A stretch of 64,000 nt of DNA from Candidatus Nanoarchaeia archaeon (GTDB lineage Archaea; Nanobdellota; Nanobdellia; Woesearchaeales; SKIA01). The position numbers and the translations under genes were made by a program. The DNA is taken from positions 27,030 through 91,029 of the forward strand of contig JANQNG010000038.1 of the NCBI GenBank assembly GCA_028279685.1. Reading direction: 5' to 3'. The notes under the pieces were generated by a model, which saw nothing but the letters and a program-made list of their open reading frames with translations, was not told the origin of the DNA and ran no database searches. This document shows, piece by piece, positions 1 to 64,000 of this stretch (its first letter is position 1; every line of letters starts with the position of its first letter).

Positions 1-95
1 TAGGTATGCAAATACTTTGGGTTGTTGTATTGTATTTGATTGCAAAGTTTGTTGAAATGCAGGCATTCAAGAAGTTTTCAGGAGCAGGAGCGTGA
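1..95 (+). CDS. C-terminal end of an ABC-2 type permease (partial)
   Basis: The frame is open from the window edge and stops with TGA at 93-95. The last 30 residues contain a hydrophobic stretch followed by a short basic tail ending FKKFSGAGA. The next gene ends in the same style (a hydrophobic helix, then KKYRSAGG), so this is probably the partner permease subunit of a two-permease ABC-2 exporter. The body of the gene lies outside the window, so the assignment rests on the tail and the neighbour only. Confidence 0.5.
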   Translation, partial: GMQILWVVVLYLIAKFVEMQAFKKFSGAGA

Positions 96-268
96 TAATA
101 AATAAAAGTGCAAATAGCATCAGTATTATTTGGTTAGCATCGGTTCGCTTTTTGATCATGAATATGAGGGGTCTACTTCCCCGTAGGGGGCAACCCCCAG
201 TAACGACCTCGATGCTACGCTAGATAAAAGCTCACAATACTGATGCTAACCAAATAGAGGAGAATAAA
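96..268. other. Structured, GC-rich intergenic element with overlapping inverted repeats
   Basis: Between two permease genes lies a block rich in inverted repeats. TATTTGGTTAGCATC (127-141) is perfectly complementary to 242-256, and AGCATCAGTATT (117-128) is perfectly complementary to 236-247. The two pairings overlap, so they exclude each other. Inside are the short hairpins GGGGGCAACCCCC (186-198) and GGGG..CCCC (168-182). The core is far richer in GC than its surroundings. It could be a structured RNA or 5' leader for the downstream permease, or a small mobile-element remnant; I do not recognise a known family. Confidence 0.5.
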
Positions 269-1060
269 ATGGGAAAGAATTTCAAATTATGGATGAATTC
301 ATTGGCGCTTGAATTAGCTAGTGATATGGCCTATAAATTGAACTTTTTCCTGAAAGTGTTTGCGTTGTTTATCAACAATTTACTTGGGCCTATCGCAACA
401 GTGTTCATTTATCAGCATAGCGCAGGAATTCCTGGTTGGTCTTTCCCAGAGTTCATCCTCTTCACAGGAACATTTACGTTAGTCAACGGTATAACTCATT
501 TTTTATTCATTATGATGCCTGTGAGGGTGATTGAAGCAGTTCGTGATGGGAGCTTTGACAAATTCCTTGTGCAACCGTTCAATACTATATTAAATATGAC
601 GCTAAGAGGATGGGATCTTGATGGTCTTGGAGAAATTTTGGCAGGATTAGTGTTAGTTGGCTACGGCATTTTCACAGTAGGATTAGCAGAATTCACGTTA
701 CTTAATGTGGTGTTGTATATTATCTTAATACTATTTGGTGTATTGTTTCAATACTGCATACTGCTTATCATTGCATCATGCTCTTTCCTTTTCGTGAGAA
801 GCTATGCATTGTTTGAATTATTATTTGGTATGGAGAAGTTCGCAAGATATCCTATTGATGTATTCAATATGGCATTAAGAATAGTGTTGACCTTCATCTT
901 TCCAGTAGCGATAGCTTCGCACTATCCTGCAAAAACATTATTAAGAGGAATATCTGGATTAGAATTCATATACATAGCATTGCCAGTTATAGGATTCTTT
1001 ATCATCAGTCTAGGATTTTGGATATGGGCGATGAAGAAGTATAGAAGCGCTGGTGGCTGA
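269..1060 (+). CDS. ABC-2 type transporter permease subunit
   Basis: This 263-residue protein has about six hydrophobic segments and resembles the ABC-2 permeases of the DUF990/COG3694 group, which work as pairs with a separate ATPase in an exporter. The stretch VRVIEAVRDGSFDKFLVQPF is the typical cytoplasmic signature of that group (a basic helix followed by D..LvkPl). The preceding partial gene has a similar tail and is likely the second permease; the ATPase would lie upstream, outside the window. The start ATG follows a GAGGAG ribosome-binding site. The substrate cannot be read from the sequence. Confidence 0.8.
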   Translation: MGKNFKLWMNSLALELASDMAYKLNFFLKVFALFINNLLGPIATVFIYQHSAGIPGWSFPEFILFTGTFTLVNGITHFLFIMMPVRVIEAVRDGSFDKFLVQPFNTILNMTLRGWDLDGLGEILAGLVLVGYGIFTVGLAEFTLLNVVLYIILILFGVLFQYCILLIIASCSFLFVRSYALFELLFGMEKFARYPIDVFNMALRIVLTFIFPVAIASHYPAKTLLRGISGLEFIYIALPVIGFFIISLGFWIWAMKKYRSAGG

Positions 1061-1147
1061 GATAAATAGCACATAATTAATATCCACTCACAAGTAGTTA
1101 GATTTATATAGAATGAGCTCATTCTGGCTTTATTGAGGGAGGTCAGA

Positions 1148-1861
1148 ATGGCAAAATTAAAGCAAGAAAGGTATCTGATGCATCTGAGAGATGAACTTAG
1201 GAAAAAAGGATATACAACCAAGGTTGGTTATGAGGATAGAATCGGTGGAGATCGCGTGCTTCTTACTGCAAATAAAGATAAGGACTATTTCAAATTAAGG
1301 CTCGAAAAAGGCATCAAAACAATAGCAGGAGATTACAAGATTTCTATATTCACTAATAATACTAGCATGCTTTCATATATTAGAATACTGAATAATTATT
1401 GCAGAAAAAAAACTTCTTTTTTGAAATTGAAGAAGAAAAAATTCCATAACAAAATCAATCAGGGGATAGATGAAATAGTGGGAGATGCTGCAAAATATCA
1501 GATTGAGCAAGATAAGCAAGATAAGAGAGAAAGAAGGAAAGAGACTGCAGCTGCTGTTGGAGAGGAAGCAGTGTATGTTGGTATGGACGTTGGTGAGATG
1601 GCATTTTGGTATGGTCTTGAGATGAACATGTATGGTATGGCTCCTGCTGTTGAAAGTGCTGCTATTATAGGAGAAGGTACTGGAGCAATCGGAGAAGGTA
1701 TTGGACTTGCTGCGGATGCAGGTCTTGATGGATTAGGAAGTGATCTTGAAGATATAGTCGGTGCAGGAGGAGGAAGTTTCCTCGGAGACTGTGGTGTGTT
1801 CGATTCAATTGGAGATGCGTTTAGTAGTTGTGATATCGGAGGATGTGATTTCTCTGGTTGA
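1148..1861 (+). CDS. Hypothetical protein with basic N-terminus and Gly-rich C-terminus
   Basis: The ORF track starts at a TTG (1133), but a GGGAGGT ribosome-binding site lies just before ATG 1148, which is the better start (MAKLKQ). Residues about 1-120 are basic and mixed alpha/beta. A Lys/Arg/Asp-rich linker follows, then a low-complexity tail rich in Gly, Ala and acidic residues that ends with several Cys (CDIGGCDFSG). There is no signal peptide or clear membrane helix. The gene abuts the YidD-like gene downstream, so the two are probably translationally coupled. No family is recognised. Confidence 0.65.
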   Translation: MAKLKQERYLMHLRDELRKKGYTTKVGYEDRIGGDRVLLTANKDKDYFKLRLEKGIKTIAGDYKISIFTNNTSMLSYIRILNNYCRKKTSFLKLKKKKFHNKINQGIDEIVGDAAKYQIEQDKQDKRERRKETAAAVGEEAVYVGMDVGEMAFWYGLEMNMYGMAPAVESAAIIGEGTGAIGEGIGLAADAGLDGLGSDLEDIVGAGGGSFLGDCGVFDSIGDAFSSCDIGGCDFSG

Positions 1862-1863
1862 AA

Positions 1864-2526
1864 ATGCGAGCGGATAAAATACTTCTTTCGTTAATTTCTT
1901 TTTACAAGAAAAATCTTTCCAGTAAATATATTTTCAAAAATATGAAATGCACATTTGAACATGAGACGTGTTCTAGTTATGGAGAAAGAGTTATTCAAGA
2001 GCATGGTGTGTTGCAAGGAATTAAATTAATTCGAAAAAGACAGAAACGATGCGAAGCATATAAGTTATTTGCGTTTGATGAAAATACTATTGGCTGGGAG
2101 AAAGGATTCAAGCATATTATGGACAAGGGCACTGAGGATGATATTAGCAATCTTGTTGAGCAATTGCACGCAGATGATGAAAAGAAAGAAGCAATTGGTC
2201 ACATTCTCAATGGTGCACAAATAGTTCACAAGTATGTGTATAACGAACCATCAACTATTCTTGAGAGCTATATAGAAAAAGAAAAAGTACAAGATATAAA
2301 ACCACAGATAAGAAACGCAAATGGATATACTAACGTTCTTAAGAAAAAATTGTTGAGTTCTTTCGTAATTGCTGGAGGTATTGAATTGTTAACAATAGGG
2401 GATACTATACATGATCATTTTGTGCATGTTGCGGCTTCATTGTACGTAGCAAGTGCCTGGTTTCAGTATCTAAAAAAGAAGAGGTTTTTTGATTATTTTG
2501 CGTCTATAGGGATTCTGAAAGCATAA
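1864..2526 (+). CDS. YidD-domain (membrane protein insertion efficiency factor-like) protein
   Basis: Residues about 5-65 match the YidD pattern: LISFYKKNLS, then CTFEHETCSSYGERVI (family CrF.PTCS.Ya..ai), a G..G helix, and RKRQKRC (family Rl.RC). YidD is a small amphipathic protein that helps YidC insert inner-membrane proteins. Here the domain is followed by about 150 extra residues, including a weakly hydrophobic segment near the C-terminus (SSFVIAGGIELL). The ATG lies 3 nt after the stop of the previous gene; a TTG at 1858 that overlaps that stop is an alternative start. YidD is best known from bacteria, so this may be an acquired gene. Domain call fairly sure; role in archaea inferred. 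Confidence 0.65.
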   Translation: MRADKILLSLISFYKKNLSSKYIFKNMKCTFEHETCSSYGERVIQEHGVLQGIKLIRKRQKRCEAYKLFAFDENTIGWEKGFKHIMDKGTEDDISNLVEQLHADDEKKEAIGHILNGAQIVHKYVYNEPSTILESYIEKEKVQDIKPQIRNANGYTNVLKKKLLSSFVIAGGIELLTIGDTIHDHFVHVAASLYVASAWFQYLKKKRFFDYFASIGILKA

Positions 2527-2575
2527 TTTGCCATTTGACAATATTTAAATAAAAGATATGCTTTCCTGTTTGTAG

Positions 2576-2689
2576 ATGAGAATATCGTATTCTAGAAAAA
2601 CATCGGACGAGGAAACATACGAGCCTGATGCGGAGATAGAAGAAGTAATAGACAAACTTGATGAAGCTAAGCCCAGATTTCTAAGATAG
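2576..2689 (+). CDS. Small acidic protein (37 aa)
   Basis: This ORF is too short for the track. A good TATA box (ATATTTAAATAAAA, about 2541-2554) lies 25-30 nt upstream of the ATG, the spacing expected for a leaderless archaeal transcript. The product is hydrophilic, basic at first (RISYSRK) and then acidic, with E/D-rich helix-forming sequence and no Cys or membrane segment. Function unknown. The promoter is the main reason for calling it. Confidence 0.45.
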   Translation: MRISYSRKTSDEETYEPDAEIEEVIDKLDEAKPRFLR

Positions 2690-2723
2690 GAAAACTTAAA
2701 TATTCCATTGTGTCTATACGAAC

Positions 2724-3314
2724 ATGCTTGGTAAAAAAGAGGTGATTTTGCTCATATTGGTACTGCTAGCCTGTGTGAGCCTTTTCTTCACAGGTGAATC
2801 AACAAGAAAACCAATGGAGATTAATGCATCGAATCAACTTGAGGTATCTCCTCCAAGAGCGGCGAATGGATCGATTTTCTTTCAAATATTCTTCTATAAT
2901 GCAGGAAACACAGGAAGATTCAGTCCAGATATCTTTTGTGAAGAAAATAAATTCTACATATCTACGGATTCGAGATCTATTGGGCAGAATAGATCGGATG
3001 ATTTCCTAGTAGAGGTTAATGTGAATGAATTGGAGGATGAATGTACTATAGCAATGCTTGATCAAGATCAAATCACTGTTGTTTCAAAACGTTTCAATTT
3101 CGACTACAGAAAAAATAATGAAAAAAGGGATCTTCTGGTAAATCTTTTAGTGAGCACATGTCTCCTGTTCTGCTGCCTTATTTATTGCTGGTATTACATT
3201 ATGTCTGGAAGATATCTTACGCTGAAATGGAAAGTTCTTTTTGGAATGGTTCTTGTGATGATGGTGGTTTCCTTGATTCTCATCATACTTTCTCAATTTC
3301 TCATTCTTAGCTAA
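2724..3314 (+). CDS. Membrane protein with N-terminal anchor and exported middle domain
   Basis: The 196-residue product has an N-terminal hydrophobic helix (about 6-24), a predicted extracytoplasmic beta-rich domain of about 110 residues containing three Cys and NxS/T-type sites, and two C-terminal membrane helices. A TATA-like box (CTTAAATATT) lies about 26 nt before the ATG. No family is recognised; it could be an envelope or adhesin-accessory protein. Confidence 0.6.
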   Translation: MLGKKEVILLILVLLACVSLFFTGESTRKPMEINASNQLEVSPPRAANGSIFFQIFFYNAGNTGRFSPDIFCEENKFYISTDSRSIGQNRSDDFLVEVNVNELEDECTIAMLDQDQITVVSKRFNFDYRKNNEKRDLLVNLLVSTCLLFCCLIYCWYYIMSGRYLTLKWKVLFGMVLVMMVVSLILIILSQFLILS

Positions 3315-3344
3315 ACATTTAAATGAGTTATTTGTTCTCTATGT

Positions 3345-4121
3345 ATGTATTATCTCAGACTCTCTCAGGAAAATATAGCATTTTCTCGTTTTGAAGCAGA
3401 ATCTGTCTTTGGAAAGAAAGGAACCCTTGATGGTCATATGCTAAGAATCAATAGTGATGTGCTCATTGATCATCTCGCATACACAAAAAAGATTTTTATT
3501 AGGGATAAGAATAGCAGAAGAACTATTATGTTTAAAGGAAAAGAGGTGCCTGTGAAAAAAGCATGGATCAATGAAGATAAGTTTATTTATCGAAGACCAG
3601 ATAGACGTCCAGCATTCCATCCTACATCCATTCTGCCAAAATTAGCTAAGGGCATGGTCAACATAGGTTCTGCTGGTAAGAACATAGTCTGCGATCCTTT
3701 TTGCGGTACGGGAGGAATACTCATCGAAGCATGTTTACTAGGGAAAAAAGCTGTTGGGTTTGATATAGAGAGTTTCATGTGCTATAGAGCAATAACAAAT
3801 TTAAGACACCATAAGCTGAAAAATTATTCTGTTAAGAAAGCAGATGCTACGACATTAAAAAAAAGGTTTCCTTGCTTTGTTTGTGATCCGCCCTATGGGA
3901 AGAATACAAAGAATGTTGATAGAGATCAACTATATCATGATTTTTTAAAGAATGCTTTGAAGTTGACGAAGAAGATGGTAATTATTTTTCCTAGCTGGTC
4001 TGACTACAAGAAGATTATCAGAAAGGTTGCTTACCGAGGAAAACAATGGAAGATAAAAGGTTGTTTTGAATTCTATATCCATAGAAATCTCTCTAGAATG
4101 GTTACTGTATTAGAGCTCTAA
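3345..4121 (+). CDS. Trm-G10/TRM11-like SAM-dependent RNA N2-guanine methyltransferase
   Basis: The C-terminal 180 residues form a Rossmann methyltransferase: a SAM-binding loop VCDPFCGTGGILIEA and the catalytic motif DPPYGKNTK typical of exocyclic-amine (N2-guanosine) methylases. The FHPTSILPKLAKGMVNI segment just before the SAM loop is characteristic of the TRM11/Trm-G10 group, which modifies tRNA G10. Family members usually carry an N-terminal THUMP RNA-binding domain and run to about 330 residues; this one is 258 residues and its first 90 do not show a clear THUMP. The gene is preceded by the TATA-like ACATTTAAATG and ends overlapping the convergent gene by 4 nt. Confidence 0.75.
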   Translation: MYYLRLSQENIAFSRFEAESVFGKKGTLDGHMLRINSDVLIDHLAYTKKIFIRDKNSRRTIMFKGKEVPVKKAWINEDKFIYRRPDRRPAFHPTSILPKLAKGMVNIGSAGKNIVCDPFCGTGGILIEACLLGKKAVGFDIESFMCYRAITNLRHHKLKNYSVKKADATTLKKRFPCFVCDPPYGKNTKNVDRDQLYHDFLKNALKLTKKMVIIFPSWSDYKKIIRKVAYRGKQWKIKGCFEFYIHRNLSRMVTVLEL

Positions 4122-5710
4122 GATTCAAGCATCCTTCGTAATGTTTCTAATGAGAAAGCAAGAATACCAGGATCATGTAGTCGTTCATCTTTTGTTTTAA
4201 TGAGTTCAATAACTTTTTTCAAATCATTCTTATGTTCTATTTTGTAGAACTTTGACACCTCGTCAAGCAATCTTTCTGTTGTGTCTTGGAAATCTTCCAC
4301 GTAATGAGTTTTGTAGAGTATAAGAAGCTTCTTCCTCACAAGTCCAAGCCATCGTTCAAGCAATGCTAGCTGGGTAGCTGAGAGTTCATCTACTTCCTCT
4401 TCTACATTTTGAGGAACAATATCTTCATTCATACCATCAACAATTTCTGCTATTCGTGTATCTGAGAGATCGTCCACAGGATCTTCTTCTCTAAGAATTT
4501 CATCAAGAATAGAATCTGCTGTCGATTCTTGTTCAATAGGCTGCGTTTGTTCATGGTGAACATGATCAATTTCGAAAGCTAATGATTCAGGCTCTTTCTC
4601 TAGAAGATCATCGGCAGGTTCTTCAGGGAAAATATTCATTGCTTTTTCTGTGTCATGATCTGGTTGTTCTGACTCTATTTCATCTAAGATTGCGAGATCT
4701 TGATCAAGATCAAATTTTTCTTTCTGTTCTTCAACATCAGAGGAAGCAGTGCTCAGTTTATTAGCGTCCTTGAATTCTGCATCAGTTTCTTTTGCTCCCA
4801 GAACAGAGAAAATATAGTGGCTTTCCTGTTTTGTAAGAATAATAGATTGGCATTCTGCTGCAAGGATCTTCTCTATTTTCTTACAGAGTCTAGCAATATC
4901 GATAGCTTCTTTGTCGTTGAAAACTCTCTCATGACCGATATTTCTGATGAATTCTTTCATGATACGATCCGTCTTATCTCTGCGAATCTTGTATTCTTGA
5001 TGTTTTCTTTTCTCTGATTCTACTTCTAACATATTTTTGTTGATAAGATATTCGTCAGCGTGTGCAGTGTCATCGATCATTTTTCCTATACCAAGAAGGG
5101 AAGAGAGTGTTATGGTGTTGCTCTCAGGTATTGTTGATGCAACAGTCGATTGGTCCGCATCCATCATATATTGAACAATTACACCTATGGGTTGCTGATG
5201 ATGATATGATTTTTCTTGGCGAAAGATAAGTTGTTCTGGAGTGTAAAATCTTGCCCAAAGATATTTGATAGCTTCAATAAGTTTCTCTATTCCTTGGATA
5301 TTCACGATTTGATCATATAATGATTTTTGAGAATATTGTGTAGATAGTTTCAATATCACGAAAGGTTCTCTGTCGCGCAGAGAGAAACCTCCATTTACAG
5401 TAAGAGTCTCATAGGCTGCTTCAAGGTGTTCTTTCATTGTTTCGCTGATAACTCCTCCTACAATAAGATGCTCTATCTCTTCTGCTGCGCCTTTGACATC
5501 TTCTTCTATGTCGAAATTGATGCGTTGTAGAATGCTTCCAATTTTATCATTGAGAAGATTTTCTTCGAGAAATAAGTTGAAAGCTTCTGCAGTGAGCACG
5601 AAGCCATCCACAACAGGAAGCCCTTTCTGTTTCAGCAAAGCTAGCTGAGAAGCCTGTAATCCTACTTGCTGCTGCTGATTTTCCTGGATTTTCTCAAAAC
5701 GAAGGATCAT
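4118..5710 (-). CDS. PEP/pyruvate-dikinase N-terminal (ATP-grasp)-like protein with acidic tail
   Basis: Residues about 1-250 resemble the ATP/pyruvate-binding domain of PEP synthase and PPDK: a G-L-P-V-V-D-G-F-V-L-T entry motif, a conserved aromatic helix (LWARFYTPEQLIFRQ) and a segment resembling PIGVIVQYMMDADQS. The swivelling His domain and PEP-binding barrel of true PPDK are missing. After about residue 300 comes a long acidic low-complexity linker and a helical C-terminus. The start was set at 5710 because the TATA box TTTAAATA (5733-5740) is 26 nt upstream; the track start at 5725 is too close to it. It may be a regulatory or scaffold relative rather than an enzyme. Confidence 0.6.
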   Translation of the reverse strand: MILRFEKIQENQQQQVGLQASQLALLKQKGLPVVDGFVLTAEAFNLFLEENLLNDKIGSILQRINFDIEEDVKGAAEEIEHLIVGGVISETMKEHLEAAYETLTVNGGFSLRDREPFVILKLSTQYSQKSLYDQIVNIQGIEKLIEAIKYLWARFYTPEQLIFRQEKSYHHQQPIGVIVQYMMDADQSTVASTIPESNTITLSSLLGIGKMIDDTAHADEYLINKNMLEVESEKRKHQEYKIRRDKTDRIMKEFIRNIGHERVFNDKEAIDIARLCKKIEKILAAECQSIILTKQESHYIFSVLGAKETDAEFKDANKLSTASSDVEEQKEKFDLDQDLAILDEIESEQPDHDTEKAMNIFPEEPADDLLEKEPESLAFEIDHVHHEQTQPIEQESTADSILDEILREEDPVDDLSDTRIAEIVDGMNEDIVPQNVEEEVDELSATQLALLERWLGLVRKKLLILYKTHYVEDFQDTTERLLDEVSKFYKIEHKNDLKKVIELIKTKDERLHDPGILAFSLETLRRMLES

Positions 5711-5879
5711 AGGTGGACAAAGCATACAATCTATTTAAACTTGTTCATTGCTTAGAGAGTAATTATTAATTAATATAGTTCTATATGGAAAAAAATAAAA
5801 TATAATAATTTTCTATATAGCATATATTTAGATTAGTTAATTATTTAAATATATGGGATTTTCTTATGGTATGGGTATT

Positions 5880-6137
5880 ATGACAATCAGCGTGGATGAT
5901 GAAGTTGAGAGGAAGTTCAGAGCTTTTGTGAAAGAGAAGTATGGCACTGGGAAAGGCGTACTTGGAAGAGCAATTGCAGAATCAATAGAGAAAACCAGGA
6001 AAGAAAATGAACAAGAAGAGATAAAAGAAAGGCTTCGTGCAATATTGAAGAAGGGATTAAGAATTTCTACTAAAGGAATGAAGCTTCGCAGAGAGGATAT
6101 GTATGCAGACAGAGTTGAAAAACACATGCCTCGTTGA
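5880..6137 (+). CDS. VapB-like antitoxin
   Basis: This protein of about 85 residues begins MTISVDDEVERKFRAFV, the short beta strand and helix typical of archaeal VapB-type antitoxins with a ribbon-helix-helix-like N-terminus, followed by a basic helical tail that would wrap the toxin. The TATA element TTATTTAAATAT (5841-5852) fits a start at ATG 5871 or 5880 better than the track start at 5853. Its end overlaps the start of the PIN-domain gene by 35 nt, the usual toxin-antitoxin layout. It probably represses its own promoter. Confidence 0.7.
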   Translation: MTISVDDEVERKFRAFVKEKYGTGKGVLGRAIAESIEKTRKENEQEEIKERLRAILKKGLRISTKGMKLRREDMYADRVEKHMPR

Positions 6138-6537
6138 CACCAATATTTTTGTTTATGCTCTTGTCAAAGAGGAAGGAAGAAAACATGGAATAGCGTCAGA
6201 GATTGTCGAAATGTATTATTCTCAGAAATCATTTGTCACTTTGCAGATTCTTGGAGAGGTATTTAATGTAATAATCTCAAAATATAAAGATAAGGAAATA
6301 TTGGATATTTGTAAAGAAATGATAGAACAAATTATGCTTATTGATGATGTGAATAAACTTCATTATACGGGAAAGACAATAATGTCTGCAACAGAATTTT
6401 CAATAAAATATAGAAAACCATTCTGGGATTGCTTGATTGCAGCAACAATGATAGAGAACAACATCAAAGTAATCTATACGGAGAATGTTTCTGATTACGA
6501 AGGTATTCCTGGAATAAAAGCAGTGAACCCTTTTTAA
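6103..6537 (+). CDS. PIN-domain toxin (VapC-like ribonuclease)
   Basis: A 144-residue PIN domain with the acidic metal-binding residues in the expected order: LVDTNIFVYAL near the N-terminus, an E in ILGEVFNV, and FWDCLIAATM near the C-terminus. VapC toxins cleave tRNA or rRNA. The gene follows and overlaps the antitoxin, so the pair forms one operon. A downstream TTG (6115) is a possible alternative start. The family is clear; the RNA target cannot be read. Confidence 0.8.
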   Translation: MQTELKNTCLVDTNIFVYALVKEEGRKHGIASEIVEMYYSQKSFVTLQILGEVFNVIISKYKDKEILDICKEMIEQIMLIDDVNKLHYTGKTIMSATEFSIKYRKPFWDCLIAATMIENNIKVIYTENVSDYEGIPGIKAVNPF

Positions 6538-7505
6538 TCTTCGAATATCACCTTCTCAGCTGGGAATATGTAGTCTTCGCCCATTATGGCTGTTTCTGTT
6601 TTCTGAATAATATTTGAGAATTCTTCTGTAAGATCAGAAATAATCTTAGTATACTCTAAGTAAGATTCACACATAATCTCAAGCTCCACATCCCAAGGAC
6701 TGATTTGTTTAACCATATGTATAATCTGAGGTATCTTTCTAGTATATTCCATCAGTTTCTCTTCATCTTTTCTATTTAGATTTCTAAAATAAAGAAACGT
6801 TTTGAAGAATTCATGACCAAGTTTATTGTGGTTTATAGAAGCCATATATCTGTAAATAATCTTCTTTTCTTCTATTCTTTTTAATCTATTTCTGATTTTG
6901 TCAATACTAATATTATGTTTTCTTGCAATTGCAGCAATATTCACTCTTGAATTTTTAAAAAACTCTTTGAGAATAATTTTTTCTATAGGGTCAAGAGTGA
7001 AATTTTCGAGTTGACGAAACCCTTCTTTCCAGTCAGCTTCTGCTTGGTAAAAAAATGTTTTATCACATTTGTATATACCTACGAGTATGGCTGTGTGGCT
7101 TTCTAGAATAAGATCCTTGAATTTAGAGAAAATATCATTCTTTAGATCAAAGAATTCTCTATTGTTTTTTACGAAATAAGTTAGTCCTGCATTCCATGCT
7201 CCTTCAGCAAGTCCTAGCCATAATAATCTCTTATCATTATTAACATAATCAACAAATTCTTTCTTTTCTTCAGGTTTATTGGCTAAGTTCAGATAGATTT
7301 TTGCACTAAGATAACCTATTTTTGTTGGATCTAACCATATAGTAAATCCTTGGATGATATTATTTTCCTGTAATTGCTTGATTCTGTATCTTACCGATTC
7401 CTTGCTTCTTCCTACTAATTTAGCAAGTTTAGTGTCTGGAATTCTTGAGTTCTTATCTAACTCATAAAGAATTCTCTTATCTATTTTGTCAAGCTTATAT
7501 GTCAT
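6534..7505 (-). CDS. Lrp/AsnC-type regulator with two winged-HTH domains
   Basis: The N-terminus (about 1-65) is a typical Lrp HTH: LDKIDKRILYELDKNSRIP followed by VGRSKESVRYRIKQLQENNII. A second HTH copy lies at about 155-215 (LDPIEKIILKEFF..ISIDKIRNRLKRIEEKKII), and each is followed by an alpha/beta ligand-binding-like region. This tandem arrangement (about 320 residues) is double the usual Lrp length. A paralogue of the same layout lies at 29552-30502. It ends overlapping the PIN toxin gene by 4 nt. Effector and targets are unknown. Confidence 0.8.
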   Translation of the reverse strand: MTYKLDKIDKRILYELDKNSRIPDTKLAKLVGRSKESVRYRIKQLQENNIIQGFTIWLDPTKIGYLSAKIYLNLANKPEEKKEFVDYVNNDKRLLWLGLAEGAWNAGLTYFVKNNREFFDLKNDIFSKFKDLILESHTAILVGIYKCDKTFFYQAEADWKEGFRQLENFTLDPIEKIILKEFFKNSRVNIAAIARKHNISIDKIRNRLKRIEEKKIIYRYMASINHNKLGHEFFKTFLYFRNLNRKDEEKLMEYTRKIPQIIHMVKQISPWDVELEIMCESYLEYTKIISDLTEEFSNIIQKTETAIMGEDYIFPAEKVIFED

Positions 7506-7637
7506 TTTATACTAAAATATTGTAATTTTTTATAAATTTTTCCATTTTTTAAGCAAAATATGATAGATAATTTAAAGTACTTATAAGAACTACTATAAAG
7601 TAGAAACACAAATGATGTTTCAAAAAGAGAAAAGAAA

Positions 7638-8255
7638 ATGATAGAAAAAACATTCAAAGAAAGATACACAGATTTAGAAAAAAAGGTTCAAAAACTGAAA
7701 GATAAACTGAAAGATACTGGTGCTAGGGTTAATGAATCTCTGATAATGGATGATTTTAGAGACTATGAAGCAAAAAAAATTCAATCATACAAAACTAAAA
7801 AAGAAACTGAAGTAAACTTGGCAGGAAAAATAAAAAAAATTGGAGATATTGTGTTAATTGGAATTTCTTCAAAAATTATTCTACCAGAGTATGGTGTATT
7901 TAACATAAACTATGAAATTGCATTTGCTAAAGAAAATAAAATTAGAATGGTTATTCCATTGCCAGATAGTTGTTGCTATAATAGCGGAAAAGGACACAAA
8001 TCTTTTGTTGAAATACCTGACGGACTTATTGTACTGAATCCTTATTGTGGCGGTCGCAGCTGGGATAATGGGGAATTTCGAACACATTACTATTCAGAAG
8101 AAGAAACCAATGCTCGTATGTTTTCAAGAAGAAATCAAATGTTTCAAGCAGAAACAACAGAAGAAGTCTTTGAAATACTTAAGAAATGGAATACATTCGA
8201 TGGAGAAGTTGCAAAGGATTATTATAAGATCTTGGAGGCTTATAGGAATTTCTAG
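7638..8255 (+). CDS. Hypothetical protein with N-terminal coiled coil
   Basis: Residues about 1-35 are a Lys/Glu heptad-rich coiled coil (YTDLEKKVQKLKDKLKD), followed by a compact alpha/beta domain with a CC pair (DSCCYNSG) and a later single Cys (NPYCGG). There is no membrane segment. The upstream sequence GTTTCAAAAAGAG is repeated almost exactly before the next gene, so both may share a translation-initiation context. No family recognised. Confidence 0.6.
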   Translation: MIEKTFKERYTDLEKKVQKLKDKLKDTGARVNESLIMDDFRDYEAKKIQSYKTKKETEVNLAGKIKKIGDIVLIGISSKIILPEYGVFNINYEIAFAKENKIRMVIPLPDSCCYNSGKGHKSFVEIPDGLIVLNPYCGGRSWDNGEFRTHYYSEEETNARMFSRRNQMFQAETTEEVFEILKKWNTFDGEVAKDYYKILEAYRNF

Positions 8256-8285
8256 GTCTTGAGTTTCAAAAAGAGGTAAGAAAAA

Positions 8286-9014
8286 ATGAAAGATAAAACA
8301 ATGGCTTACTTGCCACCAAAAAAATTTTTCAAGAATCATGTTGTGTTGCAAACTGGAATCGTTTGTGGGTTGGCAAATTTGGCAGTGTTGAGTGCTATTG
8401 CGTATACGACTGATCATAATATTGTATACTTTGCTGAAACAGCCTCGATACAGATAGAGCATATTGCAGAAGCTGCAAAAGCTGCAAAGCAAGCTTATCA
8501 AATTGGAGGGATTGGTGCGCTTGCAATCTTTGGCATTGGTGCAATTACAGATTATTTTGTGACCAGAAAGAAAGGTGATAAAATGAAAGATGAAAAACTA
8601 CTTCAAAAAGTTATAGAAGAATTGCCAGAGGATTTCTGGTTGAAAAGTGAAAAAGAGCTTGAGATGGAGGAGCAAGGATATAGATTGTTCGGCAACCATC
8701 AAGAAGGATTCAATACGCGAACAAGTTTGCGTTTAGAACTCTTAAAATGGGATAGTAAGTGTAAATATCAAGATCGTGTAGATGTTGATGAAGCATATGA
8801 CAAAAGAGGAACTATGTTGAATGATGCTGGAAGCTTGTATATCAAAGCACCGGAATTAATTATTCCTGAGCGTGCTGTGCTCAGAGATTGGGAAACAATG
8901 ACTGATGTTCCTTATACAGGAGAACATATAGATGAATTGATTGAACACGCAAAAGAATGCAACGAAATGTTTGAGAATATGCCATACGAAAAAAGCAAGT
9001 ATTTTGATATATGA
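8286..9014 (+). CDS. Membrane-anchored hypothetical protein
   Basis: The 242-residue protein has two predicted membrane helices in the first 95 residues (VLQTGIVCGLANLAVLSAIA and IGGIGALAIFGIGAI) separated by an Ala/Glu-rich amphipathic stretch, and a hydrophilic C-terminal domain of about 145 residues. It follows the coiled-coil gene by 30 nt with the same GTTTCAAAAAGAG sequence upstream, suggesting an operon. The T8 run right after its stop may end transcription. Function unknown. Confidence 0.6.
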   Translation: MKDKTMAYLPPKKFFKNHVVLQTGIVCGLANLAVLSAIAYTTDHNIVYFAETASIQIEHIAEAAKAAKQAYQIGGIGALAIFGIGAITDYFVTRKKGDKMKDEKLLQKVIEELPEDFWLKSEKELEMEEQGYRLFGNHQEGFNTRTSLRLELLKWDSKCKYQDRVDVDEAYDKRGTMLNDAGSLYIKAPELIIPERAVLRDWETMTDVPYTGEHIDELIEHAKECNEMFENMPYEKSKYFDI

Positions 9015-9085
9015 TTTTTTTTCGTATTATTTTCGGGAAATCAACCAAAATCTTTATATAATACATTGTATTTCATTGTAATACG

Positions 9086-9355
9086 ATGGAAATAGTGTCT
9101 GTACGATTCACTGATGACGTGCTCAAGAACATGGATAAGGCCATCAAGAAGAATAACTTCAATTCAAGGACTGAGTTTATTAGAGAATCAGTTAGAAAGA
9201 ACTTAAGCGAAGTAAATCGAGAACAAGTTATGAAAGAATTTCTTAAACTAGCAGGAACTTCAAAAGTCAAAACACCAATAGAAGAAGATAGAAAGATAAG
9301 AGAAGAAGTAAGTGAGGAATTCTTTAAAGAACTAGAAAAAAGATTTACTAAATAA
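9086..9355 (+). CDS. Ribbon-helix-helix (CopG-like) antitoxin/regulator
   Basis: The N-terminus EIVSVRFTDDVLKNMDKAIKKNNFNSRTEFIRESVR is a standard ribbon-helix-helix DNA-binding fold (beta strand, helix, turn, helix). The acidic C-terminal half is suited to binding a toxin. TATA box TTTATATAAT is about 27 nt before the ATG, so the mRNA is probably leaderless. The neighbour on the opposite strand is a PIN-domain protein whose 3' end overlaps by 8 nt, so the two may form a convergent toxin-antitoxin pair. Confidence 0.75.
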   Translation: MEIVSVRFTDDVLKNMDKAIKKNNFNSRTEFIRESVRKNLSEVNREQVMKEFLKLAGTSKVKTPIEEDRKIREEVSEEFFKELEKRFTK

Positions 9356-9767
9356 TCTCTTGGGGTCTTTTTGCTTTAGTAATATTACGAAGATCTTGGA
9401 TTAAATGTTTATCTTGAGATACTAAGACTGCATTATATTTTTTTGCTTGAAGAGCAAATAAACAATCAATTTTAGGAAGATTTCTTTCTTGTGAAAGTTG
9501 TTTAGCATAATTAAAATCCTTCTCATCGATATCAATTCTTTTTAAGGTATTAGTTAAAAAGAGAAAATTAAGCATAGTGTTTATTTCTTCAGAAGAATAT
9601 TGTTTTCTGAGTTCCCAGATTAATGCTTCAGAGAATAAGATAATTTCTTTGTTCGATATTATTTTCTTAAATAGTTGATATGCAAATTTACCTAAAGGAT
9701 TTCCTGATTTACTATATCTGTATTCGTAAAAGTCTCTCCATATACAGGTGTCAAAAAAATATTTCAT
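9348..9767 (-). CDS. PIN-domain protein, possible toxin
   Basis: This 139-residue protein starts MKYFFDTCIWRDFYE, with the first PIN aspartate in FFDTCIW, a central acidic residue in EALIWELRKQ, and a third cluster in LPKIDCLFALQAKKY followed by VLVSQDKHL. It fits the PIN nuclease fold. Unlike a standard vapBC operon, it is convergent with the RHH gene, with 8 nt of 3' overlap. It has its own promoter-like sequence (TTAAAC) upstream. Nuclease activity and pairing with the RHH protein are inferred. Confidence 0.7.
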   Translation of the reverse strand: MKYFFDTCIWRDFYEYRYSKSGNPLGKFAYQLFKKIISNKEIILFSEALIWELRKQYSSEEINTMLNFLFLTNTLKRIDIDEKDFNYAKQLSQERNLPKIDCLFALQAKKYNAVLVSQDKHLIQDLRNITKAKRPQEII

Positions 9768-9827
9768 ATTCTGGAAAAATAATGTTGTTTAATATGTGTT
9801 TCTTGTTTTTTTTCGTGATATTTCCGA

Positions 9828-10478
9828 TTATCTTGAACTCTTCACACCAATCTTCCTGCAATATTTCTCAATAGGACATTTACTACACCATGGACTAATT
9901 GGAACACATATATTTTGTCCAAAAGCGACTAAGTATGTATTGAAGGTGGTCCAGTATTTTTGAGGGAGTTTCTTTCGTAATGCCATTTCTGTCTCTAATG
10001 GATTCTTTGTTTTGACATAACCTAACCGATTAGTAATCTTATGTACATGAGTATCAACACATACTGCAGGTTTATTGAATGCAACAGCCACAACTAAATT
10101 CGCTGTTTTCCTTCCTACTCCAGGCAATTCAACTAACTCTTCAACGGTAGAAGGAATCTTTCCATTGAATTTCTCTTTCACAACATCAGGTAATAACTTC
10201 ATATTCTTTGCTTTCGTCTTATAGAAGCCAACAGGATAAATTAATTTCTCTAATTCATTTACAGGAATCTTCTTCAAATCATTGAAGTTCTTCACTTTCT
10301 TGTATAATCGTTCAGCAGCTTGAGCAGTGACTTCATCCTTTGTTCTTGCAGACATAATCGTAGCCAATAAAACCTTAAATGGATCCTTCGTTTGCACCTG
10401 AATCAATTCCGCAACAGGAACCCTCCATTTAGGATATTCTCTTTTCAATATCTTATGAATTGAGTCGATGTCTGTCAT
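9828..10478 (-). CDS. nth: Endonuclease III (DNA glycosylase/AP lyase)
   Basis: HhH-GPD family base-excision enzyme that removes oxidised pyrimidines. Visible features are the helix-hairpin-helix LPGVGRKTANLV with its catalytic Lys, the catalytic Asp in VCVDTHVHKITNRLG, and the 4Fe-4S loop CVPISPWCSKCPIEKYC (C-x6-C-x2-C-x5-C). The start was moved from 10592 to 10478 (MTDIDSIHKIL) because this gives the usual length of about 215 residues and places ATATTTAATC 26 nt upstream. The extra N-terminal residues in the track are unlike the family. Confidence 0.92.
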   Translation of the reverse strand: MTDIDSIHKILKREYPKWRVPVAELIQVQTKDPFKVLLATIMSARTKDEVTAQAAERLYKKVKNFNDLKKIPVNELEKLIYPVGFYKTKAKNMKLLPDVVKEKFNGKIPSTVEELVELPGVGRKTANLVVAVAFNKPAVCVDTHVHKITNRLGYVKTKNPLETEMALRKKLPQKYWTTFNTYLVAFGQNICVPISPWCSKCPIEKYCRKIGVKSSR

Positions 10479-10593
10479 AGAATAAGTAAGTAGTAAGATG
10501 ATTAAATATCTTCCGGTTCTCCTCGTGATTATCGCGAAAATTTCTAAGTAACGCATATTAATGATTAGTTTTTTTGATGAATTAGTGTACAAT

Positions 10594-10699
10594 GCTGTGG
10601 ACGCCTAATCAGGTTAGGCACCTCCCTCAAGAGGAGGATCCCAGACCACGGGATTGCGGGTTCGAAACCGTACTCTCGGCGATTATCCCGTCCACAGCG
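10594..10699 (+). tRNA. tRNA-Leu(CAA)-like gene with an insertion in the T-loop
   Basis: The 106-nt segment folds as a class II tRNA. The acceptor stem GCTGTGG pairs with CCACAGC. The D-arm is GCC-TAATCAGGTTA-GGC, with the invariant GG. The anticodon arm is CCTCC-CTCAAGA-GGAGG, anticodon CAA (Leu). The long variable arm is ATCCC-AGACCAC-GGGAT. The T-stem is GCGGG/CCCGT. The T-loop starts TTCGAA but is 26 nt instead of 7; removing a 19-nt insertion, which holds a CCG-TACTCT-CGG hairpin, leaves TTCGAAT and a mature length of about 87 nt. Oddities: positions 8-9 read AC instead of the near-invariant U8, and the discriminator is G. It could be a degenerate tRNA. Confidence 0.6.
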
Positions 10700-10739
10700 T
10701 ACACTACTTCTTAACCAATTTGAAAAAGAAAAAAAGACA

Positions 10740-10763
10740 CCTAATCAGGTATCCCGACCACGG
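10740..10763 (+). repeat. Partial copy of the tRNA-Leu-like D-arm and variable arm
   Basis: CCTAATCAGGT here is identical to the D-arm core of the tRNA-Leu-like gene, and it is followed directly by ATCCCGACCACGG, nearly the variable-arm sequence of that gene (ATCCCAGACCACGGG), with the anticodon arm missing. A weaker related stretch (GAGGATCC...GATCAGGTACGAG) lies at about 10815-10838. They look like decayed tRNA fragments or remnants of integration at the tRNA. Confidence 0.45.
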
Positions 10764-10843
10764 TATGTTTTGAAAAGTTTCCGAAATATATAAACTTTGT
10801 GAATGTATGAGATTGAGGATCCTCGATCAGGTACGAGAGCCAC

Positions 10844-12316
10844 TCACTGCGGTATTTTCACAATAAACTCAGAACCTTTGCCTAATTGACTTTTTACATC
10901 AATTGTTCCATTGTGTAATTCAACAATACCTTTTACTATAGCCAATCCAAGACCTGATCCTCCTGCTGAACGAGTCATGTGACTTTCAACCTGATAGAAT
11001 TTATCGAATAATTTAGGAATGTCATTTTTAGGTATGCCTACGCCATTGTCTTTAACAGTAAAAGTGAAATGATGAGCATTTTTTCTTGCACGAACAGTTA
11101 TTTTTCCTTTTTTCTTCGTAAATTTCAATGCGTTTGTCAGTAAATTAATGAACACTTGCTTGAATCTTTGAGGATCTATCTTTACAGTGAAATTAGAGGG
11201 GATGTCGAATTGAAGACGAATCCCTTCTTGATTGGCAATTTTCTTGTAGGAAATATCTTTTGCAAGATCAGAGAGATCATACTTTGTAATATTCAATTTG
11301 AGTTTTTTGTCTTGGATTCGTGAAACAGTCAGATGGTCATCTATGATATGAGATAATCGCATACTTTCTCTTTTTACGCGCTCCATGAGCTTTTTTTGCT
11401 GATTATTTAATGGGCCGAGAGTTTTTTTCAAGAGCAAATCAAGATACAGTTTTATCGAAGTAATAGGTGTCTTTAGTTCGTGACTTACTACACTAATAAA
11501 TGAATCTTTCAAACGTCCTAACTCTTTCTCATGAGCAAGTTTCTCTTTAGCTGTTTTTACTTGTTTACGTAGTGTTGCTTTGTCGACGAGTTTAAGATAA
11601 ATAACTCGTGTAAAAAGCAAGATAGCTATGAATGGCCAAGGGTGTGACAGAACAAGAAGGCTTGCATTTCTACTATCATAGAATATATAATTGACAATAT
11701 GAATAACGGGATTGACCATATAAATAAGAAATGCAATAATAGCATTTCCGAAATACTTATCAATTTTTCTTGTGTAATTAAGGATGAGAATAATTGGCAA
11801 TGTGAAACTGAAGATTTTCAACATCTGAAATACGAAGAAGAATAGATGTTTACGGATCAGTACTTCTCCAGGAGGAAAAACTGCTGAATACCAGAAAAAA
11901 AATAAAATGAAGAAAATACCAATCAATACATAGGTTTGGAGCTTGACAACATTTTCGAAAGCTTTTTTTCTAAAGAGTCTAGAAGTGAAAGAGTTACCAA
12001 TCAATAACATACCAAGTATTTCGAAGAAATTTGAAATAGGAAATATCCACTGGGCTAATGCGTCGTAATTATATCCGAGAAAAGAGACATGCGCAAATAC
12101 AACAATAATAATGAGTTTCTGTAGTGCAAGGAAACTAAATGAAATAATGAGATAAAAAAGTTCTTTCGCTTTTGTTCTTGTCCATTCACTTGTTATCATA
12201 TAGGCCACAATAAGAAGTACAAAAAATTCAACACCAGCCTTAAGTAATTCTCCTCCTGCAGTACCTAAGAATAAGTTGAAGAGGTGATACAGTTGTAGCA
12301 GGTTTTCAAACACCAT
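10844..12316 (-). CDS. Membrane-bound sensor histidine kinase
   Basis: The 490-residue protein begins with about seven hydrophobic helices (residues 15-250). A coiled linker and the HisKA dimerisation helix follow, with the phospho-accepting His in ISVVSHELKTPITSIK. Then comes the HATPase domain: N box INLLTNALKFTKK, G1 DNGVGIPKND, and G2 GGSGLGLAIVKG. It would sense a membrane or intracellular signal and phosphorylate the receiver encoded just upstream. The integral multi-helix sensor has no recognised ligand site. The start ATG follows AGGTGTGAATA. Confidence 0.9.
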   Translation of the reverse strand: MVFENLLQLYHLFNLFLGTAGGELLKAGVEFFVLLIVAYMITSEWTRTKAKELFYLIISFSFLALQKLIIIVVFAHVSFLGYNYDALAQWIFPISNFFEILGMLLIGNSFTSRLFRKKAFENVVKLQTYVLIGIFFILFFFWYSAVFPPGEVLIRKHLFFFVFQMLKIFSFTLPIILILNYTRKIDKYFGNAIIAFLIYMVNPVIHIVNYIFYDSRNASLLVLSHPWPFIAILLFTRVIYLKLVDKATLRKQVKTAKEKLAHEKELGRLKDSFISVVSHELKTPITSIKLYLDLLLKKTLGPLNNQQKKLMERVKRESMRLSHIIDDHLTVSRIQDKKLKLNITKYDLSDLAKDISYKKIANQEGIRLQFDIPSNFTVKIDPQRFKQVFINLLTNALKFTKKKGKITVRARKNAHHFTFTVKDNGVGIPKNDIPKLFDKFYQVESHMTRSAGGSGLGLAIVKGIVELHNGTIDVKSQLGKGSEFIVKIPQ

Positions 12317-12327
12317 TATTCACACCT

Positions 12328-12370
12328 GCAGAATCTCATTGATTCTGCGTCAGCACTCCTCTGCGAGGAG
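12328..12370 (-). promoter_or_regulatory. Two adjacent hairpins in the kinase leader
   Basis: In the 94-nt gap between the response regulator and kinase genes, GCAGAATC-TCATT-GATTCTGC (12328-12348, 8-bp perfect stem) and CTCCTCTGCGAGGAG (12357-12371) lie side by side just upstream of the kinase ribosome-binding site. In the transcript they could act as an attenuator, processing site or translation control. The stems are seen directly; the role is inferred. Confidence 0.4.
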
Positions 12371-12410
12371 AGAACACCTCTTTTTGACAGTCGTTTAGCT
12401 AGTCTATTGT

Positions 12411-12782
12411 TTATTTATGATTGAGGACTTGCTTCACGACATGCAGCAATTCGTCCATCTCAAATGGTTTGCAGATGTAATCATCTGCGCCAATTTCCAT
12501 TCCTATCATTTCATCTTTTTCTGTGTCTTTGGCAGTAACCATTACAATTTTCAGATCTTTGTTTCGAGCATCTGCCCTGAGCTTTTTGCAGACTTCCACT
12601 CCGTCGACCTTTGGCATCATAAGATCGAGGATAATTAAGTCAGGATCAAAGTAAGGCACCTTCTTGAGGCCTTCATCACCGTCTGCAGCTATGTCTACTT
12701 CATAGCCTCCTGTCTCGAGAATCATCTTTTCAGCTTCAGCAATATTCTTATCGTCTTCAACTACTAAAATCTTTGTGACCAT
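12411..12782 (-). CDS. CheY-like response regulator (single receiver domain)
   Basis: A 123-residue stand-alone receiver domain. It has the acidic pocket VVEDDKN, the phospho-accepting Asp in LIILDLMMPKVDG, the conserved Thr in VMVTAKD and the Lys in YICKPFE. There is no output domain, as is usual in archaea, so it probably acts through protein-protein contact. It is encoded immediately upstream of the histidine kinase on the same strand. TATA box TTTATAAAC lies about 26 nt before the ATG. Confidence 0.92.
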   Translation of the reverse strand: MVTKILVVEDDKNIAEAEKMILETGGYEVDIAADGDEGLKKVPYFDPDLIILDLMMPKVDGVEVCKKLRADARNKDLKIVMVTAKDTEKDEMIGMEIGADDYICKPFEMDELLHVVKQVLNHK

Positions 12783-12813
12783 AAAAATATAGAAAGGGCA
12801 TTTGTTTATAAAG

Positions 12814-13362
12814 TTACTCTATGCTTTTGAATTCAGCTCGCTTGAGTTCTCGTCGCTTACGTTCAAGCCAACGGTAGACTGATGCATGAGGGCTTCCGCT
12901 AAGAATCATCGAGATAGCTTTTTTCGCAACAGGGACATAATCAATAACACCTATAATAGCAACTGTTTTTCCATAAACACAGAGAAAACATTCTGTAAGC
13001 TGTTCCACTGTCCTTCTGCACTTACCTTTCTCCCCTATAACCCTTCCTTTGAGCCTCAGTTGCTGATTTTTCCTACCTTTAGCGTATTCATCAAGACTAA
13101 TAAGCTCAAAGGCATAGTCTTGTTTCAAAAGCAGATGGGCAATTTCTGGGTTGAATCCTCTTGCGATAGCCTTGATAACTTCTCTTGTTGTGTAGAGTGA
13201 GATGGCATCGCTTCCTGTGATCATAACATCTCCTTCTTTAGAATCGACAGTAATTGCTATTTTCATCTCTTCTTCTAATTCTTTCTTGATTTTACCTTCT
13301 TTGCCTATCAAAACAGCAATCCTATCTTTCGGAATTTTGAGATCATAGCTGAATTCTTCCAT
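12814..13362 (-). CDS. KH-domain RNA-processing protein (Dim2/Pno1-like)
   Basis: Two KH domains in tandem: the first has the GxxG loop IGKEGKIKKELEE (about 18-30), and the second RVIGEKGKCRRTVEQLT (about 107-123). The C-terminal Arg/Lys-rich tail and the length (182 residues) match archaeal Dim2/Pno1, which binds the 3' end of 16S rRNA during small-subunit assembly and helps eIF2-alpha-like or Nob1 factors. It has its own promoter (TTATAAAC at about -26). Confidence 0.85.
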   Translation of the reverse strand: MEEFSYDLKIPKDRIAVLIGKEGKIKKELEEEMKIAITVDSKEGDVMITGSDAISLYTTREVIKAIARGFNPEIAHLLLKQDYAFELISLDEYAKGRKNQQLRLKGRVIGEKGKCRRTVEQLTECFLCVYGKTVAIIGVIDYVPVAKKAISMILSGSPHASVYRWLERKRRELKRAEFKSIE

Positions 13363-13405
13363 GATTCCAGCGGAGTTAATGGCTGTTTATAAGGATTTTG
13401 CATTC

Positions 13406-14722
13406 TTAAGAAATTCTCTTGACATAACCATCTACCTTGAAGTCAAGTTTTGGGGCGTTAATTATTTTTATATTAGGATAAGCATCCTTGAAAAGATCTT
13501 CTGAAGAATAGAAAAAACTGGTATTGTGGTTCACACTAAGTTTTTCTCCGACATTTCTGTTAAACAAACCAATATGCAACAGCTTCTTCGTTCTGTTTGT
13601 GCCATTCTGAAATTCTATAACTTGCAGAGGCAATTTCACCGTATTATAATTATTTCCTGAAACTTCGCCATGAACACTTCCGCGAAGGAATATTCCACGC
13701 ATAGAACCATCTACTCTTCCATCAATTTTTCCTTCGATGATGTATGTCAACTCTCCTTTTTCTTCAATATTTTTTACTACAAGATCTTCAACTTTATATG
13801 GATTATAGGAATATGATGAAGATGTATTATCGATAAATTCGTGCAATGCAGCTATTCTCTCAGGAGCACCATACGATTTGAATTTAATAGTGATATTATT
13901 CCCTTCGGACGTAATAGAGTCCACAAGATTAATACTTGCTTTTATCGATACTTCTGAGAACATACTTTTACTTTCAGGATTATCGAATGTGTAAATATCA
14001 CGAATATCTACCGACCGTGAAAGAGTTGGTACTGAGTAGATATGCATAGTTGTTTCCAGTTTAACAGAATCATTCACGCCAAGTTTTTCAAGAAATTCTG
14101 AAACATTCAAGCACCCTTCTAAAGGCAAATCATAGTTTCCTTCAACATTTAATCTTGTGCGGTCATCAGATACTTCAGATTCTTTTATGCTTATCGTGGA
14201 TTCTCCTCTTCTTAAAGCACTAAGAAATCCTCTGATTTCTGAAACATCTGCCTGAAGAAGTGTTTCTAATTCACCATTATTCCCTTTGCCGTATGTTTCG
14301 TAAATGTTCTCAACAAGCTGCCGATTGAATGCAGGAGTTAAATCACTTATTACTTCAATCTTGTGATAGGATTCTAAAAAAACTTTTTTTTTCTCTACAG
14401 TGCACTTATCAAAGATAATGCTTTTACTCTCCTTTAAAGAGTATGTGCTTTTCGGATTTTCTCCTGTTTTCAGATTCCTTCTTACTTGTGTTTTTGTTTG
14501 CTCTGCCGTATTTTTGACTAATGCATCTACGTTTTTGAAATCAGCAAAGTCACAGAAATACAATGAGGTGTCGAATTTTTTGATTGCGATGTTTTCATCG
14601 GAGTTGTTAAGTTGTAATGTATATGAGAATTTAGCAGGCTTTCTCTTTCCCCACTTGAAAAACCTTCTTGGTGTAGGTGGTTGCTCAAGATTCAATAATT
14701 TTGGAATGATAAGATCTCCCAT
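13406..14722 (-). CDS. Large beta-rich hypothetical protein
   Basis: The 438-residue protein has no signal peptide or membrane helix. It is dominated by alternating hydrophilic and hydrophobic beta-strand sequence, and its C-terminal third has short repeated strand motifs such as EGKIDGRVDGSMRGIFLRGSVHGEV, suggesting a beta-helix or beta-sandwich. TATTTAAATTTT at about -26 supports the ATG at 14722. It sits next to the divergent pilin cluster. No family recognised. Confidence 0.6.
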   Translation of the reverse strand: MGDLIIPKLLNLEQPPTPRRFFKWGKRKPAKFSYTLQLNNSDENIAIKKFDTSLYFCDFADFKNVDALVKNTAEQTKTQVRRNLKTGENPKSTYSLKESKSIIFDKCTVEKKKVFLESYHKIEVISDLTPAFNRQLVENIYETYGKGNNGELETLLQADVSEIRGFLSALRRGESTISIKESEVSDDRTRLNVEGNYDLPLEGCLNVSEFLEKLGVNDSVKLETTMHIYSVPTLSRSVDIRDIYTFDNPESKSMFSEVSIKASINLVDSITSEGNNITIKFKSYGAPERIAALHEFIDNTSSSYSYNPYKVEDLVVKNIEEKGELTYIIEGKIDGRVDGSMRGIFLRGSVHGEVSGNNYNTVKLPLQVIEFQNGTNRTKKLLHIGLFNRNVGEKLSVNHNTSFFYSSEDLFKDAYPNIKIINAPKLDFKVDGYVKRIS

Positions 14723-14859
14723 CGTGTAGATGCAAATTCCCCTTGGTATTTAAATTTTCCGGTATACACTACTAAAAAATAGTCACAGAAAGTCTGTTAT
14801 TAGCGTCTTATGTGATGGGCTACATTAACTTTAAATACACCATTTCTTTATAGGATCAT

Positions 14860-15354
14860 ATGTTTTCAAAAGCGCAGGTCTCAGTGGAATATTTAATGGT
14901 TTTTGGATTTGCGTTGCTGCTGCTCGTTCCTTCTACCTATTTCCTAGCCACATATTCAAGCGAAAGCAAGGATGATATTGCTGTGGTGAGGCTAAGGCAA
15001 ATTGCTTATGATGTTATTGTTGCTGCGGATACTATCTACACATATGGGGGTTCTGGCTGGGTTACTATTGAAATAGATCTCCCTGGCAATGTTCTTCAAG
15101 CATATACCTACACAACGTCTGATATTAGTGAACTTATCTTCAATGTTTCGACAAATGCGGGAGAGACCGAACTGGTGTTTTTTTCCGTTGTTCCGATTAA
15201 AGGATCGTATCAAATGGATCCTATATATGGTCCTGATCCTGTAAGCAATAGCGATGTTTTTTCGCTTTTTGATCCCTCTAAGGAAATTGGGCGAGGAAAG
15301 CATACAATAAGAATTAATCAACAGGCGAACTATGTCGAGGTAGGTGAACCATGA
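14860..15354 (+). CDS. Type IV pilin-like protein (class III signal peptide)
   Basis: The N-terminus FSKAQVSVEYLMVFGFALLLLV is a class III signal peptide: a short basic leader, a KAQ cleavage region with Glu at about +5, and a hydrophobic helix that packs in the pilus core. The exported domain is about 130 residues and beta-rich. The archaeal prepilin peptidase would process it. TTTAAATAC lies about 26 nt upstream. It is the first of three pilin-like genes in a row; the next overlaps by 4 nt. Confidence 0.8.
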   Translation: MFSKAQVSVEYLMVFGFALLLLVPSTYFLATYSSESKDDIAVVRLRQIAYDVIVAADTIYTYGGSGWVTIEIDLPGNVLQAYTYTTSDISELIFNVSTNAGETELVFFSVVPIKGSYQMDPIYGPDPVSNSDVFSLFDPSKEIGRGKHTIRINQQANYVEVGEP

Positions 15355-15776
15355 GAGCACAGGCTGCTGCAGAATTCGTTCTTATCTCGAGCATCATGTT
15401 TGGAGCTATGATATTGTTATTTATGCTTATTCAATCAATGGTTGCAAAGAGTGCTCTTGCTCAAGAAGAGAACACAATCGAAATTATTTTTGATATTGTT
15501 GAGAATGAAATTGCGATAGCATATCTTATGGAGCATGGTTATGATAGGGAGTTTAGTATTCCTGATGATATCAATCTCAATGAATATTCGCTTGATGTAC
15601 TTCATGGCAAAACTGATGAACTTTATCTGAAGATTTCGGATAAAGAATATCTAAGACTTCTTCTTTTCAATATTTCTGATAAAGATGGAGATGACAGGCT
15701 AATTTCTCTGAAAAATGATTCTACAGATAATACTATTCGCATATGGAAAGTACTGAACGCTACCCGAATTGAGTGA
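15351..15776 (+). CDS. Type IV pilin-like protein (class III signal peptide)
   Basis: The leader MRAQAAAEFVLISSIMFGAMILLFML is a minimal class III signal peptide (RAQ before the cleavage point, Glu at +5, then a hydrophobic helix). The ATGA overlap with the previous pilin gene indicates co-translation. The mature domain of about 110 residues is acidic. Possibly a minor pilin. Confidence 0.75.
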   Translation: MRAQAAAEFVLISSIMFGAMILLFMLIQSMVAKSALAQEENTIEIIFDIVENEIAIAYLMEHGYDREFSIPDDINLNEYSLDVLHGKTDELYLKISDKEYLRLLLFNISDKDGDDRLISLKNDSTDNTIRIWKVLNATRIE

Positions 15777-15857
15777 TTTATAGCTATTTCTCCTTCTTTC
15801 TGCAAAGCAAAAACTTTATATTTACTCTCTTTTTAAATATCTTAGAAGAGGTGTGCT

Positions 15858-16286
15858 ATGTTTCATTCGAAGAAAGGCCAGACTTGGTCAATGGATCTTG
15901 TCTTGGCTGTAGTGCTGATAGGACTGGTTCTTGTAGTGTTCTTCTCAGTGACAGCAGTACCGAAATTAGGAACAGATTCGAATAGACTGAAGAGAGATTC
16001 GCAGCTCGTGTCGGAGTGCATTCAGATCAAGGATTTTCTTGAGAACGGACAGGTGACAGAACAGACATTGAAAGGTCTCTACAAAGAAGACTATGAGATA
16101 CTAAAAGCAAACTGCAAGGTGCGTTCAGATTTCTGTATTTTTGTGGTGAAAGATAATGAAATTATTCCTGTGAATGTAACAGAAGGGCCAGGACCTCAAG
16201 AATTTATTTATGGATTTGGATCTTCTGATGTGTTGCTTTATTCGAACGAATCTGAAGTGCATTGTGGCACAACATACATCTACTAA
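15858..16286 (+). CDS. Pilin-like exported protein
   Basis: MFHSKKGQTWSMDLVLAVVLIGLVLVVFF looks like a class III leader (KKGQ) followed by the core helix. Asp replaces the usual Glu at +5. The exported domain of about 100 residues has four Cys (CIQIKDF, NCKVRSDFC, VHCGT) that could form two disulfides. A TATA-like box (TTTTTAAATATC) precedes the gene. Confidence 0.7.
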   Translation: MFHSKKGQTWSMDLVLAVVLIGLVLVVFFSVTAVPKLGTDSNRLKRDSQLVSECIQIKDFLENGQVTEQTLKGLYKEDYEILKANCKVRSDFCIFVVKDNEIIPVNVTEGPGPQEFIYGFGSSDVLLYSNESEVHCGTTYIY

Positions 16287-16287
16287 A

Positions 16288-16734
16288 ATGTTATCACTTC
16301 TTTATTTTGGATTGCTTTTTGCAACGTATCTTGGATTATTTGCAGGTCTTTGGCTCGCAAAAATTGCTGAAGAGGAATTGAAAGAAGGCGTTAAATTTTT
16401 CAAATGGTTAAAACCAACACTTTTTTTATTGGCGTTAATAATCATCGCTGTTGTTTTTCATGATGTGTTCAACACAATTGCTGTTGTATTGCTTCTCTTG
16501 TTGTTTGCACTTATTCTTTTATTGCGCTGGCATCAAGATAATTTTATCTATGGATTGTTTGCAGTCATCCTCTTTCTGAGTTTTCCTAATACGTTAGCAC
16601 TTTCTTTTAATGGAGTGATTATATTCTTTTATGGGTTGGTGCAATCATCTTCTCTTTCCAAAAGAACATTCAACCATGTGATTGCTAACCATTGGCTTTT
16701 TCTTGTTGTGGGATTGCTTCTAGGGCTCTTCTAG
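16288..16734 (+). CDS. Small multi-pass membrane protein of the pilin cluster
   Basis: This 148-residue protein is almost entirely hydrophobic, with five predicted helices (LLYFGLLFATYLGLFAGLWL, PTLFLLALIIIAVVF, VVLLLLLFALILLL and so on). The true ATG (16288) immediately follows the pilin stop; the track start at 16210 lies inside the pilin gene. It probably belongs to the same operon. No family recognised. Confidence 0.65.
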   Translation: MLSLLYFGLLFATYLGLFAGLWLAKIAEEELKEGVKFFKWLKPTLFLLALIIIAVVFHDVFNTIAVVLLLLLFALILLLRWHQDNFIYGLFAVILFLSFPNTLALSFNGVIIFFYGLVQSSSLSKRTFNHVIANHWLFLVVGLLLGLF

Positions 16735-16960
16735 AGGGAAAAATGCGGAAGCGGACATATACTCTTTTTAAATTTTCCGTTATCGTATCATTTTTCTTTT
16801 TCCGAATAAGTTTGCGTAATCTTTAAATACCAGTGAACATAATGTAGTGTAATAGTGTTTTTCGTTGCGGGGGTGTGCAAAGGGAAACATTTATATATGA
16901 TAGAATATACACAACCTGTAATTCACTTTAGAACGTATATTATTCGTTATAACAATTGGG

Positions 16961-17239
16961 GTGTATTTTTTGAAGAAGAGTAAATTGTTTGATGTGTTGT
17001 TTCGTGAGAAGCCAGTTATGATGTTAGTAACATTATTAAATAGTGGTTCTAGTATATATGCTTCAACATTAGCAAAAACAGTTGATTGCACGTATTCTCA
17101 TGTTGTTAAAATTCTCCAAGAGATGAATAAAGGAGGATTAGTCAGCTTCAAAAAGCAAGGAAGGTTGAAGATTCTCGAGTTGACGAAGAAAGGTCAGGAC
17201 GTAGCCAAGAACCTGGATGCTGTGAAGAATATTGTTTAG
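16961..17239 (+). CDS. Small winged-helix transcriptional regulator
   Basis: The protein of about 90 residues has a MarR/PadR-like winged helix: ASTLAKTVDCTYSHVVKILQEMNKGGLVSF is the HTH and start of the wing, followed by KKQGRLKILELTKKGQDVA. GGGGTG lies just before the TTG at 16970, which may be the real start; the track gives GTG 16961. TTTATATATG (about 16890) supplies the promoter, leaving a leader of about 45 nt. Target genes unknown. Confidence 0.75.
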   Translation: MYFLKKSKLFDVLFREKPVMMLVTLLNSGSSIYASTLAKTVDCTYSHVVKILQEMNKGGLVSFKKQGRLKILELTKKGQDVAKNLDAVKNIV

Positions 17240-17357
17240 TTCTATTAGCTCTCTTTGTAACAATTGCAATATCGCGTTCCGTTCTTATGTTTAATTAGAT
17301 GTAGTGCTCACGCGTAGTGGTGTAGTCATCAGAAGACTGTGTTAGAGGTGCAGTTGC

Positions 17358-18098
17358 TTAAATAAACGCAAAAATAATCAACAGTTCTACAATATTTCCA
17401 ATTGCGTGCAGAAGAAAAGGTCCGATAATTGATCGTGTTCTCTGAAAAATGTAGCAGGATATTACGCCGAAGATAAAGATATAAATTAATTGGCCTAAAT
17501 AGATTGGATTGAATGGCACTACCATTGTTAAAAATACAAAGTGGAATAATAATTCATAGATTGCTACAATAATAACAGAGATATGTATTTTCAGTCCGAA
17601 GAATTTGAACGTAGTTTTGAATTTTTCCAGGAAAGATGATTGCATGACTCCCCTAAATAAAAATTCTTCTGTGAATGCAGCAACAAAACCAAATACAACA
17701 AGGTACATTAAGAAATCATGTAAGGTCAGTGCTTTCAAACCGTATCGCTCAGTTACTTTGAAAAGAATGTCAATGACAAACATAATAAAACCTGAGATGA
17801 ATCCTAAGAAAATGCTGTGTGGAAGGAGCTTTTTAGAGAAACGCATTCCTGAATTGTGGAAGTCTGCTTTTGCCGACATCATAAATACAAAGGTAAGAAT
17901 AATAATTGGAACATAAGTGATCAGCGTTTCAAAGTAAGGAAGTTGGCTTATTATTCGTTCAAATAGACCTTCTTCAATGCCATTAATTTTCGATTTGAAG
18001 ATGACAATCAAGGTGGCGAATGCTATAGGAATGACAACTATATAGAGAATGAAATATTTCAGCAAAGCCCAAACCCTTGAGCCTGTTCCGTCGCTCAT
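17358..18098 (-). CDS. CPBP (CAAX-like) intramembrane metalloprotease
   Basis: The 246-residue protein with about seven membrane helices carries the three motifs of the CPBP/Abi family: FTEEFLFRGVMQSS (EExxxR), the first His motif in LLFHFVFL, and LLHAIGNIV for the last. Such proteases act in the membrane on prenylated or other substrates. The gene stands alone between a small regulator and the LonB-like protease. Substrate unknown. Confidence 0.85.
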   Translation of the reverse strand: MSDGTGSRVWALLKYFILYIVVIPIAFATLIVIFKSKINGIEEGLFERIISQLPYFETLITYVPIIILTFVFMMSAKADFHNSGMRFSKKLLPHSIFLGFISGFIMFVIDILFKVTERYGLKALTLHDFLMYLVVFGFVAAFTEEFLFRGVMQSSFLEKFKTTFKFFGLKIHISVIIVAIYELLFHFVFLTMVVPFNPIYLGQLIYIFIFGVISCYIFQRTRSIIGPFLLHAIGNIVELLIIFAFI

Positions 18099-18176
18099 GT
18101 TATAGAGTTGATTTAAGAAATCGGGCTTTATAAGGTTTTGGATGGCAAATCAAGGTTATTTTTGGATGAAACACAG

Positions 18177-19859
18177 TTATCTTCTGCGTTTCTTTGGTTT
18201 TACCATAACCCCAAAAAGAGTGCTCACAACACCTGCTAAAACACCTATACAGAAGGGGAGCAAATAGTCAAGACCAATGAAAGGAAGAGATGCTTTCTGT
18301 CTAAAATAAGCATCCAGATTACTGAATTCTATTGCGTATTCAGCATAGATGAGAGCTGAAAGAGTCTTATTCTCAAGCAGATGATGTGCATATTCTGCAT
18401 AACTATAGCCCAATACAGGGAATATCATTTTCTGTTGTTCATAGAGAATAAGTCTGTTTGCAGATTCTATCTTTTGCAGCACAACATGCTGAAGATCGTT
18501 TTCGGGTACATAAAGCAGACTGACAATCATATTTGTTTCCGCTTTGATACTTGATGCTTTGAAGAGGCATAAGGCGTGTTGTTCGTCCTCTAAATATTCA
18601 TATGCTTTCTTCAGTTTCTCGCGTATCTCTTCGCGTGCTGTAGGCACGTATGTCGACACGTATTCAACTTGTTCTTCGACTTCACTGATTTTTTTCATAC
18701 AACTATTTCTCAATGATTGCTCATCGAGAATGAATTTTTTGACACCTTTTCCAAAAAAATTACTCCAAGAGATAGCGCTGTGGTAGCGTTCTATTGCATA
18801 GGCGAGTAGTTCTGCAGAGATGTTCTCCTCATCTATGTTTTCGATGATGTCTCTTGCTTCGAGAAGGCGTTCCTCAACAATTACGTACGCTTCTAAGTCA
18901 GTGATTGTTTCTATTGGCTTACTGCTGATCTCAATATCATAGAATTCAACATTCTTGATTAATTCAAGATATTGATTTTGTTTTTCTTCTTGTGTTGACT
19001 GTTCTACAAGTTTCTGTCTAAATTTAATATTTGCTGTAAAGCACAGGCTTGCTCCTGCATAATATTTACCTTCGCTTATTGCATTCGATGCTTCTCTGTA
19101 AATCTCTCTTGCTTCTTCAGTAAGGTTATCCTGTTCTATCACTTGCTTGTTTAATGATAGTGTTCTGTGACAGAGATCTACCGAAATTTCTTTCATAGTG
19201 GCTATGAAGAGAGGGTCTGGATTGATAACAATAGGTTCTCCAACGAGAACAGTGTTAGTGAAAAGTTCAATAGCTTCTTCTATTCTGCTAAGCTGAATCA
19301 CTTCAGTATGGGGGAAGGTGATGTTTGTAATATTTGATTCAAGATTAATTGCAGGGATGATGACTTTAGAAAAATTGTATTTAGCGGCAGCTTCAGTTTT
19401 TTCTCTGATGCCTCCTACGGGGCCGATGAATCCTCCTGAATTGATAGTGCCTGTCATAGTGATGTCATCTCTCAGAGAAAGATCTTTCAAAAGTGCATAG
19501 GTGAGAACAGTCATTCCTGCTCCTGCGCTAGGACCTCCTATGCTGGTTGTTTTTGATCTAATAACATAAAGAAAATCGTATTTACTGCAATCAATTCTTG
19601 CAAGATCGCATGCTATTTGATTGGCTGTTCTTGTTGAAATCTGCGTATTGATTTTTGTTAGAGGATAAGAATCTATGTAGATGGCGCCTCTGCCAGGAGT
19701 AATAGTGAGATGGAGTTCTGCAATGTCTCCTTTGAGTATGTTTTCTGTTTCATTTTTCTCTTCATAGAGACTTAAAAGCGTGATTGATCCTTCTTTTTGG
19801 GCGTAAATAGGAGTAATCAAAAGGATAAACAGCATGAATAAGATAATGGTAATTTTCAT
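18177..19859 (-). CDS. Exported/membrane-anchored Lon-like (S16) protease
   Basis: An N-terminal signal (ITIILFMLFILLITPIYAQ) is followed by a Lon proteolytic domain with the catalytic Ser in SIGGPSAGAGMTV and the Lys in GGIREKTEAAAKY, then about 280 residues of helical repeats, and a C-terminal membrane helix (LPFCIGVLAGVVSTLFGVMV) with the tail KPKKRRR. There is no AAA+ ATPase domain, so it is a stand-alone S16 peptidase facing outward. The start was moved from 19907 to 19859, 25 nt after TTATAAAC and at the natural signal-peptide start. Confidence 0.85.
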   Translation of the reverse strand: MKITIILFMLFILLITPIYAQKEGSITLLSLYEEKNETENILKGDIAELHLTITPGRGAIYIDSYPLTKINTQISTRTANQIACDLARIDCSKYDFLYVIRSKTTSIGGPSAGAGMTVLTYALLKDLSLRDDITMTGTINSGGFIGPVGGIREKTEAAAKYNFSKVIIPAINLESNITNITFPHTEVIQLSRIEEAIELFTNTVLVGEPIVINPDPLFIATMKEISVDLCHRTLSLNKQVIEQDNLTEEAREIYREASNAISEGKYYAGASLCFTANIKFRQKLVEQSTQEEKQNQYLELIKNVEFYDIEISSKPIETITDLEAYVIVEERLLEARDIIENIDEENISAELLAYAIERYHSAISWSNFFGKGVKKFILDEQSLRNSCMKKISEVEEQVEYVSTYVPTAREEIREKLKKAYEYLEDEQHALCLFKASSIKAETNMIVSLLYVPENDLQHVVLQKIESANRLILYEQQKMIFPVLGYSYAEYAHHLLENKTLSALIYAEYAIEFSNLDAYFRQKASLPFIGLDYLLPFCIGVLAGVVSTLFGVMVKPKKRRR

Positions 19860-19944
19860 AGCTCGTGAAATTATGAATGAGTTTATAATGATTATGAATA
19901 AGTGCAATAAGAACCTTTAAAAAATAGATTCCCTTCAAGAAAAT

Positions 19945-20742
19945 ATGCTTACTGAGATTATCATCGTTCTTGTGTTGGTGTTGCTTTTCTTTATTTTGTT
20001 CAAAGTAATAAAGAAAGTATTGAAAGCATTGCTTGCTGTACTTGCATTGGCAATTGTGCTTTTTATAATCCTTGGATTTTTTATTATGCAAGATCTTAAT
20101 GATATGAGACAGAATTTTCCTATAAAAGAAAGCACATTCATGCTGCATAATGAGGGGGCGTTTCTTGTTGGGGCAAGCTTTAAATTTCAAGGTATGTTGC
20201 AAAACAAAAGTGAAAAGAGTTCCTTTATGGCTATGACACAAGAAGAACTTCAGCAATTTAGCACGCATTTTAAAAATAAAGAGTATGATGTTCTTCTCGG
20301 GGAAAAATACAAAATTGTTTTGATCGAGCTCAGCTATTTTGATGAGACATTACCTGATGATTATCTTATTATCTTTGGAGAGAAAGATACTATCTCGGAA
20401 ATTACTTTTGATGTGCCTATTGACAAAGGTTTGTTGTTTGATATTTTGAAATCTGAAGATCCTCTTATTGAGTATATTAAAGCAGATCCTGATAATCCTT
20501 TGAATACAGCAGATCCTGTGCTTGGTGAACTTGGCAGAGATTATGGTCTTGATGATGAATTGCAAATGCAGTTCAAAGTGATGGTATTCTTTATGGCGTT
20601 TAAAGATGCTATGGGAGAGGGGGGTACGAGTATGTTCATTAAAGGGATAAAGAACGAGGAAATAATGGTATATCCTGAGGGATTTTTATTCAAAATGGTG
20701 AAATATGTTCCTGATGGATTGTTAGCACAAAGTGTTGGATGA
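19945..20742 (+). CDS. Membrane-anchored hypothetical protein
   Basis: There is one long or two short hydrophobic helices at residues 3-50 (IIIVLVLVLLFFILFKVIKK.. and AVLALAIVLFIILGFF), then a soluble alpha/beta domain of about 215 residues with no Cys. It starts divergently from the Lon-like protease. A TTTAAAAAAT box lies upstream. No family recognised. Confidence 0.65.
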   Translation: MLTEIIIVLVLVLLFFILFKVIKKVLKALLAVLALAIVLFIILGFFIMQDLNDMRQNFPIKESTFMLHNEGAFLVGASFKFQGMLQNKSEKSSFMAMTQEELQQFSTHFKNKEYDVLLGEKYKIVLIELSYFDETLPDDYLIIFGEKDTISEITFDVPIDKGLLFDILKSEDPLIEYIKADPDNPLNTADPVLGELGRDYGLDDELQMQFKVMVFFMAFKDAMGEGGTSMFIKGIKNEEIMVYPEGFLFKMVKYVPDGLLAQSVG

Positions 20743-20801
20743 TATGACTAGTGGGTAGTTAAAGAAGAAACATTTATAAGGGCATTACTTTTTCTGCTAT
20801 T

Positions 20802-22052
20802 ATGGTAAGTGATGAGATTAATCGTCTTGAGACCTATGCCTGTGGGATGTTTGGTAGGATGTCTGAAGATGAGACTACACAGCTTGCTCAACTCATTCAG
20901 AAGCGAAAAAAAGGTAGAAGGCCAGTTAGCCACAGATATGTTGAAGATATTATCAGAACGCATTATCTTCAGACTATTGATGGCATTAGCAGCTATATTG
21001 TTGATGAATTTTGTGCTTCAAAGGAATCTGAAGAGCTTTTTGTAAAGATCCACACATATCCTGATAAGAATAAGATAGAAAGGAAGCAGTTTGAAAGACA
21101 ACTGGGAAGAACAAAAGCCAAGATAGGATTGGATTTTTACAAAGATATGCCTGTTGTCTATGGTACTTTTGAGAGACTGTTGCTCATGTTTTACGAACAA
21201 GGCTCCGGAGATATCTATGATCCTTCAACAAGGTCTAATTTCAATGAAGCTTTTTTGAAAACCTATATAGGATATCGTCTTGTTCATGGGATTCTTAACG
21301 ATACTTTTAAGAGAGCATCAAAAAGGCTTTCTGAAAAAGCTCTGAGAAGAAACAAAATATTTGTAGATTTTGCTGACACACTCTCTGATGTTTTTGATTT
21401 ATTTTCAGATACAGAACGTCTTATTTATCACGGAAATATTTATGTGTGTAATTATCTAATAAAAAAAATTTCTGACGAAGTTAAGGATGATAAAAAGGAA
21501 AGAACATCGTTTCTATCAAGAAAAAAACTGAGAAAATATACAAAGGCACGAATGATTCTTGATAATAAAGACGTAATTTGGAGAGAGCTTTTTGAAGAAA
21601 ATGATTTCGATGAGGGTGAAGGGGATATTATCTTTGAGTCGAAATATTCTCTTGAGGGCATAACAGAAACCTATGGAAAATTGAAAAAAATGAGAACAGA
21701 TACAAGAAGAGTAAAGAAGAAATTCTTAGGGAGAATAGAAGAATTTGACGATTTATTCCATATAGATTATTGCTTCTTGGAATTACGCAGAGATTTACTT
21801 GATTATATGCTTAGAATTCAACAGCCTATGATTGTTCTTGATCAAGATCTAACAAATGGACAACGAAAACAAGCTCTTGAAGAGTTCCATAATACTTGGA
21901 AATCATTGAAGAATATTCGTAAAGAATATTTAGCATTGACAGGGATTAAGCTTCCTGCACCAACGCAGACCGTCTTGAGAAAAGATCTTTTGTGGAAAGC
22001 TGCTTCAGTCGTCGCAAAGGATTCTTCTCGATTTGGGCAGAAAATTGAGTAA
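20802..22052 (+). CDS. Helical hypothetical protein (416 aa)
   Basis: A soluble, mostly alpha-helical protein rich in Lys, Arg, Asp and Glu, with several possible coiled-coil segments (KEAYGKLKKMRTDTRRVKKKF-like regions). ACATTTATAAGG at about -27 supports the ATG. It ends overlapping the convergent PUA gene by 48 nt. No family recognised. Confidence 0.65.
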   Translation: MVSDEINRLETYACGMFGRMSEDETTQLAQLIQKRKKGRRPVSHRYVEDIIRTHYLQTIDGISSYIVDEFCASKESEELFVKIHTYPDKNKIERKQFERQLGRTKAKIGLDFYKDMPVVYGTFERLLLMFYEQGSGDIYDPSTRSNFNEAFLKTYIGYRLVHGILNDTFKRASKRLSEKALRRNKIFVDFADTLSDVFDLFSDTERLIYHGNIYVCNYLIKKISDEVKDDKKERTSFLSRKKLRKYTKARMILDNKDVIWRELFEENDFDEGEGDIIFESKYSLEGITETYGKLKKMRTDTRRVKKKFLGRIEEFDDLFHIDYCFLELRRDLLDYMLRIQQPMIVLDQDLTNGQRKQALEEFHNTWKSLKNIRKEYLALTGIKLPAPTQTVLRKDLLWKAASVVAKDSSRFGQKIE

Positions 22053-22496
22053 GATATCTCCTCTTTTTTTACCACAACCTAAGAAATCATTTCCATATTT
22101 GATAAGTGCAAAACCAAGAATATCTGTGTTGTATGGAAGATCTATGCCTTTCATCCATTGCTTTCGCTGTTCTTCTGTAATATCAATGATGTTTTTTGTT
22201 GCTTTTGGTCCGAGCATTTGGCTTCCTTCGATGCTCAATCGTATTTCTTGTTGTTTGTTCTTCTCTCCTATTTTTCCATCGTAGTTGCTTACTGTACCGA
22301 AGTACATTCCTAGGGAATCGATGCGGTATTGTTCGAGATCAACATTTTTTACTGCATTATTGATCAAATAGATTTTTCCTTTTTTATTGATGTAGAATGT
22401 GTAATCAAGGTCTGCTTCTTCGATACCGAACTGTTCAAATAGCATTATCTTGATTTTCTTGAGATCTCTTGAATTAAGAGGGTTGAGTGACTGCAT
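22005..22496 (-). CDS. PUA-domain RNA-binding protein
   Basis: The 163-residue protein has a mixed N-terminal domain and a C-terminal PUA fold. LGFALIKYGNDFLGCGKKRGDILLNFLPKSRRI matches the conserved PUA end found in archaeal rRNA/tRNA-binding proteins and in the C-terminal region of RsmF/NOP2-like methyltransferases, but no methyltransferase domain is present. It probably binds structured RNA. A TTATAA element is about 26 nt upstream of the ATG. Nip7-like or COG3270-like assignments are both possible. Confidence 0.7.
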   Translation of the reverse strand: MQSLNPLNSRDLKKIKIMLFEQFGIEEADLDYTFYINKKGKIYLINNAVKNVDLEQYRIDSLGMYFGTVSNYDGKIGEKNKQQEIRLSIEGSQMLGPKATKNIIDITEEQRKQWMKGIDLPYNTDILGFALIKYGNDFLGCGKKRGDILLNFLPKSRRILCDD

Positions 22497-22536
22497 GATT
22501 TAAGAGGGCTGAGTTCAATTATAAGATTTCCTATTA

Positions 22537-22737
22537 AGGCACTACTGCCAAAGCGACTACGCGCTTTGTAGTAAATTTTGACATGTTGTCAAAATTTAAT
22601 CATACAAAAGCCTTGCTTTTGTATGTATTGCCAAATAAATTTGGCAATGCCTAGCGTAGTTATCTAATACACATCAAATTACGACAGGACTCGATTCGAA
22701 CAGCGATAACACATGAGAACGGAGCGCAGTAGTGCCT
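22537..22737. repeat. Nested palindrome cluster (four hairpins inside a 12-bp inverted repeat)
   Basis: In the 279-nt divergent intergenic region, AGGCACTACTGC (22537-22548) is the exact inverse complement of 22726-22737. Between them are consecutive hairpins: AAAGCG/CGCTTT (22550-22567), an 11-bp stem AAATTTTGACA/TGTCAAAATTT (22573-22597), an 11-bp stem CATACAAAAGC/GCTTTTGTATG (22601-22625) and a 10-bp stem ATTGCCAAAT/ATTTGGCAAT (22627-22648). All four are perfect. This suggests a MITE-like element or a structured non-coding RNA; I find no ORF in it. Confidence 0.65.
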
Positions 22738-22775
22738 CCCATTAACTTTAAAAACCAGTTTTGCATAGAGATTCC

Positions 22776-23300
22776 ATGGATGCGAAGAAGCACCATCTTA
22801 GGAAAAAAGGCTGGTCGGAAGAAGAGATAGCTCATGCAACAGGTATTTTGAGGAAAGCGGAGGCAAAGAAGCATCCGAGCCTTAAGAAATTGGATAAATT
22901 AGTATTCTGGCTAATGCTTTTTTTAGTGCTTTTAGGTATCTATCTTATGACGACGTTCCTTTTGCCTATGCTTATCATCATACCTAGTGATGGTATTCTT
23001 TTGTTGATTGCGTTATTAGGTGCTGCATTAGGTGTTCTTTTTGTGAGTTCAAGTTTTGCATTAGAACATCAATGGCACCACCACGTACTTAACATTATTA
23101 CTATTCCTCTTATTACAATCATAGGATTTGTTGCGGTGACAAATAAAGCAACAACGCTTTCACAAGAAATTGCTCGTCCTGTAATACATAATGCATATTT
23201 GGTCGGTGTTGTATTTTCTGCTTGTTTTCTTCTCCCTTATATCATCATGATAGTAATTAAGCACAGAAACAGAAAGGTGATGGAGCATGCAGCTCGATGA
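22776..23300 (+). CDS. Four-helix membrane protein with basic N-terminus
   Basis: A His/Lys-rich cytoplasmic start (KKHHLRKKGWSEEEIAHATGILRKAEAKKHP) precedes four hydrophobic helices. The start is set at 22776 because CTTTAAAAA lies 26 nt upstream; the track start at 22761 is a TTG too close to the box. Similar SEEEI...A..IL-helix plus multi-TM proteins are common in DPANN genomes, but the role is unknown. Overlaps the next gene by 14 nt. Confidence 0.65.
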   Translation: MDAKKHHLRKKGWSEEEIAHATGILRKAEAKKHPSLKKLDKLVFWLMLFLVLLGIYLMTTFLLPMLIIIPSDGILLLIALLGAALGVLFVSSSFALEHQWHHHVLNIITIPLITIIGFVAVTNKATTLSQEIARPVIHNAYLVGVVFSACFLLPYIIMIVIKHRNRKVMEHAAR

Positions 23301-23679
23301 ATGGACGATACAGTACATTAAACATAGAGATATTATGACGAAATCATTGAAAGAATATGATAGGAGTGAAAAAGGAATAGTGTTTCATTTCAAAGATAAA
23401 GATGTAACTGCATATGCTGTTGAAGAGTTATCTGAAGAATTATTGAAGATTTCAGGTCATGTGCTTATTGTTTGCTTGAATAAAAGAAAGAATGTTGAGT
23501 TTCTGATCAAACAGTGGGATACCTTTTCGAAAATGGAGCATCTTAAGATGATCTTTGTGAATCTTGCTACGAATGATAAATGGATTATTATGCCACAAGG
23601 TCATGCTAAGATAGCAGATCCTGAAAGTCTTAAGCAAGGTATTATGGCAATGTTCGATCAAGTGCCAGAAGTTGTCTAA
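23287..23679 (+). CDS. Small alpha/beta hypothetical protein
   Basis: A 130-residue soluble protein with alternating strands and helices (KISGHVLIVCLNKRKNVEFLIKQW...MIFVNLATNDKWIIMP), a pattern suggestive of a compact Rossmann-like or PD-(D/E)XK-like core, but no catalytic motif stands out. It overlaps the membrane protein gene by 14 nt and is therefore co-transcribed with it. Confidence 0.6.
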   Translation: MQLDEWTIQYIKHRDIMTKSLKEYDRSEKGIVFHFKDKDVTAYAVEELSEELLKISGHVLIVCLNKRKNVEFLIKQWDTFSKMEHLKMIFVNLATNDKWIIMPQGHAKIADPESLKQGIMAMFDQVPEVV

Positions 23680-23888
23680 AGTTGTAAAAATTCAAGGTAA
23701 TGTGAAATATAAATTATACTCTAAAATAAGGCATGCTGATTTTTAGTAAGATTTTTTTAAACTTCTATTTTTTTGTAGATTTTCCGACGAGATTGTAGTA
23801 TTTTCGGAGTTCACTGGAAATCCTCACGTTAGATATTTATTCTCACAAATATTTTGTTTTTCATGACAAAAACCATAAACTTTATATA

Positions 23889-23912
23889 CTATAGTCACTA
23901 TAGTGGCTATAG
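23889..23912. promoter_or_regulatory. Palindromic operator of the toxin-antitoxin operon
   Basis: CTATAGTCACTATAGTGGCTATAG is a near-perfect 24-bp palindrome (two mismatched positions around the symmetric ACTATAGT core). It fills the space between the TATA box (TTTATATA, 23881-23888) and the antitoxin ATG at 23914, covering the expected transcription start. Binding of the antitoxin complex here would block its own transcription. Confidence 0.65.
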
Positions 23913-23913
23913 C

Positions 23914-24114
23914 ATGTCAACTATCCAGTTAAGCAATGAGACTAAAAAACTCATTAGCACATTTGGGACAAAAGAAGATACTTATGAAGATATCATAAAA
24001 AGACTCTATAGCTTAGCAGTCAAAGAGCAATTGAGAGAGTTGCTGATGTCTTCAGAAAACACGATGACCATCGAAGAAGCAATGGCGGAGCATGCAAAAC
24101 GATGGTCAAAGTAG
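23914..24114 (+). CDS. Antitoxin of a RelBE/ParDE-like pair
   Basis: The 66-residue protein MSTIQLSNETKKLISTFG... has a short beta strand and helices like DUF-type archaeal antitoxins, and an acidic C-terminus ending EEAMAEHAKRWSK. The start was moved from 23854 to 23914, after the TATA box and the palindrome. The stop overlaps the toxin gene by 13 nt. Confidence 0.7.
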   Translation: MSTIQLSNETKKLISTFGTKEDTYEDIIKRLYSLAVKEQLRELLMSSENTMTIEEAMAEHAKRWSK

Positions 24115-24443
24115 AGATAACAAGGAATCTCTTCGAAGAGATAGAAAAACGCTTCAAGAGAGGAGCTGACAAAATCTATAATCTTATCTATTCTTTGAAA
24201 GATAATCCAAGAAAAGGAAAGACTTTAAGTAATGTTGGAGATATATTAATCAAAGAAATCAAATACAGAAATTTCAGATTCTATTTCATTCTAGATGGAC
24301 AAAAACTAAAATTCTTTGAAGCAGAAGAACTAACCGATTTACTCTTAAGATTCATAAGAATGTCTGATAAAAAACACCAACAAAAGACAATAAATGAAAT
24401 AAAAGAAGTTCTTATCAAGATAGGCCTTGGTGGATTCAATTAA
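24102..24443 (+). CDS. RelE/ParE-like toxin
   Basis: The first 90 residues follow the RelE fold: KVEITRNLFEEIEKRFKRGADKIYNLIYSLKDNPRKGKTL, then a strand pair IKEIKYRNFRFYFILDGQKLKFFEAEEL. The basic residues after the second helix and the aromatic-rich strands are typical of ribosome-dependent mRNA interferases. Co-operonic with the antitoxin; its end overlaps the convergent rfcS gene by 4 nt. Confidence 0.75.
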   Translation: MVKVEITRNLFEEIEKRFKRGADKIYNLIYSLKDNPRKGKTLSNVGDILIKEIKYRNFRFYFILDGQKLKFFEAEELTDLLLRFIRMSDKKHQQKTINEIKEVLIKIGLGGFN

Positions 24444-25393
24444 ATAATAGTGCAAAAGTTAGCAAGCAAAGCATTCAATTGAATATATTGATCTGAGCCT
24501 TCGACTAATCTGAATTCGCATTCTCCGCAAGCCTTGATCATGAGCATCTTTTTCTCGTCGGCGATGGTCAAATCCCAGATTTTTTTCTGGATTTGGACAA
24601 TCACATCGAGTCCGGATAAACCATATTGGAGCATAGTATCGAGAAGTTTCTTCTTTGCTTGCATGAATTCTTTTTTTGTGCAGAATTCCAATACTTGTTT
24701 AATCTCTTTTGGATCCGCAACGGATGCCATGGAGAATACTTCTTTCTCAGTAAACGATTTATTCAGTGTGTAAACACTTTGCATAACATTTTCTAGACGT
24801 CGAGCGTCCCCTCCTGAAACTTCAAATAAAGCATCTTTTGTTTTAGCATCAACAGTAAATCCTTCTTGTTTTGCTATGGAATCAATTAATGCATTAATTT
24901 CTTCTTTCTCTAATGGTTTGAATTTGAATATTGCACATCGTGATTGAATGGGATCTATAATCTTTGAAGAAAAATTACAAGAGAGAATAAATCTTGTGGT
25001 AGCGGCATAGTTTTCCATTGTTCTTCGTAATGCTTGCTGAGCTTCTTTGGTTAATGCATCGCATTCATCTAAGTAGATAATTTTGAAAGGGACATCGCCA
25101 ATAGCTTTTGTTCTGGCAAAATCTTTGACTTGATTACGAACAACATCAATACCTCGTTCATCTGATGCGTTTAATTCAAGAAAATTCTGTTTCCATTCAT
25201 CACCGAAGAATTCTTTAGCTATCACTAAAGATAATGTGGTTTTGCCTACACCTGCGGGACCAGTGAATAGAAGATGAGGAAGATTCTTGTGCTTCACAAA
25301 TGAAGCAATCTTTTCTACAATCTCTTTTTGGCCTTTTACTTCAGAGAATGTTTTAGGCCTGAATTTCTCAGTCCAAATGCTTGATTCGCTCAT
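24440..25393 (-). CDS. rfcS: Replication factor C small subunit (clamp loader)
   Basis: AAA+ ATPase that loads PCNA at primer-template junctions. Visible are IWTEKFRPKTFSEVKGQ at the start, Walker A LFTGPAGVGKTTL, the RFC box LNASDERGIDVVR, Walker B IIYLDECDALT, the arginine-finger SRC motif PIQSRCAIFKF, and the C-terminal collar domain. The length (317 residues) is typical. The large subunit is not in the window. TTATAAAAA at about -26. Confidence 0.95.
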   Translation of the reverse strand: MSESSIWTEKFRPKTFSEVKGQKEIVEKIASFVKHKNLPHLLFTGPAGVGKTTLSLVIAKEFFGDEWKQNFLELNASDERGIDVVRNQVKDFARTKAIGDVPFKIIYLDECDALTKEAQQALRRTMENYAATTRFILSCNFSSKIIDPIQSRCAIFKFKPLEKEEINALIDSIAKQEGFTVDAKTKDALFEVSGGDARRLENVMQSVYTLNKSFTEKEVFSMASVADPKEIKQVLEFCTKKEFMQAKKKLLDTMLQYGLSGLDVIVQIQKKIWDLTIADEKKMLMIKACGECEFRLVEGSDQYIQLNALLANFCTII

Positions 25394-25451
25394 TTTAGGG
25401 GGAAAGTAGGGGTTTTTATAAGAATTCCGCTTGTAAAAGTATAGTGAAAAA

Positions 25452-25727
25452 TTAAATAATATCTTCTTCAGCTACGACCATGTAATCGCCCATGGCAATT
25501 ACTGCTGAGAAGGGTACGAGCATCTCTCCTTGTTTATTCCTTTCGAGCTCTAATCGTTCAGCGTTTGGACTTGGATTGGTCAATACCAAATGGATAAGCT
25601 CGCCAGACCGCGTTTCGAAGACAATATCACCTACTTCGCCGAATCGTTTGCCTGTTTTGCTTACTACAGTCTTACCAATAAGTTCTTTGGAGAATCTCTT
25701 TTCTTCATCAGATTGTTGTTCTGCCAT
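25452..25727 (-). CDS. PRC-barrel domain protein
   Basis: This protein of about 91 residues shows the PRC-barrel pattern ELIGKTVVSKTGKRFGEVGDIVFETRSGELIHLVL with the closing segment VPFSAVIAMGDYMVV. Archaeal PRC-barrel proteins are linked with RNA processing or cell division. The start at 25727 (MAEQQSDEE) has the GAGGG ribosome-binding site 6-8 nt upstream; the track start at 25754 adds unlikely residues. Confidence 0.8.
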   Translation of the reverse strand: MAEQQSDEEKRFSKELIGKTVVSKTGKRFGEVGDIVFETRSGELIHLVLTNPSPNAERLELERNKQGEMLVPFSAVIAMGDYMVVAEEDII

Positions 25728-25831
25728 GATATACCCTCTAACAATGACAATCAAATCACAGTAGTATTTAAAGGTTGTGGTTGGAAGTACAGATATTTCT
25801 TGCTCTGAAGAGAATTGGCTTTAAAAACGAG

Positions 25832-27187
25832 TTATGTATTGGGGCTGATCTCTATGCTGCCATTGGTGTAAACATGTACTCTGATAGGACGTACGGGAAC
25901 GGCTGTAGTAGCATAGAGTGCTATATCAATATCCAAATAGTCTTTAAAATTAATGTCTTCATATTCTGGAATGACAATATTCTTTTCTACAACGACTTCG
26001 TTTCTCAACTTGCTCATTATTCTTCTCATATCACGAAAGGTTTCAGATCGCTCTCCGTCCATTTCTATCTCGACATTCAAATACATAGGATGGTTTATTG
26101 TTGATCCTTCATTATTCACAAAAGTCATGTTTAGCTGTCTCAGCCAGTAAGTTCCATTTTCTCTATCATCTTCTTCTATTGCGACAGAAACGTTTTGACT
26201 CAGATTCCAAAAGAATCTTAGATCTGCCTTCCAGAAGTACACTAATTCTTTTACTTCTTCAAAATCAATTTCAGGAAAGTCCTCGAAATACTCGTCAGTA
26301 ACAGGACAGAAATCAAGTATTGCATTTGCTTTTTCTTCCAATTCAGGCCTAACAAAATCAAGAGAAGCTTTCCAATTAACAAGAGCATCCTCTATTGGTT
26401 GCTGTGTTCTTATCATGAGACGCTCCCAGCTGGGTCGTATTATTACTGTGAGATTTGAGGTACATGGAATGATATACATGAACAGCGTATCTTCCCAAAC
26501 ACCTCTGAAATAGCCACTATGTACATTATCATTTATGAAATGGTATTCAAGTATTTTTCCATTTTGTAAGGTGATGGTTTTCTGGATGAAGCGTTGATTG
26601 ACGTCATATCTATAATCGTCATGTTCATATTCGTTGTAATCATATTCTTTTGAAAAATTACTTTTTTCTAGAGGGGGATTGAGCCAACGTATTCTTGTTT
26701 CGTTGATAAAATTGGTGTAACCACCCCACAATTTTGGATTGAAGATATCAGTAAATTCACTGCCAGAGTTTAATTTCTTGTGTGTATAGATGACTTGAAA
26801 AGGCTGTTCGTTACCATTGAAAAAATCAGGATAGTCTTCATCTTGTATGAAATCGATTTCCTTTTTATCATACAACTGATCCAAATCCTTCATGAGTTGC
26901 TGGAGATCATATGTTTGTTCCTGTTTTTCCTTATCATTTGTTTTTTCTTTTTCAAGAGGATATCCATCTTCATTCTTTTTGATGGTAATGTTGATTTTTT
27001 TTGATGTTTCAATGACAATATCATCTGTTGTTGTTTCAGTTTCATGCTCATCACAGACGCTATTGCTATTTTTATCAAGGCAGCAGCCATTCTCGAAGAA
27101 TATGTATGGCTCATCGCATACGTTCTGGGAAATGCAGCTAGCAAGAAACAAACTCAATAGTATAAGAAAGATCCATTTAACCCCCAT
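25832..27187 (-). CDS. Predicted surface lipoprotein
   Basis: The N-terminus WIFLILLSLFLASCISQNVCD ends in a lipobox (LASC), so the protein is likely lipid-anchored on the outer face. A small Cys-rich motif follows (CDEPYIFFENGCCLDKNSNSVCDEHE), a pattern (CCLDxNxNxxCDxxE) recurrent in archaeal surface proteins that resembles a calcium-binding loop. After a Thr/Lys/Glu linker there is a domain of about 350 residues with no recognised family. Confidence 0.7.
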   Translation of the reverse strand: MGVKWIFLILLSLFLASCISQNVCDEPYIFFENGCCLDKNSNSVCDEHETETTTDDIVIETSKKINITIKKNEDGYPLEKEKTNDKEKQEQTYDLQQLMKDLDQLYDKKEIDFIQDEDYPDFFNGNEQPFQVIYTHKKLNSGSEFTDIFNPKLWGGYTNFINETRIRWLNPPLEKSNFSKEYDYNEYEHDDYRYDVNQRFIQKTITLQNGKILEYHFINDNVHSGYFRGVWEDTLFMYIIPCTSNLTVIIRPSWERLMIRTQQPIEDALVNWKASLDFVRPELEEKANAILDFCPVTDEYFEDFPEIDFEEVKELVYFWKADLRFFWNLSQNVSVAIEEDDRENGTYWLRQLNMTFVNNEGSTINHPMYLNVEIEMDGERSETFRDMRRIMSKLRNEVVVEKNIVIPEYEDINFKDYLDIDIALYATTAVPVRPIRVHVYTNGSIEISPNT

Positions 27188-27199
27188 ATGGGGTGTTAA
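27177..27199. promoter_or_regulatory. 23-bp near-palindrome across the lipoprotein start codon
   Basis: TTAACCCCCATATGGGGTGTTAA is palindromic apart from one position in each arm, with the perfect core CCCCATATGGGG. It includes the ATG of the lipoprotein gene (27185-27187, reverse strand) and lies 10-25 nt downstream of its TATA box (TTTATATAG). A protein bound here could repress the gene. Confidence 0.5.
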
Positions 27200-27229
27200 C
27201 TTAACATCTATATAAATATTCTCTTCTAG

Positions 27230-28096
27230 TTACACCAGCTTCTCTTGGCGTTCTCCTAAGAGCTCGAACATCTTCTCTTCCATGAATTGAGAATCGTAGC
27301 ATTGGTCTTTCAAAGGGCATTTCTCGCATTTTCTCTTGTTTTCGACAAAGTCAGGCAGCTTCTTACTTTCTAAAATTTCTTTTGTTTTAGCTAATGTCTT
27401 TTTTACATCTTCTGCGACAAATGGTGTATTGATTAATTCGCGGGTTTCTTTATCATCTAAGTAATAAAGCTGTCCTCGTTTGACTGGCTTGTCAAAAGTC
27501 TTCTCAGCAAGTAGCATATAGCAGAATAACTGTATTTTCTGGCCAGGCCACACTCCCTTCTCTGGAGCTTTTCCTGTTTTGATTTCAATGGGAACAATTT
27601 CATCAGGATGCATCTCAATCTTATCTACTACTCCTTTCATATCAAGCTCTTCATCCTGCACAGCGACTTTCACAAGAATTTTAGGCGTAAGTTTCTCCCA
27701 GAGTTCATCACCATATACTTCTTCTGTTTCGAGAAAATCAAGAATATTTCTTGCTTTAACTTTTGCTTCATTAATAATCCCTCTGAACATTTGATTATAG
27801 AATTCAGGAATATCCACTTTTACTTTCTTCAGAGCTTCTTTGTGATAGCTTATAACCTTTCTTAAAATAGACGCATATTCTTTCTTGAATTGCTCAAAAA
27901 TATCATAATATTCTTTTTTTGTAATGGCTTTGATTGCTGTTTCGTCTGCTTTGTTCAGCCGTTCATAGAGATCATGGCGTAAGGCACCCTTCAATGCTGC
28001 CGCAGTATCTCTTGATCTGAGCTTCAATACTTTCTCTAGGAAGAGCTTTCTAGGGCAATACAAGTATCCTGTGAGATCCGATACGGCAAGAGTCAT
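27230..28096 (-). CDS. Cas4/RecB-like PD-(D/E)XK nuclease with Fe-S cluster
   Basis: The N-terminal Cys motif VSDLTGYLYCPRKLFLEK and the C-terminal CEKCPLKDQCYD together give the four Cys of the Cas4/Dna2 Fe-S cluster. The nuclease core shows GVVDKIEMHPDEIVPIEIKTGKAPEKG (D..ExK), then QKIQLFCYMLLAEKTF. Family members are 5'-to-3' exonucleases in DNA repair or CRISPR adaptation. I see no cas1, cas2 or repeat array nearby, so this is probably a stand-alone repair nuclease. Confidence 0.85.
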   Translation of the reverse strand: MTLAVSDLTGYLYCPRKLFLEKVLKLRSRDTAAALKGALRHDLYERLNKADETAIKAITKKEYYDIFEQFKKEYASILRKVISYHKEALKKVKVDIPEFYNQMFRGIINEAKVKARNILDFLETEEVYGDELWEKLTPKILVKVAVQDEELDMKGVVDKIEMHPDEIVPIEIKTGKAPEKGVWPGQKIQLFCYMLLAEKTFDKPVKRGQLYYLDDKETRELINTPFVAEDVKKTLAKTKEILESKKLPDFVENKRKCEKCPLKDQCYDSQFMEEKMFELLGERQEKLV

Positions 28097-28191
28097 GGCA
28101 TAACAGGGAATAAGCTTATGTTTATATAGTTATCAGAGCAGGTTCTCTATTTTTAAGTAGTGAGAATATTTATATACTATTTTTTTATCCC

Positions 28192-28845
28192 ATGGTTATG
28201 AAGTTTTCCTCTAAGAGAAATGAATATCATGCGTTGTTTTGGCATGGATATGTTGAAAAAGAGCATGAAGTAGAATCTTCTATTGAGGTAGTCAAGAGAG
28301 GAGGATATGAGCCGATTGTTAGGAAAAAGAAATGTTATGCGCATGACGATATGAGTGTTCAGATGCTTGTATTGTCTGATATACTTGAATTCTATAATTA
28401 TTTAATGGATGATGTGTATTTATCGCAAGCTAATGGTCGAGAAAAACTTGATGAATTCACAAGCAAGTTTATTCAGAATAATGATATTACTTTTGCTTAT
28501 GTTAATTGGTTTGAGAAGACAGTTAATAAACTCAATAAAAGACTTGAAATAAGAGCATTAAGTAATAATGAGGAATTTGTCGAAGAGGTGATGGACAAGT
28601 TGACTGAAGGGGAAGAGTTCAAATCTTCGAGTACTCTAACTGAAGAGCTGAAAACAAGAGCATACAGAGGGATGACTCAAATGTTAGATGCGTTTGGAAA
28701 GAAGTTTACTGATGCTAATTCTTTGTTGAAAGCATTTCTTTGTAATCAGTATATTCACCAGTTTGGATCTGTTCTTAATTACGAAGAGGATCTGTTTGAT
28801 AAAAATGGACAGGGTCAATTAAGACTTCGCCCTAGAGATAAATAA
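28192..28845 (+). CDS. Helical hypothetical protein
   Basis: The 217-residue soluble protein starts with KFSSKRNEYHALFWHGYVEKEHEV and continues mainly as charged alpha helices. ATATTTATATA at 28166-28176 fits a start at ATG 28192 or 28198. It is divergent from the Cas4-like gene. No family recognised. Confidence 0.6.
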   Translation: MVMKFSSKRNEYHALFWHGYVEKEHEVESSIEVVKRGGYEPIVRKKKCYAHDDMSVQMLVLSDILEFYNYLMDDVYLSQANGREKLDEFTSKFIQNNDITFAYVNWFEKTVNKLNKRLEIRALSNNEEFVEEVMDKLTEGEEFKSSSTLTEELKTRAYRGMTQMLDAFGKKFTDANSLLKAFLCNQYIHQFGSVLNYEEDLFDKNGQGQLRLRPRDK

Positions 28846-28867
28846 GCGCAGTCTTTATAAATTTGTA

Positions 28868-29076
28868 TTGATGGATTCATCATGTTGCTAAATCTCCTTA
28901 TTGTAGGGGTGTTTGTACTTGGGACTTATCCTTTGCCTGAAACGTTTAGAGATGTGCTTTGGGAGATTGAATTTGTTGTTGTCGCACTTTTTATTCTTGA
29001 ATATATGTTTATTTTGGTAATTATTTTGAGAATATTTACTTTTTGTTTTATTTTTGGTCTTTCCATCCTTATATAA
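28868..29076 (+). pseudogene. Truncated duplicate of the K+ channel gene
   Basis: Positions 28868-29006 align without gaps to 33701-33839 of the intact channel gene, with about 10 differences in 139 (my hand alignment). The translated fragment (LLNLLIVGVFVLGTYPLPETFRDVLWEIEFVVVALFILEY) covers only the S1-S2 region. After that the sequence diverges and runs to a stop after about 22 unrelated hydrophobic residues. A TATA-like sequence precedes it. It is most likely a partial duplication, though the resulting two-helix peptide (28882-29076) could still be made. Confidence 0.75.
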
Positions 29077-29097
29077 TGTTTTGCGTACTGCAACTTT

Positions 29098-29412
29098 ATG
29101 GAAAGAGATAATTCAATAAATAATGTAGTTGACCAATTATTTGGTGGCAGAGTAAATCATTATCATAATAGTGAAACAGTTTATTCTGGAAGTTCTTCAA
29201 GATATGATTTTGCAAGATACTTTGCAGGTAGAAAACCCAAGCCAATTCTTTTTCTTCCAAAACAGGAAAATTTTATAGGTGCTCATTTCACCCTTGATCA
29301 AGATGAAGAATTAATACCTAATGATGAATTAGCAAAGATAAAGGATCCTGATGAATATAAAAGATTAATAAGAAAAAGACTTAGAGTCTTAGAAAAGAAA
29401 TATAAGCATTGA
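29098..29412 (+). CDS. Small hypothetical protein
   Basis: The 104-residue hydrophilic protein has a disordered, Ser/Tyr/Asn-rich start, a basic patch (ARYFAGRKPKPILFLPKQ) and an acidic then basic helical end (DPDEYKRLIRKRLRVLEKKYKH). CCTTATATAATG lies about 27 nt upstream of the ATG. No family recognised. Confidence 0.55.
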   Translation: MERDNSINNVVDQLFGGRVNHYHNSETVYSGSSSRYDFARYFAGRKPKPILFLPKQENFIGAHFTLDQDEELIPNDELAKIKDPDEYKRLIRKRLRVLEKKYKH

Positions 29413-29551
29413 ATATTTGAAAATAAGGGTGAACTTCTGAATGTGTTTAAAACATACTTTTTAAGAAAAATGGGTAAAAATATAATTATTTTTGTTTATT
29501 TGTTCAATTAATGGAAACATTATTAAATCATTATGGATTTTCATCTTTTTT

Positions 29552-30502
29552 ATGGTTGATAAAATAGATTTGAAGATATTGCATTTTTTATCAGAAAATT
29601 GTAGGGTTTCGCTGAATAAAATATCAGGAAGATTGAAAGTATCAAAAAGTACAGTTAATTATAGGATAAAGAAATTGGAAGATGAAGGAATCATAAAAGG
29701 CTATTCTACAGTAATTAACTATGAAGCATCTGGAAAAATAAATGGAAGATTATTACTAAAACTTGTGAATCTTCAGGATGATTATTTAGAAAAAATAATA
29801 AATATATTGAAAGGAATAAAGAAAATAATTTGGATTGCTTCAACTCAGGGGAAAGGAGATATAATTCTTACAATTTTATGTGATTCTGTAAAAGAATTTA
29901 ATGAATCCATTAATGAAATTAATCAAAAAATAGGAAAATATATTATTAATCAAGAAGTGAGTTTAGCATCAAAAATATATGAATGCGCCCCTAATGTTAT
30001 AGTCGAAGGAAAATTTATACCTGCAGTTGCATCAGAGTATCCTAGCGAAGAAAAAACTCTCGATGAATTAGATGAAAAAATATTAAAAGAATTGTCTAAA
30101 AATGCAAAAATCTCTGTTTTAGAATTAGCTGAAAAATGCTCATGCACAACGAAAACAGTTATCTCAAGAATAGGGCAATTAGAAAAAACTGGAATAATAT
30201 TGAGATATAAGGCAATTATCAACACTTCAAAATTCGGCTATGATACATATCATATTTTTTGGACTTTTAACAATCATGATTTTCAAAAAACTAACACATT
30301 CAAAGAATATATTTTAAATATGGATGAAACAAGTTATCTCACAGAAGCTTTAAGTAGTTCAAACCTTGAATGTGAATTTTTAGTAAAAAATCAAAGAGAA
30401 TTATACAAACTTATTAATACTCTTAAAAATAGAGAAAAAGTTCGGGACGTAGTAAGAAATTCAGAGCATCTTCTTGTGTATAAAATTCATCAACACTATT
30501 AA
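29552..30502 (+). CDS. Lrp/AsnC-type regulator with two winged-HTH domains
   Basis: It has the same tandem layout as the protein at 6534-7505. HTH 1 at the N-terminus is KIDLKILHFLSENCRVSLNKISGRLKVSKSTVNYRIKKLEDEGI, and HTH 2 in the middle is LDELDEKILKELSKNAKIS..CSCTTKTVISRIGQLEKTGI. The start was moved from 29492 to 29552 (MVDKIDL), 27 nt after TTATTAAATC. Base composition is very AT-rich. It overlaps the convergent gene by 80 nt. Targets unknown. Confidence 0.8.
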   Translation: MVDKIDLKILHFLSENCRVSLNKISGRLKVSKSTVNYRIKKLEDEGIIKGYSTVINYEASGKINGRLLLKLVNLQDDYLEKIINILKGIKKIIWIASTQGKGDIILTILCDSVKEFNESINEINQKIGKYIINQEVSLASKIYECAPNVIVEGKFIPAVASEYPSEEKTLDELDEKILKELSKNAKISVLELAEKCSCTTKTVISRIGQLEKTGIILRYKAIINTSKFGYDTYHIFWTFNNHDFQKTNTFKEYILNMDETSYLTEALSSSNLECEFLVKNQRELYKLINTLKNREKVRDVVRNSEHLLVYKIHQHY

Positions 30503-31913
30503 CTAATGCAACACTTCCATGTCTGAAATCCCCAAGAATATCAAGTCCTGATATTTTTGAGAATTTTCCAACATCTTTTCCACTATATCTGTAAGATTTG
30601 TGTATGTATGTTTTTGTTCCTTTAGCGATAGAAGAAACTTCCTTAGCAAATTGATCAATTAAAATCACATCTGAAATTGCTTCCACACCTATCTTGTAAT
30701 AAAAGGAATCTTCTCCGACTTTAACTTTGTCAACAACAGTTTTAAATTTAGGAAGATCTTCTTCCGGAATTAAATAATATTCTTTTAAGAAAGAATTGAT
30801 GAATTTTTTTTCATTAAGATAATATTCTTCTGTTGTCTTGCTTTCTGTAGTTTGTAATGTATAAAAAATAACCGTTTTATCCTTGGAAATATTATTTAAT
30901 TGTCTCATTTCATCTAAAGTTGCTTCATAACTTTGGCAAGTAAGACCATTGTTCTTAATTATTATTTTTTCATCAGGTAATTTTTCTATGGATTTGGAGA
31001 AATTCTCATTGTCAATGGGAAATGAGCCTATTTTATAGCACTTAGTGTTTAAAAATTTCCAATAGTTTCGGGATTTTTCATTAATTGTTAATGAATGTAT
31101 GAATTCGGGAATAACTCCTGGGAAAATTCCTTGTGCTGCGTGAGACGAATCCACTATTATTCTATTGGTTGTTCTTTGGTAATTTTTTCTAATTGTGTCT
31201 TCAATATTTAATCGAATGTCTTGTCCGAATTCTTCACGGTGTTCAGTATAGTATTTGCTGCTTCTAATGAAATCCTTAGAAATTCCTGAAACATCTATGA
31301 CTTGATTAATATTTCTTTCTATTATTGATTCTATCAAACTAAATTCTCTTAATGAACTTCCTGAAAATAAGCTGACGTAATGAGGATGTATTAAACCATC
31401 AAATAAACCTGATGAAAGTGCTTTTTCAAAAACTCTGTTATTGTCTTCAGTGAGAGTATATTTAAGATCTTTTATTGATTCTTCATATTTGATAATTGAA
31501 TGAAGAGAATTATATGCAAAATGAGAAATATCTGTTAAGTCAATGATTTCATCAGATGTTTTGGTTCTGGTAAATATTTCTTGTCTGTTTGATATTCTTT
31601 CTTCAGCACTTTCTTTCATAATTTCTTTAGGGAATCTTTTCTTGGATCTTCCTTGAAGAATTCCTTCGTAAAAATCAGGATGCTTTTTTTTTAAATGAGT
31701 TGGCAAGATGCTTTCGATTTGAGGGATGCTACTTTCTCCTGCGTCTCTTAAAAGTTTTTCATGAATTTTTTTGTCTCTTATAAGCTCTAAATCAACTAAT
31801 TTATCTTTTGTAGTTTTTTCATTATCTATTTCGCGTGTTACCATTATATCTCCAGAATGAATTTCAGCTAATCTTCTCATTTGAAGATCCATAAAACATT
31901 GCTCTGATTGCAT
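30423..31913 (-). CDS. Hypothetical protein (496 aa)
   Basis: A soluble protein with a helical, charged N-terminal third and an alpha/beta rest. Segments such as TNRIIVDSSHAAQGIFPGVIPE, KTVIFYTLQTTESKTTEEYYLNEK and DVILIDQFAKEVSSIAKGTKTYIHKSYRYSG resemble a nucleotide- or nucleic-acid-binding fold, but no motif identifies a family. TTTATAAAA at -25 supports the start. Its long 3' overlap with the Lrp gene suggests antisense coupling. Confidence 0.6.
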   Translation of the reverse strand: MQSEQCFMDLQMRRLAEIHSGDIMVTREIDNEKTTKDKLVDLELIRDKKIHEKLLRDAGESSIPQIESILPTHLKKKHPDFYEGILQGRSKKRFPKEIMKESAEERISNRQEIFTRTKTSDEIIDLTDISHFAYNSLHSIIKYEESIKDLKYTLTEDNNRVFEKALSSGLFDGLIHPHYVSLFSGSSLREFSLIESIIERNINQVIDVSGISKDFIRSSKYYTEHREEFGQDIRLNIEDTIRKNYQRTTNRIIVDSSHAAQGIFPGVIPEFIHSLTINEKSRNYWKFLNTKCYKIGSFPIDNENFSKSIEKLPDEKIIIKNNGLTCQSYEATLDEMRQLNNISKDKTVIFYTLQTTESKTTEEYYLNEKKFINSFLKEYYLIPEEDLPKFKTVVDKVKVGEDSFYYKIGVEAISDVILIDQFAKEVSSIAKGTKTYIHKSYRYSGKDVGKFSKISGLDILGDFRHGSVALVNSVDEFYTQEDALNFLLRPELFLYF

Positions 31914-32052
31914 AATTTTGGGAGATCCCGCAGTTTTATAAAAATTTTTAATTTAAGTACTAAAAAGTGATTAATAATTAAGATCCATATAGAAAATAAT
32001 TTGTTTTACTTTTTGCAGAAAAGTTTAAAAGAAGCATTACATCCATTGCATT

Positions 32053-33078
32053 ATGACTCCAGAAGAAAAGTATGAGCTTATCACAAGAAATCTCCAGGAA
32101 GTTGTTGGAGAAGATAAGCTGAAAGAAATATTGAAGCAGAGAGATCTTAAGGTTTATTTAGGTACTGCTACAACAGGAAAACCTCATGTCGCTTATTTTT
32201 TACCAATGCTGAAGTTGGCTGATTTCCTCCATGCTGGTTGCGAGGTCACATTACTTTTAGCAGATCTGCACGCTTATTTAGACAATCAGAAAGCACCATG
32301 GGATTTGTTAGAAAAAAGAACAGAATACTATACATTAGTGCTTACTAGTATGTTGAAAAGCATTGGTGTAGATATTTCAAAACTTAAGTTTGTGAAGGGA
32401 ACTGATTATCAATTAGATAAAAAAATGACGTTAGATATGTATAGGATTGCGGGATTGAAATCAGTTGGTGATTGTAAACGTGCAGGAGCAGAAGTGGTGA
32501 AACAATCAGACAATCCTCCTCTAGCAGGAATGATGTATCCTATAATGCAAGCATTAGATGAAGAATATCTAGGAGTTGATGCACAATTTGGCGGTGTTGA
32601 CCAAAGAAAAATTTTTATGTTTGCTCGAGAAACATTACCTAAGTTAGGATACAAAGCAAGAATTCATCTGATGAATCCTATGATTCCTGGATTGACGGGA
32701 GAAAAAATGAGTTCTTCCGAAGAAACCTCAAAAGTTGATTTATTAGATGATGAGAAAACGGTAAAAAAGAAAATGAATAAAGCTTTCTGTGAAGAAGGCG
32801 TTGTTGAAGGAAATGGTGTATTGTTGTTTACTAAGTATGTTATCTTTCCTGCACTAGGGTTGAAAGATCAGCATGAATTTGTTATTGATAGGCCTGAAAA
32901 GTTTGGTGGGAAATTGATTTATGCTTCCTATGCTGATATTGAGAAAGATTTTGCTTCTAAGAAACTTCATCCGATGGATTTAAAGCAAGGCGTAGCTGAT
33001 TTTATCAATGTATTGTTAGATCCTATCAGAAAGGAAATGGAGAAACACAGAAAATTAGTTGAAGAAGCTTATGGTTGA
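32053..33078 (+). CDS. tyrS: Tyrosyl-tRNA synthetase (archaeal type)
   Basis: Class I synthetase: the HIGH-like motif appears as [11 protein letters not shown], the tyrosine pocket as [27 protein letters not shown], and the KMSKS motif as [10 protein letters not shown]. The length (341 residues) and the absence of an S4 domain match the archaeal/eukaryal form. Its upstream region contains CCATATAGAAAATAA, similar to part of the duplicated promoter in the NAD island. Confidence 0.95.
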
Positions 33079-33080
33079 TT

Positions 33081-33353
33081 TTATATCTGGAGACCGTTCG
33101 AGATGGCTTCTTTTAATTCAGGATTCATTGGTGTAAGCCAAGTTATTCCTTTTGTGCTGATGAATATTTTTCTGTCTTTTTGTAGATAGTCAAGGATTGT
33201 CAATAAAGTGTTGTGATTTATTTTTTTAGGAAGTTGTCTCTTTATTTCTGCCACTGTTATGATGCTTTCAGTCATATTTTGAAGAAGACTTTCAACCATT
33301 AAAATTGTGTTTAATGTCGGAGAATGGCCCTTCTGAATGGTGATTTGCTTCAT
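33081..33353 (-). CDS. Small winged-helix DNA-binding protein
   Basis: A 90-residue winged-helix-like protein: ESIITVAEIKRQLPKKINHNTLLTILDYLQKDRKIFISTKGITWL matches an HTH followed by a wing. It ends 3 nt after the convergent TyrRS gene. Probably a transcriptional regulator; target unknown. Confidence 0.65.
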   Translation of the reverse strand: MKQITIQKGHSPTLNTILMVESLLQNMTESIITVAEIKRQLPKKINHNTLLTILDYLQKDRKIFISTKGITWLTPMNPELKEAISNGLQI

Positions 33354-33530
33354 TTTCTTTTTCTCATATTTGTACTTATTTGTATCAAATTTGTAACTAA
33401 TAGATACATATTTGTATATAAATGTTTTTATTTTTCGAAAACATGTGTTATCTCTATTAAACTCAGTTAAGCATTAGTATTTCATAACATTTATAATTTA
33501 ACTATAGTTAATAACGAGGGGGGTGAACAT

Positions 33531-33578
33531 ATGAAAGATTATTGGACTGAAGAAGAGTGGGAAGGTTGGAATGAATAA
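33531..33578 (+). CDS. Tryptophan-rich micro-ORF (15 aa)
   Basis: A very strong ribosome-binding site (GAGGGGGGTGA) lies 4 nt before an ATG encoding MKDYWTEEEWEGWNE and a stop. A TATA-like TTTATAATTTAA sits about 45 nt upstream. Three of 15 residues are Trp. It lies 44 nt ahead of the K+ channel gene and may be a leader peptide or a free micropeptide. The ORF is too short for a statistical case; the ribosome-binding site is the main argument. Confidence 0.4.
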   Translation: MKDYWTEEEWEGWNE

Positions 33579-33621
33579 AATTTTCCATAACCTTTAAATT
33601 CTGTGCATACCATTATTTCTT

Positions 33622-34443
33622 ATGCCTAAGAAACACAAATCCTTTAGAGAGACACTTCGTTTTTATCTTATTGACTGCAAAACACCATTAGGTAAGTTTA
33701 TCGATGGATTCATTATGCTTCTGAATCTCCTTATTGTAGGGGTGTTTGTACTTGAGACTTATCCTTTACCTGAAACGTTTAGAGATGTGCTTTGGGAGAT
33801 TGAGCTTGTTGTTGTCGCATTTTTTATTCTTGAATATATAGCAAGAATATACGCGGCAAAAAACAGAATAAAACATGTACTTGATATTTATAGCATTATA
33901 GATCTTGTAGCAATAATTCCGACGATTATAACATTACTGGCTTTCGAAGTTAATCTTGGATTCTTACTTCTCTTGAGAGTGTTCAGAGTATTTAGAGTTT
34001 TAAGATTCTTAAGATTTGTACAAGACCAAAATTTCTTCTTTGGAAGGATTAGAATACATCTTTTAAGAGTATCAAGATTATTGTTGACTATATTTTTGAT
34101 ATTCTTTGTTGGTTCAGGATTGTTTTTCCAAGTAGAAAATGTTCATAATCCTGGTATTAATAATTTTGGAGACGCATTTTATTTTACGGTTGTTACATTA
34201 ACCACCGTCGGATTTGGAGATATTACTCCAGTGTCTGGAGGTGGAAAAGCAGTTACCGTATTGATGATATTATCCGGAATCATTCTTATTCCTTGGCAGG
34301 CAAGTAGAGTAATCAAAGAATGGCTGCATATTGGAAAAAGACGTATTGTCTGTCCTAAATGCGGTCTTAGTTATCATGACAAAGACGCTAGCCACTGCAA
34401 AGCGTGCGGTCATATTATCTATCAAGAATATGATGGAGATTAA
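33622..34443 (+). CDS. Voltage-gated K+ channel with C-terminal zinc ribbon
   Basis: A six-helix channel of KvAP type: S1 about 24-43, S2 about 54-72, S3 about 83-103, and an S4 sensor LLRVFRVFRVLRFLRFVQ with Arg at every third position. The pore loop has the selectivity filter TTVGFGDITPV, followed by S6. The cytoplasmic tail ends in CPKCGLSYHDKDASHCKACG, a four-Cys zinc ribbon not usual in the family. CCTTTAAAT at -26 supports the ATG. A fragment of this gene is repeated at 28868-29006. Confidence 0.92.
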   Translation: MPKKHKSFRETLRFYLIDCKTPLGKFIDGFIMLLNLLIVGVFVLETYPLPETFRDVLWEIELVVVAFFILEYIARIYAAKNRIKHVLDIYSIIDLVAIIPTIITLLAFEVNLGFLLLLRVFRVFRVLRFLRFVQDQNFFFGRIRIHLLRVSRLLLTIFLIFFVGSGLFFQVENVHNPGINNFGDAFYFTVVTLTTVGFGDITPVSGGGKAVTVLMILSGIILIPWQASRVIKEWLHIGKRRIVCPKCGLSYHDKDASHCKACGHIIYQEYDGD

Positions 34444-34444
34444 G

Positions 34445-36142
34445 CTACATCTTCTCAGGCGCATCAATACCTAATAATGCAAGACCTTGTTTCAGGATGT
34501 CTTTAACACAGACAATTAAAAACAATCTTGCTTCTTTTACATCGTCTTCCTCTTTGAGAATCTGGTGTTTATGGTAATATTCATTGAACGATTGTGCAAG
34601 ATCCAGAAGATAGCGAGAGATCAGATGAGGTTTATAGTGATCAGCCGCTGAGTACACTACATTCTCGAATTTTCCAAGAAGATTGATAAGATTACGTTCT
34701 TCTTCCTCTTTGAGCGAAGCATAATAGATCTTTTCAGAAACAGATTTTCCATGTTTTTCGAGAATTGAGCAGATTCTTGCGTAAGCGTATTGCACATAGG
34801 GTCCTGTCTCTCCTTCAAAGCTCAATGATTCTTTTGGATTAAATACAAAGTCTTTTGCAGCATCGTATTTCAGGAAGAAGAAGCGCAGTCCTGCCATACC
34901 AATCATCTCAGCACGTTTTTCAACTTCTTTTTCATCGAGACTGGCGTAACGTTTTTTTACTTCTTCTCTTGCTAATGCAATCATGTCTTTGATTAAGTCA
35001 TCTGCATCAACAACAGTGCCTTCTCTTGATTTCATCTTCCCTTCAGGCAATGCAACCATGCCGTAAGACAAATGATAGCATTTCTCTGCAAAAGGATATT
35101 TCAATAATTTGAAGATTTCAAATAGGACATTAAAGTGGTAGTTTTGTTCATTTGCTACGACATAAACCATACGATCCATCGCAAAATCTTTATATCGCTC
35201 ATTAATCATCCCGATGTCTTGTGTTATATAGACTGAAGTACCGTCAGGTCGTAAGAGTATTTTCTCGTCGAGCTTTTTGTCTGTTAGATCAACAACAATA
35301 GCGTTATCATCACGCTCTTTGAATAATCCATCGCGTAATCCTTGCATAATAATACTTTTTCCTAGCTGATAGGTATTGCTCTCATAATATGCTTTCTCGA
35401 CATTCAATCCTAGTTTTTTGTAGGTTTCGAACATGCCTTTGCAAGCCCACGCATTCATTTTCCTCCATAATGCACGGATTTCTTTATCTCCTTGTTCCCA
35501 TTTGACGAGCATTTTTTTGGCTTCTTCTTCTAATGAAGGATCCTCTTTTGCTTTCTGAGAGAATAACACATAGTATTTGCCGACAAAATGATCGGATTTC
35601 ATTCTTGATTTTTCTGGTGTATCATCCTTGCCGAATTTCTGATAAGCAAGCATTGATTTGCAGATATGGATGCCTCTATCGTTAATAATATCGACATGAT
35701 GTACTTCATGACCAATTTTTTTAAGGAGATTTAGTGTGGTTGTTGTTATGAGTCCGTTTCTGATATGACCTAAGTGCAATGGTTTGTTGGTATTTGGGCC
35801 AGGACCTTCAACTAATGAAATTTCTTTTTTCTTTTCTACAAAGAGTTTCTTTTTCTGGATTTTTGTGAGTATTGTTTCTGCTAGAACAGCTTTATCTATG
35901 AAGAAGTTCAGGTAAGGTCCTTTTGCTTCAATCTTTGCTATGGTTTTGAAGGAGATTTTCTTAGCTAGCTCTTCTGCGATTGCTACAGGTGTTTTCTTCA
36001 TCTCTTTTGCTAATGAGAAACAAGGAAATGCGTAATCTCCCATAGTAGGATCTGGAGGAATCTCCAGCAATGTAATGATTGTATCTTGCTCTAACGTGGT
36101 TTCTTTTGCTATTGCGTCAGCTATTTTTGCTTTGAAATCCAT
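34445..36142 (-). CDS. argS: Arginyl-tRNA synthetase
   Basis: Class I synthetase of 565 residues. The N-terminal Add1 domain is followed by the HIGH motif NKPLHLGHIRNGLI, the KMSKS-like motif LPEGKMKSREGTVVDADDL, and the C-terminal DALR anticodon-binding domain (GPYVQYAYARICSILEKHG). It ends 1 nt after the channel stop on the opposite strand. Confidence 0.95.
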   Translation of the reverse strand: MDFKAKIADAIAKETTLEQDTIITLLEIPPDPTMGDYAFPCFSLAKEMKKTPVAIAEELAKKISFKTIAKIEAKGPYLNFFIDKAVLAETILTKIQKKKLFVEKKKEISLVEGPGPNTNKPLHLGHIRNGLITTTTLNLLKKIGHEVHHVDIINDRGIHICKSMLAYQKFGKDDTPEKSRMKSDHFVGKYYVLFSQKAKEDPSLEEEAKKMLVKWEQGDKEIRALWRKMNAWACKGMFETYKKLGLNVEKAYYESNTYQLGKSIIMQGLRDGLFKERDDNAIVVDLTDKKLDEKILLRPDGTSVYITQDIGMINERYKDFAMDRMVYVVANEQNYHFNVLFEIFKLLKYPFAEKCYHLSYGMVALPEGKMKSREGTVVDADDLIKDMIALAREEVKKRYASLDEKEVEKRAEMIGMAGLRFFFLKYDAAKDFVFNPKESLSFEGETGPYVQYAYARICSILEKHGKSVSEKIYYASLKEEEERNLINLLGKFENVVYSAADHYKPHLISRYLLDLAQSFNEYYHKHQILKEEDDVKEARLFLIVCVKDILKQGLALLGIDAPEKM

Positions 36143-36264
36143 AGATGCCGATTATTCCTGAGATTTATAATGATTGTGTTCATTTTATCGGAAAAATAAT
36201 GTTCTTCAGTAAATCGAGAACATTAAAGCGAAAGATATATAAGCTACTCAAAAGTAACAAACTC

Positions 36265-36780
36265 ATGCCTGTGATTATGCCGTTCGGAAAACATTACAAT
36301 AAATCCATCGAACAGATTGCATTGGCTGATTATTCATATTTTTATAATTTTCTTGTTCATGATTTGCTTGCTAACGAAAAAATATATACGAAAGTGTTAG
36401 AGCAAAGAATAGCGTTCGTTGAACATAATGTAAATAATTTTGTTTCTGTTAAACATTGTGTTATTCAAGGATGTGATAACCCTGCCAAAATAATCAGTAT
36501 TTATCAGTCAAGGGAACAAAACACTTATACGCAAAAATACTATACAGGAAGGCACTCAGATACAGGGTTTATCTACTGCTCTCATGAGTGTTTCACAAAA
36601 GATCCTCATGTGACTGATCAGCTTCAGAAAGTAGATCTTAGAGAGATAGCATTCCATTCTGCGCTCTCAGATCTTAAGAGTGATACAAAAGAACTCGTGG
36701 AAATTATGGCAGAGTGTATGGGTATTCGAAAAACTAGAAGAACAAAAAAATACCTCGAAGAATTCTTTAATACATTATGA
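36265..36780 (+). CDS. DUF3820-like protein with a Cys cluster
   Basis: Near the N-terminus MPFGKHYNKSIEQIALADYSYFYNFLVHD fits the DUF3820/exonuclease-accessory pattern (fGKykGk.l.ei...D..Yl.Wl). The middle has CVIQGCDNP and FIYCSHECF, four Cys able to bind zinc. The start was moved from 36145 to 36265 because GATATATAAG lies 26 nt upstream; the track start overlaps the argS 5' end. Role unknown, possibly nucleic-acid related. Confidence 0.65.
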   Translation: MPVIMPFGKHYNKSIEQIALADYSYFYNFLVHDLLANEKIYTKVLEQRIAFVEHNVNNFVSVKHCVIQGCDNPAKIISIYQSREQNTYTQKYYTGRHSDTGFIYCSHECFTKDPHVTDQLQKVDLREIAFHSALSDLKSDTKELVEIMAECMGIRKTRRTKKYLEEFFNTL

Positions 36781-36810
36781 TCTAGATAAGTAGGAATTAT
36801 GCTCTAAAAA

Positions 36811-37464
36811 TTATTCAGCGACCCTTTTTCGAAGCTCTTGAAATCCTATATTCACGTCATTGTTGAGTTTGTCAATTGCATTCATAATTACTTCATATTT
36901 AGAGATTAATGTTTCAGTGTTATCTCTGCTTTCGCGCAATCGGTTGATAATCTCTTGATCCAATCCATATGTTTTTGCTTTTTCTAAGAAAGTATTATAT
37001 GCGTTGGTAAGTCTGGGAAGAGCTTTTTTGTGTTTTCTAAAGAAGTTCCTTAATACGGTAAGAAGTTCATCTCTGGCTCTCCAGAGTGCCAAGACACTAG
37101 AACCTATTGAGTTTCTACTTATTCTAAGTTGATTATGCTGAGAGCTGCCGCTCTCTGTGTTCTTTAATGCTTCATTGATTTCATCCAGTCTTTTGTTGTT
37201 TTCTTCGAGTGCTTCATCTTGTTGAGTAAGAACGGAAAATTCTTGGTCAATGTTAGAAAGATTGAATGCTCCAAGCAAATCATGAAAAAGAGCCTTATTT
37301 TTTATCAGCTCAGCAAGTTCAGAATCATCAGGATGTTCTTCCTGCAACGCTCTCAGTTTTTCGATGATAACTTCCATAGAATGCTCCATGCCAGAAACAG
37401 ATCTTTCGATAAAACCCCATTCCTCAAGCGCATAGCGTTCTTTTTGTTCCTTACTCTGTTCCAT
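36811..37464 (-). CDS. Coiled-coil hypothetical protein
   Basis: The 217-residue protein is almost wholly alpha-helical with Leu/Ile heptads and many charged residues (SVLTQQDEALEENNKRLDEINEALKN), no Cys, and no membrane helix. TTTATATATC precedes the ATG by about 25 nt. It could be a structural or scaffolding protein. Confidence 0.6.
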   Translation of the reverse strand: MEQSKEQKERYALEEWGFIERSVSGMEHSMEVIIEKLRALQEEHPDDSELAELIKNKALFHDLLGAFNLSNIDQEFSVLTQQDEALEENNKRLDEINEALKNTESGSSQHNQLRISRNSIGSSVLALWRARDELLTVLRNFFRKHKKALPRLTNAYNTFLEKAKTYGLDQEIINRLRESRDNTETLISKYEVIMNAIDKLNNDVNIGFQELRKRVAE

Positions 37465-37532
37465 ATGTTTTTTATAGAAAAGGAGATATATAAAGATTGT
37501 CGTATCTATTGGCTTTGAGGGAAATAAAAAAA

Positions 37533-37650
37533 TGGGGACGCTGAGATTTGAACTCAGATCCAGTGGTTACCCCATGACGTAATCATTGACCGAAGTCTCA
37601 TCGCTCCAATGCTGGAGCCACTTATTCTAGCCAGGTTAAACTACGCCCCC
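37533..37650 (-). tRNA. tRNA-Trp(CCA) with a 44-nt anticodon-loop intron
   Basis: On the reverse strand, acceptor GGGGGCG pairs with CGTCCCC (discriminator A). The D-arm is GTTT-AACCTGGCTA-GAAT. The anticodon stem AGTGG/CCACT encloses CTCCAG, a 44-nt intron and the last loop base; the anticodon is CCA. The T-arm is CTGAG-TTCAAAT-CTCAG. Mature length is 74 nt. The intron sits at the canonical 37/38 position, and GCTCCA pairs with TGGAGC across the 5' splice site. In some euryarchaea this intron is a C/D guide RNA; here GATGAG and ATGATT resemble C boxes, but no convincing D boxes are visible. Confidence 0.93.
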
Positions 37651-37730
37651 GCATAATATCAGAGTAGAAACTGCTTTTTTAAATCTTCTTATGCAATACT
37701 TTTATATATAGTGTCAATCATACACATAGA

Positions 37731-38414
37731 ATGGTTGATTTTTCTAAAGATGGAATGATGAAAGTTGCCGTAGATGCTGTCTGCTTTACTGCAAGAGGTA
37801 ATGAACTTCAAATTCTGTTAATCAAAAGAAAACATGAGCCGTTTACAGGAATGTGGGCTATCCCTGGAGGATTTGTCCATCCAAAAGAGGAACTTGAGAA
37901 AGCTGCTGAGCGTGAATTAAAAGAGGAAACGGGAGTGAAGAATGTTTTTCTGAAGCAATTAGGAACATATGGTGGTGTAGAGAGAGATCCTCGCGGACGT
38001 GTTTTGAGTATCACATATATTGCATTGATTCAAGGAGATCAAAAACTCAATCCTACGACTGATGCAATGGCTGCGGAATGGTTTTCTGTGCATGAGCTTC
38101 CTGAGCTAGCATTCGATCACAAAGATATTATTGCGGATGCATTGAAGCATTTACAGTATGAATTGCAGACAACAAATATTGCATATCAAATTCTTCCAAA
38201 TAAATTTACGTTGACAGAGGTGCAGAAGCTCTATGAGTTGGTGTTGGGGAAAGAATTAGATAAAAGGAATTTCAGGAAGAAAATGAAAGAGCTTGATTTA
38301 GTGAAGGCATTGAATGAAACTAAAATGGAAGGAGCTCATAGACCAGCACAGTTATTCGAATTCAAAGATAAAAAGTATAAGCCAGTTAGCGAGAAAGTGC
38401 AGGTGTTTCTTTAG
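37731..38414 (+). CDS. NrtR-like regulator (Nudix domain plus winged helix)
   Basis: Residues 1-145 are a Nudix fold: WAIPGGFVHPKEELEKAAERELKEETGV keeps the full catalytic box. Residues about 155-227 are the C-terminal winged helix (FTLTEVQKLYELVLGKELDKRNFRKKMKE) that defines the NrtR/COG4111 group. In bacteria, NrtR represses NAD biosynthesis genes and responds to ADP-ribose. It is placed 2.3 kb before a large NAD gene island, so the same job is likely here. The Nudix box looks intact, so it might also be an active ADP-ribose hydrolase. Leaderless start after TTTATATATAG. Confidence 0.88.
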   Translation: MVDFSKDGMMKVAVDAVCFTARGNELQILLIKRKHEPFTGMWAIPGGFVHPKEELEKAAERELKEETGVKNVFLKQLGTYGGVERDPRGRVLSITYIALIQGDQKLNPTTDAMAAEWFSVHELPELAFDHKDIIADALKHLQYELQTTNIAYQILPNKFTLTEVQKLYELVLGKELDKRNFRKKMKELDLVKALNETKMEGAHRPAQLFEFKDKKYKPVSEKVQVFL

Positions 38415-39306
38415 GTTCTGTCTTCTTCATCAAAGCTAGATGGATCATATCGAAGGAATCTTCTGCTATTCTGACTCCGTGCATAATGAGTTTGCTTGCA
38501 TGAGCATCTAAAGAAGGAAGCTTGCTTGCTTTTTTCCTGATGAGTGCTTTTAGTTTCATCATCTCTTCAATTTTTTCTGATTTAGTATTATAATAAACTG
38601 CGAATGCTTTCTCGAGCATATTTTTTGATAAAAAAATAATCTCTTTGATAGCTTCTGTCATGAAGACTTTTTTCTCAATATCTGTTCTCCAGAATCGCAG
38701 CACTTCATCACCTAATTTTTCTAATGCATAAGAATAGGCAAACATAATCTTTCCTGCGTTGGTATCTGGATAAGAATGTTTCATAATAGATCGTTGTAAA
38801 AACAAAGAAAAGGTATTGATTTCTGCATCGAATGCATTGATTGATTCAAGTGTTCCTTTATTCTCTCCAAATACATCTTTGATTGCAGAATCATAGAAGC
38901 GAAGGATCATCTGGAATACTCTTTTGAAAATATTATCGAGATTTTCTGTTGTGGTGCCGCTAATATCTCTGATGGTGAAATGTTTTCCTTTTTGTTCAAC
39001 CACAGCATAACCCATATTTTGTTTTAGATCTGGATAATATCCTTTTTCAGCATCAACTTCAACCTGATTGATACCTTTTGCGTAAGCTGCATTGATATGG
39101 ACAAACTTCAATCGATAATCAAGGTCGGTTATATTGATGGTTGTGATGCTTTCTGTCTCTTTCTGCGAGGATTTCATAAGAAGATTGGGGCCGTGCAGCT
39201 CTAGATCAATTTCATCGCCTGCTTTAAGACCGTTATTGCGGATCCATTCAATAGGTATGGTAACTGTGAGTGCTTGGCCTGCTTGTTTTATGAGTTTTCG
39301 CTTCAT
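38386..39306 (-). CDS. AbrB-PhoU domain regulator
   Basis: The N-terminal SpoVT/AbrB swapped-hairpin DNA-binding motif (KLIKQAGQALTVTIPIEWIRNNGLKAGDEIDLEL) is followed by a long PhoU-like helical domain (about 90-300). Archaeal proteins of this type are linked to phosphate-responsive regulation. Convergent with the NrtR-like gene (29-nt overlap). A paralogue with the same layout lies at the far end of the NAD island (60996-61943). Confidence 0.85.
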   Translation of the reverse strand: MKRKLIKQAGQALTVTIPIEWIRNNGLKAGDEIDLELHGPNLLMKSSQKETESITTINITDLDYRLKFVHINAAYAKGINQVEVDAEKGYYPDLKQNMGYAVVEQKGKHFTIRDISGTTTENLDNIFKRVFQMILRFYDSAIKDVFGENKGTLESINAFDAEINTFSLFLQRSIMKHSYPDTNAGKIMFAYSYALEKLGDEVLRFWRTDIEKKVFMTEAIKEIIFLSKNMLEKAFAVYYNTKSEKIEEMMKLKALIRKKASKLPSLDAHASKLIMHGVRIAEDSFDMIHLALMKKTEPKETPALSR

Positions 39307-39309
39307 TTT

Positions 39310-39331
39310 ATATTATTGATATAAATAATAT
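39310..39331. promoter_or_regulatory. Palindrome between the divergent AbrB-PhoU and PHP genes
   Basis: ATATTATT-GATATA-AATAATAT is a perfect 8-bp inverted repeat with a 6-bp spacer. It begins 4 nt from the AbrB-PhoU start codon and overlaps that gene's promoter, and lies just upstream of the TATA box (AAATATATAAATC) of the PHP gene. It is a candidate operator for one or both genes; AT-richness makes chance palindromes more likely here. Confidence 0.4.
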
Positions 39332-39369
39332 AAGAAATATATAAATCTTTTGTATTACATTCTATCAGT

Positions 39370-40203
39370 ATGAGAGACAAAAAATACGTGGATTTGCACA
39401 CACATACTTATTACTCAGATGGAACCTGTCAACCAAGACAGATTGTGATTGATTCTGCGATGCTAGGGATGGAGGTACTTGCCATAACAGACCATGATCA
39501 CACTGCAGGTTATGAGGAAGCAAGGAACGAGGCGAAAAGATGGGGGTTAGAAGTTATAACAGGAACTGAGATCTCCGCAGGTCCATATCATGTTCTCGGC
39601 TATGATTTCGATATGAAGAACAAAGAACTCAAAGATTTGCTTGCGTACTCAAGGAACTGTCAGGAAAATATAACAAAAGAAAGAGTCAGAAGAATGAGAG
39701 CAGCAGATATTCCTATAACATTCGAAAAAGTAAGAGGTTACTTTCCAGAATCGCGGTTAGGAAAACTTAATGTCTTGATGACTATGATACTCGACGAGGA
39801 ATGCAGAAACTACACTGGAGATATGAGGGGAACAGAATTATTTAACACCTATTTCAGAAAAGGATGTGTTGGAGGAGGGGTTAGAGGATTTCCTGAAGTG
39901 AACACACAAGAAGCAATAGATGGTATCCATGCAGCAGGAGGATTAGCAGTAATAGCGCATCCTTTCAAAGATGTGAAAGATCTTGCTGATCTTGAAAGAT
40001 TAATAGCACAAGGTATGGATGGTATAGAGGTGCAACCAAACTTCGGAGAAAGAAATGATTTCTATAAGCAGTATGCTTTAGATCATAATATGCTAATAAC
40101 GTATGGATCAGATTTCCACGGACCGAGAAATCATAGAAGACCTCTTCTTGCCAGGGGAGAGAATAAAATAGAACCATTTTACTGTAGAAGAAAAGCGGCG
40201 TGA
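39370..40203 (+). CDS. PHP-domain metallophosphoesterase
   Basis: The PHP motifs are all present: VDLHTHTYYSDG (motif I), ITDHDHTAG (motif II), ITGTEISAG (motif III), LAVIAHPFKD and ITYGSDFHGP. The length and layout match the TrpH/YciV type, which removes 3' phosphates from nucleoside 3',5'-bisphosphates or trims RNA. It opens a short two-gene operon at the beginning of the island; a 3',5'-bisphosphate or NAD-derived substrate is possible but not shown. Confidence 0.88.
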   Translation: MRDKKYVDLHTHTYYSDGTCQPRQIVIDSAMLGMEVLAITDHDHTAGYEEARNEAKRWGLEVITGTEISAGPYHVLGYDFDMKNKELKDLLAYSRNCQENITKERVRRMRAADIPITFEKVRGYFPESRLGKLNVLMTMILDEECRNYTGDMRGTELFNTYFRKGCVGGGVRGFPEVNTQEAIDGIHAAGGLAVIAHPFKDVKDLADLERLIAQGMDGIEVQPNFGERNDFYKQYALDHNMLITYGSDFHGPRNHRRPLLARGENKIEPFYCRRKAA

Positions 40204-40207
40204 TACT

Positions 40208-40570
40208 ATGGAATTGAAAAACCCTGCATTGGAAAAGTTAAGGGAAAGAACAAAAGGTCTTTCAAGTGTTTCATTAGAGATGGATATGGTGAGCAAGTAT
40301 CCTTGGGCAACGATTGCTATTATTAGAGGATTCGATAACTTCTCTTATGAAGCATATACAAAAGGAGCATTCTTCAGAAAAGAAGATGCTGAGACAGAGA
40401 TGAAAACTATTCCTCCTAATGGAACATTAGCAGATACCTATCATATTGTTACTACAACTGTTTTAGATCTTTGTTCGGGAGAGGCAAAAGATAGAAAAGG
40501 AAGAAATTTCGATGATGTCGATAGATCGATGATTTTCAGGAGTCTATATGATAATCTTCAGCAATGCTAA
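40208..40570 (+). CDS. Small hypothetical protein of the PHP operon
   Basis: The 120-residue soluble protein (MELKNPALEKLRERTKGLSSV...) starts 4 nt after the PHP stop with a GTGAT ribosome-binding site, so the two are co-translated. It has alpha/beta sequence, a single central Cys (DLCSGEAKDRKG) and a C-terminal Cys. No family recognised. Confidence 0.6.
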   Translation: MELKNPALEKLRERTKGLSSVSLEMDMVSKYPWATIAIIRGFDNFSYEAYTKGAFFRKEDAETEMKTIPPNGTLADTYHIVTTTVLDLCSGEAKDRKGRNFDDVDRSMIFRSLYDNLQQC

Positions 40571-40590
40571 TTTTTTTATTTTATTTTTCT
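40571..40590 (+). terminator. T-rich terminator after the PHP operon
   Basis: TTTTTTTATTTTATTTTTCT follows the stop codon of the small hypothetical gene directly. Oligo-T tracts of this kind end transcription in archaea, and the next promoter block begins right after it. Confidence 0.5.
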
Positions 40591-40660
40591 TCCATATAGA
40601 AAATATTTTCTAGGAGCGAAATATTTATATATCAGTTAGTGTATACAATACAATAAGTAA
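40591..40660 (+). promoter_or_regulatory. Promoter block, copy A (shared with 62021-62090)
   Basis: This 70-bp block is identical to 62021-62090 except for five positions (hand alignment). Its parts are TCCATATAG, the 14-bp perfect palindrome AGAAAATATTTTCT (40598-40611), GAGCGAAATATTTATATA (BRE and TATA box, about 40615-40631) and GTTAGTGTATACAATACAATAAGTAA (about 40635-40660), which covers the expected transcription start. It drives the operon from 40722. The strict conservation outside the TATA box implies one or two regulator binding sites; NrtR or the AbrB-PhoU proteins are candidates. Confidence 0.8.
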
Positions 40661-40706
40661 ATCACAAACAAACAAAGTTTTGTGATTGTAAGTGTAAAAA
40701 TTACAA
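40661..40706 (+). promoter_or_regulatory. Two tandem hairpins in the 5' leader of the NAD operon
   Basis: Right after the promoter block the leader contains ATCACAAA...TTTGTGAT (40661-40686, 8-bp stem) and TTGTAA...TTACAA (40686-40706, 6-bp stem), followed by the ribosome-binding site GGTGAT and ATG 40722. Copy B of the promoter has no such leader. A role in mRNA stability or translation control is possible. Confidence 0.45.
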
Positions 40707-40721
40707 TAATGGTGATGTAAA

Positions 40722-41105
40722 ATGAATGAAGCTGATGTTGTAAAAGGCATACTTGCCTATCAAAAAAGAGCAGAACATGATGACAGAGTGGATGTTATTC
40801 CTTTGGAACATGAAGGTGTCTATGAAGCATATAGTGGAGACAAGGATGAATATGGCAGCAGAAATCATCTTGGATTTTTCAGAGGAAGATTTGTTGATGT
40901 GCTTGCACATGTGATCCAGCAACCAGGATTTGGTGGATGGTACACGGGTAAAAATCCTGATAATAGCAGTTCCGGATATGTCAATTTGCACAATCCTGAG
41001 ATAATGGATATTGCTCCAGTAGATTTCAGGCTTGAGAGTGCTCAAAGGATGATGACATTACAAGAAGAAACCGCTCAATTAGAGGAGCGATTAGGTTCAA
41101 GATAG
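40722..41105 (+). CDS. Hypothetical protein, first gene of the NAD operon
   Basis: The 127-residue acidic protein MNEADVVKGILAYQKRAEHDD... contains a Gly/Trp-rich middle (QQPGFGGWYTGKNPDNSSSGYV) and a C-terminal coiled coil (MMTLQEETAQLEERLGS). The ribosome-binding site is GGTGAT, 5 nt before the ATG. It begins the operon driven by promoter copy A. No family recognised. Confidence 0.65.
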   Translation: MNEADVVKGILAYQKRAEHDDRVDVIPLEHEGVYEAYSGDKDEYGSRNHLGFFRGRFVDVLAHVIQQPGFGGWYTGKNPDNSSSGYVNLHNPEIMDIAPVDFRLESAQRMMTLQEETAQLEERLGSR

Positions 41106-41133
41106 ATGAGAAAAAAGCAAAAGGTGAATGTCT

Positions 41134-42312
41134 ATGGGAAAAGAAAGACTCGATGAAAAAATATTGAAGGTTGATCCTCGTGTTGCGAATGGTTGGTATA
41201 CTGATGTTTATTTCAACAGGACTAAAGAAATATTGCAGAATGATGGACATCATCCAACTCTAAGAATGCAGTTCTTTCAAAAGAATAACGATGTTTGTGT
41301 TTGTGGAATTGACGAAGCAATTGGAATAATGAAAGAAGCACTAGGAGAAGACTATAAGAAATTAGAAGTTAAGACTTTGCATGATGGAGATGTTGTTGAT
41401 GAATTTGAAACGGTAATGACAATAGAAGGTGATTATTCATCGTTTTCACATCTTGAAACTGTGATGCTTGGTGCGTTGGCAAGAAGAACAAAAGTAGCAA
41501 CGAATGTTTATAGAACAGTAAGAGAAGCAAGTAAAGTAACTGATAAACCTGTTTTATTTTTTCCTGCAAGATTCGACATATATCAAGTACAAGCAGGAGA
41601 TGGTTATGCATATGATATTGCTATGAAATCACTAGGACGTGACCCGAAGAAAGGAGGCAATGGTGTTTCAACTAATGCACAAGGAGAATGGTGGGGAAGT
41701 TACGGTTTAGGAACAATTCCTCATGCGTTAATTGCTGCTTATGGAGGGGATACTGTAAAAGCTTCTTTGAAGTTTGCAAAGAATATAGATCCTAATGTTA
41801 AAAGAGTTGTTCTTGTCGACTATGAAAATGATTGTGTAAAAACTTCGTTGGAAGTTGCTGAAGCAATGTTGGAAGAGTATAAGGGTTCTGGCAAAGATAA
41901 GAGATACAAACTTGCAGGTGTTCGCTTAGACACTTCAGGATCGATGGTTGATAATTCAATTGTTGATCAAATGGGCCAATTCAAGCCAACAGGTGTAAAT
42001 GAACAATTAGTGATGAATGTTTACAATGCTTTGCAGGAAAAAGGAAAGGAATTTCCAGAAGATAGTGTTGAGAGAAAATTCTATCACGAAATTGGAATTG
42101 TAGTTTCCGGCGGATTCACACCTGAAAAAATTAAGAGATTTGAAGACAAAAGTTTGCCAATAATGGCTTATGGTGTAGGATCTTCAATGTTTTCTGGGAA
42201 TTATGATTTCACTGCAGATATTGTCAGCGAAAAGATAGATGGTGAATGGCAGCATCAAGCAAAAGTCGGCAGAGCATACAGGCCAAATGATCGATTGGAG
42301 GTTGTAGAATGA
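41134..42312 (+). CDS. pncB: Nicotinate phosphoribosyltransferase
   Basis: Converts nicotinate and PRPP to nicotinate mononucleotide, the first step of the Preiss-Handler route. The sequence shows the family elements: VANGWYTDVYFNRTKEIL at the start, FSHLETVMLGALARRT, FFPARFDIYQVQAGDGYAY, the PRPP-binding LGTIPHALIAAYGG, and VRLDTSGSMVD with VSGGFTPEKIKRFE at the phosphate-binding end. The length (392 residues) fits the archaeal/Clostridium-type enzyme. ATG 41134 has better spacing (6 nt) from AGGTGA than the track start 41128. Its stop overlaps the next start (ATGA). Confidence 0.9.
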   Translation: MGKERLDEKILKVDPRVANGWYTDVYFNRTKEILQNDGHHPTLRMQFFQKNNDVCVCGIDEAIGIMKEALGEDYKKLEVKTLHDGDVVDEFETVMTIEGDYSSFSHLETVMLGALARRTKVATNVYRTVREASKVTDKPVLFFPARFDIYQVQAGDGYAYDIAMKSLGRDPKKGGNGVSTNAQGEWWGSYGLGTIPHALIAAYGGDTVKASLKFAKNIDPNVKRVVLVDYENDCVKTSLEVAEAMLEEYKGSGKDKRYKLAGVRLDTSGSMVDNSIVDQMGQFKPTGVNEQLVMNVYNALQEKGKEFPEDSVERKFYHEIGIVVSGGFTPEKIKRFEDKSLPIMAYGVGSSMFSGNYDFTADIVSEKIDGEWQHQAKVGRAYRPNDRLEVVE

Positions 42313-42761
42313 GTGATATTATTTCAGCAGCGATTCGATATGCTTCGCAAAATAGTGACAAATTAGTGAGAAAAGTAGGACAAAAAGATTATTTCAGAGT
42401 CACTAAGTATGGTGCTGAAAAAAAATCAAGTTATTTGGCCTATGGCGATCCTTTGGATGTCGTTGTGGATTTGATTGAGAAGGTAGTTTTTTTCGGAAAC
42501 TGGATTTCTATTCCAAGTCGGCATCGCGATGATATATTTGAAATCACGAGCAATATTTGGGGAGAAATAAAGTGTGTGAGAGAGACTGAAAATATTGCTG
42601 ATGTTGTTTATGTTGAAGAAAAACCATATTTGTCTGAATTAAGAACAAAAGAAGGATTTGCAAATGCTGCAAAATCAGTTTTTACAAGAGGATATCCTGC
42701 TGAAGAGTTAGCAGAAAAAATATTCAATGTAAAAGTTAGTGTAAAAAATAAAAAAAGGTGA
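42309..42761 (+). CDS. Hypothetical protein of the NAD operon
   Basis: The 150-residue protein MSDIISAAIRYASQNSDKLVRKVGQKDYFRV.. starts with an ATGA overlap on pncB and is followed 4 nt later by the nicotinamidase-like gene, so it is firmly within the operon. It has mixed alpha/beta sequence, a basic C-terminus (VSVKNKKR), and no recognisable motif. Confidence 0.65.
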   Translation: MSDIISAAIRYASQNSDKLVRKVGQKDYFRVTKYGAEKKSSYLAYGDPLDVVVDLIEKVVFFGNWISIPSRHRDDIFEITSNIWGEIKCVRETENIADVVYVEEKPYLSELRTKEGFANAAKSVFTRGYPAEELAEKIFNVKVSVKNKKR

Positions 42762-42765
42762 TAAA

Positions 42766-43635
42766 ATGAAAAAAACAATTATTATTTCGAATGTTATAGA
42801 CGGATCTGAGTCCTTTATGGGAGTTCATGGTTCTTTTCCCTGTGGATCAACACAAGAGGAAAAAGATAATACTGTAAGCATTATGCGTGCTTCTGATTTT
42901 ATATTATATTCTAATGATTTGCATCCAGATGATGCTAAAGAATTTAGTATTAATGGAGGCTTATATAATGCGCATGATCAAGTAAAACCCGAAAGATTTG
43001 ATTCTGATTATGTCATAGGATTTGATCTAGAAGGAAATGAAATACAACTCGGCAATAAAAGTGTTAGTCCGCGATTAGAAGAGACATTGCAACAAGCTGT
43101 TGAAGGAAGAACTGCAGGAATATATGTTCCTAGAGAAGTGTATTTTCAATCAGAACATGAAACGCCGTTCTGTACTCCGAAAGATATTGAAGAAACCTAT
43201 AAGGAGCGTATTATTACTTCTGAAGAATTTGTTGAAGGTTCATTTGATTATATTATAGCGCCAAAGAAATATTTTGATGCGACGAGAACAGATAGCGACA
43301 GATCTCTTCCAAAAGGGTCTTTCGAAGGTGTTCCTGATCAAAATATGAATATCTATTCATTGTTGGAGGAGAGGTTTCCTTCTGATGAATATGAATTAGT
43401 TTTTGTTAATACAGGAGTAGTTGAAGGTATTTGCAGATTGCACACTTCTATTGGACAAAAACAAATGTTTCCTGATGCGAAGATAATCAATATTTCTGAT
43501 GCTACAACGCCTCTTGCAGGGATTGGACTAGGTTATGAAACTGCAGAACAGTCTCGAGATGCTTGTGAAAGGGTGTGTAAAGATATTGGCATTGAGTATA
43601 TGAGTACAGAAGAGTTTTTGGAGGCATACAAATAA
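42766..43635 (+). CDS. Isochorismatase-superfamily hydrolase, probable nicotinamidase
   Basis: The C-terminal half has the Cys-hydrolase signature VFVNTGVVEGICRLHTSIGQ, with the nucleophile in GICR as in PncA (G...t..C...T). Upstream are an Asp near the N-terminus (SNVIDGSES), a His/Asp metal-site region (YSNDLHPDDAKEF..NAHD) and a Lys in IAPKKYFDAT. It would deamidate nicotinamide to nicotinate for the adjacent PncB. At 289 residues it is longer than typical PncA (about 200), with an insert around residues 85-170. The substrate is inferred from context. Confidence 0.75.
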   Translation: MKKTIIISNVIDGSESFMGVHGSFPCGSTQEEKDNTVSIMRASDFILYSNDLHPDDAKEFSINGGLYNAHDQVKPERFDSDYVIGFDLEGNEIQLGNKSVSPRLEETLQQAVEGRTAGIYVPREVYFQSEHETPFCTPKDIEETYKERIITSEEFVEGSFDYIIAPKKYFDATRTDSDRSLPKGSFEGVPDQNMNIYSLLEERFPSDEYELVFVNTGVVEGICRLHTSIGQKQMFPDAKIINISDATTPLAGIGLGYETAEQSRDACERVCKDIGIEYMSTEEFLEAYK

Positions 43636-44165
43636 TGAAAACTAAACTTAATCCATTGGAGCTTGGAGATCTCGATAACATCATGTCTTGGGTTAATGAT
43701 GAAGAAGTTATTGGAAGATTTAATGGTTTTAATGACAACATAACTAGAGAACAAGAACAGAATTATTTGGAAAAGATGATTGCTTCCGAAACTGATAAAT
43801 TGTACTCTATCTCGACGGAAGATGGAGTATATTTGGGACAAGCAGGAGTTCATGAAATAGAAGCAAATAATGATGGAAGGCTTGCATTGATTATAGGCAA
43901 TAAAGAATACTGGAATAAGGGATGTGGTCAAAGTGCAATGGAAGGATTGCTTGACAAAGCATTCAATGAACTAAAGCTAGAAAGAACTTGGCTTGTTGTT
44001 CTTGAACAAAATAAGAAAGCCAGACATATATATGAGAAAATTGGCTTTCAACAAGAAGAGATTCTGAAAGATTACTATCAATTGGGTGATCAAAAACTCA
44101 ATATGATCAAGATGAGTTTGCATAGAGAAGAATATGCGCGAGGTGAACCTACGTGGAACGAATAA
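43635..44165 (+). CDS. GNAT-family N-acetyltransferase
   Basis: The 176-residue GNAT fold: acetyl-CoA-binding region IIGNKEYWNKGCGQSAMEGLLDKAF (R/Q-x-x-G-x-G/A variant), followed by LVVLEQNKKARHIYEKIGFQQEEIL, the typical N..a...YeklGF. It resembles RimJ/RimL or spermidine-type acetyltransferases. Its ATG overlaps the previous stop (TAATG), and it overlaps NAD synthetase by 13 nt. Substrate unknown; in this operon a protein target is possible. Confidence 0.85.
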   Translation: MKTKLNPLELGDLDNIMSWVNDEEVIGRFNGFNDNITREQEQNYLEKMIASETDKLYSISTEDGVYLGQAGVHEIEANNDGRLALIIGNKEYWNKGCGQSAMEGLLDKAFNELKLERTWLVVLEQNKKARHIYEKIGFQQEEILKDYYQLGDQKLNMIKMSLHREEYARGEPTWNE

Positions 44166-45052
44166 AACTACCATATATGAATCCTGAAAAAGTAAGTCGA
44201 GAAATAGGAGACTTTGTTGTGGATACAGCGAAGAAAGTCGGTTCAACAGGATGTGTTATTGGATTATCGGGAGGAGTTGACTCGACGACAACTGCAGCAT
44301 TGATCAAGAAAGCATTTGATGCTTACAATGCAGAGCACGATGATAAGCTAGAACTTGTCGGTTATATCTTGCCATCAAGCACTAATAACCCAAAAGATGC
44401 CGAAGATGGTGTTTCAGTAGCAAAAAGATTGGGCATACGATATGAGACGCAAAGCATTGAACCTATTGTTGAAGCATACAAAATAACTAATTCTGAAGCG
44501 GTTGAAAGTTTATTCCACAAAGGAAACTTGATGTCAAGGATAAGAGCGAATTATCTTTCTACAAAAGCAGCAACTGAACAAAAAACACTTTCTGGCACAG
44601 GCAACAAAGACGAAGACTTTGGCATAGGATACTACACGTTATTTGGTGATGGTGCCGTGCATATGAGTCCTATAGGCAATCTCTCGAAGAGACTTGTCAG
44701 ACAGATGGCGACTTATTTAGGATTTGAAGACTTGGCAAACAGAACACCAACAGCAGGATTACAGCCTGATCAAACAGACTTTAGTGATCTTGGCTATGAT
44801 TACGATGTTGTTGAATTAGTTACAGAAGGATTCCATCAAGGATTTACTGCAGATGAACTTGATGTGCATCCTCAGGTGAAACCTTTGATTGAACAACAGA
44901 TAGATCAATACAAAGAAATGTTTGGCAAGAAGAAATTCAACAATGTCGGTGAAGTGATTGACGATATTTATCATAGACATTACAATATAGCGATGGCAAA
45001 AGTGGAGATCATTCATCCGCCTACTGCAGAAGTAACAATAGAATACAGGTGA
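44153..45052 (+). CDS. nadE: NH3-dependent NAD synthetase
   Basis: Final step of NAD synthesis: amidation of nicotinate adenine dinucleotide. The N-type ATP pyrophosphatase loop GCVIGLSGGVDSTTTAAL is perfect; other family elements are MSRIRANYLSTKA, LSGTGNKDEDFGIGYYTLFGDGAVHMSPIGNL and RTPTAGLQPDQTDFSDLGYDY. There is no glutaminase domain, so ammonia is the nitrogen source. The start is GTG 44153, with GAGGTGA 6 nt upstream. Confidence 0.95.
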   Translation: MERIKLPYMNPEKVSREIGDFVVDTAKKVGSTGCVIGLSGGVDSTTTAALIKKAFDAYNAEHDDKLELVGYILPSSTNNPKDAEDGVSVAKRLGIRYETQSIEPIVEAYKITNSEAVESLFHKGNLMSRIRANYLSTKAATEQKTLSGTGNKDEDFGIGYYTLFGDGAVHMSPIGNLSKRLVRQMATYLGFEDLANRTPTAGLQPDQTDFSDLGYDYDVVELVTEGFHQGFTADELDVHPQVKPLIEQQIDQYKEMFGKKKFNNVGEVIDDIYHRHYNIAMAKVEIIHPPTAEVTIEYR

Positions 45053-45058
45053 ACGTAC

Positions 45059-45565
45059 ATGCCAGCAGCTAATCAGATTCAAGAACAGAGAAACCCAATA
45101 CCAACCACAGATATTATTATCGAATATTGTGGAGAAGAAAGACCTATTTACGTTGCTGGCGGAATAGTTCCTCCTGAATCAAAGATAAACGGAAGTATTG
45201 TACTCGTTAAAAGGAAAAACCCTCCACATGGATGGGCATTACCAGGAGGATTTCATGACTTTGGTCTTTCAGCAGAAGAGAACGCTATTAAAGAAGCAAA
45301 AGAAGAAACAAATCTTGATGTGATTCTTGAATCTCCTGAAAAACCGTTTCTTTTCAAATCAAAACCTGATCGTGATCCAAGAGATCATATGATCTCTGCA
45401 GTGTATATCGGTAAAGGCTATGGTGTTCCTCGAGGAGGAGATGATGCAAAAGAAGCAAAACTATACACTATAGATGAGGTGAAACAACTCATAAGAAATA
45501 ATGAGCTTGCGTTTGATCACGCAGAGATACTAGAAGCATATTTCAGGCATAGGGGGTACAACTGA
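45059..45565 (+). CDS. Nudix hydrolase (ADP-ribose/NADH pyrophosphatase-like)
   Basis: Nudix box variant GGFHDFGLSAEENAIKEAKEETNLDV, with the REUxEE metal site as KEAKEE. The order 'WALPGGF...box...RDPRDHMISAVYIG...FDHAEIL' is that of ADP-ribose pyrophosphatases. It probably removes ADP-ribose or a damaged dinucleotide, or recycles NMN. It follows nadE by 6 nt and its stop overlaps the NMNAT start (TGATG). Confidence 0.88.
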   Translation: MPAANQIQEQRNPIPTTDIIIEYCGEERPIYVAGGIVPPESKINGSIVLVKRKNPPHGWALPGGFHDFGLSAEENAIKEAKEETNLDVILESPEKPFLFKSKPDRDPRDHMISAVYIGKGYGVPRGGDDAKEAKLYTIDEVKQLIRNNELAFDHAEILEAYFRHRGYN

Positions 45566-46182
45566 TGAGTTTAGGAAGAGCAGGATTCATAGGACGATTT
45601 AAACCTTTGCATGTAGGAGGAGCAAGAGTGCTTGAGGAAATATGTAAAAATACGGATCATTTGATAATAGGTGTTGGTAGCAGCAACAAATATGATCTTC
45701 GCAACCCTTTTACAGCAGAAGAATCTCAGAAGATGATTGATGTATTTCTTTCTCCAAAATTTTCAAATTATTCATTTATTCATATTCCTGATTTTGGGCA
45801 TATTCCTCAATTTCAAGATGGGCAGAAATGGAAAGAATATGTGAAGAGTAAATTCAAGGACCTAGATTATTTTGTAGCAGGAAATAGTTATGTGAAATCA
45901 TTGTTAGCTCAAGATTACAAAGTCATTGATGCTCATACGTTACTTCATGATGATCAGAAGATTCGCTTGAGTGCTACGCAAGTAAGAATTGCCATGGCAA
46001 GAGGCCGAGATTGGCGGAACTTAGTTCCTGAATCTACGGCACAATATATTGCAGAACATAAACTTGATGATCGTTTCCGACGAGAATTTGGATTAGCAAC
46101 AATAGCTTTAGCAGCAGGATATGATTTAGCTACTGCTGATTCTTTTGATGCTGAAAAAAAGTACGTAATGTCTGGAAAATGA
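45565..46182 (+). CDS. nadM: Nicotinamide-nucleotide adenylyltransferase (NadM-like)
   Basis: Joins NMN or NaMN with ATP to make the dinucleotide. The N-terminal nucleotidyltransferase motif is GFIGRFKPLHVGGARVLEE (family GRFqPlHlGH; the second His is Gly here). Further motifs are LIIGVGSSNKYDLRNPFTAEE and, at the C-terminus, RLSATQVRIAMARGRDWRNLVPE (the ISaT.vR motif). The replacement of the last His of HxGH could weaken catalysis, and two more NMNAT-like genes lie downstream (57306, 58481). Confidence 0.88.
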   Translation: MSLGRAGFIGRFKPLHVGGARVLEEICKNTDHLIIGVGSSNKYDLRNPFTAEESQKMIDVFLSPKFSNYSFIHIPDFGHIPQFQDGQKWKEYVKSKFKDLDYFVAGNSYVKSLLAQDYKVIDAHTLLHDDQKIRLSATQVRIAMARGRDWRNLVPESTAQYIAEHKLDDRFRREFGLATIALAAGYDLATADSFDAEKKYVMSGK

Positions 46183-46209
46183 AAAAAAGAACCATGGAGG
46201 TGGTAAAAA

Positions 46210-47193
46210 ATGTATAGTTGGGGACCTAATACAAGTGATTGGCATGGTAGAACAAATTATAATTATAGTTCTGAGAATGCACCCTATTTGGACGAACTTG
46301 CAGCAGAATCTAGTTCACGGGGTGAAAGAACCTATTCAAGGAGAACTTCACCAGATGTCATTGTAAAAACAAAAGATAAAACGATAAAAACAGAAAGTGA
46401 AAATCCTATTGTGGTAGGTATTGATGTGACAGGGAGTATGTCAAGATGGCCTGCGGAGATTTTTGATCGTCTTCCTTTGATGTATCAAACATTATCGCAA
46501 TATAGGCAAGATGTTGAAATTAGTTTTGGCGCTATTGGTGATGCATATTCTGATCGATATCCTTTACAAGCAAATGATTTTGGTCATGGGATAGTGCTTG
46601 AAGATCATGTGAATGCTTTATGTCCTGAAGGTGGTGGAGGTGGACAAGTCAGTGAGACATATGAATTATTTGCATACTTTATGCTTGAAAAGTGTAAGAT
46701 GTCTAATGCACAATCTCCATTTATGTTCATTTTTGGAGATGAGAAATTCTATAATGAAGTGAATCCTGCACAAGTAGAACATTATATTGGAGACAACCTC
46801 GAAAATCCAATGGCTTCAGGGAAAGTCTGGCAGAAATTGATAGAGAAATTCAATTTGTATTTCTTGCAGAAACCTTATGGAAGTGGACATGATAGACGCA
46901 TGACTGCTGAGATCAAACAACATTGGGCAAATGCGATTGGAGAACAACGAATTGTTGATCTGCCAAATGCTGAACGTGCTGTTGATATTGCAATAGGAAT
47001 TGTAGCGAGACATTGGGGACAGTATGGTGATTTCAGGGAAAATCTCAGTGCAAGACAAAGCGATGAAGTAGTTAGGAATCAAGTCCATGACGCAGTTCGT
47101 GATGTTCGAGAAGATGTTGCTGAAAGCGTTGATGCTGTTGCTTCTGCTTCAGAAAAACCAATTTCTCTACATGAAAAATACGGGGAGAGATAA
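46210..47193 (+). CDS. VWA-domain protein with MIDAS motif
   Basis: Residues about 60-260 are a von Willebrand A fold. VVGIDVTGSMSRWPAE carries the MIDAS DxTxS variant, followed by VEISFGAIGDAYSDRYPLQ and FMFIFGDEKFYNE. The N-terminus is Ser/Tyr/Asn-rich and probably disordered; the C-terminus is helical and charged. The ribosome-binding site GGAGGTGG is very strong. VWA proteins in bacteria accompany kinases and ATPases in conflict and chaperone systems; here it sits between NadM and a pyruvate-kinase-like gene, and a kinase is encoded in the next operon. Confidence 0.8.
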   Translation: MYSWGPNTSDWHGRTNYNYSSENAPYLDELAAESSSRGERTYSRRTSPDVIVKTKDKTIKTESENPIVVGIDVTGSMSRWPAEIFDRLPLMYQTLSQYRQDVEISFGAIGDAYSDRYPLQANDFGHGIVLEDHVNALCPEGGGGGQVSETYELFAYFMLEKCKMSNAQSPFMFIFGDEKFYNEVNPAQVEHYIGDNLENPMASGKVWQKLIEKFNLYFLQKPYGSGHDRRMTAEIKQHWANAIGEQRIVDLPNAERAVDIAIGIVARHWGQYGDFRENLSARQSDEVVRNQVHDAVRDVREDVAESVDAVASASEKPISLHEKYGER

Positions 47194-48104
47194 TGACGAT
47201 AAGCGCAATTGTGACCGTACCTCCGTACAGTCCTTTTATTGAGGAAGTGGCAAGACATCCCATAGTGAGTGGGCTTCGCTTAAACACAGTGATGCCTACG
47301 AAAGGGTCTTTAGAGGATGTGATCAAACATTTACAAGATGTTGCTGGAAGCAAAGATATCTGGATTGATCTTAAGTGCAGACAATTGCGTGTTGCAGACT
47401 ATGGAGTTCCTCCATTTACAGAGATTACACTGACTCATCATATTACTGTTGATACTCCTGTCAAAGCATATTTCTCTGACGGTAAAGAGATTGCTACTGT
47501 TCTTGCTATTGACGGAAAAAGGCTTATTATGCAGGAGGGTCCAAAGCGTGTCATAGGTCCTGGTGAGTCAGTAAATATTTTACATCCTTCACTACAGATT
47601 GAAGGGTATTTTACCGATACTGACAAACAGTATATTGATGCTTGTGTCAATTGTGGTCATCATCAGTATATGCTTTCTTTTGTTGAACAGCAGCAAGATA
47701 TTGATCAATTAAGAACATATGATCTTGATGCAGAAATTGTTGCAAAAATTGAATCAAAAAAAGGTTTGGTGTATACTAAACATAAAAATAATGATGTTCG
47801 ATTGATGGCTGCAAGAGGAGATCTCTTTATCGAAGCAGGTATGCCTCACAAAATCATTCGTGCAATGGAAGATATCTATTATGCTGATGCTTCTGCTATT
47901 GCTGCTTCCAGATTATTCAGTTCATTATCAAGAAGTCTAGAACCTTCTTGTGCAGATATTGGAGATGTTGATAATCTATTGCGCATGGGCTATAAAACAG
48001 TAATGTTTGGTGATGAGATATGTATGCAAAGAGATTCTATTATATCAGGGTTGAATCTGTTTCAGGCAATAGCTGAGCCTTATCAAGGAGGGAGAAGATG
48101 GTGA
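47193..48104 (+). CDS. Pyruvate-kinase-like barrel protein (divergent)
   Basis: The 303-residue protein retains pyruvate kinase landmarks: IWIDLKCRQLRV (family DtKGPeiR, altered), a B-domain-like insert with KAYFSDGKE and GPGESVNI, AKIESKKGLV (family KIEn..G), VRLMAARGDLFIEAG (family vaRGDLGvE) and VMFGDEICMQRDSIISGLNLF (family mLSGETA.G.yP). It lacks the C-terminal regulatory domain. Key ADP/PEP residues are altered, so the reaction is uncertain. A second, better conserved relative lies at 59064. Confidence 0.7.
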   Translation: MTISAIVTVPPYSPFIEEVARHPIVSGLRLNTVMPTKGSLEDVIKHLQDVAGSKDIWIDLKCRQLRVADYGVPPFTEITLTHHITVDTPVKAYFSDGKEIATVLAIDGKRLIMQEGPKRVIGPGESVNILHPSLQIEGYFTDTDKQYIDACVNCGHHQYMLSFVEQQQDIDQLRTYDLDAEIVAKIESKKGLVYTKHKNNDVRLMAARGDLFIEAGMPHKIIRAMEDIYYADASAIAASRLFSSLSRSLEPSCADIGDVDNLLRMGYKTVMFGDEICMQRDSIISGLNLFQAIAEPYQGGRRW

Positions 48105-49084
48105 ATAAATCGTCGCTAGAACTTGAGCAAACATTGAACAAGTGCAATATTCAAGATTCCACAGAACATCTGCTTGAGAAAATTGAAACAATTAACAGAC
48201 TTAAACAGGAAAAGAATGCAGTCATCTTAGCGCATTATTATATGAGAGACAGCATAAAAATAGGAATAGCAGATTATGTGGGTGATTCTCTTGACTTAAG
48301 CAAATCTGCAATGAGGACTGAAGCAGATCTTATAGTGTTCTGTGGTGTTGATTTCATGGCAGAGACTGCAAAGATTCTCAATCCTCATAAAAAAGTCATT
48401 CTACCGAGCAGAGAAGCAGGTTGTTCATTAGCAGAAAGTATAACGGCAGAAGATGTGAAAAAACTGAGAAAAGATTATCCTGATGCTGCAATCGCAACAT
48501 ACATCAACACAACTGCGGATGTTAAAGCAGAATGTGATGTTTGCGTAACATCTGCTAACGCCCCTAAAGTTATCTCGAGACTTCCCAACAAAAGAGTAGT
48601 ATTCATTCCGGATAATTATATGGCAAGAAATCTGGAGAACGAGATTGATAAGGAAATTATCTTCTGGGATGGAACTTGTGTTGTTCATGAACAGTTCAAT
48701 CAGCATTACTTTAGGGAATTCAGAAGCAAAGTTCCTGGTTTGAAAGTTTTGGCGCATTATGAATGTGACCCTTCTACTATTGAAGCTGCTGATATGCATG
48801 GAAGTACGAGTGACATGAGGAGGTATGTTGGAGAGACAGATGCAGATGCGTATCTTCTTGCTACAGAATGTGGTTTAGCATCCACTATTATTGAAGATCA
48901 TCCTGAGAAGAAAATCATAGGACCTTGTATGATCTGTCCTTATATGAAGGAGATCACGATTGATAACACCCTTCATGCATTGACTGATGAAAAACCAGAA
49001 ATCACTATTTCTGCATATACTATAGATAGGGCTAGAATCTCGTTGGAAAGGATGTTCGCTTTAGGTGATTCGAATGAAAGATAG
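48098..49084 (+). CDS. nadA: Quinolinate synthase
   Basis: Makes quinolinate from iminoaspartate and dihydroxyacetone phosphate using a 4Fe-4S cluster. Visible are AVILAHYYMRDSIKIGIADYVGDSLDLS at the substrate site, VFCGVDFMAETAKILNP (first cluster Cys), ATECGLASTI (second) and GPCMICPYMKEIT (third region). The length (328 residues) is normal. NadB or aspartate dehydrogenase and NadC are not seen in the window, so the de novo route is incomplete here. Last gene of operon 2. Confidence 0.95.
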   Translation: MVNKSSLELEQTLNKCNIQDSTEHLLEKIETINRLKQEKNAVILAHYYMRDSIKIGIADYVGDSLDLSKSAMRTEADLIVFCGVDFMAETAKILNPHKKVILPSREAGCSLAESITAEDVKKLRKDYPDAAIATYINTTADVKAECDVCVTSANAPKVISRLPNKRVVFIPDNYMARNLENEIDKEIIFWDGTCVVHEQFNQHYFREFRSKVPGLKVLAHYECDPSTIEAADMHGSTSDMRRYVGETDADAYLLATECGLASTIIEDHPEKKIIGPCMICPYMKEITIDNTLHALTDEKPEITISAYTIDRARISLERMFALGDSNER

Positions 49085-49297
49085 TCATATATTAACTCAT
49101 TTTACTGGATTTTTAACTATTTTTTCCCTATTTCAAGAAAAAATAACTGAAAAGTTTTTTATAATCCTTTCACCATACTGTTTATACGAGAAAAAACACA
49201 TCCTTTCTGCATCTACGGCTAATCAGATTACTATTATGAACATCACAAAATTAGAAAAAATATATACAGAACGTTTTTCAGTTATAGAACATATGTT

Positions 49298-49572
49298 AAG
49301 TATATATATTTGAAAGATCATATTCATTATAGGAAACATTAAACCTCAAAGGAGAACAATGCCACCACAAAAGCAACGCGGTGGTGATGGCATTGAAGAA
49401 AGGCTCGACCCGCACGCAGAGAGCATTTGCTTGGAGCCTTCTCTCTCTTTTGCTTTTTTTATTTTTTCCTATATGAAATCATGTAGCGATAGCTCTCTTA
49501 ATTGAGAGCAAAAGAGATTCACCTAGCGTGAGCTCTATCACGTCGGCGGACGTAACACGCGGAGGGATATAT
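49298..49572 (+). promoter_or_regulatory. Promoter and long structured leader of operon 3
   Basis: The 488-nt gap 49085-49572 holds a TATA box (AGTATATATAT, about 49298-49308) and then a possible leader of about 240 nt before ATG 49573. In it CAATGCCACCAC (49357-49368) pairs with GTGGTGATGGCATTG (49381-49395), with a 3-nt bulge, and GCTCTC...GAGAGC (49492-49509) forms another hairpin. GC content is higher than in nearby intergenic DNA. It could regulate the E1-E2-JAMM operon at RNA level. The first 200 nt (49085-49297) show nothing beyond AT-rich sequence. Confidence 0.45.
49359..49505 (+). CDS. Possible small ORF (48 aa) in the leader
   Basis: AAAGGAGA lies 4-5 nt before an ATG that opens 48 codons (MPPQKQRGGDGIEERLDPH...). 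The second half is hydrophobic. The start codon is inside the first leader hairpin, which would hide it. It might be a leader peptide; coding status is uncertain because the T-rich part looks like terminator DNA rather than protein. Confidence 0.3.
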   Translation: MPPQKQRGGDGIEERLDPHAESICLEPSLSFAFFIFSYMKSCSDSSLN

Positions 49573-50112
49573 ATGGGAAGTTACGGTACAGGAGAGTTAA
49601 GCGCTGCTCCTCGAAGACGGAGAAGTTCTCCAGGTTCTTCAGGAGGGGGAGGACGTTCTTCGCGGAACACTACGCCTCCAGCGCCAACTGAAGAACCAGA
49701 GCCAACACCAACAACAGTGAGTGCCAACTATGACCCTGATTTGAAGACTGTTGTGGCATTGGGTGGTGGGTTGACGCCTGACAGGATTGTACAACCTATA
49801 CCAGAAGAGATACGGGATCAGAACCTTTCACATGTTGTGAAGTATCTCATGGGTGATGAAGTTGCATCAAGACCAGAAGATAGAACAATAGTTGATGCAG
49901 TGCAAGAAAGAATGGAAGCACCTGACTATAGAATTATTGTCAATGATGCTTTGAATCTCGGCAACGAGAGAATGCAGACACCCTTGGTGCAATATCTAAT
50001 CCAGAAGACGCAGCAAGGAGAGGACGGGGAACTCAAATACAACTTTGCGGATATTGCCATTGTCAGTCATGACGAAGGCGGAAAACCGTATAGCTTGGAA
50101 GAAAAATTGTGA
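49573..50112 (+). CDS. Possible ubiquitin-like modifier precursor
   Basis: ATG 49573 (after GGAGGG, 7 nt) is preferred over the track start. The protein has a disordered Arg/Ser/Gly/Pro-rich N-terminus (about 1-48), then a compact domain of about 120 residues with strands and helices. It ends VSHDEGGKPYSLEEKL: a Gly-Gly followed by 9 residues, as in ubiquitin-like precursors that need a peptidase to expose GG. It is the first gene of the operon that continues with E2-, JAMM- and E1-like genes. The beta-grasp fold is not proven; position and the GG tail are the argument. Confidence 0.5.
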   Translation: MGSYGTGELSAAPRRRRSSPGSSGGGGRSSRNTTPPAPTEEPEPTPTTVSANYDPDLKTVVALGGGLTPDRIVQPIPEEIRDQNLSHVVKYLMGDEVASRPEDRTIVDAVQERMEAPDYRIIVNDALNLGNERMQTPLVQYLIQKTQQGEDGELKYNFADIAIVSHDEGGKPYSLEEKL

Positions 50113-50145
50113 TTTTTTTTACTTTTCTTCCATGAGGTAAACACA

Positions 50146-51669
50146 ATGATTCGGCTGCAAACACCATATCTTCTAACCCTTGATACCCCTTTAGTTATTT
50201 TTAATAACAGGTTGTTGCAGCCGAAAGCCCGTACCGATGATAACGATAACTATGCGGAATTCTATTCAACAAAATTTGCCTTGGAAGAGATTGTCACACC
50301 AAAAAAACTTGAGGATCTCTTCTTTAGGCACAATTATGATACGGTTCAGCGATATCAAGAAGAATTTAGCAAGTCATTTTGCGATCATGAATTTCAATCA
50401 AAGGAAGCACTTGCAGAAAATTTGAGACAAAACAGAGTTCTTTCATTAATTGTCGAGAAGATATTGCCCATATTAACAGCAGATAGATTAGAAGGGAGAA
50501 TAGAAGATATCATCAATGAAGACAAACCTGTTGAGGAAGCATATGAAGGCATTCCTCAACAAGAGGTAGAGATACCTCGTGAGGTGATGCAAGAGGTTCG
50601 CAAACTTCAGAATCGATTGATCAGAGATGTTGAGAACGAATATCAGCAATATCGTCTTGAAGGTGTTTCTAATACTGAGAGTCAAGTGAATGATCAGATT
50701 GCTGCGATACTCCAGCCAACGCTGAGGAGAAAGGCATCATTTCCATGGCTTCATGAAAATTCTGTTTTAGAAGAATTGCTGCAAGGCAATAACCTTATGA
50801 TTATTGATGACAAAACATATTTTCTTGAAACAATCCCTGAATTTATTTTCTATTTCGAAAAAGGACTCTCCGATACGTTATATGCTGCTATTGACAGATT
50901 TTCAAACACGAAAAGTCCTGAATCGATAGTTCAATATTTGGAAGAAAATAAACAACATGTTGATCATAAATATTTTTCAAGAATTATTAATAAAATAGAA
51001 GGAAGCAAACTCAAAATTCATGGAGAATATTTTTTGCCTATTCTTGATGGAAAGATTAATGATCTTCGCAGGAGATATAAGAAACTTATTGAAAAGAGCA
51101 TCAAAATAGATGCTATCGAGCATAATGAATATCAAACAAGAATGCTCTATGAACTTTCGCAAGAAAAAAGAAGGCTGGAGCGGCTTGCACAACAATCTGA
51201 TTTTGAGAGAAACGGTGCAGGATTTCACAAAGGAGGAGGATCTTCGTATGTTGTCTATATTAAGACACCTCCCTATGCGTTGAAGAGTCCTCATGTAAGT
51301 GGTGCAAATAGATATGTTCCTTTTGATCCTGCAAAAATCGGTGTAAAAATAAAGCAAGTTGGTGATGGAAATAGATCAGGATTTGAAATAACAAAACCAT
51401 TTATTATGCATTCATACAGACATCCGTTTCTTAGTGATGCTTCTTCAGGAAAAGAAATTTGCCTAGGTGATTGGGGAACTCCTGGAGGACTTTCTCCCGA
51501 GCAAAAGGTACTAACCTATCTGAATCAGGGAAAAAAGACATTGATGATGGGGTATCGTTCAGGAAGCAATCCTTACATTAAGCTCCACAAAGAAAAATGG
51601 AGTAATTGGATTAGTCGTCAAGAGGTGGAAAGAAGGGGGCTTGTTGTCCTCAATGATTTCGGAGGCTGA
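50146..51669 (+). CDS. E2/UBC-like conjugating protein with long helical N-terminus
   Basis: Residues about 1-370 are helical, with Glu/Arg-rich coiled-coil parts. The C-terminal region (about 365-507) looks like an E2/UBC fold: a strand-rich start (SSYVVYIKTPPYALKSPHV), then ITKPFIMHSYRHPFLSDASSGKEICLGDWG. The HP.....G..ICL pattern matches the HPN and catalytic-Cys region of ubiquitin-conjugating enzymes. The protein ends NDFGG, an exposed Gly-Gly that might itself be a conjugation tail. It sits between the candidate modifier and the JAMM gene. Confidence 0.65.
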   Translation: MIRLQTPYLLTLDTPLVIFNNRLLQPKARTDDNDNYAEFYSTKFALEEIVTPKKLEDLFFRHNYDTVQRYQEEFSKSFCDHEFQSKEALAENLRQNRVLSLIVEKILPILTADRLEGRIEDIINEDKPVEEAYEGIPQQEVEIPREVMQEVRKLQNRLIRDVENEYQQYRLEGVSNTESQVNDQIAAILQPTLRRKASFPWLHENSVLEELLQGNNLMIIDDKTYFLETIPEFIFYFEKGLSDTLYAAIDRFSNTKSPESIVQYLEENKQHVDHKYFSRIINKIEGSKLKIHGEYFLPILDGKINDLRRRYKKLIEKSIKIDAIEHNEYQTRMLYELSQEKRRLERLAQQSDFERNGAGFHKGGGSSYVVYIKTPPYALKSPHVSGANRYVPFDPAKIGVKIKQVGDGNRSGFEITKPFIMHSYRHPFLSDASSGKEICLGDWGTPGGLSPEQKVLTYLNQGKKTLMMGYRSGSNPYIKLHKEKWSNWISRQEVERRGLVVLNDFGG

Positions 51670-51674
51670 TAAGA

Positions 51675-53513
51675 ATGGATTTAGACCTAAAAATATTGCA
51701 TGCATTAGAAGACAAAGAGGAAAGAGTTGATGAAACAGAGACGCTTCAGATAACAAGAGGAGCATTTACGAAAGATCATATCTTTGCGAAACTTGTCTCG
51801 AGGATTGCTGGAGGAGGAATGGAGTGTTATGCCTATTTGATTAAACCAAACGAAGCAATGGACGATATTGTTAGAGATATTCTTATTGCGCCTGACCAAG
51901 ACACCACTAGTTCACATGTTTGGGTAACGCCAGAAGGAGTCAAACAAGCAGGAGAAAATATTGCTGCGAGAAACTATGAACTCTTAGGATGGACTCATTC
52001 ACATGGTACTATGAGCACGTTTCACTCAAGCTGGGACATTGATAATTTCCGAACTATCCTACATGAGATCAGTCCACAAACAATGTTCAAGAAAGAGAAC
52101 GCATTATACAGATTAGATGAAGATAAGCTTTTTGTTGATAATTATCGTATCGAAGGAATCAAACCTTTGCAACGGAAAATTGATATTATCAAGAAAGTAG
52201 AGCGAAGGCCGTTTGCTTATAGTATTGTGGTTAATGATCATAATGAGTATTATGCAGAAGTCTGGACGAAGACCTTTGATCATGCAACAGGAAGATTTAA
52301 ACTTGACAATGCAAAGAATCCAAAGCTTGAGATTGTTGATGTCGATGATGATGTAGAGATTGATATTGCAGAAATCGAAGATGAGATCTATCAGAAAGTG
52401 CGCATTAATAGAAGAGATTTCACGAATGATCATAGAAGATATGAATCAAAGCAAGCTAAGGCAATTGCAAATAGATTCATCCATCACGCAGCACAATACC
52501 TTGCAAAAAATGGCGAGTATAAAAAATTAATAGTCACTATGCTCACAGAGGATGCTGAGGCATCGCGTTATCAGATGATAAAAACTGCAGAGAAATCTGC
52601 TGATGAGACCATTGAGGTCCCTGAGCAAAATAAAGAGGAGATTGTTGAAAATCTAGAAGGCAATCTTGAGAGGAGCGAATTCAGCAGATATCTTGATGCA
52701 AGTAAGAAGTTCAGGAGATTTGAGCTTGAGAATCTTATCTATCTCCGTACAATGGTCGATTTCTCTAATGCAGAGAAGAATGTTGCTGCAGAGGAACTTG
52801 TTGCAAAACAAGACGAAATTATTCATGGATATCAAGAAAAGGCCAAGATGCTGGAAGAATGTGCAGACATTGCAGCGAATGCAACGAGAGCTCTCTCAAG
52901 GTATGCTATGGAGGAGTTCACTGATTATAATAATAAGAAAGAACACAAATACAAGCGATTTATCAGCAGCATCATTGGCTACTTAGCTACTGAAAGAAAT
53001 TACAGTTTCGGAAAAGCATTGGAGAATAAGAAAAGGTTTAAGGTGAAGACTAAGAAGAGGCTCTATCTCAGAGAAGAGCGCATCAATATGTTCAATCAGC
53101 TAACAAGAGATCTCTACTATGATTGCATGAGAAACCCTGAAATGTATGAAACACAAAAAACATTTTTTACCGCATTTGCTAATGCTTACCTCAACAATAC
53201 TGGGCAGGTTGATGGATTGATTGAACAGCATTTGCTTGGAGATGTTGAGAGCGGGGAAAAGTATCAAGATGTGGCCTTTGTTCATCCGACTTATAACCTT
53301 TCTTCTGCTTCGGAATTGTATCAACAAAAGATTGTGGAAAGACCAAAGAAAGAAAAAGTGCCTAAGGAGATGCATACAGAGAAGAGCACGAAATCAACTG
53401 AGGAAAAGATTATCAAGGCAAATGAATATACGCCAATAGGAAAAGTGCAACCTTCTCGACGAGGAGGGATAGATCAATTTCTTCCTGCCTGGGCTAGGAG
53501 GTTGTTAGGATGA
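51675..53513 (+). CDS. JAMM/MPN+ isopeptidase-like protein
   Basis: The JAMM zinc motif is perfect: a Glu in AGGGMECYAYL (about residue 50) and THSHGTMSTFHSSWD (about 107-121; H-x-H-x7-S-x-x-D). Such enzymes cut ubiquitin-like proteins from targets or trim their precursors. After the JAMM domain (about 1-170) there are about 440 residues, mostly charged helices (EEKSADETIEVPEQNKEEIVENLEGN-like stretches), without a recognised domain. It starts 6 nt after the E2-like stop and overlaps the E1-like start (ATGA). Confidence 0.85.
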   Translation: MDLDLKILHALEDKEERVDETETLQITRGAFTKDHIFAKLVSRIAGGGMECYAYLIKPNEAMDDIVRDILIAPDQDTTSSHVWVTPEGVKQAGENIAARNYELLGWTHSHGTMSTFHSSWDIDNFRTILHEISPQTMFKKENALYRLDEDKLFVDNYRIEGIKPLQRKIDIIKKVERRPFAYSIVVNDHNEYYAEVWTKTFDHATGRFKLDNAKNPKLEIVDVDDDVEIDIAEIEDEIYQKVRINRRDFTNDHRRYESKQAKAIANRFIHHAAQYLAKNGEYKKLIVTMLTEDAEASRYQMIKTAEKSADETIEVPEQNKEEIVENLEGNLERSEFSRYLDASKKFRRFELENLIYLRTMVDFSNAEKNVAAEELVAKQDEIIHGYQEKAKMLEECADIAANATRALSRYAMEEFTDYNNKKEHKYKRFISSIIGYLATERNYSFGKALENKKRFKVKTKKRLYLREERINMFNQLTRDLYYDCMRNPEMYETQKTFFTAFANAYLNNTGQVDGLIEQHLLGDVESGEKYQDVAFVHPTYNLSSASELYQQKIVERPKKEKVPKEMHTEKSTKSTEEKIIKANEYTPIGKVQPSRRGGIDQFLPAWARRLLG

Positions 53514-55012
53514 GTGAGGATCTCGAGCATCTTATGAACAGGTATAATAGGCAGGAACTTATTGCAGGTTGGGATCAGTCTAAATTAGAAAATGCTTCTA
53601 TAGCAATTATAGGCACAGATATTCTTGCGAACTTTTCAGCTATTACACTTGCAGCATTAGGATTTGGAGATATTGAGATCTATGGGCCTGGCTTTGTTAC
53701 AAGGAGTATGTTGACAAATTACGGAAAGAATAGAAACAATCCTGATTACAGTGAAGGATTCCTTTATTTTGATGCACATGCAGGAGATCCAAAAGCAGAA
53801 GTAATAGCATCATTTATCAAAAAACTTAACCCTCTCGTGGATGCATTCGGTGTCAATATAGATCTTTGCAGAGCAGAGAATAGGAATGTAATAGGCAAAC
53901 CAGATATTATTCTTGAAACAACAAATGATCCTGCCTCAAAAATTGTTGCAATAGAGTATGCAGCTCAACATAATATTCCTTTAGTGAGTATGTCCTCATC
54001 ATCAATGTATGCTGGTGTTGGGTTTTTTGATCCTAGATCAAACAGAGAAGATATGATGAAATTAATTGAGAATATTGTTTTTGCTGAGTTGAAGGGAATG
54101 CCACAAGGAACTACTACAAGTCAAGTGATTGCAGGAGTGGGTGTTGATGAGGTGAGAAAGAAGATTATGCCTTTAAGAAATGAACGTATTATAGAGGATA
54201 TTGTCGTTTATAATATGGATGCTGAGACGCGTTTTGAAAGAAACGGAACAAATCTTCCTCATAAGGCAGCTGATTTTAAAGAAAAAACAGTAGCAATGAT
54301 AGGAGCTGGTGCATTAGGAAACTTTGCAGGATTAGATCTTGTGCTCAATAACGTAGGACATCTTTATGTGGTTGATTTTGATGAGATCGAATCAACTAAC
54401 CTTAACAGACAAATATGGTTCTATGATGCTGTTGGTAGAAATAAGGCAGAAGCGCTTATAGAAAAATTAAGAAAAATTAATCCTCGCGTTGAGTTTAGTT
54501 ATGCAAAAGAAAGAATCATTCCTGATTCCAAGAATTTTTTCAAGAAGACAGATATAGATCTCATGATTGATACGGTAGATAATAACAAAACAAGAGCATT
54601 ACTTAATTATTTTTCCTTACGATATAAAATTCCGTTTATCAGCGGAGGTACTCGGCATAATAGCGGTCAAGCAACAATTGCTATTCCAGGAAAGACAGGA
54701 TGCCTCAATTGTCAGGCAGATATTGACAAGCTTGCACTTGACGGCTATCAACCGCACAGTTGTATTTATGCTCCAGAACCTTCAGTGATTACTTCAAATC
54801 AAATTGCTGCAGGATTTATTGGAGGAGAAGCAAGAACAGTATTGCAGCCTGATATATTTGGAGAACCAATTCACCATATTTTGAAATATGTTTCTGACGA
54901 AACATACAGGTTGGGTGTGCTTCCTTCAAATGGAGCATGTAATTGTCATAAAAATAGAGTGGAGCTCATGCACTGGACGGGAAAAATGAAACATCTTTAT
55001 GAGGGTGATTGA
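53510..55012 (+). CDS. E1-like activating enzyme with two ThiF domains
   Basis: The 500-residue protein repeats the ThiF/MoeB fold. The N-terminal copy (YNRQELIAGWDQSKLENASIAIIGTDIL) lacks a good nucleotide loop and is probably inactive. The second copy is intact: VAMIGAGALGNFAGLDLV (ATP loop), YVVDFDEIESTNLNRQIWF (the NLNRQ signature), then Zn ligands in TGCLNCQ and GACNCHKN. A Cys in QPHSCIYAPEP is a possible thioester site. This two-copy, inactive-plus-active layout resembles eukaryotic UBA1. It would adenylate the modifier tail. Confidence 0.85.
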   Translation: MSEDLEHLMNRYNRQELIAGWDQSKLENASIAIIGTDILANFSAITLAALGFGDIEIYGPGFVTRSMLTNYGKNRNNPDYSEGFLYFDAHAGDPKAEVIASFIKKLNPLVDAFGVNIDLCRAENRNVIGKPDIILETTNDPASKIVAIEYAAQHNIPLVSMSSSSMYAGVGFFDPRSNREDMMKLIENIVFAELKGMPQGTTTSQVIAGVGVDEVRKKIMPLRNERIIEDIVVYNMDAETRFERNGTNLPHKAADFKEKTVAMIGAGALGNFAGLDLVLNNVGHLYVVDFDEIESTNLNRQIWFYDAVGRNKAEALIEKLRKINPRVEFSYAKERIIPDSKNFFKKTDIDLMIDTVDNNKTRALLNYFSLRYKIPFISGGTRHNSGQATIAIPGKTGCLNCQADIDKLALDGYQPHSCIYAPEPSVITSNQIAAGFIGGEARTVLQPDIFGEPIHHILKYVSDETYRLGVLPSNGACNCHKNRVELMHWTGKMKHLYEGD

Positions 55013-55013
55013 C

Positions 55014-55844
55014 ATGGGAGAAATGGATGCGATCATTGCAGGCATACGATCTTCATATGAAAAAACTAATATGACTGACGTTGATCTCGAGAGTATTCTT
55101 CATGAGCGTCCTGAAGTAAAAGTAGGATATCTGCTGCAGCATATGGATCCTGAATCAGAAAAACCGTATGCAATTAATTTCGATCCTGTAGAGACTTTAT
55201 TCCTCGACAAACTTGTTTCGGAAGAAGTGCTTAATGGTGAAATTGTTATGGATAAGAATGATTTCTTTAGAGGAATAGTGTTTCTTGATTATTTGACAAC
55301 AGTGGTGCTTGATGACTATGCTATTCTTAAAGATATGCATAATATCGCAGTTGAATTGGAAAATATACAAGAAGATCTTGATCCTGATCTTGAATTAGTA
55401 GTAAAATATTCAGGTATGTTTTATCTTTCCTATACAGGAAGAAGAATCATGAGGAATCAGATGGATGAAAAAGGATTGGAACGTTATCAAGTAAAAAATA
55501 AGCATTACGAGCCAGAATATGCTATTCTCAGAAAGATAGCACCTGTGTATGAAGCATTAGGCAAGATGGTTTGTGATCTTCCTAAGCATGATATAATTAA
55601 AGAGAAGCTTCCAGACATGCTCTATCTCTATGATATTAAAGCAGCTATCTTTGTTGATGCAATACTTGATTTTATTGAAGATGATGCATTAAAAGAGAAA
55701 GTTGTGACTAAATTCAGAGAAGGAGATTACTACAAGGCTTCAATGGTTGCCATCACAGGCATTAGCAAACAAGTTTCTAACACAACAATTGATGAATACA
55801 TAACGTCGCTTGTCGAGAACGGAGGAAATAATGATGGATCTTGA
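55014..55844 (+). CDS. Helical hypothetical protein of the E1-E2-JAMM operon
   Basis: The start was set at ATG 55014, after GAGGGTGAT; the track start lies inside the E1-like gene. The 276-residue product is almost all alpha-helical, acidic at the N-terminus, with no membrane segment and one notable Cys (MVCDLPKHD). It overlaps the kinase start by 14 nt, so it is tightly co-translated. It may be a substrate or adaptor; no family is recognised. Confidence 0.65.
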   Translation: MGEMDAIIAGIRSSYEKTNMTDVDLESILHERPEVKVGYLLQHMDPESEKPYAINFDPVETLFLDKLVSEEVLNGEIVMDKNDFFRGIVFLDYLTTVVLDDYAILKDMHNIAVELENIQEDLDPDLELVVKYSGMFYLSYTGRRIMRNQMDEKGLERYQVKNKHYEPEYAILRKIAPVYEALGKMVCDLPKHDIIKEKLPDMLYLYDIKAAIFVDAILDFIEDDALKEKVVTKFREGDYYKASMVAITGISKQVSNTTIDEYITSLVENGGNNDGS

Positions 55845-57309
55845 AGAACTCTTGCATAATGGAGAGTATTGTGATCTTCTCTTAACAGAGGCGCGCACGT
55901 ATGGTGAAGAAGGGAGTCTTGAATCATTAAGAAAAGCATATGATAGTTTACAGGAGAAATTAACAATATCAGAGGATCAGCAATACTATCTCAAGGAAGT
56001 TGTAGGTTCTGCACATCTGCTGATGTTGGATCTTGAAGGAGCAGCAGAATATTTTGAAGGGAATCGGCTGAAAATGGAGAGGCTCAAAGGTGTTGCATTA
56101 TGGCTTGGTAATGATGCTCGACTAATCAAAAGAATTGCTCCTGAAAAGTATTCTGATTTCATCCGTGATATGGCTTTACCTAATGTCTGGATGGGAAGAG
56201 ATGAAAAAGGATTTTATCTTGATGAAGAGGAGCTTGATAGTATACTTAAAGATCTTCAGGAACAAGAAGTTGATACACAGCAAGCTCTTAAAGAAACGGT
56301 GCTTTCAATGGAGAGAAATGGACGAAAGAATATTCCTAAAAAACTGTTGCTTGCTTATTATGCAAACGATAAAGAGCTTTATTCTAAGGTATTTGCAGAA
56401 TATGAGCAAAAAAAGAACAGCAACAGAAAAAATATCGATAGCATAGTGCAGAACTATTGTGCATTGCATGATCTGCGGTTTATTAAAAAAATGCAGGAAG
56501 GAGATTATGATCCTTTTTTTCCAATAGCAAGCAATATGTATTTGGTTGAAAGAAATGGTGAAAAAGAAGTTTTCAAAGAGCATCTTAGATTATACACTGA
56601 TTTTTCAAGACACGATGGCTATAATAAAGAAAAAGAGATATATGAACAGTTCTCCGATGATAATATCATTGATTATCTAGGACATTGCAATGTTGATGGT
56701 ATTGAATTCTTGCGATTTAAAGTATTTGATGGCCTTGATCTCTCTGAATTCACAAAAGAGGAAATGCTTTTACCTTTTGATGAGACGCTCCGAATTATAA
56801 GAACGCATGCAGATGTGCTCGATTCTTTGCAGCAACAAGGTATTTTGTATCTTGATGTGAAAGATAAAAATGTAATGTACGATGGAAATGAAATGAAATT
56901 GCTTGATTTTGGCATGGCGCAGACATTCGACAAAGTTGATGCTTCCACTTTCGCTCGATCAGTGCTTTCTACTCCAGCATATATTCCTCCTGAATGGGGA
57001 TCTGTGTTCGTTGCTACAAGGACATCAGAGGTTTTTCAATTAGGCGTATTATTTCATCAAATGCTTACAGGAAAACATCCATTTGCCCATGTTGATTTTA
57101 CTGAAGGTGATGAGTACAGAGAATCGGAAATCATCAAGTTTGGATTATCGAACATATATAATGATTACAAAGCTCCGGAACAGCTTGCTTCACATCCTGA
57201 AATGGTATCGTTGCTTGAGCAGATGTTACATAAGGATCCTACGGAGCGTCCAACAGTAAAAGAGGTAACAGAAAGGATTGGAGATTATCTCCTTCAGCAG
57301 GTGATATGA
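55831..57309 (+). CDS. Ser/Thr protein-kinase-like protein
   Basis: GGAGG lies 5 nt before ATG 55831. Residues about 1-205 are helical, perhaps TPR-like. From about 210 there is a protein-kinase fold: YLVERNGEKEVFKEHL (beta-3 Lys), the catalytic loop LYLDVKDKNVMYDG (HRD replaced by YLD; D-x-K-x-x-N kept), LLDFGMAQTF (DFG), TPAYIPPEWG (activation-segment end), and RPTVKEV at the C-terminus. It is probably active. It is encoded directly after the E1-like module, which suggests phosphorylation is coupled to conjugation. Confidence 0.85.
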   Translation: MMDLEELLHNGEYCDLLLTEARTYGEEGSLESLRKAYDSLQEKLTISEDQQYYLKEVVGSAHLLMLDLEGAAEYFEGNRLKMERLKGVALWLGNDARLIKRIAPEKYSDFIRDMALPNVWMGRDEKGFYLDEEELDSILKDLQEQEVDTQQALKETVLSMERNGRKNIPKKLLLAYYANDKELYSKVFAEYEQKKNSNRKNIDSIVQNYCALHDLRFIKKMQEGDYDPFFPIASNMYLVERNGEKEVFKEHLRLYTDFSRHDGYNKEKEIYEQFSDDNIIDYLGHCNVDGIEFLRFKVFDGLDLSEFTKEEMLLPFDETLRIIRTHADVLDSLQQQGILYLDVKDKNVMYDGNEMKLLDFGMAQTFDKVDASTFARSVLSTPAYIPPEWGSVFVATRTSEVFQLGVLFHQMLTGKHPFAHVDFTEGDEYRESEIIKFGLSNIYNDYKAPEQLASHPEMVSLLEQMLHKDPTERPTVKEVTERIGDYLLQQVI

Positions 57310-58481
57310 TGAAAAAAGCACTTTATTTGAATAAGTTCGGTATTATGCATAAAGGTCTTATTGAAGTAGTGAAGGATATTGAGCAAGCAGATGATGTTGA
57401 TGAGATCATATTAGGTATTTGTTCGAGCCAATATAACGATAAGGAAAAGAGCCCTTCGAAGGATTGGATTTACAATTGTTTAACTTGGGAAGAACGAAAA
57501 AAAATCATGGAAATTTCTCTACAAGGAGTAAAAAAGAAAATTCATTATGTTCCCCTTCCTGATTTGTATCCTATAGACAAATCAGTTCCCGAAAACAAAT
57601 GGATAGATGATGTCGTCAGGCGAACACCTGATTTTGACATCATCTATTCAGAACGTGATGTAGAAAGAGAATGTTTGGAGCATAAAGGTAAAGAAGTTCG
57701 CGATATTAAGAAGCATGTGTTGTTTACTGATCATTGCATTAGAGATAAAATGGCTAGAGATGAAGCATGGCAACCTTATTTTGATCCTGAAGCAGCAAAA
57801 TTATTAGAAGAGATTAACACACCTGTCCGTTATAAGATACTCTTTAGTAAAACTCCTAAAGTTATGGGAGATGTTGAATGGAGAACATTTGATCCGGGAG
57901 TTGAAGCACTAAAAGATAAAGTGCTTGGCATGACGTATTTCGATGAACGCCATAGTGTTGATCTTTATGTGTTATCTCTGGTTCGTTCTTCGATTAATAT
58001 GAAAGTTACTCAATCAAGTATTAAAATAAAGCATCTTGAGAGGGTTGACTATTCTAATGAATGGTGGAAAACAGAGCATTGGGAATTTCCTTTTTCCGCT
58101 GAGGATTTCAAGAAATTCTCGAGAGCAACAAGGTTTCCTCAGCTTGCTCTGGAAGGAGAGATTACACATGAAAAGTTCATAAAAGCAGTACCTGATTATC
58201 CAAATCCTTACGCAATGCTTGTTCCTGTGAGAAAACATCGTCATATGCGGCTTTTTGAACATAAAGGAAGAAGAATGGGTATAGAATTTATTAATTTGAA
58301 TGTTTTTGATAATGATTATGTCTCTCTCGGTGTTGAGGCAGAAAATGCTATCGATATGAAGAGAACCATGAATGAATTAGGATTAAGTATTTATGATCAT
58401 CGGAATTATATACAGTTTTTAGAGGAGAAAGCTATAGAAAAATATGGAGATGAAATATTTGAGAATATGTGGGTGAAATGA
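57306..58481 (+). CDS. Degenerate NMNAT-like nucleotidyltransferase with extra C-terminal domain
   Basis: The N-terminal 190 residues parallel the next gene: KALYLNKFGIMHKGLIEVVKDIEQADDVDEIILGICSSQYND and LTWEERKKIMEISLQG, with HxGH changed to HKGL and R of GRF changed to K, so catalysis may be lost. The C-terminal 200 residues have alternating charged strands (YAMLVPVRKHRHMRLFEHKGRRMGIEFINL and VSLGVEAENAIDMKRTMNELGL) reminiscent of a CYTH/triphosphate tunnel domain; this is a guess. It overlaps the kinase gene (ATGA). Confidence 0.65.
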   Translation: MMKKALYLNKFGIMHKGLIEVVKDIEQADDVDEIILGICSSQYNDKEKSPSKDWIYNCLTWEERKKIMEISLQGVKKKIHYVPLPDLYPIDKSVPENKWIDDVVRRTPDFDIIYSERDVERECLEHKGKEVRDIKKHVLFTDHCIRDKMARDEAWQPYFDPEAAKLLEEINTPVRYKILFSKTPKVMGDVEWRTFDPGVEALKDKVLGMTYFDERHSVDLYVLSLVRSSINMKVTQSSIKIKHLERVDYSNEWWKTEHWEFPFSAEDFKKFSRATRFPQLALEGEITHEKFIKAVPDYPNPYAMLVPVRKHRHMRLFEHKGRRMGIEFINLNVFDNDYVSLGVEAENAIDMKRTMNELGLSIYDHRNYIQFLEEKAIEKYGDEIFENMWVK

Positions 58482-59086
58482 TGTATAAGGCATTATATTT
58501 AGGAAGGTTCCAGGTTATGCATAATGGACATTTGTATATTGCTAAACATATTGATCAGACAGAAGATATAGAATCAATTGTGTTTGGTATTGGAAGTATG
58601 CAATATAATAGAAATAATAAACATCCTTTTCTTCCTAAAGTATTAAATCCATTTACATTTGAGGAACGTAAGGAAATGCTTGAAATAACTCTTAAAGAAG
58701 AGATCAAGAAACCATATGAACTTATTGGCATCAGGGATTTTCATGATTGTCCGAAATGGGCTGCACATATTGCTGACTTGACCGATGCGGAGATTGTCTA
58801 TACCACTTCACCGTCAGAGATTAAAGAGTTTGTTAAATTAGGGTTCGGGATACGTCCTACGCCTGTGAAAGATGAATTCCATGCACAGATTGTTAGAGAG
58901 ATGATTGCTAATGATAATGGTTGGAGAAAGTATATGCCTGAAGGAACAAGAAAATGGATAGAAGCTAATAATATGGATAAGGTAATTGCAGACTTTTACA
59001 AAGTACATTCTGATGAAATAGAAGAAGTGCATAAAATGCAAATTGAGAGGGGAGAAGCGCGATATGACCCAAACAAAAAATACTAA
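58481..59086 (+). CDS. NMNAT-like nucleotidyltransferase
   Basis: Intact nucleotidyltransferase start YKALYLGRFQVMHNGHLYIAKHI (GRFQ..HxGH), then IVFGIGSMQYNRNNKHPFLPKVLNPFTFEERKEML. The C-terminal region has a long charged tail. The lack of the ISATxxR motif of NadM leaves the substrate open: NMN, NaMN or another nucleotide. The ATGATG start overlaps the previous stop; the ATG at 58481 is 4-6 nt after GGGTGA. The adjacent degenerate paralogue suggests an active/inactive pair. Confidence 0.8.
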   Translation: MYKALYLGRFQVMHNGHLYIAKHIDQTEDIESIVFGIGSMQYNRNNKHPFLPKVLNPFTFEERKEMLEITLKEEIKKPYELIGIRDFHDCPKWAAHIADLTDAEIVYTTSPSEIKEFVKLGFGIRPTPVKDEFHAQIVREMIANDNGWRKYMPEGTRKWIEANNMDKVIADFYKVHSDEIEEVHKMQIERGEARYDPNKKY

Positions 59087-60107
59087 GCCAAAAATCATCT
59101 GTACATTAGGAACGACTACAGATAGCAAAGAAGTATTAGAGGAGATGGTGAAGCACGGTATGCAATGTGTTAGAATGAATACTGCTTATGCAACTATAGA
59201 AGAATATCAACAAAGACTTGCTATGGTTAGAGAAGTAGATCCTGACATTGAGGTTATGATGGATATTAAAGGTCCTCAGGTGAGGTTATTTGCTGATGCT
59301 AGCTATCCTATCAATGAAGGAGATGTTCTTATAACAGGATTCAAAGATGAGCCATTGCGATTTTCAAAGAATTTCTATAATGATATTGCTGTAGGCGACA
59401 CGTTGCTCATTGACAATGGAACTATTGAAACAATAATATCAAAAAAACAAGATAATAAGCTGCATCTTCGTGTTATTGATCCTGGAGAAGAAAGCATGCT
59501 TTGTAAGCAAAGAGGTGTTAATATTCCAGGAAAATACCTTAATGTTTCTAGACTTTCAAGAAAAGATTTGGAAGTTATTGATTTTGCTGTGCAAAATAAC
59601 GTCGATTATATTGCATTATCGTTCACAAGAAATTTTGAAGATGTCAACAATCTCTATGAAGTCATTGAGGAATCAAAAAAAGAATTGGGAAATACAAAAG
59701 AGATTGGCATAGAGCTAAAGATTGAAGATAAATTTGGTATGGAAAATCTTTCTGATATACTCACAAAATGTTATGAGAAGCAAATAAAAGTATCTGTTAT
59801 GGTCGCTAGAGGGGATCTTTTTGTGGAACTTCCTAAAGAAGAGTTGCCTTATGCGCAGGAGCGTATTGTACATATCTGTAAAGAATATCAAGTTCCGGTC
59901 ACTATAGGAACGGGTGTGCTTGAATCAATGCAGTATGAGTTTGAACCAACAAGAGCAGAAGTGATTGATGTGTATCAAGGATTACAGCAAGGAGTAGATG
60001 CGTTTATGCTTTCCGGAGAGACAAGTAACGGCCATGATCCTGCAGCAGTTGTGGCTATGTTGGAAAATGTTATTGAGAGATATAAGAGTGATACCTATGA
60101 TGGTTAG
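59064..60107 (+). CDS. Pyruvate kinase-like enzyme lacking the C-terminal domain
   Basis: The ATG at 59064 lies 9 nt after GGGGAG. The protein has the pyruvate kinase beta/alpha barrel and B domain: PKIICTLGTTTDS, MMDIKGPQVRLF, IALSFTRNFEDVNNL, ELKIEDKFGMENL, VMVARGDLFVELP and AFMLSGETSNGHDPAAVV. At about 347 residues it lacks the usual C-terminal allosteric domain. It probably uses a phospho-enol substrate, though GIELKIE differs from the usual KIEN. It overlaps the NMNAT-like gene. Confidence 0.85.
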   Translation: MTQTKNTKPKIICTLGTTTDSKEVLEEMVKHGMQCVRMNTAYATIEEYQQRLAMVREVDPDIEVMMDIKGPQVRLFADASYPINEGDVLITGFKDEPLRFSKNFYNDIAVGDTLLIDNGTIETIISKKQDNKLHLRVIDPGEESMLCKQRGVNIPGKYLNVSRLSRKDLEVIDFAVQNNVDYIALSFTRNFEDVNNLYEVIEESKKELGNTKEIGIELKIEDKFGMENLSDILTKCYEKQIKVSVMVARGDLFVELPKEELPYAQERIVHICKEYQVPVTIGTGVLESMQYEFEPTRAEVIDVYQGLQQGVDAFMLSGETSNGHDPAAVVAMLENVIERYKSDTYDG

Positions 60108-61029
60108 GACAACAGTTGAAAAGGAGAGAATAATTGAGCCTATTTGCGATAGGTTAGCTGAGATGTTTGGTTATCGCATCACTTACGAAGAAATTCCTAA
60201 GACCTTCAGAAGAGTATTTCAACAGTATGAGGATAAGTTTTCAACAATTGAGATACATCATATGAAGATGGGTTATGCTGAGGAGATAGGAGATGTTGTG
60301 TATCAGGTGCTGAAACTTATCATGGTATCGGAGAGAATCTTGCTTGAGGAAAAACAGAAAAAACTCTATGATACATATAAGTCGAAGATTTCCTCATCAG
60401 GTTTTTCTGTTGATATTGATACGCTCTATCAGGATGCTATTGATATGATTGATGAAAAGATGATAGGGAATCTGGCTGATCATCTTGGCTGGAGACAATT
60501 TCCTAAACGTTTGACAACTGCAGCAAATTTTTTAGCAAATCAATATGTTTCATACATATCAAGGAGCATGCATCCTGAACTGAGTGGAGGAGCATATCAC
60601 ACCGCAGAGTATATAAAAAATGATAGGATTTCCGAGGAGACTGCGGAACTAATAGATATTCTTACCTGTCCAAGCAGAGTTTTAACAGGGATGAGCCTTG
60701 TGAATGATATGGAGAAGAATATGAAGCTTGCCGAAATGATTATCATGCATACGAAGTGTATTTACGGGAACCAATTTCATACTACAGTAAGTGGCTCAAG
60801 TTATTTTACAACACTTGATAAATTGCTGAAAGAGAAGGCAAGAAATGATATGACGCTCCAGGATGTGCTTGATTTTACCTTGTTTAAGATTCGGGGCAGG
60901 CAAGAACTGAATTTTATGGGCTATGTTGATAAAGAGGTAAAAAGAATATGCAAGCCACTAGAATATATGCTCGAAGCAGGTCTTGTTAAGGGAATTTATT
61001 CCAATAGTCTTGTAACACGAACAATATGA
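60100..61029 (+). CDS. Helical hypothetical protein closing operon 3
   Basis: The true start is the ATG at 60097 or 60100, overlapping the pyruvate-kinase-like stop; the track start is inside that gene. The 309-residue protein is largely alpha-helical with several His and Cys (IEIHHMKMGY, MHTKCIYGNQFHTT). The 3' end overlaps the convergent AbrB-PhoU gene by 34 nt. No family recognised. Confidence 0.6.
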   Translation: MVRTTVEKERIIEPICDRLAEMFGYRITYEEIPKTFRRVFQQYEDKFSTIEIHHMKMGYAEEIGDVVYQVLKLIMVSERILLEEKQKKLYDTYKSKISSSGFSVDIDTLYQDAIDMIDEKMIGNLADHLGWRQFPKRLTTAANFLANQYVSYISRSMHPELSGGAYHTAEYIKNDRISEETAELIDILTCPSRVLTGMSLVNDMEKNMKLAEMIIMHTKCIYGNQFHTTVSGSSYFTTLDKLLKEKARNDMTLQDVLDFTLFKIRGRQELNFMGYVDKEVKRICKPLEYMLEAGLVKGIYSNSLVTRTI

Positions 61030-61943
61030 TTTGTTAAGGTTACCATGCCGGTAACGGTTGCTGCGATCTTTGAACAAATGATATGTCTGCTATGATTTTC
61101 GATGTATTTTCGTATAATATTGAAGAGGTTGTTCTTTTCAACCCATGCTTCTTCTGCGAGAGAGGAAGACATTTGATAGAATGCAGTCATCGCGTTTTTG
61201 TAGAATTGTTCGAGGGAGGATAGAAGATCAACAAATTCTTTTTTTTGCGGCTTCTTTAATTCCAGAGAATGATTGGCAACAATTTTCACCCTATCTCCAA
61301 TTTTCTCGAGGAGCATATTGACTTCCCAATAACGGAGAACATCCAATTCAGTAAGATTGAGTGTGTCTAGAATTGTTTTATCTTGTTGTGCAGTCTTGAG
61401 AATTTTGATCAAGAGACCACTAAGTCTATTGACTTCTTTGTCACGGTCAATAATATGAGTAGGATCTTCTTCTTTTTTCGTTACTTCTTTAAGATCAATG
61501 ATCATAGATCTAATGATGTTGTCCATTCTTCGTATCACGAGTTTGACATCAACATCGTGGATGTCAAGAAAGCTTCGTGCTACAATTCTTTCTGAGGATT
61601 CATCAACAAGCTCTAAAGCAATATGAGAATTGATGTTTTCTTTTACTGATTTAACAACTTTGGGAAGGTTTTTCCCCTTGATAATGATGTGATTGAAGTT
61701 GTTCATATAAGCAGAAGTGATATCGTGCTGGATTTCTTTGTCTTGCTTGCCTTGTGTGCTGATCACCACATCCGCTTTTTCTAATGTTGTGGTGTTGGTG
61801 TCTGTTGTTATGATCAATTTATTTTTCTTTTCAGTGATATAGAGAAGATCGCCTGGCTTGAGTTTGTTCTTCTTAATCCAATCTTGAGGAACGGCAATGA
61901 CTAATGATGTGTGGCCGCTTTTGACAAGTTTTCTAATGTTCAT
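60996..61943 (-). CDS. AbrB-PhoU domain regulator (paralogue)
   Basis: The N-terminal AbrB motif (NIRKLVKSGHTSLVIAVPQDWIKKNKLKPGDLLYI) is followed by a PhoU-like helical domain ending near residue 310. It has the same layout as 38386-39306, from which it differs clearly in sequence. It lies between operons 3 and 4 and points away from operon 4, so it might control the promoter block just upstream. TTTAAATAA at -26. Confidence 0.85.
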   Translation of the reverse strand: MNIRKLVKSGHTSLVIAVPQDWIKKNKLKPGDLLYITEKKNKLIITTDTNTTTLEKADVVISTQGKQDKEIQHDITSAYMNNFNHIIIKGKNLPKVVKSVKENINSHIALELVDESSERIVARSFLDIHDVDVKLVIRRMDNIIRSMIIDLKEVTKKEEDPTHIIDRDKEVNRLSGLLIKILKTAQQDKTILDTLNLTELDVLRYWEVNMLLEKIGDRVKIVANHSLELKKPQKKEFVDLLSSLEQFYKNAMTAFYQMSSSLAEEAWVEKNNLFNIIRKYIENHSRHIICSKIAATVTGMVTLTNHIVRVTRLLE

Positions 61944-62020
61944 GACAATAGGACGAAGTGCATTTATTTAAATCTTGTTCAGACGTTTTCTGGCTAAAAA
62001 ACACGTTTTTACTAATTATT

Positions 62021-62090
62021 TCCATATAGAAAATATTTTCTGAGAGCGAAATATTTATATAGTTGTTAGTGTATACAATACAATAAGTAA
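62021..62090 (+). promoter_or_regulatory. Promoter block, copy B (shared with 40591-40660)
   Basis: The same 70-bp block as copy A, 65 of 70 positions identical by hand alignment: TCCATATAG, palindrome AGAAAATATTTTCT (62028-62041), TATA box AAATATTTATATA, and TTAGTGTATACAATACAATAAGTAA. Here the block runs directly into ATG 62092, so the transcript is nearly leaderless, whereas copy A is followed by a leader of about 60 nt. It drives the nucleoside hydrolase/NAD kinase operon. Confidence 0.8.
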
Positions 62091-62091
62091 A

Positions 62092-62937
62092 ATGGATTCA
62101 GAAAAGAAGACAATAAAGAATGTTATCATTGATACGGATATTGGCAGTGATGTAGATGATGCAATCGCATTAGTATATGCGATCAAGGCAGGAATGGATA
62201 TTAAATTAATCACAACAGTGCATGGTGTTGTTGAGCAGAGAGCGAAGATAGCAAAGAAGATTACATTAATGCTTGGCAAAAATATTCCTGTTGCCTATGG
62301 AGAAGCGAAGCCATTAAAACAGAAGACAATATATAACACAGGTTTTGAAGGAAAGGAGTTCGTTGATAATGGTAATTTTGATATAATGAACAATGCTGTT
62401 GATTTTTTTGCAGAGACTGTTTATGCGCATAAACACGATATTACTGTTGCTGCAATAGGGGCGTTAACTAATGTGGCAAAAGCTTTTAAGAAATATCCTG
62501 ATCTTCCTCAATATATCAATCATCTTTATATTATGGGTGGTGCAAAAATAAAAGGAGAGAGAGTAAAGCCTGATTATACCTCTCATAATTTTAAAGTCGA
62601 CCCCGAAGCAGCTGATATTGTACTTGCTGCTGATATGCCTATCACTATTGTTACAAAACAAGTTTCTAAGAAGAATTATTTCACCAGGGAACAGTTCAAT
62701 ACGCTTTCGAAAAATGGAGATCCTGTTATGCAATATCTTCGTCATGCTGCAAAACAGTGGCTTGATTTTTCTGGAAAAAAAGTAGCTTATCTTTATGATC
62801 CTTTGACGCTATTTCATGTTATTGACGAGGGCATTACAACAAAAGAAAAGATTGGTAATTTCAGCATAACTACTGATGTCGATAAAATATTTAAACAAAG
62901 ACTTATTTCCGTCTTGGAGAGTGGCCACAGTGACTAA
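62092..62937 (+). CDS. Nucleoside hydrolase (IUNH family)
   Basis: The signature VIIDTDIGSDVDDAIALVYAIKAG is the Ca2+-binding DTDxGxDxDDAI motif. ITVAAIGALTNVAKAF, LYIMGGAKIKG and HNFKVDPEAADIVLAADMPITIVT follow in the family order. Such enzymes cut the N-glycosidic bond of ribonucleosides; in a NAD regulon, nicotinamide riboside or nicotinate riboside is a likely substrate, freeing the base for PncA/PncB. It overlaps NAD kinase by 8 nt. Confidence 0.92.
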   Translation: MDSEKKTIKNVIIDTDIGSDVDDAIALVYAIKAGMDIKLITTVHGVVEQRAKIAKKITLMLGKNIPVAYGEAKPLKQKTIYNTGFEGKEFVDNGNFDIMNNAVDFFAETVYAHKHDITVAAIGALTNVAKAFKKYPDLPQYINHLYIMGGAKIKGERVKPDYTSHNFKVDPEAADIVLAADMPITIVTKQVSKKNYFTREQFNTLSKNGDPVMQYLRHAAKQWLDFSGKKVAYLYDPLTLFHVIDEGITTKEKIGNFSITTDVDKIFKQRLISVLESGHSD

Positions 62938-63925
62938 GTTCGAAAAAGTATTAATTATCTCAAAAAAAACTGAATTAGAATTCTATGAAGATAAATTCGG
63001 TGCGAATGTTGACGCTTTCATGCAAAGAAATAACATTGATGTCGCATCGCTTGAAGAAAATCATACTTATCATTATGACAGCCTCAATAATATCAAGTCA
63101 TTATTCAAGCAGAACGGCATTAAGCCAGGAATCATTAGAAAACAAAGTATTGGCCGCAGGGACTTTGATGAGCAATGGGATCTTGTTGTCTCTGTTGGGG
63201 GGGATGGCACCTTTATGGATGTTGCACGATATATCATGGATGATACGCTTCTCTTCGGTATCAAATCAAGCCCTCGTTCTATTGGAGGTCATTATAATAC
63301 AAACTTCTCTAATGCAGAAGAGCACATTAAACGTCTGCTCACTGGAGATTATTTTGTTGAGAAGAGAGCAAGAGTTGAAGGGATCATTGAGAACGGTCAT
63401 GTCATCAAAGATTTAGCAGTTAACGAAATAGCGATTGGCGACAAATACATGACAGGGTATTCAAAATTGGAAGTTTATCTTAATGATGAAAAGTTCCCGA
63501 ATGGCTCTTCAGGATTAATTGCCTCGACATATTGTGGTAAGACAGGATGGTATGATAAGGTTCCTTTACTTGAAAGAGATCCTGCTGTGATTAAGAAAGC
63601 ACAAGATTGTTTAGCAGAAATAGGAATGGGCGACAGAATAATCAATCATCCTGCAGCAGAATTCAATCCAAGAGAAGAAAATGTTGTTCGCTATAAAACT
63701 ATGATGGGAGGGGATAACGGTCAGAATTATGGTTATGATTATGGCATTATCCGTCCAGGCGATGAAATAAAAGTAGTTTCTAAAATACTTATGGATGGTT
63801 GGGCAGCATTTGATGGTGATAAACCTACAAAGCCAAGACCTCGATGTTATGATCTTTTTTTTGGCTCTGTTGTTAGCATAAGAGCCTCAGATAAACCATT
63901 GCATGTTGTGGCATTTGATGAATAA
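62930..63925 (+). CDS. nadK: NAD kinase
   Basis: The start is GTG 62930 (GGAGAG about 8 nt upstream); the track start is inside the hydrolase. The protein carries LVVSVGGDGTFMDVARYI (GGDGT motif), LAVNEIAIGDKYMTGYSKL (NE motif region) and GSSGLIASTYCGKTGWY (the Gly-rich NAD pocket, where the usual STAY reads STYCGKT). It makes NADP from NAD. It is longer (331 residues) than many archaeal NAD kinases, with an insert after residue 220. Confidence 0.88.
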   Translation: MTKFEKVLIISKKTELEFYEDKFGANVDAFMQRNNIDVASLEENHTYHYDSLNNIKSLFKQNGIKPGIIRKQSIGRRDFDEQWDLVVSVGGDGTFMDVARYIMDDTLLFGIKSSPRSIGGHYNTNFSNAEEHIKRLLTGDYFVEKRARVEGIIENGHVIKDLAVNEIAIGDKYMTGYSKLEVYLNDEKFPNGSSGLIASTYCGKTGWYDKVPLLERDPAVIKKAQDCLAEIGMGDRIINHPAAEFNPREENVVRYKTMMGGDNGQNYGYDYGIIRPGDEIKVVSKILMDGWAAFDGDKPTKPRPRCYDLFFGSVVSIRASDKPLHVVAFDE

Positions 63926-63935
63926 GCCTCATTTT

Positions 63936-64000
63936 CTAATCACTTTTTTTCTTCTTTGTTTTCTTCTTTTTCTTTCTAGCTTTCTTTTTTGCTTTTTTCT
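63936..64000 (-). CDS. Lys-rich C-terminal tail of a gene running in from the right
   Basis: On the reverse strand the window edge is in an open frame encoding KKAKKKARKKKKKTKKKKSD and a stop (63936-63938). Such Lys-rich tails occur on archaeal ribosomal proteins, aminoacyl-tRNA synthetases and DNA-binding proteins; the rest of the gene is outside the window. The T-rich plus strand could instead be a terminator for NAD kinase. Confidence 0.4.
   Translation of the reverse strand, partial: KKAKKKARKKKKKTKKKKSD

Follow-up and report, generated by a model that had tools for sequence, protein, structure and literature searches.

Ubiquitin-like conjugation systems outside eukaryotes

Ubiquitin-style conjugation outside eukaryotes has been known from Caldiarchaeum and the Asgard archaea, from the SAMPs and from bacterial defence operons. 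The haloarchaeal SAMP/JAMM system uses a β-grasp modifier with a Gly-Gly, a MoeB-like E1 and a JAMM deconjugase; to our knowledge it contains neither an E2 nor an operon of the Ubl-E2-JAMM-E1 type. In CBASS, Cap2 is a fusion of E2 and E1 that works without a separate ubiquitin-like protein (Ubl), and it is the C-terminus of the CD-NTase that becomes conjugated. The genes of BilABCD, a bacterial antiphage operon of the ISG15-like kind, follow the order Ubl-E2-JAMM-E1; their E1 has one inactive and one active adenylation domain, and the JAMM peptidase trims the tail of the Ubl (PMC11354881). BilA consists of two Ubl domains, BilB carries a C-E-H-H motif (Cys, Glu at +6, His at +8 and His at +13) and BilD contains a Cys domain (PMC11354881). 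Experiments have established that the pro-ubiquitin of Caldiarchaeum subterraneum extends nine residues past its Gly-Gly, that these are cut off by the Rpn11 JAMM, and that E1 acts on the protein only after this removal (PMC5654768, PMC6043591). Caldiarchaeum ubiquitin is about 31% identical to human ubiquitin, and its E1 has a distinct Cys domain (PMC11354881). Class 6d of Iyer (2006) comprises bacterial operons with a Ub-like, a JAB, an E1-like, an E2-like and an α-helical protein, in which the E2 is devoid of the classical His and has a His C-terminal to the Cys (PMC1779556).

The window analyzed here is a stretch of 64,000 nucleotides from a Candidatus Nanoarchaeia archaeon. Its open reading frame at 49573-50112 very probably codes for a ubiquitin-like modifier in the form of an inactive precursor, which would be trimmed by a JAMM peptidase, activated by an E1 and attached by an E2. 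The system would work like the ubiquitin system and is set apart from the Bil, 6d and Caldiarchaeum types by the published descriptions of these. It shares with BilABCD the Ubl-E2-JAMM-E1 gene order and an E1 of two adenylation domains. However, its modifier of 179 residues contains one Ubl domain, whereas BilA contains two. Furthermore, the E2 in the window has an HP ahead of the Cys and, unlike BilB, continues past C439 as LGDWGTPGGLSPE, lacking E at +6 as well as H at +8 and +13. The E1 shows no sign of the Cys domain found in BilD, and the E2 has a long helical N-terminus, while kinase and NAD genes add to the difference.

The nine-residue tail after Gly-Gly, together with a JAMM, an E1 and an E2, is reminiscent of Caldiarchaeum. 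There, however, the sequence is Ub-like, the JAMM is Rpn11-like and a RING E3 is present, whereas the Ubl in the window has no detectable sequence similarity to ubiquitin and no Cys-rich RING-like ORF occurs among the listed operon genes. The same four functional classes are found together in class 6d, but the E2 in the window has H426-P427 before C439, as classical E2s do. The CBASS type II proteins Cap2 and Cap3 likewise combine E1/E2 chemistry with a JAMM, and the E2 domain of Cap2 is the best structural match of the E2 in the window; in contrast to the fused Cap2, the window has separate Ubl, E2 and E1 proteins. With the SAMP system it has in common an archaeal β-grasp Gly-Gly modifier, an E1 and a JAMM, but the E2 and the operon belong to the window's system only.

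Ubl-E2-JAMM-E1 sets in Woesearchaeota, Pacearchaeota and Desulfobacterota widen the known range of such systems, and several different sets sometimes occur in one genome of 1-2 Mb. They contribute an E2 whose HP..C is arranged as in eukaryotes and a two-domain E1 that resembles Uba1 and has no Cys domain. A literature search on such operons in DPANN archaea found no paper; most of the subscription literature lay outside this search, and priority is not claimed.

The putative precursor gene and its operon

The operon is located on the plus strand and comprises, in this order, the genes for the Ubl, a 507-aa E2-like protein, a 612-aa JAMM protein, a 500-aa E1, a 281-aa protein and a protein kinase. 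The Ubl gene begins about 490 bp downstream of the end of nadA (49084). It is separated by 33 bp from the E2-like gene, which is followed after 5 bp by the JAMM gene, and from there to the kinase and beyond the genes overlap. A GC-rich inverted repeat with a T run at 49360-49475, upstream of the operon, looks like a terminator but is not unusually stable compared to shuffled sequences (z -0.88), and an Rfam search of this region gave no family match. The features of the Ubl gene are as follows.

49561..49567, plus strand: ribosome-binding site GGAGGGA of the Ubl gene, from the sequence
49573..50112, plus strand: Ubl modifier precursor, 179 aa, ATG at 49573 and stop codon at 50110-50112; from the AF2 core and the homologue alignment
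49741..50076, plus strand: codons of the β-grasp core, residues 57-168; AF2 pLDDT mostly >90, VIA-align matches cover 50-170
50077..50082, plus strand: Gly169-Gly170, at which the mature modifier is predicted to end; conservation among 78 homologues is highest at G170
50083..50109, plus strand: propeptide KPYSLEEKL, nine residues, for which removal by the JAMM is predicted; length and sequence vary in homologues

The start codon is backed by the GGAGGGA just 5' of it and by homologues that likewise start with MGSYD. Residues 1-48 are rich in Arg, Ser, Gly and Pro and are predicted to be disordered (block pLDDT 46-60 in the AF2 model). This Ser/Arg-rich extension is restricted to the window's branch of the family. 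The disordered residues 1-50 are followed by the β-grasp core (approximately residues 57-168), by Gly169-Gly170 and by the tail. The C-terminus reads VSHDEGGKPYSLEEKL, that is, VSHDEGG followed by KPYSLEEKL, exactly nine residues past Gly169-Gly170. The preliminary description of this DNA had recognized the tail after the Gly-Gly, the position of the gene at the head of the operon and the disordered appearance of the first 48 residues, and all three are borne out by the present analysis.

The modeled fold of the Ubl

The Ubl is unrecognizable as ubiquitin from its sequence alone, and its assignment is based on the modeled structure and on the gene context. Searches of Pfam, NCBIfam and PADLOC with the Ubl found no match and no ubiquitin family, a PDB profile search gave no convincing match, and the comparison with ubiquitin and NEDD8 by hhalign was not significant (probability 0.5%). 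One close homologue (L102) reaches the Pfam ThiS-like family at an E value of 0.014, under the family cut-off.

The AF2 model, for which the input alignment had 20 rows (the two AF2 input alignments were small, with 20 and 34 rows), has a confident core spanning about residues 57-168, in which pLDDT is mostly >90, and disordered residues 1-50 and tail. The core starts with strands at 58-65 and 72-76 and helices at 85-92 and 101-114; further strands follow, the last at 152-164. The best Foldseek matches in the PDB are ubiquitin-like or other β-grasp domains (best E 0.028, probability 0.95), and include the Ubl of TBCB, the UBL of HOIL-1L and SHARPIN, the β-grasp domains of PI3K, and also DIX and UFM1. 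The VIA-align matches, covering model residues 50-170, are almost uniformly β-grasp, with Z values reaching 6.5 (80 residues, rmsd 2.7); Z scores below 8 are modest, but the match list is consistent. The C-terminal domain of ISG15 and MoaD are aligned by VIA-align through residue 172 of the model, across the Gly-Gly. The model and its structural matches point to the β-grasp fold for which the preliminary description had proposed a structure prediction.

The C-terminal glycine and the tail

An iterated HMM search of 1407 distinct proteins from conjugation loci found 83 Ubl homologues. Their co-localization is strict: all are in conjugation loci with E1, E2 or JAMM genes, in 76 cases no more than 400 bp away from such a gene and in the remaining cases elsewhere in the same loci. 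The column of G170 is the most conserved in the 78 aligned sequences (64 Gly, 7 Ala, 2 Ser and 5 gaps). Gly is found at 169 or 170 in 72 of the 78, and at both in 49. The tail past the Gly has between 0 and 48 residues in this alignment and is variable in sequence. The three closest relatives end in ...SHDEGGKGLEEKL, ...SHDEGGRSLEERV and ...THEEGGLEKKCKE; HDEGG or HEEGG is kept in all three, but the tails differ (KGLEEKL, RSLEERV and LEKKCKE). In the Desulfobacterota the corresponding stretch is AIKPQEGG, followed by a short variable tail. In side branches the Gly-Gly site reads EGA, TPG or TQG.

Gly-Gly within the last 20 residues is found in 26 of the 49 proteins in the Ubl slot, compared to 16 of 179 among the remaining ORFs of these loci (Fisher P = 1.2e-10, a value that is indicative only because the ORF caller is crude and the sequences are related). 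Other segments of the same Ubl-slot proteins give an expected count of 4.8 of 49. The preliminary description had proposed to test whether homologues show an invariant Gly-Gly and a variable tail. The tail is indeed variable and the Gly is the most conserved position, but strict invariance of the Gly-Gly does not hold, given the branches with GA, PG and QG. To judge from the alignment, the rule for the family is a Gly, usually Gly-Gly, at the site of residues 169 and 170. Conserved Gly, variable tail and β-grasp model together support the earlier designation of the protein as a candidate ubiquitin-like precursor. Of the two results named in advance as refuting that designation, a Gly-Gly that is not conserved and a clearly different fold, neither was obtained.

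Three homologues already end in Gly-Gly and have no tail (L112:3574-4056, L094:8500-8940 and L167:931-1296), so trimming is not universal in the family; in these loci the JAMM may be limited to deconjugation. One of these loci also has four Ubl-like genes beside several E2-like genes (L094:5942-10146).

The predicted conjugation enzymes

The genes and predicted active sites of the three enzymes are located as follows.

50146..51669, plus strand: E2-like conjugating enzyme, 507 aa, with a long helical N-terminal part and an E2 domain at about residues 328-507; from alignments, AF2 and VIA-align
51421..51462, plus strand: E2 active-site stretch from H426-P427 to the predicted catalytic C439; H in 57, P in 60 and C in 61 of 64 homologues
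51675..53513, plus strand: JAMM/Prok-JAB metallopeptidase, 612 aa; Prok-JAB E 6e-5
51996..52037, plus strand: JAMM motif HSHGTMSTFHSSWD, residues 108-121; from the homologue alignment
53510..55012, plus strand: E1-like enzyme, 500 aa, two ThiF adenylation domains, of which the second looks active; ThiF E 6e-51 in two stretches
54761..54763, plus strand: codon of E1 C418, the proposed catalytic Cys; invariant in 16 of 16 homologues and present in 48 of 52 in a larger alignment

The 507-aa neighbor is an E2 by its modeled fold and by its conserved HP...C; its catalytic activity is predicted. The best 50 VIA-align matches of its AF2 model are without exception E2 enzymes or E2 domains, with the E2 domain of Cap2 (Z 6.7, rmsd 3.5, 119 aligned) and E2-25K (Z 6.6) at the top. 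Foldseek alone is weak for this protein (best E2 match Ube2T, E 0.37), the Pfam E2 families UQ_con and Prok-E2 do not match any of 14 members of the 507-aa family at an E value of 0.1, and a PDB profile search gave no convincing match. The near-invariant HP...C of the family is the arrangement of classical E2s, in which His-Pro precedes the Cys. The E2-like protein itself ends in LNDFGG (51658-51666). This second Gly-Gly is a chance occurrence, as homologues end in LNDFE, LNVF or LNDFRR.

The JAMM sequence carries GWTHSHGTMSTFHSSWD, and of 57 homologues 54-56 retain the catalytic residues E50, H108, H110, S118 and D121. The best match of the E1 profile in the PDB is Uba1 (5.7e-31, in two stretches), followed by MoeB and the SUMO E1; the first domain matches the regulatory subunit of the NEDD8 E1. 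The C-terminal ThiF domain contains GAGALG, D289/D291, NLNRQ, K312 and D357, and the N-terminal domain is ThiF-like. Four cysteines are conserved. C398, C477 and C479 resemble zinc ligands. C418 is at the loop position where ThiF, MoeB and Uba4 enzymes carry their reactive Cys, and from this position we propose that it is catalytic.

Proposed pathway and alternative readings

We infer the reaction steps, the targets and the role of the system from these data. The JAMM encoded two genes downstream would cleave the precursor after Gly170, resulting in the mature modifier. Trimming is proposed to precede E1 action by analogy with the nine-residue propeptide of Caldiarchaeum. The two-domain E1 would then use ATP to adenylate Gly170 and would probably form a thioester on C418, from which the modifier would be handed to C439 of the E2-like neighbor. 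The E2, with no RING E3 encoded in the operon, would link the modifier to amino groups on target proteins, and the same JAMM would also take it off again.

The β-grasp fold and the Gly-Gly are common to ThiS and MoaD, MoaD is among the structural matches of the Ubl, and the E1 resembles MoeB and ThiF. A possible alternative function is that of a sulfur carrier in the manner of ThiS, MoaD or SAMP2: the terminal Gly, once activated by the E1, would be converted to a thiocarboxylate, from which the sulfur would pass to a cofactor or tRNA, and the JAMM would have a regulatory role only. This is highly improbable, however: nearly every operon has an E2 that looks catalytic, three such operons occur in one genome, no sulfurtransferase or cofactor gene is seen in the window's operon, and the Pfam models of ThiS and MoaD do not match the window's Ubl. 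Divergent members that have no Gly at the site do exist (L036), as would be expected if the Gly-Gly were a leftover and the Ubl a non-covalent adaptor of an E1/E2/JAMM complex. A leftover would not be expected to hold the family's most conserved position, as G170 does, and we give this reading hardly any credence.

Rather than to many proteins, as in the case of ubiquitin, the modifier might be attached to itself, to one dedicated partner, which the 281-aa protein or the kinase could be, or to a non-protein molecule such as a lipid. Such narrow conjugation is a sub-case of the pathway proposed above and is compatible with it up to the transfer to the E2. The operon has no E3, and the 281-aa protein and the kinase are strictly co-conserved in four operons. 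Cap2/Cap3 and Atg8-type systems, which have a narrow target set, provide precedents. The 281-aa protein and the kinase are absent from other branches of the family, however, and although the present data fit both narrow and broad conjugation, we consider the narrow form possible but rather unlikely.

Distribution

The assembly that contains the window has 1.9 Mb in 80 contigs and is 91.9% complete and 4.5% contaminated. The data are MAG contigs with ORFs from a simple caller, and the counts include related sequences. The closest operons are in MAG records of Candidatus Woesearchaeota and other DPANN archaea. Within the order, a search of 99 genomes and a subsequent one of 352 matched 55 and 57 genomes; the queries were the E1 and the 507-aa profile, of which the E1 also collects ordinary ThiF/MoeB proteins and the 507-aa profile is more specific. 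In a sample of the phylum the system was matched in 42 of 371 genomes. The usual order in the fetched loci is small protein, 440-aa protein, JAMM and E1, but reorderings occur.

A scan of 84,980 species with an E1 alignment extended the range to Pacearchaeota, Aenigmatarchaeota, many Desulfobacterota, one Anaerolineaceae MAG and, with distant loci, Heimdallarchaeota, whereas scans of viral contigs and genome contigs with a single E1 sequence found nothing. Phage records searched with the Ubl and plasmid records searched with the E1 contained no relatives. In two Heimdallarchaeota loci (L173 and L174) the related E1 adjoins a protein of 118-119 aa that ends in ...PVSTAG and is possibly another Ubl.

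The window's genome contains three Ubl genes, each in its own operon. The two further Ubl-E2-JAMM-E1 operons (L037 and L041) are different from that of the window, and one of them has two JAMM genes. Three systems in one genome of 1.9 Mb would have to avoid cross-talk. The patchy distribution among the woesearchaeal relatives and the three different operons in this genome suggest that the system has spread horizontally.

A ClpX-like AAA unfoldase accompanies the E1, Ubl, E2 and JAMM in Desulfobacterota and in one woesearchaeal locus (L048:2848-8984, L151:3808-9230 and L171:7968-13184). It matches the ClpX model at an E value of 4e-79, under the equivalog cut-off. One of the Desulfobacterota with this arrangement, Desulfoferrobacter suflitae DRH4, is a named-strain bacterial relative in which the system could be tested. 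The window's genome has two genes for 20S-type proteasome subunits, and a role of the Ubl system in degradation is possible.

The kinase and the NAD island

The last two genes of the operon are as follows.

54999..55844, plus strand: 281-aa protein of unassigned family, follows the E1 in four syntenic operons; 36-38% identity in L096, L102 and L103
55810..57309, plus strand: protein kinase with an N-terminal extension of about 240 residues, in the same operons; Pkinase E 3e-31, 32-39% identity in L102, L103 and L186

A family search with the 281-aa protein gave no convincing match. This protein and the kinase are kept beside the operon in three further genomes (L102, L103 and L096/L186), as is a nucleotidyltransferase-like gene. 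Some of these operons also have NAD synthase, NUDIX, phosphoribosyltransferase and GNAT genes nearby.

On one side of the window's operon are genes for NadE, NUDIX, NMNAT-like and NadA proteins, and on the other are nucleotidyltransferase-like and NAD-kinase-like genes. The operon is surrounded by an island of NAD metabolism (41128-49081 and 57306-63922) with quinolinate/nicotinate phosphoribosyltransferase, NadE, NUDIX, NMNAT-like, pyruvate-kinase-like, NadA, nucleoside hydrolase and NAD-kinase-like genes. Several island genes have homologues next to the syntenic operons of three other archaeal genomes. The linkage to the kinase and NAD genes leads, by synteny only, to a concrete hypothesis on what the system regulates, namely NAD metabolism.

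Tentatively, and with more doubt than confidence, the loci could be seen as a separate, old prokaryotic system, made up of a Ubl with a short pro-tail, an HP-type E2 with a long helical arm, a two-domain E1 without a Cys domain and a JAMM, and present across DPANN archaea and Desulfobacterota. The version in the window would be coupled to the kinase and control the surrounding NAD enzymes, whereas others would feed tagged proteins to the ClpX-like unfoldase.

Small Lrp/AsnC-like regulators recur beside some operons (L036, L038, L041 and L049) and a transglutaminase-like protein beside others (L038, L041 and L046); both were named by eye.
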